From Campylobacter gastrosuis (GTDB lineage: Bacteria > Campylobacterota > Campylobacteria > Campylobacterales > Campylobacteraceae), in the NCBI RefSeq assembly GCF_030249845.1, contig NZ_JANURM010000016.1:1-41734 (forward strand): a stretch of 41,734 nucleotides of DNA, in the 5' to 3' direction. Below are positions 1-41,734 of the stretch, one piece after another. Numbering within the stretch: the stretch's first letter is position 1; each line of letters begins with the position of its first letter. The position numbers and the translations under genes were made by a program. The notes under the pieces were generated by a model. It was not told where the DNA came from. It did not search any database and saw only the letters and a program-made list of their open reading frames with translations.

Positions 1-2
1 AA

Positions 3-140
3 CGCTACCAAGACGCTCAAAATTCAAGCATCAGAAAGCCAATAATCCACCTTTCACAGCTTGTAGGTTTAGCACTTGGACTTGACAATAAAGCACTTGG
101 ACTTGATTTAAATATTATTGATGCTACAAAGCTAATTTAA
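3..140 (+). CDS. C-terminal end of a HdrB-like subunit, probably methylmenaquinol:fumarate reductase / SdhE-type (partial)
   Basis: This is the last 45 codons of a gene that begins before the window, in frame from base 3 to the TAA at 138-140. The visible tail contains RKPIIHLSQLVGLALGLD and then LGLDLN. That is the typical end of the CCG-domain (heterodisulfide reductase B-like) family, where a hydrophobic H-x-x-Q-L-x-G-L-A-L-G segment follows the last Cys cluster. In Campylobacter the usual member is the third subunit (mfrE/sdhE) of the periplasm-facing methylmenaquinol:fumarate reductase, which takes electrons from the quinone pool. The Cys clusters lie outside the window, so family membership rests on the tail alone and the mfrE assignment is inference. 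Confidence 0.6.
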   Translation, partial: RYQDAQNSSIRKPIIHLSQLVGLALGLDNKALGLDLNIIDATKLI

Positions 141-142
141 TA

Positions 143-162
143 TCCGTGCCTTTTGGCACGGA
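143..162 (+). terminator. Hairpin terminator after the HdrB-like gene
   Basis: A perfect 8-bp inverted repeat, TCCGTGCC / GGCACGGA, with a TTTT loop starts two bases after the stop codon. It is followed by a moderately T-rich stretch rather than a clean T-run. Position and stem strength fit a factor-independent terminator that separates the reductase gene from the decayed uptake locus. Confidence 0.65.
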
Positions 163-226
163 CTTAAACTTCTTTAAAATTTTAAAACTGTAAAATTACT
201 TTTTTATATTGATATTAGGATGTCAA

Positions 227-956
227 ATGGGGCGACTTTTATACGTTTGTATAGATGATACCGATGAGATAGGCTATGTTAAATCAACTAGTATGTTGGC
301 ACAAAATATAGCTGATTATATAGATGAGAATTTTAACAAATGCTCATTTATTAGTCGCCACCAACTCTTGCTTGATTAGCGTATAAACTATACTTCGCAC
401 AATAGCTCAATACGTTTTAGCACCCATTTAAACACACAAGAAAAAGATGAAGTGATAAAATTTGCTACAAATTTATTAATAAACGAGAGTGCAAAAAGCT
501 CAAATCCGGGGCTTTGTGTGGCATTTTTTGATAAGATTAAAGACGTTTTAAAGGTTATAAATTTTGGCAAAAAGGCAAAAAGTGAGTTTATCTTAAAAGA
601 TGAAGCTATAAATTTAGCAAAAGAGCAAAACATCTACTTAAAACCCCTAAAAAACGAGGGTTTTGGCGTTATTGGGGGCACTTAGCGCACTTGGGTTAAG
701 GCTAAGTAAAAACGATGGGCGAGTTAAGGGCAAATTTGAGCTAAATGCCGATAAATTAAGCGTTTGTGAGCTTTTAAAAACTGGCTTTATTGATGAGGTT
801 GTTGATGAGAATTTTAAATAAATTGCTCACGATGAAGTGGTTTTAATAAAATTAAAAATTAAGTTAATCGTAAAAGATGATAAAGCCACGCTTTTGCTTA
901 AAAAAGTGGGTGAGAATTTCATCACACTTGATATAGAAAATTTAAGATCGTTTTAG
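227..956 (+). pseudogene. TiaS-like (IDDTD-motif) protein, disrupted
   Basis: The ATG at 227 follows a TAGGA ribosome site. The product starts MGRLLYVCIDDTDEIGY and goes on through SFISRHQLL, INYTSHNSS and, after a frameshift, GVIGALSALGLRLS. The IDDTD signature and the GVIGALxALG segment resemble the tRNA(Ile2)-agmatinylcytidine synthetase (TiaS, DUF1743) family, of which bacterial relatives of unknown role exist. The gene is broken by an in-frame TAG at 376-378, a frameshift at the G5 run (674-678), and a TAA at 819-821. The final reading frame ends at 954-956. About 240 codons are recognisable. It lies at the head of the metal-uptake locus, but what it did there cannot be said from the sequence. 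Confidence 0.55.
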
Positions 957-1093
957 TGAAATTTTTTGATGATTTTGGTGTGTTTTTATGGGGTAAATTT
1001 GATTATAAAAAGGCAGAGCTAATGGCACAAAATTGCGATAATTTTAGGCTTGATAGCGATTATAGTGAGCTTTTGTTAGCACGAAAGAAATGA
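956..1093 (+). pseudogene. Short ORF, probable 5' remnant of an unidentified gene
   Basis: A GTG at 956-958 overlaps the stop of the upstream pseudogene and opens a 45-codon frame reading MKFFDDFGVFLWGKFDYKKA, ending at the TGA at 1091-1093. An ATG overlaps that stop and opens a second very short frame (1090-1158, starting MSCYNCLFRRF) that runs into the next gene. The tight overlaps suggest that translationally coupled genes once stood here and that most of their length has been deleted. I do not recognise the product. It could be the N terminus of a small-molecule methyltransferase, but no motif supports that. Confidence 0.35.
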
Positions 1094-1139
1094 GCTGTTA
1101 TAACTGCCTGTTTAGACGCTTTACTAAGGAGAGTTTTGA

Positions 1140-1613
1140 ATGCTTAAAGTTAAAATAATTTATAAATTTTCAATCATCATTTTGCTAGTTTTGGCTATTT
1201 TAACGCTTTTAATCTCAAGGCTAAATTTCATAAACGAAAACTACACCCAAAACCTTTTAAATGCCCACAAAATCGCAGGTATTACCCTATTTTTAATCGC
1301 CTTTTTACACATAATTTTAAAAAGAAAAAAGTTAATAAAACTCACAAACGAATTTCTTGATATCATCTTAAAACGCAAAAATCCGTCATTTTGCAATATG
1401 GAGCGTCTAGTAAATGCCCTAGAACACCACACGCTAAAAAGCCTAAGCGTGGCGTTTGATATCAATTTAAAATTGCTTTTAAATACCATAAAAAACGAGG
1501 GTGTAAAATTTAACGATGAGTATCAAACTCTTAGAAAAATCGCAAAACTAAACGATAAAAATATATTTTTTGTCATCGTTTTAATCATTGAAACAAAATT
1601 AAATAAATCCTAA
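1140..1613 (+). CDS. Small membrane protein, DUF4405-like
   Basis: The 157-residue open frame has two likely membrane segments: residues about 9-27 and about 45-61, the latter within NAHKIAGITLFLIAFLHIILK. The paired His residues in and near that helix (NAHK and LHII) recall DUF4405-type heme-related membrane proteins, but the match is weak. The soluble tail (about 65-157) is rich in Lys, Asn and Leu and has no recognisable motif. A good ribosome site (AAGGAG, 1124-1129) lies about 10 nt upstream. It sits inside the decayed uptake locus and has no internal stop, so it is either spared so far or under weaker decay. The function is unknown. Confidence 0.5.
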   Translation: MLKVKIIYKFSIIILLVLAILTLLISRLNFINENYTQNLLNAHKIAGITLFLIAFLHIILKRKKLIKLTNEFLDIILKRKNPSFCNMERLVNALEHHTLKSLSVAFDINLKLLLNTIKNEGVKFNDEYQTLRKIAKLNDKNIFFVIVLIIETKLNKS

Positions 1614-1705
1614 ATTTTTATCTTTATTTCAAAATTGTTTTTATATATTTAAAACTATTTTATGGCTTTTAATCTATATAAAAATAAAATTTAGAAGGAT
1701 TTTTG

Positions 1706-2201
1706 ATGAGAAAAACACTGCTTTTATCCGCTTGTGCTTGTTTTGTTTTAGCACAAGAGTTTGAGCTTGGAGTGGTTGAGGTTGTTACAAACATACGTTG
1801 GCTTTGAGTTTAGCGCAAACTATGCACTAAACGAAATGTTTAATTTTGGCACAAACTACACCTACATAAACGCAAAATATAAAAACAGCGATGAGAAAAT
1901 TTACAACCTACCAAAGCACAAGGGCTTTATCTACGCCGATATCTATTTTACGCCAAATCTTAGCCTTTATATAAGCCAAGAGCTAAGCCCATCAAGGTAT
2001 TCAAGCGTGAGTGGCAGATACGTTAATGACGCTAAAATTTCAGGCTTTGGCGTTACAAATCTTAAACTCTCATACAAAACGGCTAAAAAAATTGAGCTAA
2101 GCGCTGGAATTTCAAATGTGTTTGATAAAAATTACGAATACCAAGATGGCTATTTAGAAGAGGGTCGCACATTTTTTGCAAATGTAAATTATAAATTTTA
2201 G
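1706..2201 (+). pseudogene. TonB-dependent receptor with large internal deletion
   Basis: The start (ATG 1706, ribosome site AGAAGGA) encodes a signal peptide, MRKTLLLSACACFVLAQ, then a short acidic/hydrophobic stretch (ELGVVEVV) that could be the TonB box. Within about 25 codons this frame ends. A different frame then encodes the C-terminal about 135 residues of an outer-membrane barrel: YVGFEFSANYALNEMF, NVFDKNYEYQDG, and the terminal strand ending in NYKF with a C-terminal Phe. TonB-dependent receptors are normally 600-750 residues, so the plug and most of the barrel are missing. The junction lies near 1775-1795. This cannot be a working receptor. The ligand was presumably the chelate imported by the ABC genes just downstream. 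Confidence 0.8.
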
Positions 2202-2209
2202 GGTTTTAA

Positions 2210-3197
2210 ATGTTTAAAAAACTGCTTTTAGCCATTTTAATTTGTGGCTGTTTTGCTAGCAATTACGCTTTGCAAAAGCCAGTAAAGCGTGTTTATGCCA
2301 GTTCGCCAACGCTTTTATATATGCTTTACGCCATTGATTTTAACGCAATTAGTGGCGTAAATTTTGAGTTTAACAACTACGAAAAACCATATTTAAAAGA
2401 GCAGGTTTTAAACCAGCCATTTGTTAGCGGTTTTTTGGCAAGGGTAAAATGCCAAACGCCGAGATACTTTTAAAGCTAAATCCAGACCTTATTTTGGTAA
2501 ATAAAAGCTCAAAAAATCAGCTAAAAATGAAATAAATTTTTAGCACACTTAAAAAGCCTATGCTTTTTTTAGAGGCGACTTCGCTTAATGATTACGTGCT
2601 TGGCTTTGAAATTTTAGGGCAAATTTTAAATAAAAAAGACAGAGCAGATACTCTTATTGCTTACGCAAAAGAGAGCCTAAAAATGGCTAATGAGCTAAAC
2701 TCATACATAAAACAAAACAATCTTAAAAAGCCCAAATTTACTACGCACAGGGCAAGGACGGGCTTTTAACAGAGTGTGAAGGCTCAGCCCACGCAATTTT
2801 AATTGAGCTAAGCGGGGCACAAAACGTGCATAAATGCGGGATTTTAAGCGAATATGGCAGGGTTGGCGTGAGTTTTGAGCAGGTTTTAGCTTATAACCCT
2901 GATGTGATTTTAGTTTATCAAAGGCAGTTTTTTGATGAAATTTTTAATGACAAAAAGTGGTAACTTTTAAGTGCTGTTAAAAACAAAAAGGTGTTTTTTA
3001 TCCCAAGAGAGCCATTTAGCTAGTTTGATAGACCGCCTTCGTTTATGAGATTTTTAGGCATTAGGTGGCTTATAGATTTAAATTATAAAGATGTGTTTAA
3101 TCTTGATTTGGTAAAAGAAACAAAGCATTTTTACAAGCTTTTTTTAGACATAAATCTTAGCGATGATAAAGCAAGAGAAATTCTAGGCATAAAGTGA
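2210..3197 (+). pseudogene. Periplasmic metal-chelate binding protein (BtuF/FecB-like), disrupted
   Basis: An ATG at 2210 opens a signal peptide (MFKKLLLAILICGCFA) followed by the start of a class III binding protein: RVYASSPTLLYMLYAID, then after a frameshift NAEILLKLNPDLILV and EQVLAYNPDVILVY, typical of the iron/cobalamin family (PF01497). There are five lesions: a one-base loss at the T6 run 2431-2436, TAA at 2533-2535, a one-base loss at the A-run 2734-2736, TAA at 2961-2963, and TAG at 3021-3023 (in the PFS-x-FDR segment). Rejoined, it would be about 328 residues. Its stop overlaps the GTG start of the permease, so it was part of one operon with the transporter. Confidence 0.85.
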
Positions 3198-4168
3198 AAA
3201 TTTTAGCTCATATTTTGCTTTTAGTTATCTGTGTTTTAATCTCGCTCACACTTGGCAAATACGGCTTTTTGCTTAGTGATTACTTGGAGTATTTTAGTGG
3301 CGATTTAAAAGAGCGCGAAATTTTACACACGCTTATTTTTGAAGTTAGATTGCCACGAATTTTAGCCTGTGTCATCATCGGAGCAGCGCTTAGCATTTGT
3401 GGTGCTACCTATCAGGCTATTTTTGTAAATCCGCTAGTTTCGCCCTCAATTCTTGGCGTTTTAAGCGGAGCCGGATTTGGCGCAGGACTTGCTATGTTTT
3501 TTAGGCTAGATGCGATTTTTATCCAGCTTAGCACATTTTTATTTGGCTTTTTAGCTGTCGTTGTTGCACTTTTAATAGCTGGAATTTATGAGCGTGGTAG
3601 GGGCGTGATACTTTTGGTGCTTGGCGGAGTGATAAGCTCATCGCTCTTGTCATCGCTACTTTCGGTGCTAAAATACGCAGCCGACCCAAACGACACACTG
3701 CTAAGCATTACATATTTTCTAATGGGTAGTCTATCTTTTGTACCAAAAGATTTGATTTTTTTAAGCTTAGCTCCGATGAGTTTTGGCATATTGTTTTTAT
3801 GCTTTTGTGCGAAATTTTTAAACGCTTTAAGTCTTGGAGAGGACGAGGCAAAAAGCCTTGGCATAGACGTTTTTAAAACCAAAATTTGCGTGATTTTAGT
3901 GGCTACTTTTATTAGCGCACTAAGCGTTAGCATAGCCGGGATTATAGGCTGGATAGGACTTGTCGTGCCTCATATCGTACGTTTTATTTATGAGGCAAAC
4001 AACAGAGCCGTTTTGCCATACTCTGCTATTTTTGGCGCTATATTTTTGCTATTTTGTGATAACTTCTCACGACTAATCTTAGGCTATGAAATACCAATTG
4101 GCATTGTAACTTCGCTCTTTGGCATACCTGTTTTTATCGTGATTTTAATGAGAGTAAAGGGCAGATGA
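3194..4168 (+). CDS. FecCD-family metal-chelate ABC permease
   Basis: The 324-residue polytopic inner-membrane protein has the hallmarks of the FecCD/BtuC family. There is an early RLPRILACVIIGAALSICGATYQAIFVNPLVSP region (residues about 51-85), a GxxxSxxL-rich middle, and the conserved cytoplasmic loop GWIGLVVPHIVRF near residue 255 that contacts the ATPase. It starts at GTG 3194, overlapping the upstream stop. Its own stop overlaps the ATG of the ATPase gene (ATGA). The frame is intact although the binding protein, ATPase and receptor of the same operon are broken. The transporter should therefore be non-functional, and the gene may simply not have been hit yet. Confidence 0.9.
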   Translation: MKILAHILLLVICVLISLTLGKYGFLLSDYLEYFSGDLKEREILHTLIFEVRLPRILACVIIGAALSICGATYQAIFVNPLVSPSILGVLSGAGFGAGLAMFFRLDAIFIQLSTFLFGFLAVVVALLIAGIYERGRGVILLVLGGVISSSLLSSLLSVLKYAADPNDTLLSITYFLMGSLSFVPKDLIFLSLAPMSFGILFLCFCAKFLNALSLGEDEAKSLGIDVFKTKICVILVATFISALSVSIAGIIGWIGLVVPHIVRFIYEANNRAVLPYSAIFGAIFLLFCDNFSRLILGYEIPIGIVTSLFGIPVFIVILMRVKGR

Positions 4169-4954
4169 TTTTAGTTAGAGATTTAAAATTTAGCTATAAA
4201 AGCAAAGAAATTTTAAAAGGCATTACATTTGATATAAAAAGCAGTGAAATTTTAAGCATTTTGGGTGCAAATGGTAGTGGTAAAAGCACACTTTTAAAAT
4301 CTATGCTTGGCTTTTTAGATTTTAAGGGCGAAATTTTAGTTGATAAAAACCCGTAAAAAGCTACACAAAAAGGGAGTTAGCAAGGCTAATTGCTTACATA
4401 CCTCAAAGCTCAAATCCAGCATATGAATACAGCGTTTTTGATGTTGTTTTAATGGGTGCTTTACACAAAGGCTCAATTTTTAGCAGTTTTAGCAAAAGTG
4501 ATGAAATTTTAGCTACTAGAAATTTAGAAAAATTAGGCATTTTACACCTAAAAAACGAAGCATACACAAAGATAAGCGGTGGCGAAAGACAGCTTACATA
4601 CATCGCAAGAGCCTTAACCCAAGAAGCAAGGATTATCTTTATGGATGAGCCTACAAATGGGCTTGACTTTGGCAATCAAATAAAGCTTTTAGAGATGATA
4701 AAGTGGCTAAAAAACGAGGGTAAAACGATAGTTTTACCACCCACCACCCACGCCACGCAAAATTTGTTTCAGATAGGGTTTTGTTTTTAAAAAATGGCGT
4801 GATTTTTAAGATAGGCAGTAGCGATGAAGCCGTAAATACGCATAATTTAAACGAAATTTACGGCATAAGGGCTGAAATTTTTAAAGAGTTTTTACAAAAA
4901 CCACCACAGCAAAAACACACCCAAAACCAAACGATAAATCACAAACGGCGTTAG
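4165..4954 (+). pseudogene. Metal-chelate ABC transporter ATPase, disrupted
   Basis: The frame starts at ATG 4165, overlapping the permease stop. It shows Walker A (GANGSGKST) in the first frame. After a one-base loss at the A5 run 4345-4349 come the Q-loop (IAYIPQSS), signature ISGGERQ and Walker B (RIIFMDEPTNGLD). After a second one-base loss near 4736 follow the H-loop (TTHHPRH) and the C-terminal tail. All catalytic motifs survive, so the breakage is recent. The last frame runs to TAG 4952-4954, into the 3' end of the convergent uppP gene, so the true original stop may have been lost or moved. Confidence 0.85.
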
Positions 4955-5686
4955 GCTCATTTTTGAGATTAAACTCATAAAGAGTTTTACGCAGATATAC
5001 GCGCTCAGTGCACTTACAGCCACGCCAAGTGCTAGGTCGCCCCAAGCGATATGCGTATCCATTTTAGTAAGCTTAACGGCTTGTAATCCACCAGCAAGTA
5101 AGATGATAGGGATTGAGAGCAAAAACGAAAAATCAGCACTTGTAACACGAGAAAACCCAAGCAATAAAGCCATACTCATCGTAACCCCAGAGCGTGAAAC
5201 GCCAGGGATTAAGGCTAGTGCCTGAGCTAGTCCGATGATAAGGGCGATTTTTATAGTGATATCAGCCTCGCCCTTTGTGCCACCTTTGCGGTCACTTAGC
5301 CACAAAATCACGCCAAAAACTATGGTCATAACGGCGATTATTACGCTGCTTCTTGCGTATTGCTCTATTAAATTATTTAGCAACAAGCCAAAAATTCCAG
5401 CAGGAATCGTGCCAAATCCCACAGCCCATACAAGCGTGCTCTCTCCGACCGCTTTTTTCGCCTTTATGGAGCTAAAAAAATCGCCTAAGAGCTTTAAAAT
5501 TCTATCTTTAAAATAGAGCAAAATGGCGATTAAAGTGCCTAAATGAACGGCAACATCAAAGACAAGACCTTGATCGCCCCAGCCTAAAATTTCAGGCACC
5601 AGCACCAAATGAGCCGAGCTTGAAATCGGCAAAAACTCGCTAATGCCCTGCACTAACGCCAAAACGATAATCTGAATTGTATCCAT
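4892..5686 (-). CDS. uppP: Undecaprenyl-diphosphatase UppP (BacA)
   Basis: The 264-residue integral membrane enzyme dephosphorylates undecaprenyl diphosphate to regenerate the lipid carrier for peptidoglycan and surface glycan synthesis. Both BacA signature regions are present: QGISEFLPISSSAHL (residues about 14-28), and PGVSRSGVTM (about 160-169) with the SRSG phosphatase-like motif. Length and multiple hydrophobic helices match the family (about 265-270 residues). It is monocistronic on the minus strand, converging with the degraded ATPase gene; the two 3' ends overlap by about 60 bases. The start has a weak AAGGAT ribosome site about 8 nt upstream. Confidence 0.95.
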   Translation of the reverse strand: MDTIQIIVLALVQGISEFLPISSSAHLVLVPEILGWGDQGLVFDVAVHLGTLIAILLYFKDRILKLLGDFFSSIKAKKAVGESTLVWAVGFGTIPAGIFGLLLNNLIEQYARSSVIIAVMTIVFGVILWLSDRKGGTKGEADITIKIALIIGLAQALALIPGVSRSGVTMSMALLLGFSRVTSADFSFLLSIPIILLAGGLQAVKLTKMDTHIAWGDLALGVAVSALSAYICVKLFMSLISKMSLTPFVIYRLVLGVFLLWWFL

Positions 5687-5779
5687 TAAAATCCTTAAAA
5701 TTTTGGATATTTTACTAAAAAATTACATATTTTAATTTAAAATCCGTTAAAATACGAAACTAAAATTTCAAGGTAAAAA

Positions 5780-8700
5780 ATGGCAATTTTTAAAGATAAA
5801 ATTTTAAATGAACTAGCAAAAGATGAAAAAATCATAAACGAACGATACGAAAATTTTAAGGCTTATCAAGCAAAAGCCGAGCAAATTAAGGGCTTTAAAG
5901 AAGAAATTTATCAAGATGGATTTTTAAGAGATATATTTGAAAAATCGCTCGGATACACACTAAACACGACAAATCCGACCGATTTTAACATTGAGCGTGA
6001 AAAGAAAAATGAGACAGATGGCAAAAAAGCTGACGCCGTCATCACGCTAAATGGGGGGGGGGCAGACGCTAAAATCATTGGCGTCATTGAGCTAAAAGAC
6101 TGCACCACCAGCGATTTAGATCGCCGTTATAGCCGCGACCTTTCAGCGGTTGAGCAAGCATTTAACTACCACAACAGCCACAAAGCCTCAAAATTTATCA
6201 TCGTAAGCAACTTTAAAGAGCTACGCTTTTACATTGATAAAAAGACCGCCTTTGAGAGTTTTGACCTATTTAACCTTACAAAGCGTGATTTTATCAAGCT
6301 TCACACGATTTTATCGGCACAGAATTTACTAAGCGGCGTTAGCGAAGCATTAGCCTTAAAATCTGCAAATTTTGAAAAAGAGATCAGCGAGAAATTTTAC
6401 AAAGACTTTTGCGCCTTTCGCCTAAATTTATTTGAAAATATCTGCAAAAACAACCAAAACACCGACAAATCCCTGCTTTTAAGCCTAACATCAAAGCTTT
6501 GCGACCGCTTTATCTTTATCCTTTTTGCCGAGGATAGAGGGCTTTTACGACTAAAAACGATAGCTGAGATAGAAAAGGAGTTTTTAGAGCAAAAATTTAC
6601 CGATTATTCGCTTTATGATATGTATAAAATTTACTTTAACGCCATAAACGAGGGCAGTCACAGACTAGACATAGCGCGCTATAACGGCGGACTTTTTGCG
6701 AGCGATGAAAGGCTTGATAGCCTAAAAATAGATGATTGTGTTTTAAAGGCGCAGTTTTTAAGCGATTATGATTTTTTAAGCGACATTAGCGTAAATATTT
6801 TAGGGCATATCTTTGAAAGCTCGCTTAACGACCTTGAAGAGCTAAACGCCAAAATCAGGGGTGAGAGCTTTGATATCACAAAGTCAAAACGCAAAAAAGA
6901 TGGCATTTTTTACACGCCTGAGTTTATTACCGATTTTATTATTTGCAACACGCTTGGCAAAATTTGCGATGATAAAAAGGCTGAGCTAAATCTTGATTTT
7001 AACGCAATTAGCGAGATAAAGGGCAAAAAGCCAAACAAAGATGAGCTAAAAACGCTTGAAAGCATAAACGCATACAAGGAATTTTTGCTAAATCTTAAAA
7101 TCATTGATCCGGCTTGTGGGAGCGGTGCATTTTTAAACAAGGCGTTAGAATTTTTAATCAACGAACACAGAGCTATTGAAAACGCTTTGCATAATTTTAA
7201 AGACATAACCCTGCTAAATTTCACAGAAACGACTATTTTAGAGCATAACCTCTATGGCGTTGATATAAACGCTGATGCTGTGGAGATAGCTAAACTCTCG
7301 CTTTGGCTAAAAACCGCAAAAAAGGGCAGAGCCTTAACAAACCTAAGCGATAAAATCATCACGGCAAACTCGCTTTTAAATTTTCCATTTGATTTTAAAT
7401 TTGATGTAGTCATTGGCAATCCACCTTACGTAAGGCAAGAGAGCATCAAAGATATAAAGCCAAAGCTTAGCGAAATTTATAGCGTCTATAACGGCACGGC
7501 GGATCTGTTTGTCTATTTTTACGAGCTTGGTATAAAGTCGCTTAAAAATGGCGGACTTTTGGGCTTTATTTGCTCAAATAAATTCTTTCGTGCAAAATAT
7601 GGGCAAAATTTGCGTGAGTTTATATTAAACAACACCCAAATCACAGATATCGCCGACTTTAACGGCGTAAAAATTTTTGCTGACGCCGCCGTTGATAGTT
7701 GTATAACGATACTAAGAAAAAGTAAAGTTACAGTTGGTAGTTTTAGAGAAAATATAAAAACTTTAAAGCAACAATATTCAAATGATACGCAAATACTATC
7801 TTATATAGAAACTATGGAGAATTCACTATTTCAAATACCAAAAATCAATTTGCCTAACTTTAAAGAAATTATAAATAAAATCAATGAGCCAATTAACAAA
7901 ATTAATGAACAAATTAATAAAATAAATGAACCAATTAAAACTTTACAAGAGCATTTTAAAGCATTAACCAAGCCCATATCGTTTAAATTTTACTCGCCAA
8001 ATTTAAAGGATTTTAGCCTTTTAAATCAAAACGAGCTAAATAAAAACGCATTTAACTTTTTAAATCCAGCGGAGCTAAGCCTAAAACAAAAGATAGAACA
8101 CATCGGCACACCGCTAAAAGAGTGGGATATAAATATCTATCGTGGAATTTTAACAGGGCTAAACGAAGCCTTTATTATAGATGAGAATACAAAAGATGAG
8201 ATTTTAAATTCCTGCCTTAGCATTGATGAGAAAAACCGCACAAAAGAGCTTATCAAGCCGATTTTAAGAGGGCGCGATATCAAAAGATATAGCTATGAGT
8301 GGGCTGGGATTTATCTAATCAACACGCACAACGGCTATGAAAATACGCCTGCTATAAATATAGATGACTATCCAGCCCTAAAAGCGCATTTTGATAAATT
8401 TGAGCCAGCCCTTTCAAAGCGAACGGATAAAGGCAAAACGCCGTATAATTTGCGAAATTGTGCGTATTTGGCGGAATTTGAGAAAGAAAAGATTGTTTAT
8501 AGCGATATAGCCAAAACACCATCTTTTTTCTTTGATAAAGAAAATTTTTATACGCAAAACACAATTTATATGATAAACGGCACGAATTTAAAGTATATAT
8601 GCTCACTTTTAAATTCTGATGTTGTTGCAATGTTTTTTAAACTTTATTATTCTGGTGGCGGACTTGGCGAAAGCGTGAGATATTTTAAAGAAAATATACA

Positions 8701-8962
8701 AAATTTACCAATCCCAAAAATATCTGCCCAGCAAGAAAAAGAGTTTGAAATTTTAGTAGATGAGATTATAAATTTAAAATCGCAAAATGAGAAATTTAAA
8801 AGGCATTTTGATAAATTAAACGCCGTTGAGAAAATAGAAATAAGCGAAAAAATAGAGCAAAACGAAAAAAGAGTAGATGAAATTTCAAACGAAATTGACG
8901 CAAAAGTCTTTGAAATTTATGGCTTAAACGATGATGAAATAAAGCTGATTTTAAATAGCTAA
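5780..8962 (+). CDS. Fused restriction-modification enzyme, Eco57I/type IIG-like, phase-variable
   Basis: The 1060-residue protein carries nuclease, methyltransferase and target recognition in one chain. The N-terminal PD-(D/E)xK nuclease shows D85 (in KADAVITL) and E104-L-K106 (in GVIELKD). The adenine N6-methyltransferase shows motif I DPACGSG (residues about 443-449) and motif IV NPPY (547-550). The C-terminal half resembles TaqI-type specificity domains (PILRGRDIKRY, GGGLGESVRYFKENIQNLPIP), followed by a coiled coil. A G10 tract at 6053-6062 lies between D85 and E104; gain or loss of one G gives products of 97 or 104 residues. Three in-frame 21-bp repeats (7877-7939) separate the methyltransferase and recognition regions. 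As read here the gene is ON. The ribosome site is CAAGGTA, 7 nt before ATG. Confidence 0.92.
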   Translation: MAIFKDKILNELAKDEKIINERYENFKAYQAKAEQIKGFKEEIYQDGFLRDIFEKSLGYTLNTTNPTDFNIEREKKNETDGKKADAVITLNGGGADAKIIGVIELKDCTTSDLDRRYSRDLSAVEQAFNYHNSHKASKFIIVSNFKELRFYIDKKTAFESFDLFNLTKRDFIKLHTILSAQNLLSGVSEALALKSANFEKEISEKFYKDFCAFRLNLFENICKNNQNTDKSLLLSLTSKLCDRFIFILFAEDRGLLRLKTIAEIEKEFLEQKFTDYSLYDMYKIYFNAINEGSHRLDIARYNGGLFASDERLDSLKIDDCVLKAQFLSDYDFLSDISVNILGHIFESSLNDLEELNAKIRGESFDITKSKRKKDGIFYTPEFITDFIICNTLGKICDDKKAELNLDFNAISEIKGKKPNKDELKTLESINAYKEFLLNLKIIDPACGSGAFLNKALEFLINEHRAIENALHNFKDITLLNFTETTILEHNLYGVDINADAVEIAKLSLWLKTAKKGRALTNLSDKIITANSLLNFPFDFKFDVVIGNPPYVRQESIKDIKPKLSEIYSVYNGTADLFVYFYELGIKSLKNGGLLGFICSNKFFRAKYGQNLREFILNNTQITDIADFNGVKIFADAAVDSCITILRKSKVTVGSFRENIKTLKQQYSNDTQILSYIETMENSLFQIPKINLPNFKEIINKINEPINKINEQINKINEPIKTLQEHFKALTKPISFKFYSPNLKDFSLLNQNELNKNAFNFLNPAELSLKQKIEHIGTPLKEWDINIYRGILTGLNEAFIIDENTKDEILNSCLSIDEKNRTKELIKPILRGRDIKRYSYEWAGIYLINTHNGYENTPAINIDDYPALKAHFDKFEPALSKRTDKGKTPYNLRNCAYLAEFEKEKIVYSDIAKTPSFFFDKENFYTQNTIYMINGTNLKYICSLLNSDVVAMFFKLYYSGGGLGESVRYFKENIQNLPIPKISAQQEKEFEILVDEIINLKSQNEKFKRHFDKLNAVEKIEISEKIEQNEKRVDEISNEIDAKVFEIYGLNDDEIKLILNS
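6053..6062 (+). repeat. G10 contingency tract in the restriction-modification gene
   Basis: Ten consecutive G encode Gly92-Gly94 and the first base of Ala95. Long G tracts of this size in Campylobacter coding regions are classic slipped-strand switching sites. Eleven G leads to TAA three codons after the tract, and nine G leads to TAA ten codons after it, so both alternative lengths are null. Confidence 0.9.
7877..7939 (+). repeat. Three 21-bp in-frame tandem repeats in the R-M gene
   Basis: Three adjacent 21-bp units encode KINEPIN, KINEQIN and KINEPIK (residues about 700-720), with a partial unit before them. The period is seven residues, as in a coiled coil. The repeats sit in an AT-rich linker between the methyltransferase core and the recognition domain, so a change in copy number would alter spacing without breaking the frame. 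Confidence 0.8.
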
Positions 8963-9084
8963 TTATTTGCAAATTTTTGCGTAATTTTTTATACTATGAG
9001 TATGACAAAAACTACGTATAGTAATCCAAATTTGGGCGATTTTTTAACACTTTATTGTATTGTTGAGTAAATAATTGTCTAAAC

Positions 9085-9832
9085 TTAAAATTGCAATACT
9101 GATTTTAATTCTGGATAATTTTTATGAATTTTTCCATCCAATAAAAAACCATTTGTTTTTTTATTTCTTTTTATTCCGTCACTACCCCAAGTTCCCCACT
9201 GTTTAAAAAAGAATGCTATATTTTGTTTGTTGCATTGGTTTCTTATATTGATAGCCCATTCCTCCTTCATCGGTCTAGCATTAAAACCGCTTTCTCCACC
9301 AACTATAACCCAGTCTATGCCATCCAAATTTAGATTACCAAGATCGTTTATTAGTGGTTCACAAGATAGCCACTTTATAGTGGCATTTAAATCTCTTATT
9401 AAATCTATTCGATTTTTGACTTGGTGCGATTCTACTGTGGTTCCAAGCCATGCATTTTCAGGAATATTTTTATTTATAAAATACTCTCTCATTCTATGTG
9501 GTCGTTTAGTTAAAATTTGATATTGATGATATGGCGTTTGGACTATTGTTTCCATTATTGAGTCTAAAAAAGAAATTTCCATCTTTTCATGGAACAAGTC
9601 ACTCATAGAATTTACAAAATAAAGTGTTGGTTTTTTATTATTTTTAGGCTCATTAAGTCTTTCTTTTAGCATTTTAAATTGAAAACCATCTTTATAGTCT
9701 GCATTTCCCCATTGCTTGAAGTCTTTTAGCCATTGTTTCAGCATAGCAATTATTGCATCCGCTACTTACCTTATTGCACCCAATGGTTGGATTCCACACG
9801 GCTTCAGCCCATTCTATTTTTGTTGGTTTCAT
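9085..9832 (-). pseudogene. Three-Cys-motif Gp37/Gp68-like protein (DUF5131), frameshifted
   Basis: The true start is the ATG at 9832-9830, which overlaps the stop of the upstream TcmP gene (ATGA). From it the frame reads [42 protein letters not shown]: the hallmark IEW-WNP region and three Cys ([11 protein letters not shown]) of the phage Gp37/Gp68 family (PF07505). A one-base excess at the G4 run (plus-strand C4, 9707-9710) then shifts the frame. The rest ([54 protein letters not shown]) lies in the other frame to the TAA at 9085-9087. Corrected length is about 248 residues, which is normal. The biochemical function of the family is not established. It is nearly always paired with TcmP, as here. 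Confidence 0.85.
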
Positions 9833-10910
9833 TGTTTAAACCTTATTTGAATTTTTTCATTTTCTTCAGTTAAGTAAAATGCTTTTTCTTTGCCACCTGT
9901 TCTTTCTATTTTTTTATTTGCCTCTAGCTCTTTGAGTATTGGAGTAGTATGTTTCGTTAAAAAACCCATATCTAAACTAAAATATTTAATCTCTACATTA
10001 CTTCTGTATTCTTTTAAAAATTCTATTAAATCTTGTTTATAGTTTTCCATTTTTGAAGTAGGAGAATTTTCATCAAAAAATAAAGAGCCTTCTTGCTTGT
10101 CAAAATCATTATGTAGATTTTTATTGCCTTCTCCATTTATCGGATCAACTCTCCACGCAGCCTCTAGAAATTTTTCTTGCCCTTTTCTATGCTCTGAGAA
10201 AAATATTAATCCATTTGTATTTTTGTTATCTTTTACTAATGAAAATTGTCCTATGTAATATTTTGGATACATCTGCTTAAAATATCCAGCTACCACTTTA
10301 TGAGTTTCGTAGTTTGTCATTCCCTCAAAACTAATTTTGCCTATATCATTACCCAAAAATTTTTTAAAAGAATCCATATCTTTGAATCTTTTTATATTGG
10401 CAGATGATATAAACATTAAAATATCAGTCCCCTTGCTCATAAATTCACTAATTTTTTGTGAATGTTCAATACCATATTGATCTAAAAATATCAAATTAAA
10501 ATAAGCATTTTTATTTAGGCTATATTCAGAGATATCGCAAGACGAAAAATTAATAAAAACATTCTTATTCATTAACTTTTTATCAATATTGTTTTTTGCT
10601 ATAAAATTTTTTTTAATTTATCTATCTTATAATTTTCTTTGTCATTTAAATAAACATTGATCTTTATATTGCCATCCAACATCTTTTTAGTAAGTATATT
10701 TATAATTTTTAATGGAGATCCCTCTTTGCCATCAATATCATGCCCTGCTCCACAACATAAGTCATATATAGCAATTTCTTTATGATTATTAAATTTTTTA
10801 ATTGCTTCTAATACTATATTTAGCCATTCAAACAATAACACCTCAAATACATTTAGTTTAGTTAATGTTGCCTCATCCCATGCTTTCTTGTGTATGTCTT
10901 TTTTATCCAT
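9829..10910 (-). pseudogene. tcmP: Three-Cys-motif partner protein TcmP, frameshifted at a poly-A run
   Basis: The N-terminal fragment (10910-10599) reads KKAWDEATLTKLNVFEVLLFEWL and IYDLCCGAGHDIDGKEGSPL, where DxCxGxG resembles motif I of class I methyltransferases. The C-terminal fragment (upstream of 10572 to 9829) reads FINFSSCDISEY, LIFLDQYG, ILMFISSANIKRF and a C-terminal winged-helix-like segment. The two meet at an A8 run (plus-strand T8, 10607-10614). One more A would join them as DKLKKNFIAKNNIDKKLMNK, giving about 360 residues, the usual TcmP size. TcmP partners the three-Cys protein encoded next, whose ATG overlaps its stop. The break could be a decaying gene, a reversible slippage switch or a base-calling error. 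Confidence 0.8.
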
Positions 10911-11023
10911 AATTATTATCTCACATAAAAATCAACTTTTTTAAAAATACAAAAATATATTAGTTTTGTATTTTAGTTTGTTGCGACCTTAGGTACGGAA
11001 CTATAGCACCCATCATATTAATT

Positions 11024-11209
11024 GACCTTAAAGAGTTTGAAATTTATAACTTAGCCGATGATGAAATAAAGCTAATTTTAAGCGACAGTACAGCACGACA
11101 AATAGCTAAAATCCTATTTTCAGCCATTATGGCTTCACAGCCTTGCTTTATCGTTACCGATAAGATTTATTACAATCGTGAGTTTAGCAAAGGGGCATTG
11201 CCCCTTTAA
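11024..11209 (+). pseudogene. Remnant carrying a second copy of the R-M enzyme C-terminal tail
   Basis: The open frame reads DLKEFEIYNLADDEIKLIL, nearly the same as the end of the restriction-modification protein (KVFEIYGLNDDEIKLIL), with about 80% identity over some 50 bases. It continues without a stop through ARQIAKILFSAIMASQPCFIVTDKIYYN to TAA 11207-11209; I do not recognise that part. No upstream R-M sequence is present. The stretch 10911-11023 between the tcmP start and this remnant shows no gene. The copy suggests the TcmP module lies between two ends of a duplicated or recombined R-M locus. Confidence 0.55.
11189..11207. terminator. Hairpin between remnant and chemoreceptor gene
   Basis: The 8-bp perfect stem AAAGGGGC / GCCCCTTT with a 3-nt loop lies just after the stop of the minus-strand chemoreceptor gene and at the end of the plus-strand remnant. 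Neither side has a clean T-run directly next to the stem, so termination in one or both directions is likely but not certain. Confidence 0.5.
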
Positions 11210-13204
11210 TTAAAATTTCTTTTTTCTTACGTCAGCGACGATAGCTTTTGCCATATCATCAACTTCGGCGGTTACTTCGTTTGTGCGGTTTGCTACGCCG
11301 ACATTTGCACGAGTTAGGTTATCAATTTGAGCCACGCTTTGATTTATCATATTTATGCCGTCAGCTTGTTCTTTGATTGACTCGCTCATTTCGTTGATTG
11401 ATTGGGCTAGGACGTTGGTGTTGGCTTCTATTTCGCCAAGCGATTTTTGGGTTCTCTCGGCTAGTTTTCGCACCTCATCGGCAACGACTGCAAAGCCACG
11501 TCCGTGCTCACCAGCACGTGCAGCCTCAATGGCGGCGTTTAGTGCAAGAAGATTTGTTTGATCAGCGATATCACGTATTATCGTGATGATATTTTTTATC
11601 TCATCACTTTGGCGGATTACGTCTTGGGTTTTTTGGCTAATTGCCGACATTGAGCTTGACATTTGCTCCACTGCCGCCGCGCTTTCTTGTAGGCTGTTTG
11701 CTTGTGAATTTGCACCATCGGTTAGCTCTTTCATAGAGTCGCTTAGGATTTGCGCCTTTTGTTGCAGGATTTCGGCTTTGTCTAGGTTGTCACGGAGCAT
11801 TCCAGCTATTGCATCACCTAATACATTTGTAACCTTTTCTACCTCTCCTCTAGGATTATCTATCCTAGCTATAAAGTTTGAGCTTTTAAAGCTATCAAAT
11901 ACCTTTTGAATTTCATTTAGGTCTGAACCTACTTTAGCTTCAAGGGTATCAAGCATTTTATTAAGAACGTTTTTAAGCTCTACTAGGCTTGGGTTAGCTG
12001 GGTTCTGAGTGATTCTTGCTTTTAGATCTCCTCTACCTATTGCGTCTGCTGTTGATACAGATTGTGCTACTGCTTGTGCATCTTGTGCTGTTGAATCTTG
12101 TATCTTTTTGATATTTTCATTTACTAGGTTGCCCATTACTCCAAATTCATCTTTGGTGCTTACTTTTATAAGTGAAGGCTCTTTTACTTCATAGTTTAGG
12201 AATTTAAAGAATGAATTTAGGCCGTCTGTGATGTTAGCTAGGGGTTTAAGTGATCTTGATATTACAAATACTAGTATGGCTACTATGGCTATGATGAAGA
12301 TGATTGAGAAAAGAGCTTGGTTTTTAAATATGGCATTTAAAATTCCATCATAGTCGCTCATCGGGTTTGCTGAGCAGATTAGCCAGTTTGCTACGTCATA
12401 TTTCATACAAGCAGCGACAGCTTCTTGTCCGTTTACGTTTGTGTAGTGAAAGCTGTTATCACCATTTTTATTAAAGTTATCAATAAAGCTAGTTACTATT
12501 TCTGTCGCTTGGCTACTTGTAGATAAAATGTATTCTTTATTTGGGTGATAAAACATTTTTCTGCTATTGATATCTGTTATAATTGCAACGCTATTTTCGC
12601 TATTTTTCATCTTTTCAAGCAAAGCGCCCATATCAGAGATAACGATATCCGTTCCTGCAACACCAGCAACCTTTCCGTTTATGATGATAGGCTTAGATAT
12701 GGTTAGCGCAAATTTTCCAGCACTTGTGGTGTATGGCTCTGTAAAGATTAGACCGCCCTTTGCGACAGCTTGTCTATACCAGCCACGAGTTCTTGCGTCG
12801 TAGTTGTCTTTTTCTTTTGTAAAATTAGCAAATTCCGCGCCACCTGGTTTAAAAACAGCGTCAAAAAGCTCTCCATTATCCTCAAAACCGATGATAAATT
12901 CTACCAAATCCCCACCAAATGGGGTCATCGTCATTAGCTTATCTTTTAAAAGCTCTCTATCTTGCATAAGCCCTGGATTTTTGTTTATAAAGCTTACAAA
13001 ATTTTCAACCGCTGCTATTCTAGTTCCGATGTATTCACTAGCATAGATATGAACCGAGTGTGTGAGTGCTGACTTGGCATCTTCGGATAGCTCTATGATT
13101 GAGTTTTTATTTTGCTGATAGCTTATCGTTGCAAAAACACCAAACGATAGCGTTAATAGCACCAAAATGATAAGGGCGATTTTATTTGCGACCTTGTTTA
13201 ACAT
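11210..13204 (-). CDS. Methyl-accepting chemotaxis protein with dCache sensor (amino-acid type)
   Basis: The 664-residue chemoreceptor has TM1 at residues about 9-28, a periplasmic dCache domain (about 30-290), TM2 (about 291-313), HAMP, then a long coiled-coil signalling domain with the hairpin tip [22 protein letters not shown] that contacts CheA/CheW. The sensor contains Y135-x4-R140-x-W142-Y143, Y158 and D186. The spacing of the first five matches the known amino-acid-binding dCache motif, and the Asp is within one residue of the expected spacing, so an amino-acid ligand is likely (inference). The ribosome site AAGGAAGG lies 4 nt upstream. The promoter contains a G9 tract next to the -10 box, so expression is probably phase-variable. 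Confidence 0.93.
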
Positions 13205-13235
13205 TTTACCTTCCTTGTATGAAATTTAAGGCGTA

Positions 13236-13250
13236 ATTATACCCCCCCCC
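13236..13250 (-). promoter_or_regulatory. Chemoreceptor promoter: G9 tract directly upstream of TATAAT
   Basis: On the minus strand a run of nine G (13250-13242) is followed immediately by a perfect TATAAT (13241-13236), with the start codon 31 nt further on and a strong ribosome site between. The tract therefore lies in the spacer upstream of the -10 box, not in the mRNA. Changes in tract length would alter spacer length and promoter strength. No clear -35 hexamer is visible, as is usual for Campylobacter sigma-70 promoters. Confidence 0.75.
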
Positions 13251-13341
13251 TATTTAAAAAATGATTAAATTTCTGTTAAATATTTTTGTGACTTTTTATG
13301 GTTTTTACGTGGGGATTGTTTTTAAAGGAGAAATTTTTAAA

Positions 13342-13575
13342 TCACTTGCAAATTTTTTGTGTGAGTTTTTGCACTATCGGTGCGATAAAAACCACGCAAG
13401 GGTAGGCTACCACGAAGGATTTTAGGTAGCCAATAAACCAAATTTGAGCGAAATTCTCAACAAAACCAAGATTAATAAACGTAAGAACGCCAGACATAAT
13501 CGCCGCCATAACGGCTGCCATAAAAAACGCAAAAACGTATCTAAAATATCTTTTGTCTATCAAATTTCGCTCCAA
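13342..13575 (-). CDS. DUF2798-type small membrane protein
   Basis: The 77-residue protein has two predicted transmembrane helices (about 10-33 and 43-66), with the family-typical spacing of a first helix rich in Ala/Met/Ser (AFFMAAVMAAIMSGVLTFINLG) and a second helix ending VAYPCVVFIAPIVQKL. This is the DUF2798 pattern; the role of the family is unknown. It follows trxB by three bases on the same strand, so it is probably the last gene of that operon. The 91 bases between its end and the chemoreceptor promoter contain no gene. Confidence 0.75.
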   Translation of the reverse strand: MERNLIDKRYFRYVFAFFMAAVMAAIMSGVLTFINLGFVENFAQIWFIGYLKSFVVAYPCVVFIAPIVQKLTQKICK

Positions 13576-13578
13576 ATT

Positions 13579-14517
13579 TTAGTGTAAATTCTCAATGTAA
13601 TTTAACGCCGAAAGTGCTGCCACAGCGCCGTCGCCAGCAGCTGAGATTACCTGCTTTGGTGCGTCTATGCGAAGGTCACCAGCCACGAAAAGTCCGCCGA
13701 TATTTGTTCGCATTTTTAAATCCACTTTAACCTGTCCATTTGCGTCAGTTTCGCACAAAAATGAGCCGTCATCTTGCCTTAAAACGTCATTATTGACATT
13801 TAGCCCCACGAATGTAAAAACGCCGGGCACCTTTAAATCCCTAACGCCGTCTTTGGTGTTTAGGCTAAGTCCGGTCAGTCCAGAGTTATCGCCATACGCT
13901 TCGTTTATGGTGGCACTCGTGATAAACTCAATTTTTTCGTTTTTGCGTGCCTTTTCTAGCGTCACGGGAGCTGCTCTAAATTCATCTCGGCGGTGGATTA
14001 GATGCACTTTTGAGCAGATGTTTGCTAGATAAATCGCCTCCTCAACAGCCGTGTCACCTCCGCCAAGCACGGCGACTTCTTTGTTTTTATAAAAAAATCC
14101 ATCGCAAGTAGCACACGTGCTAACGCCCCTGCCAAAGAATTTATCCTCACCAGTAAATCCAGCGCGTTTTGGCGTTGAGCCGGTGGCTACGATGACGGCT
14201 TTTGCGGTTTCACTCTCACCACCTTCAAGCTTAATCGTAAATGTTTTATCAGAATTTTGTGTGATTTGAACGACGCTTTTTTGGCGATGAATAAGCCCAA
14301 AATGGCTACATTGAGCCCACCAAGTGCTCATAAAGTCATATCCGCTCTCGCCCGGATTTTTTTGCCCCGGATAGTTTTCAATCTCAGAACTGCCAGTGAT
14401 TTGACCGCCCGGCTCTCCCCTTTCAAACATCACGACATTTTTAAGTCCGCCACGAGTGGCATAAAGTCCAGCGCTAAGCCCAGCAGGGCCGCCGCCAATT
14501 ATTGCTAAATCTAACAT
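13579..14517 (-). CDS. trxB: Thioredoxin-disulfide reductase
   Basis: The 312-residue FAD/NADPH flavoprotein reduces thioredoxin in the cytoplasm. The FAD-binding [13 protein letters not shown] is at residues 8-20, the redox-active pair C135-A-T-C138 lies in [10 protein letters not shown], and the NADPH fold [10 protein letters not shown] and HRRDEFRA follow. The C-terminal FAD segment GLFVAGDLR, with [14 protein letters not shown], is intact. Length matches bacterial TrxB (about 310-320). It is co-directional with a small membrane protein and trxA just upstream, an arrangement I recall from C. jejuni (Cj0146c/Cj0147c). Confidence 0.97.
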
Positions 14518-14520
14518 TTT

Positions 14521-14970
14521 TTATCCTTTAAATATTTTTGAGTCTTGTTTGTAAATTTTGCCCTTTTGGTGCAAAATTTCAACGCTACTTGGTAGCTCTT
14601 TGATATTTAGCGTCCAAAGTAGCTTTAAAATGGTGTTTATATCGGCACTTACATAGTTTAGCGTGGCGTTGCTATCAAGGCGTTTTTGCGCAAAATCAAC
14701 GGCGATGACGCTTAAATTTTTACCATTTTTAGGCAAAATTTCAGATAGTTTTGTGCCGTTTGAGCTAAATAAAACGAGCAGATAACGCTCATCTTGTGGC
14801 ACGAAAATTTCGCTTTTTTGGTAAAAAATTAGTTGCGAGAAGTCTATGAATTTATATTGCGAAAAGCGGTAATTATTGTAAGCAAAGACCACAGCTATCA
14901 TAGCGGCTCCAAAGAACGAGCCAAAAATGTAAGTTAGAGGGAGCAGACTCCCTCTATTTCTTGCCTTCAT
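14521..14970 (-). CDS. Hypothetical membrane-anchored protein between trxA and trxB
   Basis: The 149-residue protein has one N-terminal membrane segment (residues about 12-31, LTYIFGSFFGAAMIAVVFAY) and a soluble domain that would face the periplasm. The soluble part has alternating beta-like segments (RYLLVLFSSNG, LSVIAVDFAQ) and ends in LPSSVEILHQKGKIYKQ. This loosely recalls a thioredoxin-like fold, but there is no CxxC, so I do not assign a redox role. Its start overlaps the trxA stop by one base (TAATG), and trxB begins three bases after its end, so the three genes should be co-transcribed. Confidence 0.7.
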   Translation of the reverse strand: MKARNRGSLLPLTYIFGSFFGAAMIAVVFAYNNYRFSQYKFIDFSQLIFYQKSEIFVPQDERYLLVLFSSNGTKLSEILPKNGKNLSVIAVDFAQKRLDSNATLNYVSADINTILKLLWTLNIKELPSSVEILHQKGKIYKQDSKIFKG

Positions 14971-15284
14971 TAAAGAAGTGAATTAAGCTTGTCCGCTAGG
15001 GCTTGTTTTGACTGAGCACCGACCATTTGCTCTACGACTTCGCCATTTTTGAAAAATAAAATCGTAGGGATTGAGCGGATACCAAACTCAACGGCCAAAT
15101 CTTGCACCTCATCTGTATTTACCTTGCAAACCTTTGCTTTGCCCTCAAAATCAGCCGCTAGCTCATCAATAACTGGGGCTAGCATTCGGCAAGGTCCGCA
15201 CCAAGGCGCCCAAAAATCAACTAGGGCAACGCCCTCTTTTGCGATGTCAAAATTCTCTGACGTAAGTTCAATGTATTTTCCCAT
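14970..15284 (-). CDS. trxA: Thioredoxin
   Basis: The 104-residue cytoplasmic thioredoxin carries the active site W28-C29-G-P-C32 and the cis-Pro loop RSIPTILFF. The start is taken as the ATG at 15284-15282 (MGKYIELTSENF). It has an excellent AAGGAG ribosome site five bases upstream and gives the family length; an in-frame ATG 13 codons earlier lacks such a site. A TATAAT at 15320-15315 is placed to drive the trxA, membrane protein, trxB operon. TrxB is its expected reductase. Confidence 0.97.
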   Translation of the reverse strand: MGKYIELTSENFDIAKEGVALVDFWAPWCGPCRMLAPVIDELAADFEGKAKVCKVNTDEVQDLAVEFGIRSIPTILFFKNGEVVEQMVGAQSKQALADKLNSLL

Positions 15285-15314
15285 TTTTTCTCCTTTGTTT
15301 AAATTAAAGTTCGC

Positions 15315-15320
15315 ATTATA
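15315..15320 (-). promoter_or_regulatory. -10 box of the trxA operon
   Basis: A perfect TATAAT preceded by TG lies 30 bases upstream of the trxA ATG, in the gap between yraN and trxA. AT-rich sequence continues upstream, and no -35 box is evident. It fits the Campylobacter sigma-70 pattern. Confidence 0.6.
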
Positions 15321-15356
15321 CATTAAAATTTTTAAATTTTATCTAAATAATAATTT

Positions 15357-15707
15357 TTATAAACTAATATTTCTTATCAGCTCAAAATTTTCTTTATTAA
15401 TAACTAAAAATGCCACCTCAAAATCGTGATTTAGACCATTTTTTAAGATATAAAAATCTATCGTTTTTAAAATTTTCTCATATTTTTTGGGCGTTAAACG
15501 CAAAATCGCATCATAATTGCCACTTGTTGCCTTAACCTCAATAAAGCACAAAATCCCACTTTTATCAAGGGCAATGATATCAATCTCGCCAAATTTTGAG
15601 TAAAAATTTCGCTCTAAAATTTTAAAGCCAAGCTCGTTTAAATACGCACAAGCAACATCTTCGCTACTTTTGCCAAAAAGATACGAGGCTAATCCGCTAA
15701 TCTTCAA
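15357..15707 (-). CDS. YraN family (UPF0102) nuclease-fold protein
   Basis: The 116-residue protein has the YraN pattern: G-x2-SEDVACAYLNELGFKILERNF near the N terminus, then the PD-(D/E)xK core GEIDIIALD followed by LCFIEVKAT (D and ExK). This is an endonuclease-like fold; the cellular role is not established, though links to Holliday-junction or DNA processing have been proposed for the family. The start overlaps the end of hom by 11 bases, so it is translated from the same transcript. Confidence 0.9.
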   Translation of the reverse strand: MKISGLASYLFGKSSEDVACAYLNELGFKILERNFYSKFGEIDIIALDKSGILCFIEVKATSGNYDAILRLTPKKYEKILKTIDFYILKNGLNHDFEVAFLVINKENFELIRNISL

Positions 15708-16962
15708 TCCTTAACATAAATGGCTCTTCTTTGATAAAATCCTGCGTTTTTAGCAGGTTTATCACTCTTTTAACGTCCGCTTCACGGCTTAAATGCGTGG
15801 TAAAAAATAGCGTGGCTGGTTCGTTTTGCTCTAAATTTTGGCGTGGTTTTTGCAAAAAGCTATCAATTGAGAGAGAATTTTCGCTCATTAAATTTGTGAT
15901 TTTTGCCAAAACGCCAAGCCTGTCATCAACGCTTAGCCGTAAATAATACTTCGTTTTTATCTCATCGCTGTTTAAAAGCGTGAGCGGTTTTAGTGGCGAT
16001 TTGTAGCCTAGCATTGGCGGATTTACGCCGCGAGCTATGTCTATTAGATCGCTTATGACCGCACTTGCCGTTGCAGCACCGCCAGCACCAGCACCATAAA
16101 ACATCGTCTCGCCCACGGCGTCGCCCTTAACGCTAATGGCATTCATCACGCCATCAACCTTAGCTATCATCTTATCCTTTGGCACGAGCGTTGGATGAAC
16201 TCTTAATTCAACCGAATTTTCGCCCCTTTTTGCAATGCCAAGAAGTTTTATGGTGTAGTCAAAGTCGTTTGCAAAAAATATGTCAGCCTTGTTTATTCTA
16301 TCAATGCCTTCAATTAAAATTTGCTCTGGTTTTAAATTTACGCCATAAGCGATACTTGCTAGAATTAAAAGCTTGTGAGCGGCGTCAAATCCGCCAATAT
16401 CAAAGGTCGGGTCAGCCTCGGCATAGCCTAGCTCTTGTGCCTTTTTTAGGGCGTCAGAAAAACTAGCACCACCTCTCATCATTGAGGTTAAAATGTAGTT
16501 GCTAGTGCCATTCATTATGCCCTCAATGCCAAAGATATGGTTTGCACTAAGCCCTTCACGTAGGGTTTTTATGATAGGTATCCCACCAGCCACGCTTGCT
16601 TCAAAGCCAAAAGGCGTGGTGCTTGCTATCTTTTCAAGCTCGTAGCGATGATAGGCTAGGAGGGCTTTGTTTGCCGTTACGATCGCTTTTTTGCGTTTTA
16701 AAATTTCGCTTACGACCCTGTAAGGTTCATCAACACCGCCCATAAGCTCAATAAAAACATCAATGTCATCGCGTGCTAAAACGGCGTCAATGTCCGTTGT
16801 AAGCGGTATGCTAACGTCCCTTTTTTTGTCTAAATTTCTAACCACGCCGATGACTGGGCGTATCTCTTTACCGCTTCTTGCCTTGATAAGCTCGGCATTT
16901 TGCACCAAAATTTTAGCGACCTGCTCGCCAACTACTCCGACACCTAAAATTGCTACGTTCAT
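15697..16962 (-). CDS. hom: Homoserine dehydrogenase
   Basis: The 421-residue enzyme reduces aspartate semialdehyde to homoserine, leading to threonine and methionine. The N-terminal NAD(P) fold is ILGVGVVGEQVA (residues 5-16), the catalytic core includes GGVDEPYRVV and IVTANKALLAYH, the family signature region is GYAEADPTFDIGGFDAAHKLLILA, and a C-terminal ACT domain (about 345-421, YYLRLSVDDRLGVLAKI) provides allosteric control. It lies 20 bases after the aminotransferase gene on the same strand. The yraN start is inside its 3' end. Confidence 0.96.
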   Translation of the reverse strand: MNVAILGVGVVGEQVAKILVQNAELIKARSGKEIRPVIGVVRNLDKKRDVSIPLTTDIDAVLARDDIDVFIELMGGVDEPYRVVSEILKRKKAIVTANKALLAYHRYELEKIASTTPFGFEASVAGGIPIIKTLREGLSANHIFGIEGIMNGTSNYILTSMMRGGASFSDALKKAQELGYAEADPTFDIGGFDAAHKLLILASIAYGVNLKPEQILIEGIDRINKADIFFANDFDYTIKLLGIAKRGENSVELRVHPTLVPKDKMIAKVDGVMNAISVKGDAVGETMFYGAGAGGAATASAVISDLIDIARGVNPPMLGYKSPLKPLTLLNSDEIKTKYYLRLSVDDRLGVLAKITNLMSENSLSIDSFLQKPRQNLEQNEPATLFFTTHLSREADVKRVINLLKTQDFIKEEPFMLRIED

Positions 16963-16982
16963 TAAAACTCTTTTTGCTAAAT

Positions 16983-18188
16983 TTATATCTCTTTTAGATA
17001 TTTTTTTATGTTTCTTGCTGCTTGGCGTATGCGGTTTTCATTCTCAATTAACGCAATACGCACGTGGCTATCGCCAGCCTCGCCAAAGCCAATGCCCGGG
17101 CTAACAGCAACATTTGCCTTTGTTAAAAGCTGTTTTGAAAATTCCAAACTCCCCATACCAGCCGCCTCTTTTGGTAGTTTTGCCCAGACAAACATACTCG
17201 CATTTGGCTTAACTATATCCCAACCAGCACCGCTAAATGCGTCAATTAGCACATCTCGGCGTTTTTCGTAAGTTTGGCGTATCTCTTCAACGCAGTTTTG
17301 CTCGCTATCAAGTGCGATTGTTGAGGCGACTTGAATTGGGGTAAACATACCATAATCAAACCACGATTTTATCTTTTTAAGTGCGGCAACTAGGCGTTTA
17401 TTACCGCACACAAAGCCGACACGCCAGCCTGCCATATTGTAGCTTTTTGAAAGCGTGTAGCACTCAACGGCGACATCTTTTGCACCTTCAACCTCAAAAA
17501 TGCTTGGCGTTTTATAGCCATCAAAGGTAAGCTCAGCATAAGCAATATCTGAGATAATGTAAAATCGCTCCTTTTTTGAAAGGGCGACCAAACGCTCATA
17601 AAAGCTCTTTTGGATTGTAACGGTGGTTGGGTTGTGTGGGAAATTTACGACAACAAATTTTGGCTTTGGCGAGCAGTATTTAAATGTATTAATCAAATCA
17701 TCAAAGAAGCGATTCTCATCAAGCTCATATTTTTCATTATAAACAAGGGGCATTTTTGCGACATTACCGCCAGAGATTAAAAACGCCTGTGTGTGTATTG
17801 GATAGGCTGGGTCTGGCACGACAGCGACATCGCCGTGGTTTGTGATAGCTTGGACTAAATGCACAAAGCCCTCTTTTGAGCCCATTACAGCGACTGCTTC
17901 GGTTTCTGGGTCTAAATTTACATCGTATTTTCTCTTATACCAGTTGCAAATTGCAAGGCGAAGCTTGTAAATTCCAGCACTGACTGAATATCCGTGCGTC
18001 TTGTCCTTTGCGATACTTTCACAGAGCTTATCAACTATATGCTGTGGGGTTTTGCCGTCTGGATTACCCATTGAAAAGTCAATTATGTCATCGCCGTTTC
18101 TACGAGCTGCCATTTTTATGGCATTTACTTCGGCAAAAACGTAATTTGGCAAACGCTCAATTGTGTTAAAACGAATCTCATCAAACAT
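16983..18188 (-). CDS. Fold-type I aminotransferase (aspartate/alanine/DAP-like)
   Basis: The 401-residue PLP enzyme contains FSMGNPDGKTP near the N terminus, the cofactor-ring region MGSKEGFVHLVQ, NFPHNPTTV (the conserved Asn), SDIAYAELTFDGY (conserved Asp/Tyr), the PLP-lysine motif TLSKSYNMAGWRVGF, and the C-terminal substrate-carboxylate Arg in SHVRIAL. This is the AlaC/AspC-like subgroup found upstream of hom in Campylobacter (Cj0150c). The exact amino donor cannot be fixed from the sequence. The start has an AAGGAG-like ribosome site, and it begins three bases after the periplasmic protein gene ends. Confidence 0.92.
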   Translation of the reverse strand: MFDEIRFNTIERLPNYVFAEVNAIKMAARRNGDDIIDFSMGNPDGKTPQHIVDKLCESIAKDKTHGYSVSAGIYKLRLAICNWYKRKYDVNLDPETEAVAVMGSKEGFVHLVQAITNHGDVAVVPDPAYPIHTQAFLISGGNVAKMPLVYNEKYELDENRFFDDLINTFKYCSPKPKFVVVNFPHNPTTVTIQKSFYERLVALSKKERFYIISDIAYAELTFDGYKTPSIFEVEGAKDVAVECYTLSKSYNMAGWRVGFVCGNKRLVAALKKIKSWFDYGMFTPIQVASTIALDSEQNCVEEIRQTYEKRRDVLIDAFSGAGWDIVKPNASMFVWAKLPKEAAGMGSLEFSKQLLTKANVAVSPGIGFGEAGDSHVRIALIENENRIRQAARNIKKYLKEI

Positions 18189-18191
18189 ATT

Positions 18192-18824
18192 TCACTCCTT
18201 CTTGAAATTTAGTGTTAATCCGCCTTTAATGTTGTTTATATCAATGCTATCGCTAATTAATGCGTAACTTGCACCCCTTAAATCAAGCTCTAATCTAGCC
18301 ACTGGGCTATCTTTTTGGATAAGCTCTATTTGATTTAGATTATCATCATAAAGCCTGATTAATGCTAGCCACTCGCTACTTTGTGTGGGTGTGATGATTA
18401 GTTTTGTTGCGTTGTTTAGGTTTATAAAATAGCTAGAATTTGCCCTATCAAGCACGACTGGTTCGTTAAATTTTGGCTCTAAGATGGCAATTTTTAAATT
18501 TCTAGCGTCAAGCGTAAAGTCAAAAACATCTGGACTTTTTGCGATATTTGAAATTTTTATGCCGTGTTTTATGAAATTTGCGTAAATTTTATTTAAATCA
18601 AGGCTCTTATCTCGCCAAAGATTTAGTGAGTAAAAAAATGGCTCGTTTGAAAATTCATTGATAAATGCGACCCTTGCGTTTATCTCATCTAGGCTTAAAT
18701 TTATCGCTTTTACTAAAAGCGTCTTTGAGTTTGCGTTTTTGGCATTAAAATTTAGCGTTACAAACTCGCTTGAAAATGCAAAACCAAGCAAAAACAAAGT
18801 AAGAATTACTGCCCTTTTTACCAC
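18192..18824 (-). CDS. Conserved periplasmic protein (Cj0151c-like)
   Basis: The 210-residue protein starts with a signal peptide (MVKRAVILTLFLLGFAFSSEF, cleavage near residue 18-19). The mature part has repeated beta-like stretches (FDFTLDARNLKIAILEPKF, SYFINLNNATKLIITPT, ASYALISDSIDINNI) and no enzyme motif. Position between the RodZ-like gene and the aminotransferase matches the hypothetical periplasmic gene I recall from C. jejuni. It overlaps the upstream gene by seven bases, so it is translationally coupled. The function is unknown. Confidence 0.8.
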   Translation of the reverse strand: MVKRAVILTLFLLGFAFSSEFVTLNFNAKNANSKTLLVKAINLSLDEINARVAFINEFSNEPFFYSLNLWRDKSLDLNKIYANFIKHGIKISNIAKSPDVFDFTLDARNLKIAILEPKFNEPVVLDRANSSYFINLNNATKLIITPTQSSEWLALIRLYDDNLNQIELIQKDSPVARLELDLRGASYALISDSIDINNIKGGLTLNFKKE

Positions 18825-19795
18825 GATTTACCGCCATTTAAAGATAAAAATTCATCGTAATTTAAAAAGCGAATTTCGCCATCTTTTACCAAAAATCTAG
18901 CCGCTCTGCCCGGATCAAAGCTCTTATCTTCGCCGTTGATTTTTAGCACGATATTGCCGTTGCCACAAGCTATTAGCATTTCGTTTGATAAATTTAGCTC
19001 ATACTCTTTTTGTGTGGTTAGCGATGTTTTTTTGCCATTTTTTAGGTCAATCACGCCAAGCCAAACCTTGCCTTTTGGCACGATTAAAGCGGTGCTACCC
19101 TTTGCCACAAAAGTGCCTATTTTTGGGGCTTCATCGGCTTTTATCTCCGGTGTTTCTTGCGTGGTTGTTGCATTTACTTCATCGGTTTTTATTGTGATTT
19201 GTGTTGTGTTTTGCTCGGCTAAATTTTCATCTTTATTTAAGATATTTTGTAGCTGTTTTGTTGGCTCTAATGAGATTACAAAGCTTAAATTTTTATCATT
19301 TTGAGTGCTGTTTTCATCAAAAATGCTGATATTTTTACTCACCTCTTTTACGACGCTTGCGTCTGAGTAGGTCGCGCTTCGGTTTTTATCCTCAAAGATG
19401 TTTGGAATTTGCTCAATATATTTATGAGCGTCAAAAAAATATGAAGCGATGATAAAACCAACGATGATGATAAGCCAAAGTAGCCAACCAAGCGAGTTGC
19501 CAGATAGTCTTGCGTGGTGTCCGTTTGGCGTATAGACCTCAAATTTTGGGCTGACACTCGCCTTTGCTGCTTCGCTTGTTTTATGCTCTTTGCAAAACTG
19601 GTTGTATTGCTCCAACCACTCGCTTAAATCAAGGCTGTATTCACGCTGTAAAATTTTAATGTATCCAGCGACATTGACACGCACGAGTTTTTCATAGTCT
19701 TTGTCTATTATGTATTGCAAAAATTCAGGCTGAATATGGGTCTTTCTGGCGACCTCTTTTAATCCAACGTCCTTTAAAATATTTAAATCATTCAT
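18818..19795 (-). CDS. RodZ-like membrane protein with N-terminal helix-turn-helix
   Basis: The 325-residue protein has a cytoplasmic helix-turn-helix (residues about 5-60: LKEVARKTHIQPEFLQYIIDKDYE, then the YIKILQREYSLDLSEWLEQY helix), one membrane helix (about 102-121), a long low-complexity linker rich in Asn, Thr and Glu, and a C-terminal beta domain (about 235-325: GSTALIVPKGKVWLGVIDL) like the RodZ/DUF4115 periplasmic domain. RodZ links MreB to the cell-wall machinery. The architecture supports such a role in this helical genus, but the HTH is divergent, so the call stays at RodZ-like. It overlaps genes on both sides by 7-8 bases. Confidence 0.75.
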   Translation of the reverse strand: MNDLNILKDVGLKEVARKTHIQPEFLQYIIDKDYEKLVRVNVAGYIKILQREYSLDLSEWLEQYNQFCKEHKTSEAAKASVSPKFEVYTPNGHHARLSGNSLGWLLWLIIIVGFIIASYFFDAHKYIEQIPNIFEDKNRSATYSDASVVKEVSKNISIFDENSTQNDKNLSFVISLEPTKQLQNILNKDENLAEQNTTQITIKTDEVNATTTQETPEIKADEAPKIGTFVAKGSTALIVPKGKVWLGVIDLKNGKKTSLTTQKEYELNLSNEMLIACGNGNIVLKINGEDKSFDPGRAARFLVKDGEIRFLNYDEFLSLNGGKSW

Positions 19796-20468
19796 TTATA
19801 ATCCTGTCGCAAATTATCGCAAACGCAACGCTTACATTAAGCGAGTCAAAGTCGTTTTTTAGCCTTATGCCAATGCACTCATCGGCTTTTTGGGTGGCTT
19901 TATTTGGCAGTCCCTCGCCCTCGCTACCCATTAAAAGTGCGATTTTATCTTTTAATTTTATCTCGCTCACGCTTTTACCGCCTTTTGCTGTGGCATAAAT
20001 GCCAAAACCGACCTGTTTTAGCTCATTTATAAGGCTAAGTCCGTCATCAAAAACGGCTATTGGCAGCTCATAAGCAGCTCCGCTACTGGTGCGTAAAACG
20101 CCCTCTACATTTACATTTTTAGCCACTAGCACGATGCCTTCACAACCTAGTGCGTAGGCTGAGCGAACGATAGCGCCGATATTGCCCACATCGCTAACCC
20201 CCCAAAGCAGAGCGATGAAATTTAGCTTTTTTAGCTCACTAACATCGGCAAATTTAAACTCGCTAACCTTGGCTAAAAATCCCTGATGATTACCGCCGTG
20301 AGCGAGTGCCTGTGCCTTTTGGTTATCAATGCGTAAAATTTTCACTCCAACACGCGCAATACGTGAAAATAACGCCTTATCGCACTCTTTTGCAAGATAA
20401 ATTTCTTCTATCTTTTTTGGGTGCTTGTCTAAAATGTGTAAAAATAGCTGTTTTCCGTAAATTATCAT
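19788..20468 (-). CDS. SpoU-family RNA 2'-O-methyltransferase (RlmB/TrmH type)
   Basis: The 226-residue enzyme has the N-terminal substrate-binding domain (IYGKQLFLHIL, GNHQGFLAKV) and the knotted SPOUT domain with motif 1 NIGAIVRSAYALG, motif 2 LLMGSEGEGLP and motif 3 SLNVSVAFAII. The GNHQGF segment resembles the GxHQG motif of RlmB, which modifies G2251 in 23S rRNA, so an rRNA target is more likely than tRNA. Its stop overlaps the RodZ-like gene start by eight bases. It is slightly shorter than E. coli RlmB (243). Confidence 0.9.
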   Translation of the reverse strand: MIIYGKQLFLHILDKHPKKIEEIYLAKECDKALFSRIARVGVKILRIDNQKAQALAHGGNHQGFLAKVSEFKFADVSELKKLNFIALLWGVSDVGNIGAIVRSAYALGCEGIVLVAKNVNVEGVLRTSSGAAYELPIAVFDDGLSLINELKQVGFGIYATAKGGKSVSEIKLKDKIALLMGSEGEGLPNKATQKADECIGIRLKNDFDSLNVSVAFAIICDRIINE

Positions 20469-20503
20469 CTCGTGATGATAGCAAAAAGCAAGTAAAAACT
20501 AAC

Positions 20504-21316
20504 TTATTTTATTATTTTATTGTAGATTTTTTTGACATCTTCGCCAGTTAATTTACTTAGCAATTTTGCCTTGATTTTGGGTGGAATTTCTAATTGATTT
20601 ATGTCATCAATCGTGATTTTTTGTGTGCTTAAATTTTGACTTTTATCAACGACAACACACCATTCGCCGTTTAAATTTGCATTTTTTAACTCATCTAGCA
20701 GGGCTTTTGGGGTATTTTTAAACTTTGCTTCAAATTTTTTTGTCGCCTCTTTTATGGCAAAAATTTGCCTATTTTCATCAATTTTTAAAATTTCATCAAT
20801 CAGCGAGGTTATGCGTTTTGGGCTCTCATAAATCACGCAAGGATAGGCGTTATTTAGGGCGTTTTGGATTGCGGCGGCTCTATCTTTGCCGGTGTTTGGC
20901 AAAAACCCCAAAAATGTAAATTCTTTATCCACCAAACCACTTGCGACGACTGCTAAGAGTGCTGCGTTTGCTCCGCTTAAAATTTCATACTCAATGCCGT
21001 TTTTTAAAGCGTATCTAACCAAACTAACGCCGGGGTCGCTAATACCTGGCATCCCAGCGTCGCTTATGTAGGCGACATTTTTGCTAAAAAAATCGGCGTC
21101 TAAATTTTTAAAAAACTCACTCTCATTGTGCGTGTGAAGTGAGATGAAATTTTTAATTTTAATACCCGCATTAAAGCGTTCGTTTAATAGATTTATTAGG
21201 GATTTGCTAACTCTTGTATCCTCGCAAAGTGCTATCTCGCAATCACGCAAAATTTCAAGCACGTGAAGCGAGATATCCTTTAAATTGCCTATTGGCGTGG
21301 GGATAAAATATATCAA
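20504..21316 (-). CDS. rsmI: 16S rRNA (cytidine1402-2'-O)-methyltransferase RsmI
   Basis: The 270-residue enzyme has the tetrapyrrole-methylase-type fold. PTPIGNLKDISLHVLEILR opens the protein, then EDTRVSKSLIN, LHTHNES, VAYISDAGMPGISDPG and the SAM-site SGANAALLAVVASGL are all canonical RsmI motifs. KRITSLIDEI and EATKKFE follow. Length fits the family (about 275-285). It begins three bases after rpmE on the same strand, an arrangement shared with C. jejuni as I recall it. Confidence 0.96.
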   Translation of the reverse strand: MIYFIPTPIGNLKDISLHVLEILRDCEIALCEDTRVSKSLINLLNERFNAGIKIKNFISLHTHNESEFFKNLDADFFSKNVAYISDAGMPGISDPGVSLVRYALKNGIEYEILSGANAALLAVVASGLVDKEFTFLGFLPNTGKDRAAAIQNALNNAYPCVIYESPKRITSLIDEILKIDENRQIFAIKEATKKFEAKFKNTPKALLDELKNANLNGEWCVVVDKSQNLSTQKITIDDINQLEIPPKIKAKLLSKLTGEDVKKIYNKIIK

Positions 21317-21319
21317 ATT

Positions 21320-21520
21320 TTATTTTAAAGCGTATTTTTTCTTAAATTTCTCAACCCTACCAGCGCTATCTACGATTTTTTCGCTACCGGTGAAAAATGG
21401 GTGGCACTCAGAGCAGATATCAACTCTGATTTCGCTTTTGTTTGAAGCTGTTTTAAATGTGTTTCCACAAGCACAAGTTACAACGCACTCAACGTATTCT
21501 GGGTGGATCTCTTTTTTCAT
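21320..21520 (-). CDS. rpmE: 50S ribosomal protein L31 (zinc-binding type)
   Basis: The 66-residue protein is a full-length L31: [35 protein letters not shown] and [10 protein letters not shown]. The Cys residues in CAC and CSEC form the zinc site of the C+ type, so the copy should need zinc. The ribosome site AAGGAAAG is just upstream, and a TATAAT lies 48 bases before the ATG. Confidence 0.98.
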
Positions 21521-21568
21521 AATCTTTCCTTTTTGGTGTTTTATAAGCTATAATTTAGGTAAGGCGTG

Positions 21569-21574
21569 ATTATA
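21569..21574 (-). promoter_or_regulatory. -10 box upstream of rpmE
   Basis: TATAAT preceded by TG lies in the 71-base gap between rsmE and rpmE, 48 bases before the L31 start. It is probably the promoter for rpmE-rsmI and the genes downstream. No -35 hexamer is seen. Confidence 0.6.
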
Positions 21575-21591
21575 CATTAACAAATATAAAT

Positions 21592-22245
21592 TTAGGCTAA
21601 AAATTTACTAGCAACAGCGGTTATGGCAGTTTGTGATTTTAGGATATTTTTGCTTTTTAGCCCAAAACTACGCTTGATTTTAGCCACCTCATCACTGCTA
21701 AAACCACCCTCAGCACCGATAAAAAGTAGCTCATTTTTATAATTTTCTAAACTTTCGCCGTCAAAATTTATCATCGCAACGTTGTTATAATTTGCCAAAA
21801 ACTCATCAACGCTTTTATAAATTTCAAACTCCATTAAACTATCTCGCCCGCACTGCTCACACGATAACGCACAAATTCGCCCAAATCGCTCTAAATCTAG
21901 CCTAAAATCGCCCTGTGAAAATTTCGTATAGACAAAGATTAATTTGCCAACTCCAAGCTCGTTTAAAAATGGCAGGGTTTTTTCAATCGTTTTTGGATCA
22001 ACAACAGCCCAAGCCACGCTAAAATCGTAACTCTCACGCTCATTTAAACTAGCAAAAACAAGCTCTAAATCGGCACTTTTTCGCTCAATTTGCCTAATCT
22101 CATAAAGGTATTTTTTGCCGTCTTTTAAATTACGGACTTCAAGTCTATCGCCGACCTTAACTCGCCTTGCCTTTAAGTGCAAAAACGGCTCATTTTGCAC
22201 CAAAAGTCGCTCATCGCCAGCGTTTTTATCGTATAAAAATTGCAT
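21592..22245 (-). CDS. rsmE: 16S rRNA (uracil1498-N3)-methyltransferase RsmE
   Basis: The 217-residue SPOUT enzyme has the PUA-like N-terminal domain (HLKARRVKVGDRLEVRNLKDGKKYLYEI) and the knotted C-terminal domain (KLIFVYTKFSQ, ALSCEQCGRDSLMEFE, FIGAEGGFSSDEVAKI, LKSQTAITAVAS). GAEGGFS and the ending LxxxTAxxA are family signatures. It is short compared with E. coli (243) but normal for Campylobacter. Its ATG overlaps the stop of the membrane-protein gene (TAATG form). It is the last gene of the moaA-queE-queD transcription unit. Confidence 0.95.
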   Translation of the reverse strand: MQFLYDKNAGDERLLVQNEPFLHLKARRVKVGDRLEVRNLKDGKKYLYEIRQIERKSADLELVFASLNERESYDFSVAWAVVDPKTIEKTLPFLNELGVGKLIFVYTKFSQGDFRLDLERFGRICALSCEQCGRDSLMEFEIYKSVDEFLANYNNVAMINFDGESLENYKNELLFIGAEGGFSSDEVAKIKRSFGLKSKNILKSQTAITAVASKFLA

Positions 22246-22649
22246 TAGCTAAGCCCTGCAAAAAGTATTAAAAAAATCTCTGCAATGCCCTGAAAAAGAG
22301 CAAATTTTCTAAATTTAACTAGCTCTTTTTGCCGTGCGTAAATTTTTAGCCGTTTAAAGCCGACCGCACTTAGGGCGATTAGTAAAATAACAGCTAAAAT
22401 CATACGCAAAACTCGCTCTGAAACGCCAAAATTTAGGGCAGTTAAAAGCAAAAGTCCGCTAAAAACGATGACTGCTAAAATGGCGTGATAAATTGGCAAA
22501 AAATAGCGAATTCTTAGCACGTAATTTTTGGTGTTTAGCCCAAACTGCGTGAGTATGAGATAGATAGCAACTAGCGTTAAAAGCAGGTGCATCATCCCGC
22601 TGTGAATTGGCAGGACTTGTGCGTAAAGTGGGGCTAGGTTTTCGTTCAT
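22245..22649 (-). CDS. Small integral membrane protein (Cj0157c-like)
   Basis: The 134-residue protein has four predicted membrane helices (residues about 18-36, 50-70, 80-97, 112-132) with basic loops such as GFKRLKIYARQKELVKFRK. There is no enzyme motif. The start overlaps the preceding small lipoprotein stop (ATGA), and its stop overlaps the rsmE start. Position matches the hypothetical membrane gene I recall next to rsmE in C. jejuni. Function unknown. Confidence 0.75.
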   Translation of the reverse strand: MNENLAPLYAQVLPIHSGMMHLLLTLVAIYLILTQFGLNTKNYVLRIRYFLPIYHAILAVIVFSGLLLLTALNFGVSERVLRMILAVILLIALSAVGFKRLKIYARQKELVKFRKFALFQGIAEIFLILFAGLS

Positions 22650-22831
22650 TGTCCGCCCTCAATTACCGGCTCTGGTGGGAAATTTTCATCAATAGTCGTG
22701 TTTGTTTCGCTTTGTGAGATTGGCACATCGGCTGGGATTGTTTCGTTTTGCTCCACGATTTGTGGCTTTTCATCGCTACACGCGCTAAAAAATAGCACAA
22801 AAAGCGTGAGAATTTTAAAAATTTTAGCCAT
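22646..22831 (-). CDS. Small lipoprotein
   Basis: The 61-residue protein has a lipoprotein signal (MAKIFKILTLFVLFFSAC, lipobox FSAC with the acylated Cys at 18) and a short acidic, Pro/Thr/Glu-rich tail (QNETIPADVPISQSETNTT) that looks unstructured. In C. jejuni, as I recall, the gene at this position encodes a lipoprotein annotated as haem-binding. Here no CxxCH or other haem motif is present, so either it is a different protein or that part has been lost. It is coupled to queD and to the membrane-protein gene by one- and four-base overlaps. Confidence 0.7.
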   Translation of the reverse strand: MAKIFKILTLFVLFFSACSDEKPQIVEQNETIPADVPISQSETNTTIDENFPPEPVIEGGQ

Positions 22832-23412
22832 TAAACGTCCTTTGGATTTACTATTTCATCTTTAAATTTTATCTTTTCAAAGAGTTTTTTATCCTCCCAT
22901 TCGCTAATTATCGCTTCTGAAAAGATGATTTCATTTAGATTTATCTCGCCCATTTTAGCGTTATAAGCGTCCTCTTTAAAGCACTGGGCGTAGCCGGTGT
23001 CGGTTTCGTGGATTATGACGCTGTGAATTTTTACATCTCTTTCGCCGTTTTGCATTTTTGTGGCACTTAATAGCCTATCAATGATGACAAAAAATATCCT
23101 GCAAAACTGCTCAGCAGAGGGATTTAAAGGGATTTCTATCCAACGCTCTGAGTGCTTTTTTAGGTCATTTTTATACTCATCATTGTCGCCTGAAAATATC
23201 GTCGTGGCGTGGTCAAAGCTGTCAATTATGCACTTAATGCCTTGCTTCATCAGCCCAAAATCATAAACCATACCAGCGTTATCAAGGTAGTTTGAGCTTA
23301 GCAAAATTTCAGCCTTGTAGCTGTGTCCGTGAATGCTAGTCCTGCACCTTTTTGAGCTACAATCCCTAACGATATGTGCATTTTCAAATTTAAACATTTT
23401 TCTAATAATCAT
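22831..23412 (-). CDS. queD: 6-carboxy-tetrahydropterin synthase QueD
   Basis: The 193-residue enzyme converts dihydroneopterin triphosphate to 6-carboxytetrahydropterin, the first committed step to queuosine. The zinc and catalytic residues are visible: FENAHIV (first His), RCRTSIHGHSYKAEI (catalytic Cys and the HGH pair), GMVYDFGLMK, and FDHATT. A conserved IIHETDTGYAQCF closes the active site. It is longer than E. coli QueD (121), as in other Campylobacter. Start and stop overlap queE and the lipoprotein gene by one base (TAATG). Confidence 0.93.
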   Translation of the reverse strand: MIIRKMFKFENAHIVRDCSSKRCRTSIHGHSYKAEILLSSNYLDNAGMVYDFGLMKQGIKCIIDSFDHATTIFSGDNDEYKNDLKKHSERWIEIPLNPSAEQFCRIFFVIIDRLLSATKMQNGERDVKIHSVIIHETDTGYAQCFKEDAYNAKMGEINLNEIIFSEAIISEWEDKKLFEKIKFKDEIVNPKDV

Positions 23413-24158
23413 TAAACACCCTCTTTTTTATCCCAAAGTCTAATGTGAAGCCTGTCCGAGTAGCAAAAGCCCCTAGCTATCGCCATTTGTGCTACTTTTA
23501 AGGCGTTTTTTTCAAGCTCTTTAATATCAGCTCCCATTGGCATTAGCCAGACCTCATTTTGTGCGATTTTTAAAATTTCATCTATTTGATTTAACTCGTT
23601 TTCATCGCCACGAAGCACGAATTTATAAAAGCTGTCCGCATTTTTAACTATCTGCCTAATCGCCTGTGCTTTTATGCGTTTTGCTCTGCTTTCGCCGCTA
23701 TTTTCTAGCTTTACACTCATTGCAAAAATGCACTTTTTATAAATGCTAAATTTGGTAAAATCAACATTTATCGTGGCGTTTGTTTCAAACTGGACGATGA
23801 AATTTTGCTTAATTAAACGCTCTAAAACTTCAAGCAAAATTTCATTTTTGTGATGAATTAACGGCTCTCCGCCAGTAATTACAATCATCGGTTTTGCGTT
23901 TAAATTCTCGCATTTTTGATAAATTAGGCTCATAATCTCATCGGCACTTTTATACTTTTTAGCACTAAAATGCGACTTAAAAACTGCCCTAATTGTATCA
24001 CAACCAGTTAAAATTTCATTCGTTTTTGGCGATTTTTGACTTACATTAAAGCCGGAGCAGTTTAGGTTACACCCAAAAAGGCGGATAAAAATGGCTAAAC
24101 GCCCCTGAAATTTACCCTCGCCTTGAATGCTTAAAAAACTCTCAACAATTTCAAGCAT
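23412..24158 (-). CDS. queE: 7-carboxy-7-deazaguanine synthase QueE (variant Cys motif)
   Basis: The radical SAM enzyme ring-contracts carboxytetrahydropterin to 7-carboxy-7-deazaguanine. The start chosen is ATG 24158-24156 ([22 protein letters not shown]), which overlaps the moaA stop as TAATG and gives 248 residues; a longer frame from 24218 would overlap moaA by 61 bases. SIQGEG and TGGEPL are canonical. The iron-sulfur Cys are unusual: C30-x3-C34 is followed by an insertion, and the third Cys is C53 in TGCDT, so the motif is Cx3Cx18C rather than Cx3Cx2C. Neighbours queD and moaA are consistent with a pterin/queuosine unit. Confidence 0.9.
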   Translation of the reverse strand: MLEIVESFLSIQGEGKFQGRLAIFIRLFGCNLNCSGFNVSQKSPKTNEILTGCDTIRAVFKSHFSAKKYKSADEIMSLIYQKCENLNAKPMIVITGGEPLIHHKNEILLEVLERLIKQNFIVQFETNATINVDFTKFSIYKKCIFAMSVKLENSGESRAKRIKAQAIRQIVKNADSFYKFVLRGDENELNQIDEILKIAQNEVWLMPMGADIKELEKNALKVAQMAIARGFCYSDRLHIRLWDKKEGV

Positions 24159-25126
24159 TAGCCACCCGTTTGATAAAACGCACGGCTTGAAGTTTCGTTT
24201 TTCTCGCCAAGCTCCCACTTGTTTTTCTCAGGTTTATTTGCTAAAACCTTGCGTAAAATTTCACTAGCCCCCACAATATCGCCCTTTCTAACGGCGTCTT
24301 TGATACTCATTGCGTCTTCAAAATAAAGGCAAGGGATTAAAAAACCCTCGGCAGTTAGGCGAATTCTATTGCAACTCTCGCAAAAATCGTGCTTGTGCGG
24401 ATCAATAATGCCAAATGTGTAGCCATCATTTAGTGTGTAAAGCGAAGCCGGTGCATTTGGCAATTTCTCATCTTTTTTAAACTCGTATTTTGAAGCGATT
24501 ATGCTTAAAATTTCATCTGATTTTAGCCCTTTTAGCTCATCGTTTGCGTGGTGGTTCTCCATATATTCAATAAATCTAATCTGGCAATTTTTAAATTTTG
24601 CAAATTCCAGTAGATTAATGATCTCATCATCATTTACGCCCTTTAAGACAACGGTGTTTAGCTTAACCTTTAATCCCGCATCAAGTGCCGTCTCAAATCC
24701 AGCTAAAACTTCGTGCAGGACGCTTTTTTGAGCGATTTGCTGCGCGACTTTTGGCTTTAAGCTATCAAGCGACATATTTATGCGTTTTAGCCCAGCGTCT
24801 TTTAAATTTTTTGCGTAGTGGCGAAGCATAAAGCCATTTGTCGTAAGGGCTAAATCAATATCTGGCTTGTAGTCGTTTATCATCTTTATAAACTGGTCTA
24901 AATCCTTACGCAAAAGTGGCTCTCCGCCAGTTAGGCGAATCTTTTTCACACCGCTATCAATGCAGACCTTAACAAACAAAAACAGCTCTTCAAAACTGAG
25001 CAAATTCTCCTTTGGTACCCACTCAAATGGGGTCTTTGGCATACAATATTTACAGCGAAAATTACAACGCTGAGTGACTGAAATACGCAGATAATCAACA
25101 ACTCTGCCGTGTGCGTCTATTAGCAT
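24158..25126 (-). CDS. moaA: GTP 3',8-cyclase MoaA
   Basis: The 322-residue radical SAM enzyme makes the first intermediate of molybdenum cofactor synthesis. The N-terminal cluster C21-NFR-C25-KY-C28, the LTGGEPLLR motif, and the C-terminal second cluster [18 protein letters not shown] are all present. The protein ends in the Gly-Gly dipeptide that MoaA inserts into its own active site. It is the first gene of a chain of overlapping genes running to rsmE. The start has a weak GGGAG site. Confidence 0.97.
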
Positions 25127-25158
25127 TTTCTCCCTTTTTTAAACAACCTTTTGCCATT

Positions 25159-25204
25159 ATAGGCTAAAATTTTTAAAATTGACTAAAAATTTCAGCCTAT
25201 TTTT
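25159..25204. terminator. Long AT-rich hairpin between autotransporter and moaA
   Basis: The inverted repeat ATAGGCT-A-AAATTTTTA / TAAAAATTT-C-AGCCTAT has a 17-bp stem including one mismatch or wobble position and an 8-nt loop. It is the only strong structure in the 92-base gap after the autotransporter stop. A T5 tail follows on the plus strand, but on the minus strand (the direction of the gene) there is none, so the terminator call is tentative. Confidence 0.45.
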
Positions 25205-25218
25205 GGCGTTTGTGAAGT

Positions 25219-28200
25219 TTAAAATTTATACTTCACGCCCACGTTTAAATTTTGCGACTTTGTATCCTTGCCTTTATTTAAAGCATAGCTACTAAACACC
25301 CCAAAACTAGGCGTAAATGAGTAACCCACGCCAAAATTTAGCCCCACTTGGTTTTTGGCGACATTTATGCCTTTTATCGTTATGTCGCTGTTGCCACCAA
25401 CGAATTTTGCCTTAAAGTCAAAGTCGGCATTTGGCGTGTAAATGTAGGTAAGTGCGGCGTTAAAGCTGAAATTTTGCGCGTTAAAATTTGCCCTTACTCC
25501 GCTTAAATATGAGCTGATGTCGTTTGAAGTTTTTTCGCTTTTAATGCCAAAATTTTGCCCCTCATCAATGCCATTTTGCCTAAACATATTTAGCTCGTAA
25601 GCAAGAAACGGCGTAAAAAAGCCAAAGCTATATCCAGCCTCGGCGTAGAGATTATAAATTTTACCATTTTGTTTTACGTTTATTTGTGAGCCATCATCAG
25701 CGATGATTAGGTTTCGTTTGACGCTATTTTCTAGCCAAGTAACGCCAGTGCCAAAAAGCGTATAAAAGTCGCTAAAATCAGCTTTTGCGTAGAAATTTAC
25801 GCCGTTTGTTGTAATTTTTGAGCTACCAGCAAGATTAGTAAATTCTGACTTTATCTCGCCACGATTTAAATTAACTCCAAATTTAAAATCATCAACACTT
25901 TTATCCACGCCAACGCTTGTTAAATGGCTCTTTGTATCACCACTAGCAAAACCCTGCCTTGAAATTTCATATCGGTTGTAGTCATAACTGCTATAAAATC
26001 CGCTCTCATCGCTAAGGGTGCGAGTTGCCATTTTTTGGCTTATTTGGTGGTTTTGATTTAGCAGGGCGTTTTGGCTTGAAGCGTAAATTTCAGCCGAGAG
26101 TGTTTGTAGGGTTTGAGTTATTGCAAATGGCGTTGCCGTGATGATAGAAAGGGCGTTTGCACTAAGTGGACTGCTGGAATTTGCAGCGACTTCGTTTAGA
26201 GCGGTATCAAGGTTATTTGCCGTATTTAGCGAGCTTGTCGTGCTAAATGCTATCGCTCTTGCTACGTAATTTGTGCTGTTTCTTGTGAATTTTACCTTGA
26301 CTTGGTTGCCCTCAGTTTTTAGCTCATCAATCTTAATATACGGATTTATGTAGTCTGAAATGGTGTAGTAATTGCTGTAATTTGTTAAATTTTGAGCTGT
26401 TAAAATTGTCTTTTCTTGCTGTCCGTTTTGTGGGACTTGCTCTACTTTATTTATGTGGGCTAAAATGCGAGAATTCCCCATATCTGCTGTGCCTTTTACT
26501 TCAAGCTGGGCAGTGTTTATGTCAATGGCTGTGCGTGAATTTGCCCCTGCTTTGTAGTTGCCATTTATCGTTAGCCCCTGCCCGAAAACTTCAAGTGAGC
26601 CGTTGTTTGTGAGTGTGTAGCCGTTGTTGTTGCCGATTGTAACTTTTTGGTTGTCGTTTCTTGCGATTAGCGTCCCGCTGTTTTGGATCGTTACTTTTGA
26701 GTTTGTTAGCTCTTTTTCAATTTGCAAATATCCATTTTCTACGATCGTTTCGCCAGTGTAAGAATTTGAGCCAGTAAAGTATAAAATGCCAGTGCCTTTT
26801 TTCTTAAACCCAGCGTCGCCAGTTATGTCGTTAGAAAATGTTAAGCGGTCTTTTGCTGTGTAGCCGTTTTTAGTTTTTGTGTAGTTTCGGTAGTTAAAGT
26901 CGGCTACTACGAAGTTTTTCTCATCATCGGCTAAAAGCCTTTTATCAAATCTAGCTGGTCCTTTTAAAGCCCTTGCTTGATTTAAAACGCCCCAGCCGAC
27001 GTCATCTCGTGGCTCGGTCGTTACATTATCGCCCTGCCCAAGCTGATTTGCCGTTGAGAGTATGCTTTGAACGACTAAGTGATTACTCATCCAAGGGAAT
27101 TTCTCCCAAACATTAGCAGCTGCTGCTGATACGACTGGAGCAGCACAGGACGTGCCTTCGCAAATTTTCTCTCCGCCAAGCGTGTTTTGAAATAGCGTAT
27201 GTCTGCCATCCGTTGATATGCCATAAACCTTAGCCAACGAGCCAAGCTTATTTGCATAAGGTGCTTTTTGGTTATAAGTAGTAGCCGATACGGCAATAAA
27301 GCCCTTTCTAGCGTTTATATCGTTATAAATCACTGGTATGTGGCTTTCAAGCGAAGCATAATCTTTATTTTCATTGCCAGTGGCAAAAACAATAATGCTA
27401 TTTGTAGATGCCTGTTTTGCGATATATTCAAACAATCCATTTTTTGCAGCTGGTATTTTTCTCCAATCATCTGCACTGCTTGGATTTTTTAGGTCTTGTA
27501 ATGAACCCCAAGAGTTATTTATAATCCGCACATTACTCTCATCTGCGTCCATAAATTCCTGATTTGTAGCACTTACGGCGGTCTCTTTGTCGGTGCTTTT
27601 TGCCGTGTAGCCATAAATTGGCATATTTTTGGTATATCTTGCAATAATTGCAGAAACCTGTGTGCCGTGAGAATTTTTTATGCCGTTGGCGTTTTTATAG
27701 CTACCCTCATTTAGGATTAGCCTATTTTGCCCATTTTCATCTTTGTAGGTGTCGCCGACATCTTTATTTGGGTCTCGTGAATTAAAATAGACATTTCTTG
27801 GCTCAACAAAATCGGTGTCTATAACGCCGATTTTCATAACCTTATCTTCATCGTTTATTGAATAAATTAAGGCTGGGCGTAAATTTTCTACACTTGCTTT
27901 TGGTAAATTTTGCGGTGGCTGTGGCGTGATTTGATTGCTGTTTGGTGGAGTTTGGTTTGTGTTGCCACCACTTGGCGGAGTTACGGCACCACCTTGATTA
28001 TTTGGTGGGGTCGTGTTAGCAGTGGTGTTACTGCTACCGCTGAAATTTGAGCCACCACCTACACTGCCCCCACTGCCAGTGCCACCGCTAGAACCACCGC
28101 CTAAATTACCACCAGAATTTGACCCGCCAGAGCCACCTAAATTGGCGTTATTATCAGGTGGCGTGTTTGGGGTATGGGGGGGGGTAGCGGGGGTATTTGT

Positions 28201-28302
28201 GGGTGCTGACGGGCCGCCTCCGCCCCCTCCACCGCCTCCGCCACAGGCACTTAGGCTAATTGCGATTAATGCGACCTGTGAATATTTTAACAATTTATTC
28301 AT
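25219..28302 (-). CDS. Subtilisin-family autotransporter lipoprotein, NalP-like, phase-variable
   Basis: The 1027-residue surface protease begins with a lipoprotein signal, MNKLLKYSQVALIAISLSAC, lipobox LSAC (C20), followed by Gly10. A Pro/Thr/Gly/Ser-rich linker (30-135) comes next, then an S8 protease domain: D162 (KIGVIDTD), H212 (NSHGTQVSA), oxyanion N310 (ATGN) and S385 (GTSCAAP). A passenger-associated repeat (GTGILYFTGSNSYTGETIVENGYL, about 505-530) leads to the stalk, and a C-terminal beta-barrel (about 760-1027) ends VGVKYKF. A C9 tract encodes T40-P41-P42-H43. Domain order, lipobox with Gly run and switch match Neisseria NalP/AspA. It interrupts the core gene order between moaA and 29452, so it may be acquired. 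The ribosome site is AAGGATA. Confidence 0.92.
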   Translation of the reverse strand: MNKLLKYSQVALIAISLSACGGGGGGGGGGPSAPTNTPATPPHTPNTPPDNNANLGGSGGSNSGGNLGGGSSGGTGSGGSVGGGSNFSGSSNTTANTTPPNNQGGAVTPPSGGNTNQTPPNSNQITPQPPQNLPKASVENLRPALIYSINDEDKVMKIGVIDTDFVEPRNVYFNSRDPNKDVGDTYKDENGQNRLILNEGSYKNANGIKNSHGTQVSAIIARYTKNMPIYGYTAKSTDKETAVSATNQEFMDADESNVRIINNSWGSLQDLKNPSSADDWRKIPAAKNGLFEYIAKQASTNSIIVFATGNENKDYASLESHIPVIYNDINARKGFIAVSATTYNQKAPYANKLGSLAKVYGISTDGRHTLFQNTLGGEKICEGTSCAAPVVSAAAANVWEKFPWMSNHLVVQSILSTANQLGQGDNVTTEPRDDVGWGVLNQARALKGPARFDKRLLADDEKNFVVADFNYRNYTKTKNGYTAKDRLTFSNDITGDAGFKKKGTGILYFTGSNSYTGETIVENGYLQIEKELTNSKVTIQNSGTLIARNDNQKVTIGNNNGYTLTNNGSLEVFGQGLTINGNYKAGANSRTAIDINTAQLEVKGTADMGNSRILAHINKVEQVPQNGQQEKTILTAQNLTNYSNYYTISDYINPYIKIDELKTEGNQVKVKFTRNSTNYVARAIAFSTTSSLNTANNLDTALNEVAANSSSPLSANALSIITATPFAITQTLQTLSAEIYASSQNALLNQNHQISQKMATRTLSDESGFYSSYDYNRYEISRQGFASGDTKSHLTSVGVDKSVDDFKFGVNLNRGEIKSEFTNLAGSSKITTNGVNFYAKADFSDFYTLFGTGVTWLENSVKRNLIIADDGSQINVKQNGKIYNLYAEAGYSFGFFTPFLAYELNMFRQNGIDEGQNFGIKSEKTSNDISSYLSGVRANFNAQNFSFNAALTYIYTPNADFDFKAKFVGGNSDITIKGINVAKNQVGLNFGVGYSFTPSFGVFSSYALNKGKDTKSQNLNVGVKYKF
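28176..28184 (-). repeat. C9 coding tract in the autotransporter (G9 on plus strand)
   Basis: Nine C on the coding strand fill codons 40-43. Ten C would end the protein after 49 residues and eight C after 54 residues, so only every third length is ON. Nearby Gly and Pro codons are mixed, so this is the one uniform tract. Confidence 0.85.
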
Positions 28303-28335
28303 TTTTTATCCTTTTTGTAAATTTTATATTTACAA

Positions 28336-28356
28336 ATTTACAACATAATTGTAAAT
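28336..28356. promoter_or_regulatory. Inverted repeat upstream of the autotransporter gene
   Basis: A perfect 8-bp inverted repeat ATTTACAA / TTGTAAAT with a 5-base spacer lies 34-54 bases before the start codon, and a second TTTACAA copy lies beside it. The spacing suits an operator overlapping the promoter. The regulator is unknown, and AT-richness makes chance palindromes common. Confidence 0.35.
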
Positions 28357-28866
28357 CTTGTGTCATTTAGTAAAAATTATTATCGGCAAAATGGCTAAAA
28401 TTTTGAATTTTAAGCCAAATCACCAAAAAAACGCACAAAAACCCACCCTAAAAATGTGTAAAATCGTAACGAATTTTAAAACACAAAAATCATCGCGAAA
28501 TTTGTGATTTTTACCCACGCTCTTGTTTGCCGTTTTTTTATCTGTGTGCGTAACTTAAAGCACCAAACCTATGGCAAACGGCATTTTAGGTTAAAATTTC
28601 GTAAAATCTGCAAAAACACAATAATAAAAGAATGTTGTTACCTGCGAGCTATAAAAGTGGAGGCGACGCTACTTCGCTTTGCTTGTTCTAAAAGCAAAAC
28701 ACAAAAAGCCACCTTAACAAAATGCAAAGTTCTGCTAAAAATCACGTGAATTTTTATCAAAAACAGCATAAATTTTTAGTTTAAAATTTTAAAACGTAAA
28801 AAGCCGACTTGTCGGCAATTAAAACCTGTGCGAAGCACAGCAACGAAAGAGCGTTGTCGTGGGGGA

Positions 28867-28913
28867 GCAAACGAAAATCAAAATAATGTTACGACATTGT
28901 TTTGATTGTTTGC
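28867..28913 (+). ncRNA. Variable hairpin of repeat unit A2 (candidate structured RNA)
   Basis: The outer stem GCAAAC / GTTTGC (6 bp) and inner stem AATCAAAATAATGT / ACATTGTTTTGATT (14 bp, one T-G wobble) enclose a TACG loop, 47 nt in all. The equivalent hairpin in unit B2 has different stem sequence, the same loop and the same total length. Transcription has not been shown, so the RNA call and strand are inference. Confidence 0.45.
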
Positions 28914-29111
28914 GAGTTATGGCAAATGGAGAATGGGGCGACCCTACTTCGCTTTTCTCGTGATAAAAGCCGTATAAATTTTAGTTTGTAAATTTTGCTT
29001 TTTAATTAAAAATTTAAAAACGCTAGAACTTAAAAAATATAAACCTGCGAACGCCGATTGAAAATCGGCAAGTGTTCGCCACCTTAGAAGCGTTGTCGGG
29101 GTTGTGGGCTG

Positions 29112-29160
29112 TTAAGGGAGAAGGGGGTGACTTCGCAATTCAAGCCCCCTTCTCCCTTAA
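29112..29160. repeat. 16-bp palindrome of repeat unit A3
   Basis: TTAAGGGAGAAGGGGG pairs perfectly with CCCCCTTCTCCCTTAA across a 17-base loop. The matching structure in unit B3 has one more pair (C-G where this copy has T-G). The neighbouring P1 hairpin at 29047-29079 (GCGAAC, GCCGATT with a GAA loop and a 4-nt bulge) is also conserved in B3 and in B2. Confidence 0.75.
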
Positions 29161-29451
29161 AATAAAGTGAGCGACACCCTGAATAAAATGCAAAGTTCTA
29201 CTGCAAGCCAAGTCAAAAATTTACGTTTTTAAGTAACAAAAATTTATTTGCGAGTTACAACAAAAGCAGCCCTACTTCGCTTTGCTCGTTCTAAAAGCAA
29301 AATGCGAAGTTCTACTTCAAATCAAACACAAAATTTCCTAAAACACAGCAAGCAACACCAAAAAAAGCGAATTTCTACCAAAAACCGCACAAATTTTTAT
29401 CAAAAAACCACAATTTTAACGCAAATTTAACGCACTTAATCACGCTAAAAA

Positions 29452-29961
29452 CTAAATCAACCTATGCATTTTTAGCACAAACTCAACCCTGCCGATCCCA
29501 AGCCTTAGGTCTTTTGCGATGACTTCGCTACTTTTGCCGTCGTTAAATAGGCGGATTATCTGCTCCTCCTCGCTTTGCATACTTGGCGGCGTGATTTTGT
29601 TTATATCTCTGGTGCGTTCTTCAAGGTTGTAAATTCGGCTTTGTTGCTCACTTTGAAACTCATCAATCGTGCTTTCAATGCTTTTTAGCGAGTTAAAAAG
29701 TGGCAAAATTTTCTCGCTCAAACGGCTCTCTATCTTCTCATCAAGCTGTCTTTCAAGCACGCTTAAATCCACCACGCTGCCGTCATTTGTGCTTGTTAGC
29801 GATAAAAGCTGTTTTTTTAAGGCAAAATTCTCCTGAATCACACCCTCAATGACCTTTTCAAACCTTGAAAATTTCTTTTTAGTCTCAATCTCTTTTAGAT
29901 AAATAAAGCCCAAAAGTGCCGCTAAAATCACGCTAAACACCAAAAATAAAATATAATCCAA
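29452..29961 (-). CDS. Membrane-anchored coiled-coil protein with C-terminal HTH-like segment
   Basis: The 169-residue protein has an N-terminal membrane helix (about 3-22), a long predicted coiled coil (about 25-125, with heptads such as LERQLDEKIESRLSEKILPLFNSLKSIES), and a C-terminal helix-turn-helix-like region (EEEQIIRLFNDGKSSEVIAKDLRLGIGRVEFVLKMH) reminiscent of sigma-like or DUF2802/DUF6115-type tails. Function is unknown. It sits ten bases after the next gene, and I recall the same pair beside ubiA in C. jejuni (Cj0162c-Cj0164c). Confidence 0.7.
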   Translation of the reverse strand: MDYILFLVFSVILAALLGFIYLKEIETKKKFSRFEKVIEGVIQENFALKKQLLSLTSTNDGSVVDLSVLERQLDEKIESRLSEKILPLFNSLKSIESTIDEFQSEQQSRIYNLEERTRDINKITPPSMQSEEEQIIRLFNDGKSSEVIAKDLRLGIGRVEFVLKMHRLI

Positions 29962-29971
29962 ATTCTCTCCT

Positions 29972-30478
29972 TTACTCTCTGTTTTGTCTTATCATCACGC
30001 GCTCACGTGCCGTTACATAAGCGTTAAAATCGCTCTCATCATCGCCGTGCATCATCGTGATTTTTGCCGTTTTTTCATCAATTGCATTTAGATAAATCGC
30101 TATCGTTCGCTTTGGGAATATTGGCATTAAAATTCTAGCATAATAGCTCTTGCCACTTTGAAATTTTGGCTCATCAATACTAATGCCCTCAAAGCCAATG
30201 CCAGTGATTTTTGCCCTATTTTCAAGCTTAATCCTGCTTTTTTGCTCATTTTTTAGCGTATCGCTAAGCTCGTCAATCTTGCGATGAAGCTCAATTAAAA
30301 GTGTTAAAAGCACTTGGTCGCTCTCCTTTGTGTCGCCCCTTGCCTTTGCACGTTTTAGCCACGCTCCAAGTGCGTCCTCTTCGCTTCTTGTCATTGAGTT
30401 AAACTCAATAAAAAACTGCTCATTTTTATCATCATCAAGCGAAAATTCAATCTCTAAACTAGCCGGGACTAATCTCAT
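29972..30478 (-). CDS. Hypothetical protein with possible degenerate PilZ-like domain
   Basis: The 168-residue soluble protein has an acidic N-terminal region (LEIEFSLDDDKNEQFFIEFNSM), a helix (about 60-85), and a C-terminal beta-rich part, RAKITGIGFEGISIDEPKFQSGKSYYARILMPIF. The GIGFEGIS-x11-YxARILMP pattern loosely resembles PilZ domains that have lost the RxxxR loop, so c-di-GMP binding is not expected. The start overlaps the ubiA stop by four bases (ATGA). The PilZ relation is tentative. Confidence 0.55.
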   Translation of the reverse strand: MRLVPASLEIEFSLDDDKNEQFFIEFNSMTRSEEDALGAWLKRAKARGDTKESDQVLLTLLIELHRKIDELSDTLKNEQKSRIKLENRAKITGIGFEGISIDEPKFQSGKSYYARILMPIFPKRTIAIYLNAIDEKTAKITMMHGDDESDFNAYVTARERVMIRQNRE

Positions 30479-31344
30479 AATAAATCAACCAAAACAAAGA
30501 TGAAAAACATAATGCCAAGATAGCCATTTAGCGTGAAAAATGCCCTGTCAATCTTGCTAAAATCACGCCTTACAATGCGGTGTTCTTGCCATAAAATCGC
30601 CCCACTTAGCACCACGCCAAAATAGGCAAATCCACCAAGCCCAGCACCCCAGCAAAAAAGTAGCCAAAACAGCACAGCAAGAGCGTGAAACAAGGCTGAG
30701 ATAAAAAGCGTAGCGTCCTTGCCATAAATGCTAGGCACACTAAAAAGTCCGTTTTTAACGTCAAATTCTAAATCTTGAAGCGAATAAAGCAGGTCAAATC
30801 CAGCCACCCAAAAGACCACGCCAAGCGATAAAAGCACCGAATAAAGCGTAATTTCATTAGCAACAGCCACGACCCCAGCAATGGGTGCAAGTCCTAAACT
30901 AACGCCTAAAACCACGTGAGCAAGTGGGCTAAAACGCTTAAAAATTGAGTAACCAGCTAGAATGATTAAAATTGGCACGCTAAGATAAAATGCCAAGTCA
31001 TTAATAAAATACGCAACAAGCACGAAAACAAGGGCATTTAGGGCGATAAAAATAAGCAGATTATTTGCTCCAATCCTGCCATCAACGCTAGGGCGAGAGG
31101 CTGTTCGTGGGTTGTGCTTATCAATATCTCTATCGGCGTAGCGATTAAACGCCATCGCAAAATTTCTAGCACTCACAGCACACAAAACGCCTAAAACTAG
31201 CAGTTTAAAACCAAACCACGCCGAGTTAGTTTTAACAAAACTAGCCACAATCATCGCCGTAAAAATAAACGGCAGGGCAAAAATTGAGTGTTTAAAAACG
31301 ATTAAATCGCTGATATCTTTTAATAAATTTAGAAATTTCTGCAT
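30475..31344 (-). CDS. UbiA-family prenyltransferase (menaquinone pathway, MqnP-like)
   Basis: The 289-residue polytopic membrane enzyme has the two Asp-rich motifs of the UbiA family: NRYADRDIDKHNPRTASRP (residues about 68-86) and the second loop DLLYSLQDLEFDVKNGLFSVP (about 183-203). Campylobacter makes menaquinone by the futalosine route, so the likely role is prenylation of the naphthoate-type intermediate (MqnP) rather than 4-hydroxybenzoate; that choice is inference. It is divergently transcribed from miaA with an 80-base gap and couples to the hypothetical gene downstream. Confidence 0.9.
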   Translation of the reverse strand: MQKFLNLLKDISDLIVFKHSIFALPFIFTAMIVASFVKTNSAWFGFKLLVLGVLCAVSARNFAMAFNRYADRDIDKHNPRTASRPSVDGRIGANNLLIFIALNALVFVLVAYFINDLAFYLSVPILIILAGYSIFKRFSPLAHVVLGVSLGLAPIAGVVAVANEITLYSVLLSLGVVFWVAGFDLLYSLQDLEFDVKNGLFSVPSIYGKDATLFISALFHALAVLFWLLFCWGAGLGGFAYFGVVLSGAILWQEHRIVRRDFSKIDRAFFTLNGYLGIMFFIFVLVDLL

Positions 31345-31395
31345 TTTTATCCAAGAGTTTTTAGCGGATTTTACTCGGATTTTCTTTAAATTTAG

Positions 31396-31401
31396 TATAA
31401 T
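31396..31401 (+). promoter_or_regulatory. -10 box of miaA
   Basis: TATAAT lies 29 bases before the miaA start, in the divergent ubiA-miaA gap, followed by an AAAGGG ribosome site. No -35 box is visible. Confidence 0.55.
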
Positions 31402-31424
31402 TTTTCATTTTTAAAGGGTTTAAA

Positions 31425-32300
31425 ATGTTTAGACAATTTTGCATAATCGGCACAACAGCAAGTGGCAAAACCGACTTAGCCTTGCAAATTGCACGTGAAT
31501 TTGACGGCGTGATTTTAAGTCTTGATAGCCTCTCAATCTACCGCTACATTGACATCGCAAGTGCAAAACCGAGCAAAGATGATTTAAAAAGCGTTAAACA
31601 TTTTGGCATTGACTTAATTAATCCAGATGAGAATTTTAGCGTTGGCAGGTTTTTTGAAATTTACAAACAAGCAAAAGATTACGCCAAAAATCAAGGCAAA
31701 ATTTTAATAATCACCGGCGGGAGCGGATTTTATTTAAAGGCGATGATGAGCGGACTAACGCCAGATGTGCCAAAATATGACACGCCAGATAACGCCCAAA
31801 TTTACGAGCTAATCAGGCAAATTGACCCGGAATTTGGGGCGAAATTTAGCCAAAATGACACCTACCGCCTTCAAAAGTGGTTTTGTATCTATAAATTTAG
31901 CGACCAAAAGCCGAGTTTATGGCTTAAAAACAACACAAAAGAGCCGATTTTAGGCGAAATTTCAATCTTTGAAATTTTATGGGACGTGCCAAAAATCAGG
32001 GAGCGGATAGAAATTCGCACCAAAAATATGCTAAAAAATGGACTTCTTGATGAGGCAAAATGGCTTTTTGAGCATTACGATAGCGATTTAAAGCCACTTA
32101 AATCAATCGGCTTAAAGGAGTGTGGCGAGTTTTTTAGCGGTAAAATTTCAAGCCAAGATGAGCTTGAAACGCTGATTTTTACGCACACAGCTCAACTTGC
32201 AAAAAGACAGCGAACCTTTAACCGCTCGGCATTTTTAAACAAAAAGAGCGGAGATTTAGAATTTATTAACGATGAAGTTAGAAAATTTTTAAAATTTTAG
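31425..32300 (+). CDS. miaA: tRNA dimethylallyltransferase MiaA
   Basis: The 291-residue enzyme prenylates A37 of tRNAs reading UNN codons. P-loop GTTASGKTDLA (residues 9-19), the DSLSIYRYIDIASAKP segment (catalytic Asp and substrate-binding region), GGSGFYLKAMMSGL, and the tRNA-contacting C-terminal region AQLAKRQRTFNR are all present. Length is slightly short of E. coli (316), as usual in Campylobacter. It is the first plus-strand gene after the long minus-strand core block. Confidence 0.96.
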   Translation: MFRQFCIIGTTASGKTDLALQIAREFDGVILSLDSLSIYRYIDIASAKPSKDDLKSVKHFGIDLINPDENFSVGRFFEIYKQAKDYAKNQGKILIITGGSGFYLKAMMSGLTPDVPKYDTPDNAQIYELIRQIDPEFGAKFSQNDTYRLQKWFCIYKFSDQKPSLWLKNNTKEPILGEISIFEILWDVPKIRERIEIRTKNMLKNGLLDEAKWLFEHYDSDLKPLKSIGLKECGEFFSGKISSQDELETLIFTHTAQLAKRQRTFNRSAFLNKKSGDLEFINDEVRKFLKF

Positions 32301-32331
32301 CCAAGTTTAATGACTTTTTGCTAAAATCACT

Positions 32332-32352
32332 TAAACGTAAAGTAAACGTAAA
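32332..32352 (+). promoter_or_regulatory. Tandem direct repeat upstream of the amino-acid ABC operon
   Basis: TAAACGTAAAG is followed at once by TAAACGTAAA, 16-36 bases before the binding-protein start. Such a tight direct repeat may be an operator, perhaps for sulfur or cysteine control, but no regulator is identified. Confidence 0.3.
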
Positions 32353-32367
32353 TAAAAAGGATAAAAA

Positions 32368-33159
32368 ATGAAACTAAAAATTCTAGCAAAAACGCTATTT
32401 TTAGCAAGTGTGTCGCTATTTTTTGTAGCTTGTGGCAACGATGAAGCAAAGAGCCAAAGTGCCTTTGAGCGTATCAAAAAAGAGGGCGTTTTAAGGGTCG
32501 GCACAGAAGGCACGTATTCGCCATTTTCGTATCACAACGAAAAGGACGAGCTAGTGGGCTATGATGTGGAGGTCGCTCGTGCGGTGGGCGAAAAAATGGG
32601 CGTTAAGGTTGAGTTTGTTGAAGCACCTTGGGACGCTATGTTAGCGGCGTTTGATGCTGGTAAATCAGATGTCGTGTTTAATCAAGTAACAATAAATGAA
32701 GACAGAAAGAAAAAATACGACTACACCCTGCCATATATAAAATCAAGAAGTGCCATTGTCGTTCATAAAGACAACGATGATATTAAGGATTTTAGCGATT
32801 TAAAGGGTAAAAGCTCAGCTCATTCAGCCACTAGCAACTGGGCAAAACTAGCCGAGAGCTATGGTGCAAATATCGTAACCACCGATGGTTTTAGCAAGGC
32901 TGTGGAGCTAATCATCACAAAACGAGCCGACGCTACGATAAATGATGATGTTACATTTTATGATTATTTAAAACAAAAACCAGACGCGCCGATAAAAATC
33001 GCAAAAAACGGCGATGAGGCGATACTTTCGGCTGGACTTGTTAAAAAAGGCGAAACAGATTTAGTAAATGCAATCAACGAAGCGATAAAAGAGTTACAAA
33101 ATAATGGAAAAATAAAGGAAATTTCAATAAAATACTTCGGCAAAGATATTTCACAATAA
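32368..33159 (+). CDS. Amino-acid (probably cysteine/cystine) ABC binding lipoprotein
   Basis: The 263-residue type II binding protein has a lipoprotein signal (lipobox FVAC, C22). The SBP_bac_3 fold is seen in GVLRVGTEGTYSPFSYHNEKDELVGYDVEVARAVGEKMG, the substrate loop FNQVTINEDRKKKYDYTLPY (Arg and Asp that hold the alpha-amino/carboxyl group) and SATSNWAKLAESYGA. It resembles CjaA-type cysteine binders. The adjacent cystathionine enzyme supports a sulfur amino-acid ligand, though the exact substrate is inference. It is the first gene of a four-gene operon, with an AAGGATA ribosome site. Confidence 0.88.
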   Translation: MKLKILAKTLFLASVSLFFVACGNDEAKSQSAFERIKKEGVLRVGTEGTYSPFSYHNEKDELVGYDVEVARAVGEKMGVKVEFVEAPWDAMLAAFDAGKSDVVFNQVTINEDRKKKYDYTLPYIKSRSAIVVHKDNDDIKDFSDLKGKSSAHSATSNWAKLAESYGANIVTTDGFSKAVELIITKRADATINDDVTFYDYLKQKPDAPIKIAKNGDEAILSAGLVKKGETDLVNAINEAIKELQNNGKIKEISIKYFGKDISQ

Positions 33160-33171
33160 AAAGGATAGGTC

Positions 33172-33834
33172 ATAGAACGGGCATTTGAAATTATATTTGA
33201 GGCGATTATCCCACTTGCGGTAGCTGGGGCAAAAATCACGATACCACTTAGCATTATTTCATTTGCCTTTGGGCTTATTATCGCCATTATCACGGCACTT
33301 GCAAGGCTTTCAAAGATTAAAATTTTAAAGCTAATCTTTGGCTTTTATGTTTGGATTTTTCGTGGCACGCCTATGCTCGTTCAGCTTTTTATCGTATTTT
33401 ACGGACTGCCAAAGGTCGGCATTCAGTTTGACGTTTGGAGTGCGGCGATTGTCGCATTTAGCCTAAATGTCGGCGCTTACGCATCAGAGGCGATTAGAGC
33501 GGCTATACTTTCAGTGCCAAAGGGTCAGTGGGAGGCGGCACTCTCGCTTGGTATGGGTAAATTTATGGTTTTAAGAAGAATCATTGCCCCACAAGCGATG
33601 AGAATTTCAATCCCGCCACTCTCAAACACATTCATAAGTTTGGTTAAGGACACATCTTTGGCTGCTTCAATTACGATGGTTGATATGTTTATGGTCGCTC
33701 AACGCATTGCAGCAAGGACATTTGAGCCGTTTTTGCTCTATGTTTTAGTTGCGATTATGTATCTAATCATCTGCACAGCCCTTACGTTTTTGCAGTCGTA
33801 TTTAGAGAAACGCTCATCAAAATTTTTAGGATAA
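33172..33834 (+). CDS. Amino-acid ABC permease with apparent ATA start codon
   Basis: The 220-residue permease of the His/Gln/Cys type has membrane helices and the conserved EAA loop (EAALSLGMGKFMVLRRIIAPQAMRI) that docks on the ATPase. The first ATG in frame is at 33373, but coding sequence clearly runs further 5': residues ERAFEIIFEAIIPLAVAGAKITIP and two helices. An in-frame TAG at 33166-33168 closes the frame upstream. The only plausible initiator is ATA at 33172, seven bases after an AAGGA ribosome site, exactly where an ATG would be expected. Either translation starts at ATA at low efficiency or the start has been lost by a G-to-A change, possibly leaving only a 153-residue product from 33373. 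Confidence 0.85.
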   Translation: MERAFEIIFEAIIPLAVAGAKITIPLSIISFAFGLIIAIITALARLSKIKILKLIFGFYVWIFRGTPMLVQLFIVFYGLPKVGIQFDVWSAAIVAFSLNVGAYASEAIRAAILSVPKGQWEAALSLGMGKFMVLRRIIAPQAMRISIPPLSNTFISLVKDTSLAASITMVDMFMVAQRIAARTFEPFLLYVLVAIMYLIICTALTFLQSYLEKRSSKFLG

Positions 33835-33836
33835 AA

Positions 33837-34574
33837 ATGTCAGTAAAACTTATAAAAATTAATAAATTTTTTGGCGAAAATCACGTCTTAAAAGATATAG
33901 ATTTAGAAATTTACGACAAGCAAACAACGGTGATTTTAGGCAGCTCTGGCTCTGGCAAATCAACACTTTTACGCTGTATCAATCTGCTTGAAACCCCAGA
34001 TAGCGGTCAGATGTATCTTCGTGGATTTTATCTAAATTTTTCACTACCGATTAAAGAGCGACAAAAGTTGCCGTTTCGTAGCCACACTGGTATGGTTTTT
34101 CAGGATTTTAACCTATTCCCACATTTAAACGTGCTTGAAAATATCATTGAAGCACCGATAAATGTGCTAAAAATTCCAAAAGATGAAGCGGTAGAAACTG
34201 CTAGAAATTTGCTAAAAAAGGTCGGCTTATCGCAAAAAGAAAATGCCTACATAGCCACGCTTTCAGGCGGTCAAAAGCAAAGGGTGGCTATTGTTAGAGC
34301 CTTAGCGATGAAGCCATATTTTTTACTGCTTGATGAGCCGACATCAGCGCTTGATCCAGAGCTTGAAGCGGAGGTTTTAAAGGTGATTTTTGATCTAAGC
34401 AAAGAGCAACGCTCAATCATAATCGTAACTCACAATATGGAATTTGCAAGGCGTGCGGCGGATAGAATTTTATTTTTAGACAAGGGCAATATCATCTTTG
34501 ATGGCACGAGCGATGAGTTTTTTTATAACGACAACGATAGAATTGTAAATTTTATTTCAGCGATGAAATTTTAA
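33837..34574 (+). CDS. Amino-acid ABC transporter ATPase
   Basis: The 245-residue ATP-binding subunit powers the adjacent permease. Walker A GSSGSGKST (residues about 35-43), Q-loop MVFQDFNLFPH, signature LSGGQKQRVAI, Walker B YFLLLDEPTSALDPE and the H-loop THNMEFA are complete. It starts two bases after the permease stop. The family is the polar amino-acid type (GlnQ/HisP/TcyN-like). Confidence 0.95.
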   Translation: MSVKLIKINKFFGENHVLKDIDLEIYDKQTTVILGSSGSGKSTLLRCINLLETPDSGQMYLRGFYLNFSLPIKERQKLPFRSHTGMVFQDFNLFPHLNVLENIIEAPINVLKIPKDEAVETARNLLKKVGLSQKENAYIATLSGGQKQRVAIVRALAMKPYFLLLDEPTSALDPELEAEVLKVIFDLSKEQRSIIIVTHNMEFARRAADRILFLDKGNIIFDGTSDEFFYNDNDRIVNFISAMKF

Positions 34575-34583
34575 GGAGAGATA

Positions 34584-35726
34584 ATGAATCTAAACACACT
34601 TTTGGTTAAAGGCATTTCGGCTCACACCGACCAGCACAAGGCTGTCGTGCCACCGATTTATCTATCAAGCACATTTGCACAAGATGGGCTTGATGAGTTT
34701 GGCAAATTTTGCTACTCGCGCGGCTTAAATCCGACAACCGACGCCTTTGAGACACTATTTGCAAAGATTGAGGGCGCTAAGTGTTGCATTAGCTTCTCAT
34801 CTGGTATGGCAGCGACTACGGCAGCATTTCACCTGCTAAAAAGTGGCGATAAGGTGCTTTTAAACAACAATGTCTATGGCGGGACGTTTAGATACGCTCA
34901 CACGATTTTTGCCGATAATGGCATAAAATACGAGCTAGTTGATGATTTAAATGTAATCACAGAAGATGATTTAACGCCAGATGTTAAGATGATTTTTGTT
35001 GAGACGCCTTCAAATCCGCTTTTAAGGGTTACTGACATTAAAAAAATCGTGGAGCTAGCTCACAAAAAGGGAATTTTAGTAGTCGCTGATAACACATTTT
35101 TAACGCCGTATTTTCAAAAACTGCTTGACTTTGGCGTAGATGTCGTGGTCTATTCTGCTACAAAATATATCGGCGGACACGCTGACGTTATCGCTGGTAT
35201 TGCCACGACAAATGATGAAAAACTTGGTGAAAAGCTAAGGTTTATTAAAAACACGCTTGGCTCAAATTTAAGCCCGACCGATGCTTATTCGCTCATTCGT
35301 GGGCTAAAAACCCTAAGCGTTCGCTTTGATAGACAGATGCAAAATACGCACAAAATCATTGAATTTTTAAAATCAAACGAAGCCATTGATGTTGTTCATT
35401 ACGCTGGCTCACGCTCTGAATATGAGGCAAAAGTCCAAAAGAGCCAAGCTGGCGATATCGGTGCCTTAATCTCAATTGAGCTAAATCAAAATTACGACTA
35501 CAAAAAATTTGCAAAATCGCTAAAATTATTTGATTTAGCAGTGAGCCTTGGCGGTGTTGAGAGCCTGATTTGTCAGCCTTCATCAATGACACACGAGTCT
35601 TATCCAGCCGAGCTTCAAGAAAAAATCGGCATAAAGCCAAACCTACTTCGCCTAGCTATCGGCGTTGAGGACGCAAACGACCTAATCGCCGATTTAGCAA
35701 ACGCAATCAAGCTCTCAAAAAAGTAG
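34584..35726 (+). CDS. Cystathionine gamma-lyase/synthase family PLP enzyme
   Basis: The 380-residue enzyme has the Cys/Met-metabolism fold: YSRGLNPTTDAFE (Tyr/Arg phosphate loop), FSSGMAATTAAFHLL, NNNVYGGTFR, FVETPSNPLLRVTD, VADNTFLTPYFQKLL, and the PLP lysine in VVVYSATKYIGGHADVIAG. It lies nine bases after the ABC ATPase with an AAGGAG ribosome site, so import and catabolism or interconversion of the same sulfur amino acid are probably linked (MccB- or MetB-like). Which reaction dominates cannot be read from the sequence. Its TAG stop abuts the stop of the convergent ATPase gene. Confidence 0.9.
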   Translation: MNLNTLLVKGISAHTDQHKAVVPPIYLSSTFAQDGLDEFGKFCYSRGLNPTTDAFETLFAKIEGAKCCISFSSGMAATTAAFHLLKSGDKVLLNNNVYGGTFRYAHTIFADNGIKYELVDDLNVITEDDLTPDVKMIFVETPSNPLLRVTDIKKIVELAHKKGILVVADNTFLTPYFQKLLDFGVDVVVYSATKYIGGHADVIAGIATTNDEKLGEKLRFIKNTLGSNLSPTDAYSLIRGLKTLSVRFDRQMQNTHKIIEFLKSNEAIDVVHYAGSRSEYEAKVQKSQAGDIGALISIELNQNYDYKKFAKSLKLFDLAVSLGGVESLICQPSSMTHESYPAELQEKIGIKPNLLRLAIGVEDANDLIADLANAIKLSKK

Positions 35727-37865
35727 CTACATCCAAACCAAAACCACATCTTGGATAAAAATATCGCTCTTTTTTGGGGCGATTTTTATCTGATTTATCT
35801 GTAAATTTTTGCTCTTAATCTCAGCTAATTTTAGCTCAAATTCACGCTCTAAATCATCAATTTGAGCCAAAATTTCATCAACCCCAGCCTCGCTTAGTTT
35901 GACATCATTTCGCTCTTTTAAAAGGCGATTTGTGCTTTTTACGCTAGTTGCGATTTTTGAAACGCTCTTTTTGCCAAAAAATGCACCGATCAAACTAGCT
36001 CCGATATTAACCACAGCGTCAATCGTGCTTGTTTTTGCGTCGTTTTGCTCTTTAACAAGTCTTTGTCTTGCACTTGCTAATTTATCTTCAAGCCTTGCTT
36101 TTTGAGCCTTAAATTTCTGCTCTAACGCCTCTTGTTCTTTGCTTGAATCATTAAGGCTTAGTCTGGCTAAAAACTCCTGCTTACTTTCGCCCGGATTTGA
36201 GTTAAGGCGAGGCGAGGCGTAAAGATAAAGTCCCTCGTTTTGGTAGATAAAATCCCTTAAATCACTTTGTAAATTTTTGGTGTTTTTAAGGCGTAAAATT
36301 TCACTTGGCAATGGCATAAAAGTCGCATTTTGTGGCATTTGTGTGAAATTTAGCTCTGGATTTTTACTAGCATTATCCCAGCTAAAATTCTCACACGCCT
36401 CGCCTAAAAAGCTAAGGTCTAAATTTGTATCAATATTAAGCTTTGTATCATAAAATCTAACCCTTGCCGTGCCTAAAAAATAGGCGTTTAGCTCATTTTT
36501 ATCACTGGCAAAGAGCTGTTTTATCTCGTTTGAGATGAGCGGTCTTTGATTTTGCTCATCTTTGTGGCTAAAATTTTGGCGTTTTTGGCTCATTAAATTT
36601 TTAATCTCATCGGCAGTTAGCGGACCTTTTAGGTAGCTAAGTGCGTAGCGAGTGTTTAAAATTTTAAGGGCGTCATCGTGGATATTTTTTATTAAAAACT
36701 GCCTTTTTTCTAGGTTTGAAATTTGGCTAAAAAGCTCGGTTTTATCGCCGTTTAGTCCGCTAATTACACGCTCTTTATCCTGAGCGGTGATTAATCTACC
36801 AATAAACCACGTGCCTATGTTGCTAAGCCCTTTGTAGTCTAAATCCACTGGATTTTGGGTGCTTAAAACACAGCCAAGCCCAAAAGCACGAGCTTGTTTT
36901 AAAAGCGTGAGCATCGGCGTTTTTGAGGGTGGATTTGCATTTGGCGAGAAATAGCCAAAAATTTCATCCATATAAAGCACCGCTTTTAGCTCGTCCGTGC
37001 CACTTGTGGTTCTAATCCAAGCTAAAATTTCGTTTAGCAAAAACGTAACAAAAAACATTCGCTCGTTGTCGTTTAGGTGGGCTATGCTAAAAATGTTGCA
37101 TTTTGCCTTCGTGCCGTTAAAAAGCATATTTTTTATGTTTAGGCGTTCGCCGTTTGTGTAGGCTTTAAAATTTGCACTTGCAATGAGTAAATTTAGCCTA
37201 ACGCTAAGCTTAAAACGCTCATTTGCTGGGTAAAATTTCTCAATATCAAAGATGCCAATTTGACTAAATGGTGGCTCATTTATGGCTAAGATTAGCTCAC
37301 TTAGGCTTAAAGTTTTGCCCTCTTCAAAGGCGTTTGATAGAATTTTAGAGATTAAAATATGCTCTTTTGACGCATCATCAGCGTTGATTGAAAGTAGCGA
37401 TAAAATGGAGCTTGTAAGCGAATTTACATAATTTATCATCGCCTCATCATCTAAATTTTGTGGTGGCACAAAATCGCCTAAGAGTGCCACGCCGACCCCG
37501 CTACTACTTTTTGGCGTGTAAATGGTAAAATCCACGCTGTTTTTAAACTCGCTAACTCGCTCTAAATCATCATTAAGCCCTAGTCTTAGGCTATTTGCTA
37601 AATTTTCAGCCCTACTTTTATCATTTGTGTAAGTCAAAAACTCATCGGTGTTTTTTAACGCTAGGCAAAGATTGCCCATATCGCCCTTTGGGTCAATGAC
37701 AAAGCTTGGGATATTTTTAAGACAAATCTCTTCAAGTAGCGTGATACCAAGCCCAGTTTTACCTGAGCCAGTCATACCGATGATTAGAGCGTGTGTGGTT
37801 AAATTTTTACTTTTATAAAAAAACGGCTTATTCTCGCTCGTGCCTAGCCAAAGCTCGCCACTCAT
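35727..37865 (-). CDS. HerA/FtsK-like ATPase (DUF87-type)
   Basis: The 712-residue P-loop ATPase starts MSGELWLGTSENKPFFYKSKNLTTHALIIGMTGSGKTGLG with Walker A GMTGSGKT (residues about 30-37), then VIDPKGDMGNL, Walker B KAVLYMDEIFGYF, the sensor region LGCVLSTQNPVDLDYKGL and the RQFLIKN segment. The C-terminal about 130 residues form a long coiled coil with an IGASLIGAFFG-K stretch that may touch the membrane. HerA-like enzymes pump or remodel DNA; a role for this one is not known. It overlaps the PilZ gene by four bases (ATGA), so the two are probably one unit. Confidence 0.85.
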   Translation of the reverse strand: MSGELWLGTSENKPFFYKSKNLTTHALIIGMTGSGKTGLGITLLEEICLKNIPSFVIDPKGDMGNLCLALKNTDEFLTYTNDKSRAENLANSLRLGLNDDLERVSEFKNSVDFTIYTPKSSSGVGVALLGDFVPPQNLDDEAMINYVNSLTSSILSLLSINADDASKEHILISKILSNAFEEGKTLSLSELILAINEPPFSQIGIFDIEKFYPANERFKLSVRLNLLIASANFKAYTNGERLNIKNMLFNGTKAKCNIFSIAHLNDNERMFFVTFLLNEILAWIRTTSGTDELKAVLYMDEIFGYFSPNANPPSKTPMLTLLKQARAFGLGCVLSTQNPVDLDYKGLSNIGTWFIGRLITAQDKERVISGLNGDKTELFSQISNLEKRQFLIKNIHDDALKILNTRYALSYLKGPLTADEIKNLMSQKRQNFSHKDEQNQRPLISNEIKQLFASDKNELNAYFLGTARVRFYDTKLNIDTNLDLSFLGEACENFSWDNASKNPELNFTQMPQNATFMPLPSEILRLKNTKNLQSDLRDFIYQNEGLYLYASPRLNSNPGESKQEFLARLSLNDSSKEQEALEQKFKAQKARLEDKLASARQRLVKEQNDAKTSTIDAVVNIGASLIGAFFGKKSVSKIATSVKSTNRLLKERNDVKLSEAGVDEILAQIDDLEREFELKLAEIKSKNLQINQIKIAPKKSDIFIQDVVLVWM

Positions 37866-38932
37866 CTGTATGAGCTTTGAAGTTCGTTTAGCTCATCAAG
37901 CGTGTCTTGCACCCTTTTATCTATGAATTTATCAAGCTCTGGCGTGATTTGGTTGCGATTTTGCATACAATAACGCATAAATCCGTTCTGACTTATCTGC
38001 ACGATTAGCGTCAAATCAAGCGTGATTTTAACGCAGTTATCCTCGCTCACACAAAGCTCAAAGGTCGCCGTGATATTTTCGTGCGGATGAAATTTCACGT
38101 CCTCTTGGCTTAACACGCTAAGCCCACCCTTTGAAATATCATAAAGGTTGCCTAGAAGTTCGCTGTTTTCGCCTTTTAGCGTGACTCTTGTAAATTTATT
38201 TGGATGCACCCTTTGGTGCTTTCTAAGGCTGGCACTCATCTTTTCAACACGCTTAAAATTCGTAAGCGTAATCGTTTTTGATGAGAGATTAAAATCGCTA
38301 ATATCAGCCTTTATGTGCTTTAAAAAGTAGTCGTTTTTTAAAATGTAGGCGTTGCCCTCTTGCTTCATCGCTAGGATTTGATTTATCGTCGTTTGTAGCG
38401 TGACGCTGTCTTCGCCGATATTTAAGATCGTGCCGTCGTTTTGGATATTTACGCCGTCATAAAGGTTTAAAAATGTAACGCTTTTTTCTAGGTCTTTTAT
38501 CTTTTTAAAGGTGTTAATTGGGTGTTCAAAAAACATATCGTTGTTTAAATTTAGCACCGATGGCTGGGCTGAAACGACCTTTCTAGCCTTTAATCCTTTG
38601 ATGATAAAATCAATCCTAAAAACCAGCTCTCTAATGCCAAATTCGCTCTTTTTGGCGTATTGAATGAGAAAATTTAAAAAAACGTGCTCGGGTAGCCTAA
38701 TAACGCCACTTGCTTTACTTACAAGCACCTCAAAATCATCTTTTAGCTTTAAATTATCAAGCTCATCGCTAACTAAGGCTAGATAGATATCCTTTAAAAA
38801 CATAGTAACTTCATCGCTATCAAGCTCAAAGCTAACCTCCTTACAAAACTCCAATCCGTCCTTTAAAAAATCGGCTTCAAGCTCGTTAAAAAGAGAAATT
38901 TTGGTGTTAAAAAAGCCATTTACGAACATCAT
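37862..38932 (-). CDS. PilZ-domain protein
   Basis: The 356-residue protein has a long helical N-terminal part (about 1-125) and a middle domain (about 145-215, with GDxxxxLxTTINQILAMKQ), followed by a PilZ domain: R237-KHQ-R241 (RxxxR) and D265-ISKGG (D/N-x-S-x-x-G), both c-di-GMP-binding signatures. It is therefore a likely c-di-GMP effector, unlike the degenerate domain at 29972. Two Met codons are in tandem at the start. It is coupled to the HerA-like ATPase gene downstream. Confidence 0.85.
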   Translation of the reverse strand: MMFVNGFFNTKISLFNELEADFLKDGLEFCKEVSFELDSDEVTMFLKDIYLALVSDELDNLKLKDDFEVLVSKASGVIRLPEHVFLNFLIQYAKKSEFGIRELVFRIDFIIKGLKARKVVSAQPSVLNLNNDMFFEHPINTFKKIKDLEKSVTFLNLYDGVNIQNDGTILNIGEDSVTLQTTINQILAMKQEGNAYILKNDYFLKHIKADISDFNLSSKTITLTNFKRVEKMSASLRKHQRVHPNKFTRVTLKGENSELLGNLYDISKGGLSVLSQEDVKFHPHENITATFELCVSEDNCVKITLDLTLIVQISQNGFMRYCMQNRNQITPELDKFIDKRVQDTLDELNELQSSYR

Positions 38933-39008
38933 TTTTTTATCCTTGAAAAATTTTGGCTTATTATAATGTAATTTTGCTTTTGAAATTTTTATTTAAGAAG
39001 TATTAAAA

Positions 39009-39029
39009 AAGGCAGGGTTATCCTGCCTT
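39009..39029 (-). terminator. Terminator of ahpC
   Basis: An 8-bp stem AAGGCAGG / CCTGCCTT with a 5-nt loop is followed on the minus strand by T6. It lies seven bases after the ahpC stop codon and is a standard factor-independent terminator. Confidence 0.85.
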
Positions 39030-39035
39030 AAAAAT

Positions 39036-39635
39036 TTATAGTTCGCCTTCGTGTTTTGAAAGATACTCAGCCACACCAGCTGTGCTTGGTTTCATAGCTG
39101 CATCGCCCTTGTGCCAGCCAGCAGGGCAAACTTCGCCGTGCTCGTTTGTAAATAGCATTGTATCTACCATTCTTATCATCTCGTCAATGTTTCTGCCAAG
39201 TGGTAGGTCATTTACGACTGCGTGGCGGATTGTGCCGTCTTTATCAAGCAAGAACGAACCACGAAGTGCAACGCCAACCTCTTCAATAAGCACGTCAAAA
39301 CCACGTGAAATAGCGTGATTTGTGTCAGCCACGATTGGGAAGCGGACATTGCCGATACCGCCTTTATTTACCGGTGTCTCTTTCCACGCAAAGTGTGAGA
39401 ATTGATTATCTGTTGAAACCGCAATAACCTCTATGCCACGCTCTTTAAAGTCGTCGTATCTCTTGTCAAATGCGATGATTTCGCTAGGGCAAACGAACGT
39501 GAAGTCCATTGGATAAAAGAACACGACCGCTCCGTTTTTGCCTAAATTTTTGTATAGGTTAAAATCTGATTTGATTTGATTATCGCCTAAAACTGCCGCA
39601 GCTGTAAAATCAGGTGCTTTTTTTGTAACTAACAT
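39036..39635 (-). CDS. ahpC: 2-Cys peroxiredoxin (AhpC/TsaA)
   Basis: The 199-residue peroxidase has the peroxidatic Cys C49 in FTFVCPSEI and the resolving Cys C170 in GEVCPAGWHKGD, so it is a typical 2-Cys enzyme that reduces H2O2 and organic peroxides; thioredoxin (14970-15284) is a plausible electron donor. The strong ribosome site TAAGGAG lies six bases before ATG. A TATAAT and a 7-1-7 palindrome upstream suggest peroxide-responsive control of the PerR type. Confidence 0.97.
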   Translation of the reverse strand: MLVTKKAPDFTAAAVLGDNQIKSDFNLYKNLGKNGAVVFFYPMDFTFVCPSEIIAFDKRYDDFKERGIEVIAVSTDNQFSHFAWKETPVNKGGIGNVRFPIVADTNHAISRGFDVLIEEVGVALRGSFLLDKDGTIRHAVVNDLPLGRNIDEMIRMVDTMLFTNEHGEVCPAGWHKGDAAMKPSTAGVAEYLSKHEGEL

Positions 39636-39647
39636 TTTTTCTCCTTA

Positions 39648-39676
39648 TAATAAAATTTATTAATTGCGAAATTATA
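39648..39676 (-). promoter_or_regulatory. ahpC promoter and possible PerR/Fur-type box
   Basis: TATAAT lies at 39676-39671. The palindrome TAATAAA-A-TTTATTA at 39648-39662 has the 7-1-7 format of PerR/Fur boxes and sits between the -10 and the ribosome site, where a repressor would block transcription. AT-richness makes chance palindromes possible. Confidence 0.4.
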
Positions 39677-39979
39677 TAGCTAAATAGTAAATATATATTT
39701 AATAACTCAGTAAAATTTTAAAATTTAGAAAAATTATGCGGATTTTCTCGCTGGATTTTAAATTTTTAAAAACGCCAGAACGTAAAAGCCGACTTGTTGC
39801 CAGTTAAAACCTGCAAAAGCATAGCAATAAAAGAGCGTTTTTACTTGGTAAATGGCGAAATTTTTTGCGAAAAACACAAAATTTAAAAATGCTAAAACGT
39901 AAAAAAATAAAAACCAGCGAACGCCGATTGAAAATCGGCAGGTGTTCGCACGAAAGAGCGTTGTCGTGGGGAAGGTGGA

Positions 39980-40026
39980 GCAGACAGCAACAAAAATGGT
40001 ATTACGATACCATTTTTGTGATCTGC
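39980..40026 (+). ncRNA. Variable hairpin of repeat unit B2 (candidate structured RNA)
   Basis: The outer stem GCAGA / TCTGC and inner stem ACAAAAATGGTAT / ATACCATTTTTGT (13 bp) enclose a TACG loop, 47 nt in all, the same as the A2 copy. Stem sequence differs from A2 on both sides while pairing is kept. Transcription has not been shown. Confidence 0.45.
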
Positions 40027-40273
40027 GAGTTACGGCAAAGGAGAAGGGAGCGACCCTACTTCGCTTCGCTCGTTCTAGAAGTAGAACGCAAAAGAAGCCC
40101 CCTTAACAAAATGCAAAGTTCTACTTCAAACCACAAAAATTCTCAAAAAACAGCATATTTTTTTAGACTAAAATTTTAAAAATGTTGAAACGTAAAAAAT
40201 CTAAACCTGCGAACGCCGATTGAAAATCGGCAGATGTTCGCCACCTTAGAAGCGTTGTCGGGGATAAGGGTTG

Positions 40274-40322
40274 TTAAGGGAGAAGGGGGCGACTTCGCAA
40301 TTCAAGCCCCCTTCTCCCTTAA
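40274..40322. repeat. 17-bp palindrome of repeat unit B3
   Basis: TTAAGGGAGAAGGGGGC pairs with GCCCCCTTCTCCCTTAA across a 15-base loop that carries CTTCGC. The arms and loop are shared with A3. Confidence 0.75.
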
Positions 40323-40522
40323 AATAGAGTAAGCGACACTTTTTAAATTTCAAGCGAAGCTCTATTGCAAAATAAACAAAATTTTGTTTGCAAGTTATAA
40401 CCCTAATCCGCTTTGCTTGTTCTAAAAGCCACATTCTTTTAAAAAACAACACTTTTTAAATTTCAGGCAAAATTGTTATCAAAAACCAGTATATATAAAA
40501 ATTGGGTTTTAAGAATGAAAAG

Positions 40523-40554
40523 AATTTCTAGCAAACCAAAGTTTGCTAGAAATT
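40523..40554 (-). terminator. Flagellin terminator
   Basis: A perfect 14-bp stem AATTTCTAGCAAAC / GTTTGCTAGAAATT with a 4-nt loop starts six bases after the flagellin stop. It is followed on the minus strand by a T-rich run. Confidence 0.8.
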
Positions 40555-40559
40555 TGTAG

Positions 40560-41734
40560 TTATTGTAGCAGTTTTAGGACGTTTTGTTGCACTGAGTTTG
40601 CTTGGCTCATTGCGTAGCTGCCTGATTGTGCTAGGATGTTTCTTTTTGAGAAGTTTGCACTCTCAGCTGCAAAATCAACATCTCTGATTTGACTCTCTGC
40701 TGATTTTACATTGACCTGAGTTACCGTGATATTGCTAACGGTTGCAACAAGCTGATTTTGCACTGATCCAAGGTCTGAGCGAATGAAGTCAAGTGTTTTT
40801 TGTGCTGATTCAGCGATATTCATAACTGCCATAGCACCACGTAGTGTCATTACGCCAGCTGATTGATTAGAAGTCATATCAGATAGCGACATACGCTGAA
40901 ATCCCATTGCAGCAGCAACGGATTTGTCTATTTGTCCCCTGATATCACGAAGTGAAACTGATTGTTGGTTGCCGCCGTCTTGACTAAACGCAGCCGAATA
41001 CGCACCATTTGCTTGACTGCCACCTGAAATTTTAATATCCCTGCCGTCAAGTCTTACAAGGTTTAAACGACCTACAAACATTGAGCTTGAAAGTTGTTCT
41101 GCAATTTTGCCTTGCATACCGAGAGCTTCACCTATCTTTTTCGCTTTTGCATTATCTCCACCCGTAATATTTATCGCACGTCCATCACGACTTGTTAGCA
41201 CCATTCTGCCTTGTGGATCTATTGACGCTTCTACGCCTGTTTGGTCTTTTACTGAGTTTATCGCATTTACTAAGGCACCATTGCTGTCGCCGTCTTTTAC
41301 AGCTAGGTCGCCGATTTTTACGCCATTGATTGTGATTGAATAAAGGTTACCAGCGGTTATTGCCTTACTACCTCTTAATGTTACATCGTAAGTAGCCCTG
41401 ACACCAGTTTCATTTGATACCTTATTGATGTTTTCAGCGAGTTTGCCCAGTCCGTTACCTAAACCAGTTGAGATTACGGCAGCTGCGACTTTTACGTTAT
41501 TTACGCCATCAACATTAATAAATGTAAGTGAAACCTTGCCACCAGCAGTGATGAGTTTTGAGCTTTCAAAACGTGTAAGTCCAATCTTATCCGAAGTCGT
41601 AGCACCAATGCTTGCTTTTACTACTTCGTTTGAATAAGCACCGATTTGAAATTCTTTGTTTGAGAATGTGCCGTTTAGGAGTTGTTGTCCGTTAAATGAA
41701 GTGGTATTGCCGATATTATCTAGCTCCTCCATTA
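40560..41734 (-). CDS. Flagellin, C-terminal part (5' end beyond window)
   Basis: At least 390 residues are visible, starting inside the N-terminal coiled region ([21 protein letters not shown]) and running through variable D2/D3 domains ([28 protein letters not shown]) to the conserved C-terminal D1/D0: [65 protein letters not shown], ending VLKLLQ. This is a full-type FlaA/FlaB flagellin. The first visible Met is internal; the reading frame is open to the window edge, so start and promoter lie outside. It uses the 14-bp terminator just downstream. Confidence 0.96.

Follow-up and report, generated by a model that had tools for sequence, protein, structure and literature searches.

Repeat arrays of Campylobacter gastrosuis as probable clusters of a mobile palindromic DNA element with exchangeable hairpin cassettes

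The window, that is, the whole stretch of DNA analysed (41,734 nucleotides of Campylobacter gastrosuis, contig NZ_JANURM010000016.1), contains two arrays of structured repeats. Array A lies between the start of a minus-strand gene (25219-28302, autotransporter-like by look) and the 3' end of a second minus-strand gene (29452-29961), and array B between a minus-strand gene (39036-39635, peroxiredoxin-like by look) and the 3' end of a flagellin gene (40560-41732, minus strand). The unit borders of both arrays were set by eye, and the features are as follows.

28584..29411, plus strand: array A, composed of a partial unit (28584-28784), unit A2 with P2 (28785-28984), unit A3 without P2 (28985-29230) and then a partial unit
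28803..28840, plus strand: P1 of A2, type b2, two tandem hairpins (GCCGAC-GTCGGC at 28803-28816 and CTGTGC-GCACAG at 28826-28840)
28842..28866, plus strand: linker of A2, AACGAAAGAGCGTTGTCGTGGGGGA, 5' of the A2 hairpin
28867..28913, plus strand: P2 hairpin of A2, A-type cassette, TACG loop, bulge of 3 nt in the 5' arm
29047..29079, plus strand: P1 of A3, type b1, bulged hairpin with a bulge of 4 nt in the 3' arm
29080..29097, plus strand: conserved linker of A3, CACCTTAGAAGCGTTGTC
29098..29127, plus strand: four G-tracts of A3, a predicted quadruplex motif, the last two inside the 5' arm of P4
29112..29160, plus strand: P4 of A3, perfect 16-bp stem (29112-29127 / 29145-29160), loop TGACTTCGCAATTCAAG
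39759..40471, plus strand: array B, composed of a partial unit (39759-39875), unit B2 with P2 (39876-40169), unit B3 without P2 (40170-40340) and a tail
39917..39949, plus strand: P1 of B2, type b1
39980..40026, plus strand: P2 hairpin of B2, B-type cassette, TACG loop
40209..40241, plus strand: P1 of B3, type b1
40260..40289, plus strand: four G-tracts of B3, a predicted quadruplex motif
40274..40322, plus strand: P4 of B3, perfect 17-bp stem (40274-40290 / 40306-40322)

An earlier note on this DNA had described the two P2 hairpins as 47-nt structures with a TACG loop (GCAAAC...GTTTGC in A2, GCAGA...TCTGC in B2), which differ on both arms, remain paired and share their flanks. We found the coordinates to be exact, the arms to differ with pairing kept, and the common flanks AGCGTTGTCGTGGGG and GCGAGTTA.GGCAAA to be present at both A2 and B2; B2 carries additional bases, AAGGTGGA, 5' of the hairpin. 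In single-strand folding against dinucleotide shuffles, the A2 hairpin had a z of -6.33 and the B2 hairpin of -6.65, with 0 of 200 shuffles equally good. The alignment of 13 P2 copies, all from the window's own genome, contained standard pairs in 96.7% of its 246 pair cells and changes on both sides in 8 of 19 pairs, in comparison to at most one such pair in slid controls. Six of these eight pairs followed the same split, between four A-type and nine B-type copies, and the remaining two were seen in one such sequence each. Since six pairs share one A/B split, the both-side changes suggest approximately one replacement event and not many compensations. Further pair types numbered 11, not above the shuffled mean of 12.7 (480 of 500 shuffles were at least as high), and the half-way states C-G, U-G, C-A and U-A were all found at one single pair. 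The A and B cassettes occurred in all four combinations with the two linker types and likewise with the two P1 types, which indicates that A2 and B2 differ by the exchange of whole hairpin cassettes. The two hairpins are versions of an optional cassette, P2, located between the linker and P4. Among the genomes searched, this cassette was seen in the window's own genome only: the model of the A2/B2 hairpin matched 1 of 298 genomes of the order under stricter scan filters, and within the genus the A-type stem pattern was found in 1 of 48 genomes.

The core of the carrier element consists of P1 (one bulged hairpin or a tandem pair of hairpins), a linker near CACCTTARAAGCGTYGTCGGGG and the long hairpin P4, whose loop is near GCGACTTCGCAATTCAAG; of the four G-tracts of the core, the linker and the 5' arm of P4 contain two each. 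In some copies CGTC was found inside the linker. The whole repeat is a larger palindromic unit of about 110-650 bp, which encloses P2 in some copies and is flanked by repeated AT-rich modules; the GC content of the core is about 0.5, and the outer modules are AT-rich by eye. Our core model, R2, matched unit A3 at 29044-29162 with 111.3 bits and unit B3 at 40206-40324 with 116.2 bits, and two cores folded at z -7.4 and -4.3 versus shuffles. The b2-type P1 of unit A2 was also present in sister species. Between three lineages the stems of P1 and P4 were replaced almost entirely, with the P1 bulge, the linker and the P4 loop conserved, so that the earlier proposal that the fold and not the sequence is kept is supported more widely than for the two hairpins on which it was based. 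When a bulge of up to 6 nt was allowed on either arm, the best P1 fold of 71 of 79 distinct regions had a 3'-arm bulge of 3 nt (61 regions) or 4 nt (10 regions); among shuffled regions, 12 of 79 reached a score of 24, with bulges scattered.

The G-tract motif was found on the plus strand in 82 of 101 R2 matches (107 minus six identical ones) and on the minus strand in none, with a mean of 1.4 in shuffles, a figure biased towards G-tracts because R2 was trained on units that bear them. In elements defined by terminal inverted repeats, oriented with motifs that include a GGGG, it was present on the plus strand in 15 of 20 and on the minus strand in one (mean in shuffles 0.12), and four of the 20 had it on neither strand. 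In the P2-bearing units among the R2 matches, the motif was not seen by eye. The location of the G-tracts on one strand predicts a quadruplex competing with P4, whose 5' arm is 87% purine.

The two arrays are both real, but such units are not limited to these two places: the own genome has them at 17 places, spread over 13 contigs, and two pairs of these places (C15/C16 and two on C1) are near-identical and possibly assembly duplicates. Five sister genomes contained 93, 67, 60, 53 and 27 matching pieces, and R2 had 1-29 matches in each of 38 of the 48 genus genomes and none in the other 10. The earlier note would have been contradicted by a lack of further copies in related genomes; copies are indeed lacking for the A2/B2 hairpin, whereas its carrier element has them. 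Within the order, R2 matched 22 of 298 genomes, namely nine in the genus, four in other genera of the same family and nine in another family, and in the R2 matches of genus and order alike the stems were replaced and the linkers kept. DNA search with the unit of one lineage reached the closest sisters at most; a covariance model was needed to bring out the wider family, so elements of this kind can easily be overlooked. The G035 match of the DNA search, which by eye was coding-looking sequence, was taken as chance. Pattern search of a contig collection, in which records close to the window's genome may be missing, returned two contigs of Campylobacter showae CC57C, and an earlier pattern gave no match; viral origin was discarded after two exact patterns found no match in viral contigs. 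With regard to gene context, 2 of 31 called sites were divergent and most were downstream of at least one gene (3 of 34 sites had no called neighbour and were left out). The arrays of the own genome adjoin several flagellin copies, and in another genus the core adjoins a flagellin gene (locus L297).

Units of one sister clade are bounded by an inverted repeat of approximately 23-31 bp, the pattern of which occurred in four genomes 20/12, 21/21, 20/12 and 23/14 times (forward/reverse) and 0 times in the reversed control. All 20 fetched places, which were chosen because the match list suggested inward pairs, had an inward repeat pair 199-418 bp apart with at most six mismatches. The 29 elements between inverted repeats measured 199-655 bp and, being too short, hold no transposase of their own. 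The inverted-repeat sequence of the sister clade was absent from the own genome, where an imperfect counterpart was noticed by eye; terminal inverted repeats, a feature of MITEs, were found in the one sister clade only. At orthologous sites the flanks were kept and the inner modules differed, and orthologous copies were shared by several species, which suggests that many copies are old. At argH the element was present at 2 of 30 loci only (model search, both strands), and among the loci read in the right orientation the following gene differed, so that they gave no clean intergenic empty site. PF01797 (Y1_Tnp) had 0 matches in the own genome and was positive in 5 of 14 control genomes; hairpin ends of IS200/IS605 type (RAYT) were rejected as no Y1 transposase was found in the own genome, and integron attC sites were dropped by eye, there being no cassette genes. 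The suggestion of a mobilised hairpin element made in the earlier note is the best-fitting reading, but no transposase was identified in that search for PF01797 in the own genome.

In another family the core was also found in open frames, in 6 of the 38 listed matches, representing five distinct loci: three restriction specificity genes (HsdS), one type III methyltransferase gene (Mod) and, at the start of a contig, one locus fused in frame to IlvD. At each of the five the palindrome is inside the open frame and the frame is kept. Homologs with and without the insert were found for HsdS and Mod, and their comparison supports the reading of two of the open-frame copies as putative insertions; the HsdS homologs without the insert had a recognition domain that was different though alignable. 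In the genus, 0 of 107 R2 matches were in open frames.

The conservation of the unpaired linker and loop next to variable stems, the kept P1 bulge and the position of most sites downstream of at least one gene would agree with a functional structured RNA, in which the plus strand is transcribed and the fold of P1 and P4 is selected, e.g. as a regulatory or mRNA-stabilising 3' element. In P4 we counted 36 G-U versus 12 A-C pairs, leaving out copies with a loop outside the loop patterns or a stem of fewer than nine pairs, and this excess could mean either RNA or a protected G-strand. In P1 the G-U and A-C pairs were balanced, 10 versus 9 in the stricter count (bulge of 3 or 4 nt only and at most two non-Watson-Crick pairs, which sets the bulge and pairing figures by construction) and 17 versus 19 in the looser one; the P1 counts leave out regions of odd length and those in which no linker could be recognised. 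The plus strand folded better in 14 of 29 cases (p 0.72) and in 10 of 25 (p 0.66), i.e. there was no strand preference, and the minus-strand folds were slightly richer in G-U (328/3291 versus 249/3159; 273/2480 versus 214/2294). As neither strand folds better, the data agree more closely with a mobile, modular element of palindromic DNA than with an RNA gene. The copies inside coding frames in another family and the spread from 0 to 29 matches among genomes of the genus also speak against RNA. Rfam gave no match at the gathering score in the window and none at E<=1 in eight sister loci; nine own-genome loci had four matches at E<=1, all below the gathering score, and 12 loci in other genera or families had at E<=0.01 one tRNA gene only, near locus L282. 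An intrinsic terminator was rejected, as by eye no T-run follows P4 on either strand. With the strand symmetry and the P1 balance against it, we did not retain RNA as our first choice: the undescribed RNA family that the earlier note had considered is not favoured, and we regard a functional RNA as improbable.

The one-strand register of the G-tracts, kept while the stems change, and the purine-rich 5' arm of P4 could instead point to a DNA-structure element, maintained for its G-strand quadruplex or its cruciform arms and acting on the recombination or expression of neighbours such as the flagellin genes, which the arrays of the own genome and the core at L297 adjoin. The pilE quadruplex of Neisseria is reportedly comparable in kind. 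However, the 10 genus genomes without an R2 match, the presence elsewhere of copies within the open frames of unrelated genes, and the P2-bearing units in which we saw no G-tract motif argue against this explanation, the quadruplex itself is predicted only, and we give it a low probability. That the repeats are simply old, with neither selection nor present mobility, their hairpins kept perfect by template switching or gene conversion and their covariation a by-product, would account for the single A/B split behind six of the eight double changes, the modules shared between dispersed copies and the half-way states at one pair, but is very improbable, as linkers and loops alike between species at about 70% argH protein identity are hardly expected of neutral intergenic DNA, and the presence in other families and in coding frames would need transfer or great age.

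We therefore consider it likely, on the balance of these comparisons, that both arrays are clusters of a palindromic DNA repeat whose fold is kept and whose stems are replaced, a non-autonomous mobile element with swappable hairpin cassettes. Copies of such an element could be formed when a folded intermediate, single-stranded or cruciform, inserts; this intermediate would be recognised by its linkers and loops. Recombination among dispersed copies may then trade whole hairpins, arm-to-arm copying within each hairpin may maintain complementarity, and the G-rich strand is predicted to form the quadruplex that competes with P4. A bolder reading, which we consider rather unlikely, is a new class of Campylobacterales mobile palindrome, the conserved identity of which would be a G-quadruplex/hairpin switch framed by sequence-fixed linkers, with stems swapped like cartridges. 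It would insert into intergenic DNA and also, with the frame kept, into the specificity parts of restriction enzymes, and might itself contribute to the shuffling of those genes. As the G-tracts are one-sided, a role of a DNA quadruplex can be tested directly. What emerges is a non-coding family, present in several families of one order, that keeps its fold and its single-stranded parts but exchanges its stems wholesale. It also carries a warning: covariation between repeat copies can stem from the exchange of inverted-repeat cassettes, and is then no proof of RNA.

We did not find the element family in print in the open-licence literature, and it was compared with known systems. The core GC of about 0.5 is higher than usual for MITEs. 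ERIC repeats of enterobacteria are family-wide intergenic palindromes with nested insertions, and in this they resemble the present elements; they have one consensus and are not known to have swapped stems. GTAG/CGTC-tagged REPs, including dRS3 of Neisseria, are described as short palindromes with heterogeneous stems and a conserved unpaired motif, with CGTC-type members lacking a dedicated transposase and GTAG members reaching the epsilon division (PMC3733652). In contrast to these, which are 20-40 bp hairpins with the unpaired tag at one end, P1, P2 and P4 end by eye without an unpaired GTAG or CGTC tag, the units reach 110-650 bp, and the own genome has no RAYT/Y1 match. The pneumococcal BOX elements (boxA-boxB(n)-boxC) have end modules that form the outer structure and inner modules that vary in number or kind (PMC3049150), and they insert into one another (PMC10969869). 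Ours is likewise a modular intergenic repeat, a likeness of design only; unlike in BOX, its inner stems are replaced outright, and it has conserved linkers and G-tracts and is spread over several families of one order. Rickettsia palindromic elements (RPE) are described as repeats about 150 bp long, likewise palindromic, many copies of which sit in frame within unrelated genes (PMC10969869). The cores described here are of similar size and also occur in open frames; they differ from RPE, to which we liken them by description and not by sequence, in belonging to another phylum, in that open-frame copies were seen at loci outside the genus only, with restriction genes accounting for four of the five, and in the G-tract/P4 core and the larger modular forms. 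Should the in-frame insertions be confirmed, a mobile palindrome would have lengthened restriction genes in this order, much as RPE have lengthened genes of Rickettsia.

The A2 (28867-28913) and B2 (39980-40026) hairpins, each with a TACG loop and flanks, were found on re-reading the sequence at the positions that the earlier note gave. As single strands they folded with z scores of -6.33 (A2) and -6.65 (B2), and none of 200 shuffles was equally good. In an alignment of 13 copies, all from the window's own genome (a 2.24-Mb draft in 59 contigs), standard pairs filled 96.7% of 246 pair cells and both sides had changed in 8 of 19 pairs (slid controls, at most 1); the further pair types numbered 11, which does not exceed the mean of 12.7 in shuffles. 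Since six of the eight both-side-changed pairs show the same split of four A-type against nine B-type copies, the change within this genome is essentially a single whole-hairpin replacement. The hairpin was not found in other genomes: its covariance model R1, with stricter filters, matched 1 of 298 order genomes, and the A-type pattern, with 3 mismatches allowed, 1 of 48 genus genomes, none beyond the window's own.

Both hairpins are versions of an optional cassette, P2, in a larger unit that runs AT-rich arm, hairpin P1, linker, P2 and long hairpin P4. We searched the genome with each window array and obtained 50 and 81 matching pieces; array and R1 matches together marked 17 places, spread over 13 contigs. 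Four of these places form two near-identical pairs (C1:146333-147807 with C1:357659-358577, and the end of C15 with the start of C16; one has a run of N), which are either true duplications or assembly duplicates; given these pairs and the 5.14% contamination of the draft, the independent places may be fewer than 17. Two R1 matches (C9:6549-6605 and C9:6738-6797; 42.7 and 44.8 bits) lay outside every recognised array. Module combinations were scored in 17 P2 units, three of them unclassified. The counts were A-L1 2, A-L2 3, B-L1 7 and B-L2 2 for the linker types, and A-b1 1, A-b2 4, B-b1 5 and B-b2 4 for bulged (b1) or tandem (b2) P1. All four combinations thus occur in both comparisons, and the modules are cassettes that are shuffled.

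This genome also holds several flagellin gene copies, including window 40560-41732 (PF00669 on C56, C9, C11, C32 and C8 among 7 matches), and several contigs end within them. Arrays lie 3' of flagellin genes on C8, C56, C11 and C32 and, from the sequence, on C15. Outside the genus but within the family, G091 (L297, 1412-1518) repeats the arrangement of the window, with a core directly 3' of a flagellin gene (PF00669/PF00700).

In the sister clade, a weak match in G005 fell in a region built like the window arrays. A query derived from it returned 93 pieces in G005, 67 in G021, 60 in G023, 53 in G058, 27 in G059, 6 weak ones in the window's genome (G000), 3 in G020 and 1 in G060, and none in G003 or G019. 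Both P1 types and the linker positions are the same as in the window units, whereas the stems differ. The sister units end in inverted repeats, CCGAGACCCGCACCTTGAAAATG / CATTTTCAAGGTGCGGGTCTCGG, whose pattern occurred forward/reverse 20/12 times in G021, 21/21 in G005, 20/12 in G058 and 23/14 in G023 (reversed-pattern control, 0); the pattern search found none in G000, G020 or G060. An inward pair 199-418 bp apart, with at most 6 mismatches, was present at 20 of 20 fetched places, which had been preselected because the pattern list suggested pairs there. The end-motif scan of named genomes gave two contigs of Campylobacter showae CC57C, and the family is therefore present in that species. By eye, L122, L124, L147 and L194 have one more module on the right, AATCAAGATTT...AAATCTTGGATATAATTATC, in which a TATAAT close to the end repeat resembles a promoter, and L187, L188, L191 and L196 have a further hairpin 3' of P4, GTAAAAAACAACC-GGTTGTTTTTTAC, which looks like a candidate two-way transcription terminator.

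The P1-linker-P4 core is spread more widely. Its covariance model R2, built from ten units of G000, G021 and G023, matched 38 of 48 genus genomes at E<=0.001 (1-29 matches each) and, at E<=1e-4, 22 of 298 order genomes. Nine of these belong to the genus, four to other genera of the family (at least 6, 11, 12 and 12 matches) and nine to another family (at least one match each, at least 8 in G242); the order-wide scan scored up to 12 candidates per genome. The weakest order-wide match (G210, 4.2e-5) may be due to chance. One protein from that other family has the same sequence as a Helicobacter anatolicus record. Two species that are only distant relatives have a core downstream of argH (L080 in G000, L106 in G020); 28 of 30 argH loci had no model match inside the fetched flanks.

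P1 stems are unlike across lineages (GCATGCAGTGC..., GCGACGCTTTGC..., GCGAACGCCGAT...). When bulges of 0-6 nt were allowed on either arm of 79 distinct P1 regions, the best fold of 71 had a 3' arm bulge of 3 nt (61 regions) or 4 nt (10 regions); the mean fold score was 28.0 against 18.5 for shuffles, and the shuffles scoring at least 24 (12 of 79) had scattered bulges. P4 stems also vary; in 45 distinct ones, purines make up 87% of the 5' arm. On the plus strand, 82 of 101 distinct R2 hits had four G-tracts separated by loops of 1-9, and none had them on the minus strand (shuffle mean, 1.4). Because R2 was trained on G-tract units, elements defined solely by end repeats are the fairer test; with orientation fixed by motifs that include a GGGG, 15 of 20 had the tracts on the plus strand, 1 on the minus and 4 on neither (shuffles, 0.12). 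The G-rich strand is predicted to form a quadruplex.

As to RNA or DNA, of 29 sister elements 14 folded better as the plus strand (Wilcoxon p 0.72), as did 10 of 25 own segments (p 0.66). G-U and A-C mismatches were about equal in P1 (10 and 9); P4 had 36 and 12, an excess that would be expected from RNA and from a protected G-rich strand alike. Rfam, at the gathering score, gave no family over the units of the window or of sister and own loci, and at loci of other genera and families the sole scorer was a tRNA gene near L282.

Of the 107 matches in the genus, none lay inside an open frame of at least 200 codons. Stretches taken from other genera and families gave 38 matches at E<=0.01, a set that includes weak ones and reverse-strand shadows; 6 of these lay in such open frames, at five distinct loci:

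L279, L281, L298: core in the frame of HsdS (PF01420)
L287: core in the frame of a type III methyltransferase
L288, contig start: core joined in frame to IlvD

Among 16 aligned HsdS proteins, the insert is present in that of L279 and nine others (P0121-P0125, P0127, P0131, P0132, P0137); P0158 and P0203 lack it and have a different, alignable recognition domain, and the remaining four carry unrelated sequence at its position. Against the solved HsdS 1yf2, 54 residues between two aligned blocks stand opposite 18. The methyltransferase homologs P0002 and P0003 have a similar insert; at its site the sequence of P0010 and P0020 is EIKALFENDNTTLFATPKPEAL, and P0035 has this sequence with one V. Uninterrupted type I genes adjoin the core in L283, L284 (second hit) and L286; the association of cores with restriction genes is a raw count over few loci.

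Orthologous sites, both in sister species and in another part of the genus, share flanks and differ in their inner modules:

Sister species (right flanks 83-96% identical): L184 and L193 against L202; L188 against L203; L187 against L195
Another part of the genus (150-nt flanks 93-99% identical): L248/L270; L265/L231/L232; L249/L239

We infer that recombination between dispersed copies causes this turnover.

We read the family as a non-autonomous palindromic element. The conserved linkers and loops would be the recognition parts for a putative mobilising machinery, and the stems, needing only to pair, could drift, be copied from one arm to the other or swap among copies; insertion would be tolerated at harmless places. 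Sister-clade gene contexts were codirectional at 22, convergent at 7 and divergent at 2 of 31 called sites (34 examined). The available parts of PMC3049150, PMC3733652 and PMC10969869 do not describe this family, and those of the latter two do not name Campylobacter or Helicobacter. Large REP super-families are defined by a GTAG/CGTC tag, according to the accessible text of PMC3733652, whereas the Campylobacter/Helicobacter repeat has none. As far as the available portions of the respective papers describe them, pneumococcal BOX elements are likewise modular (PMC3049150), and Rickettsia palindromic elements likewise stand in frame within genes (PMC10969869).
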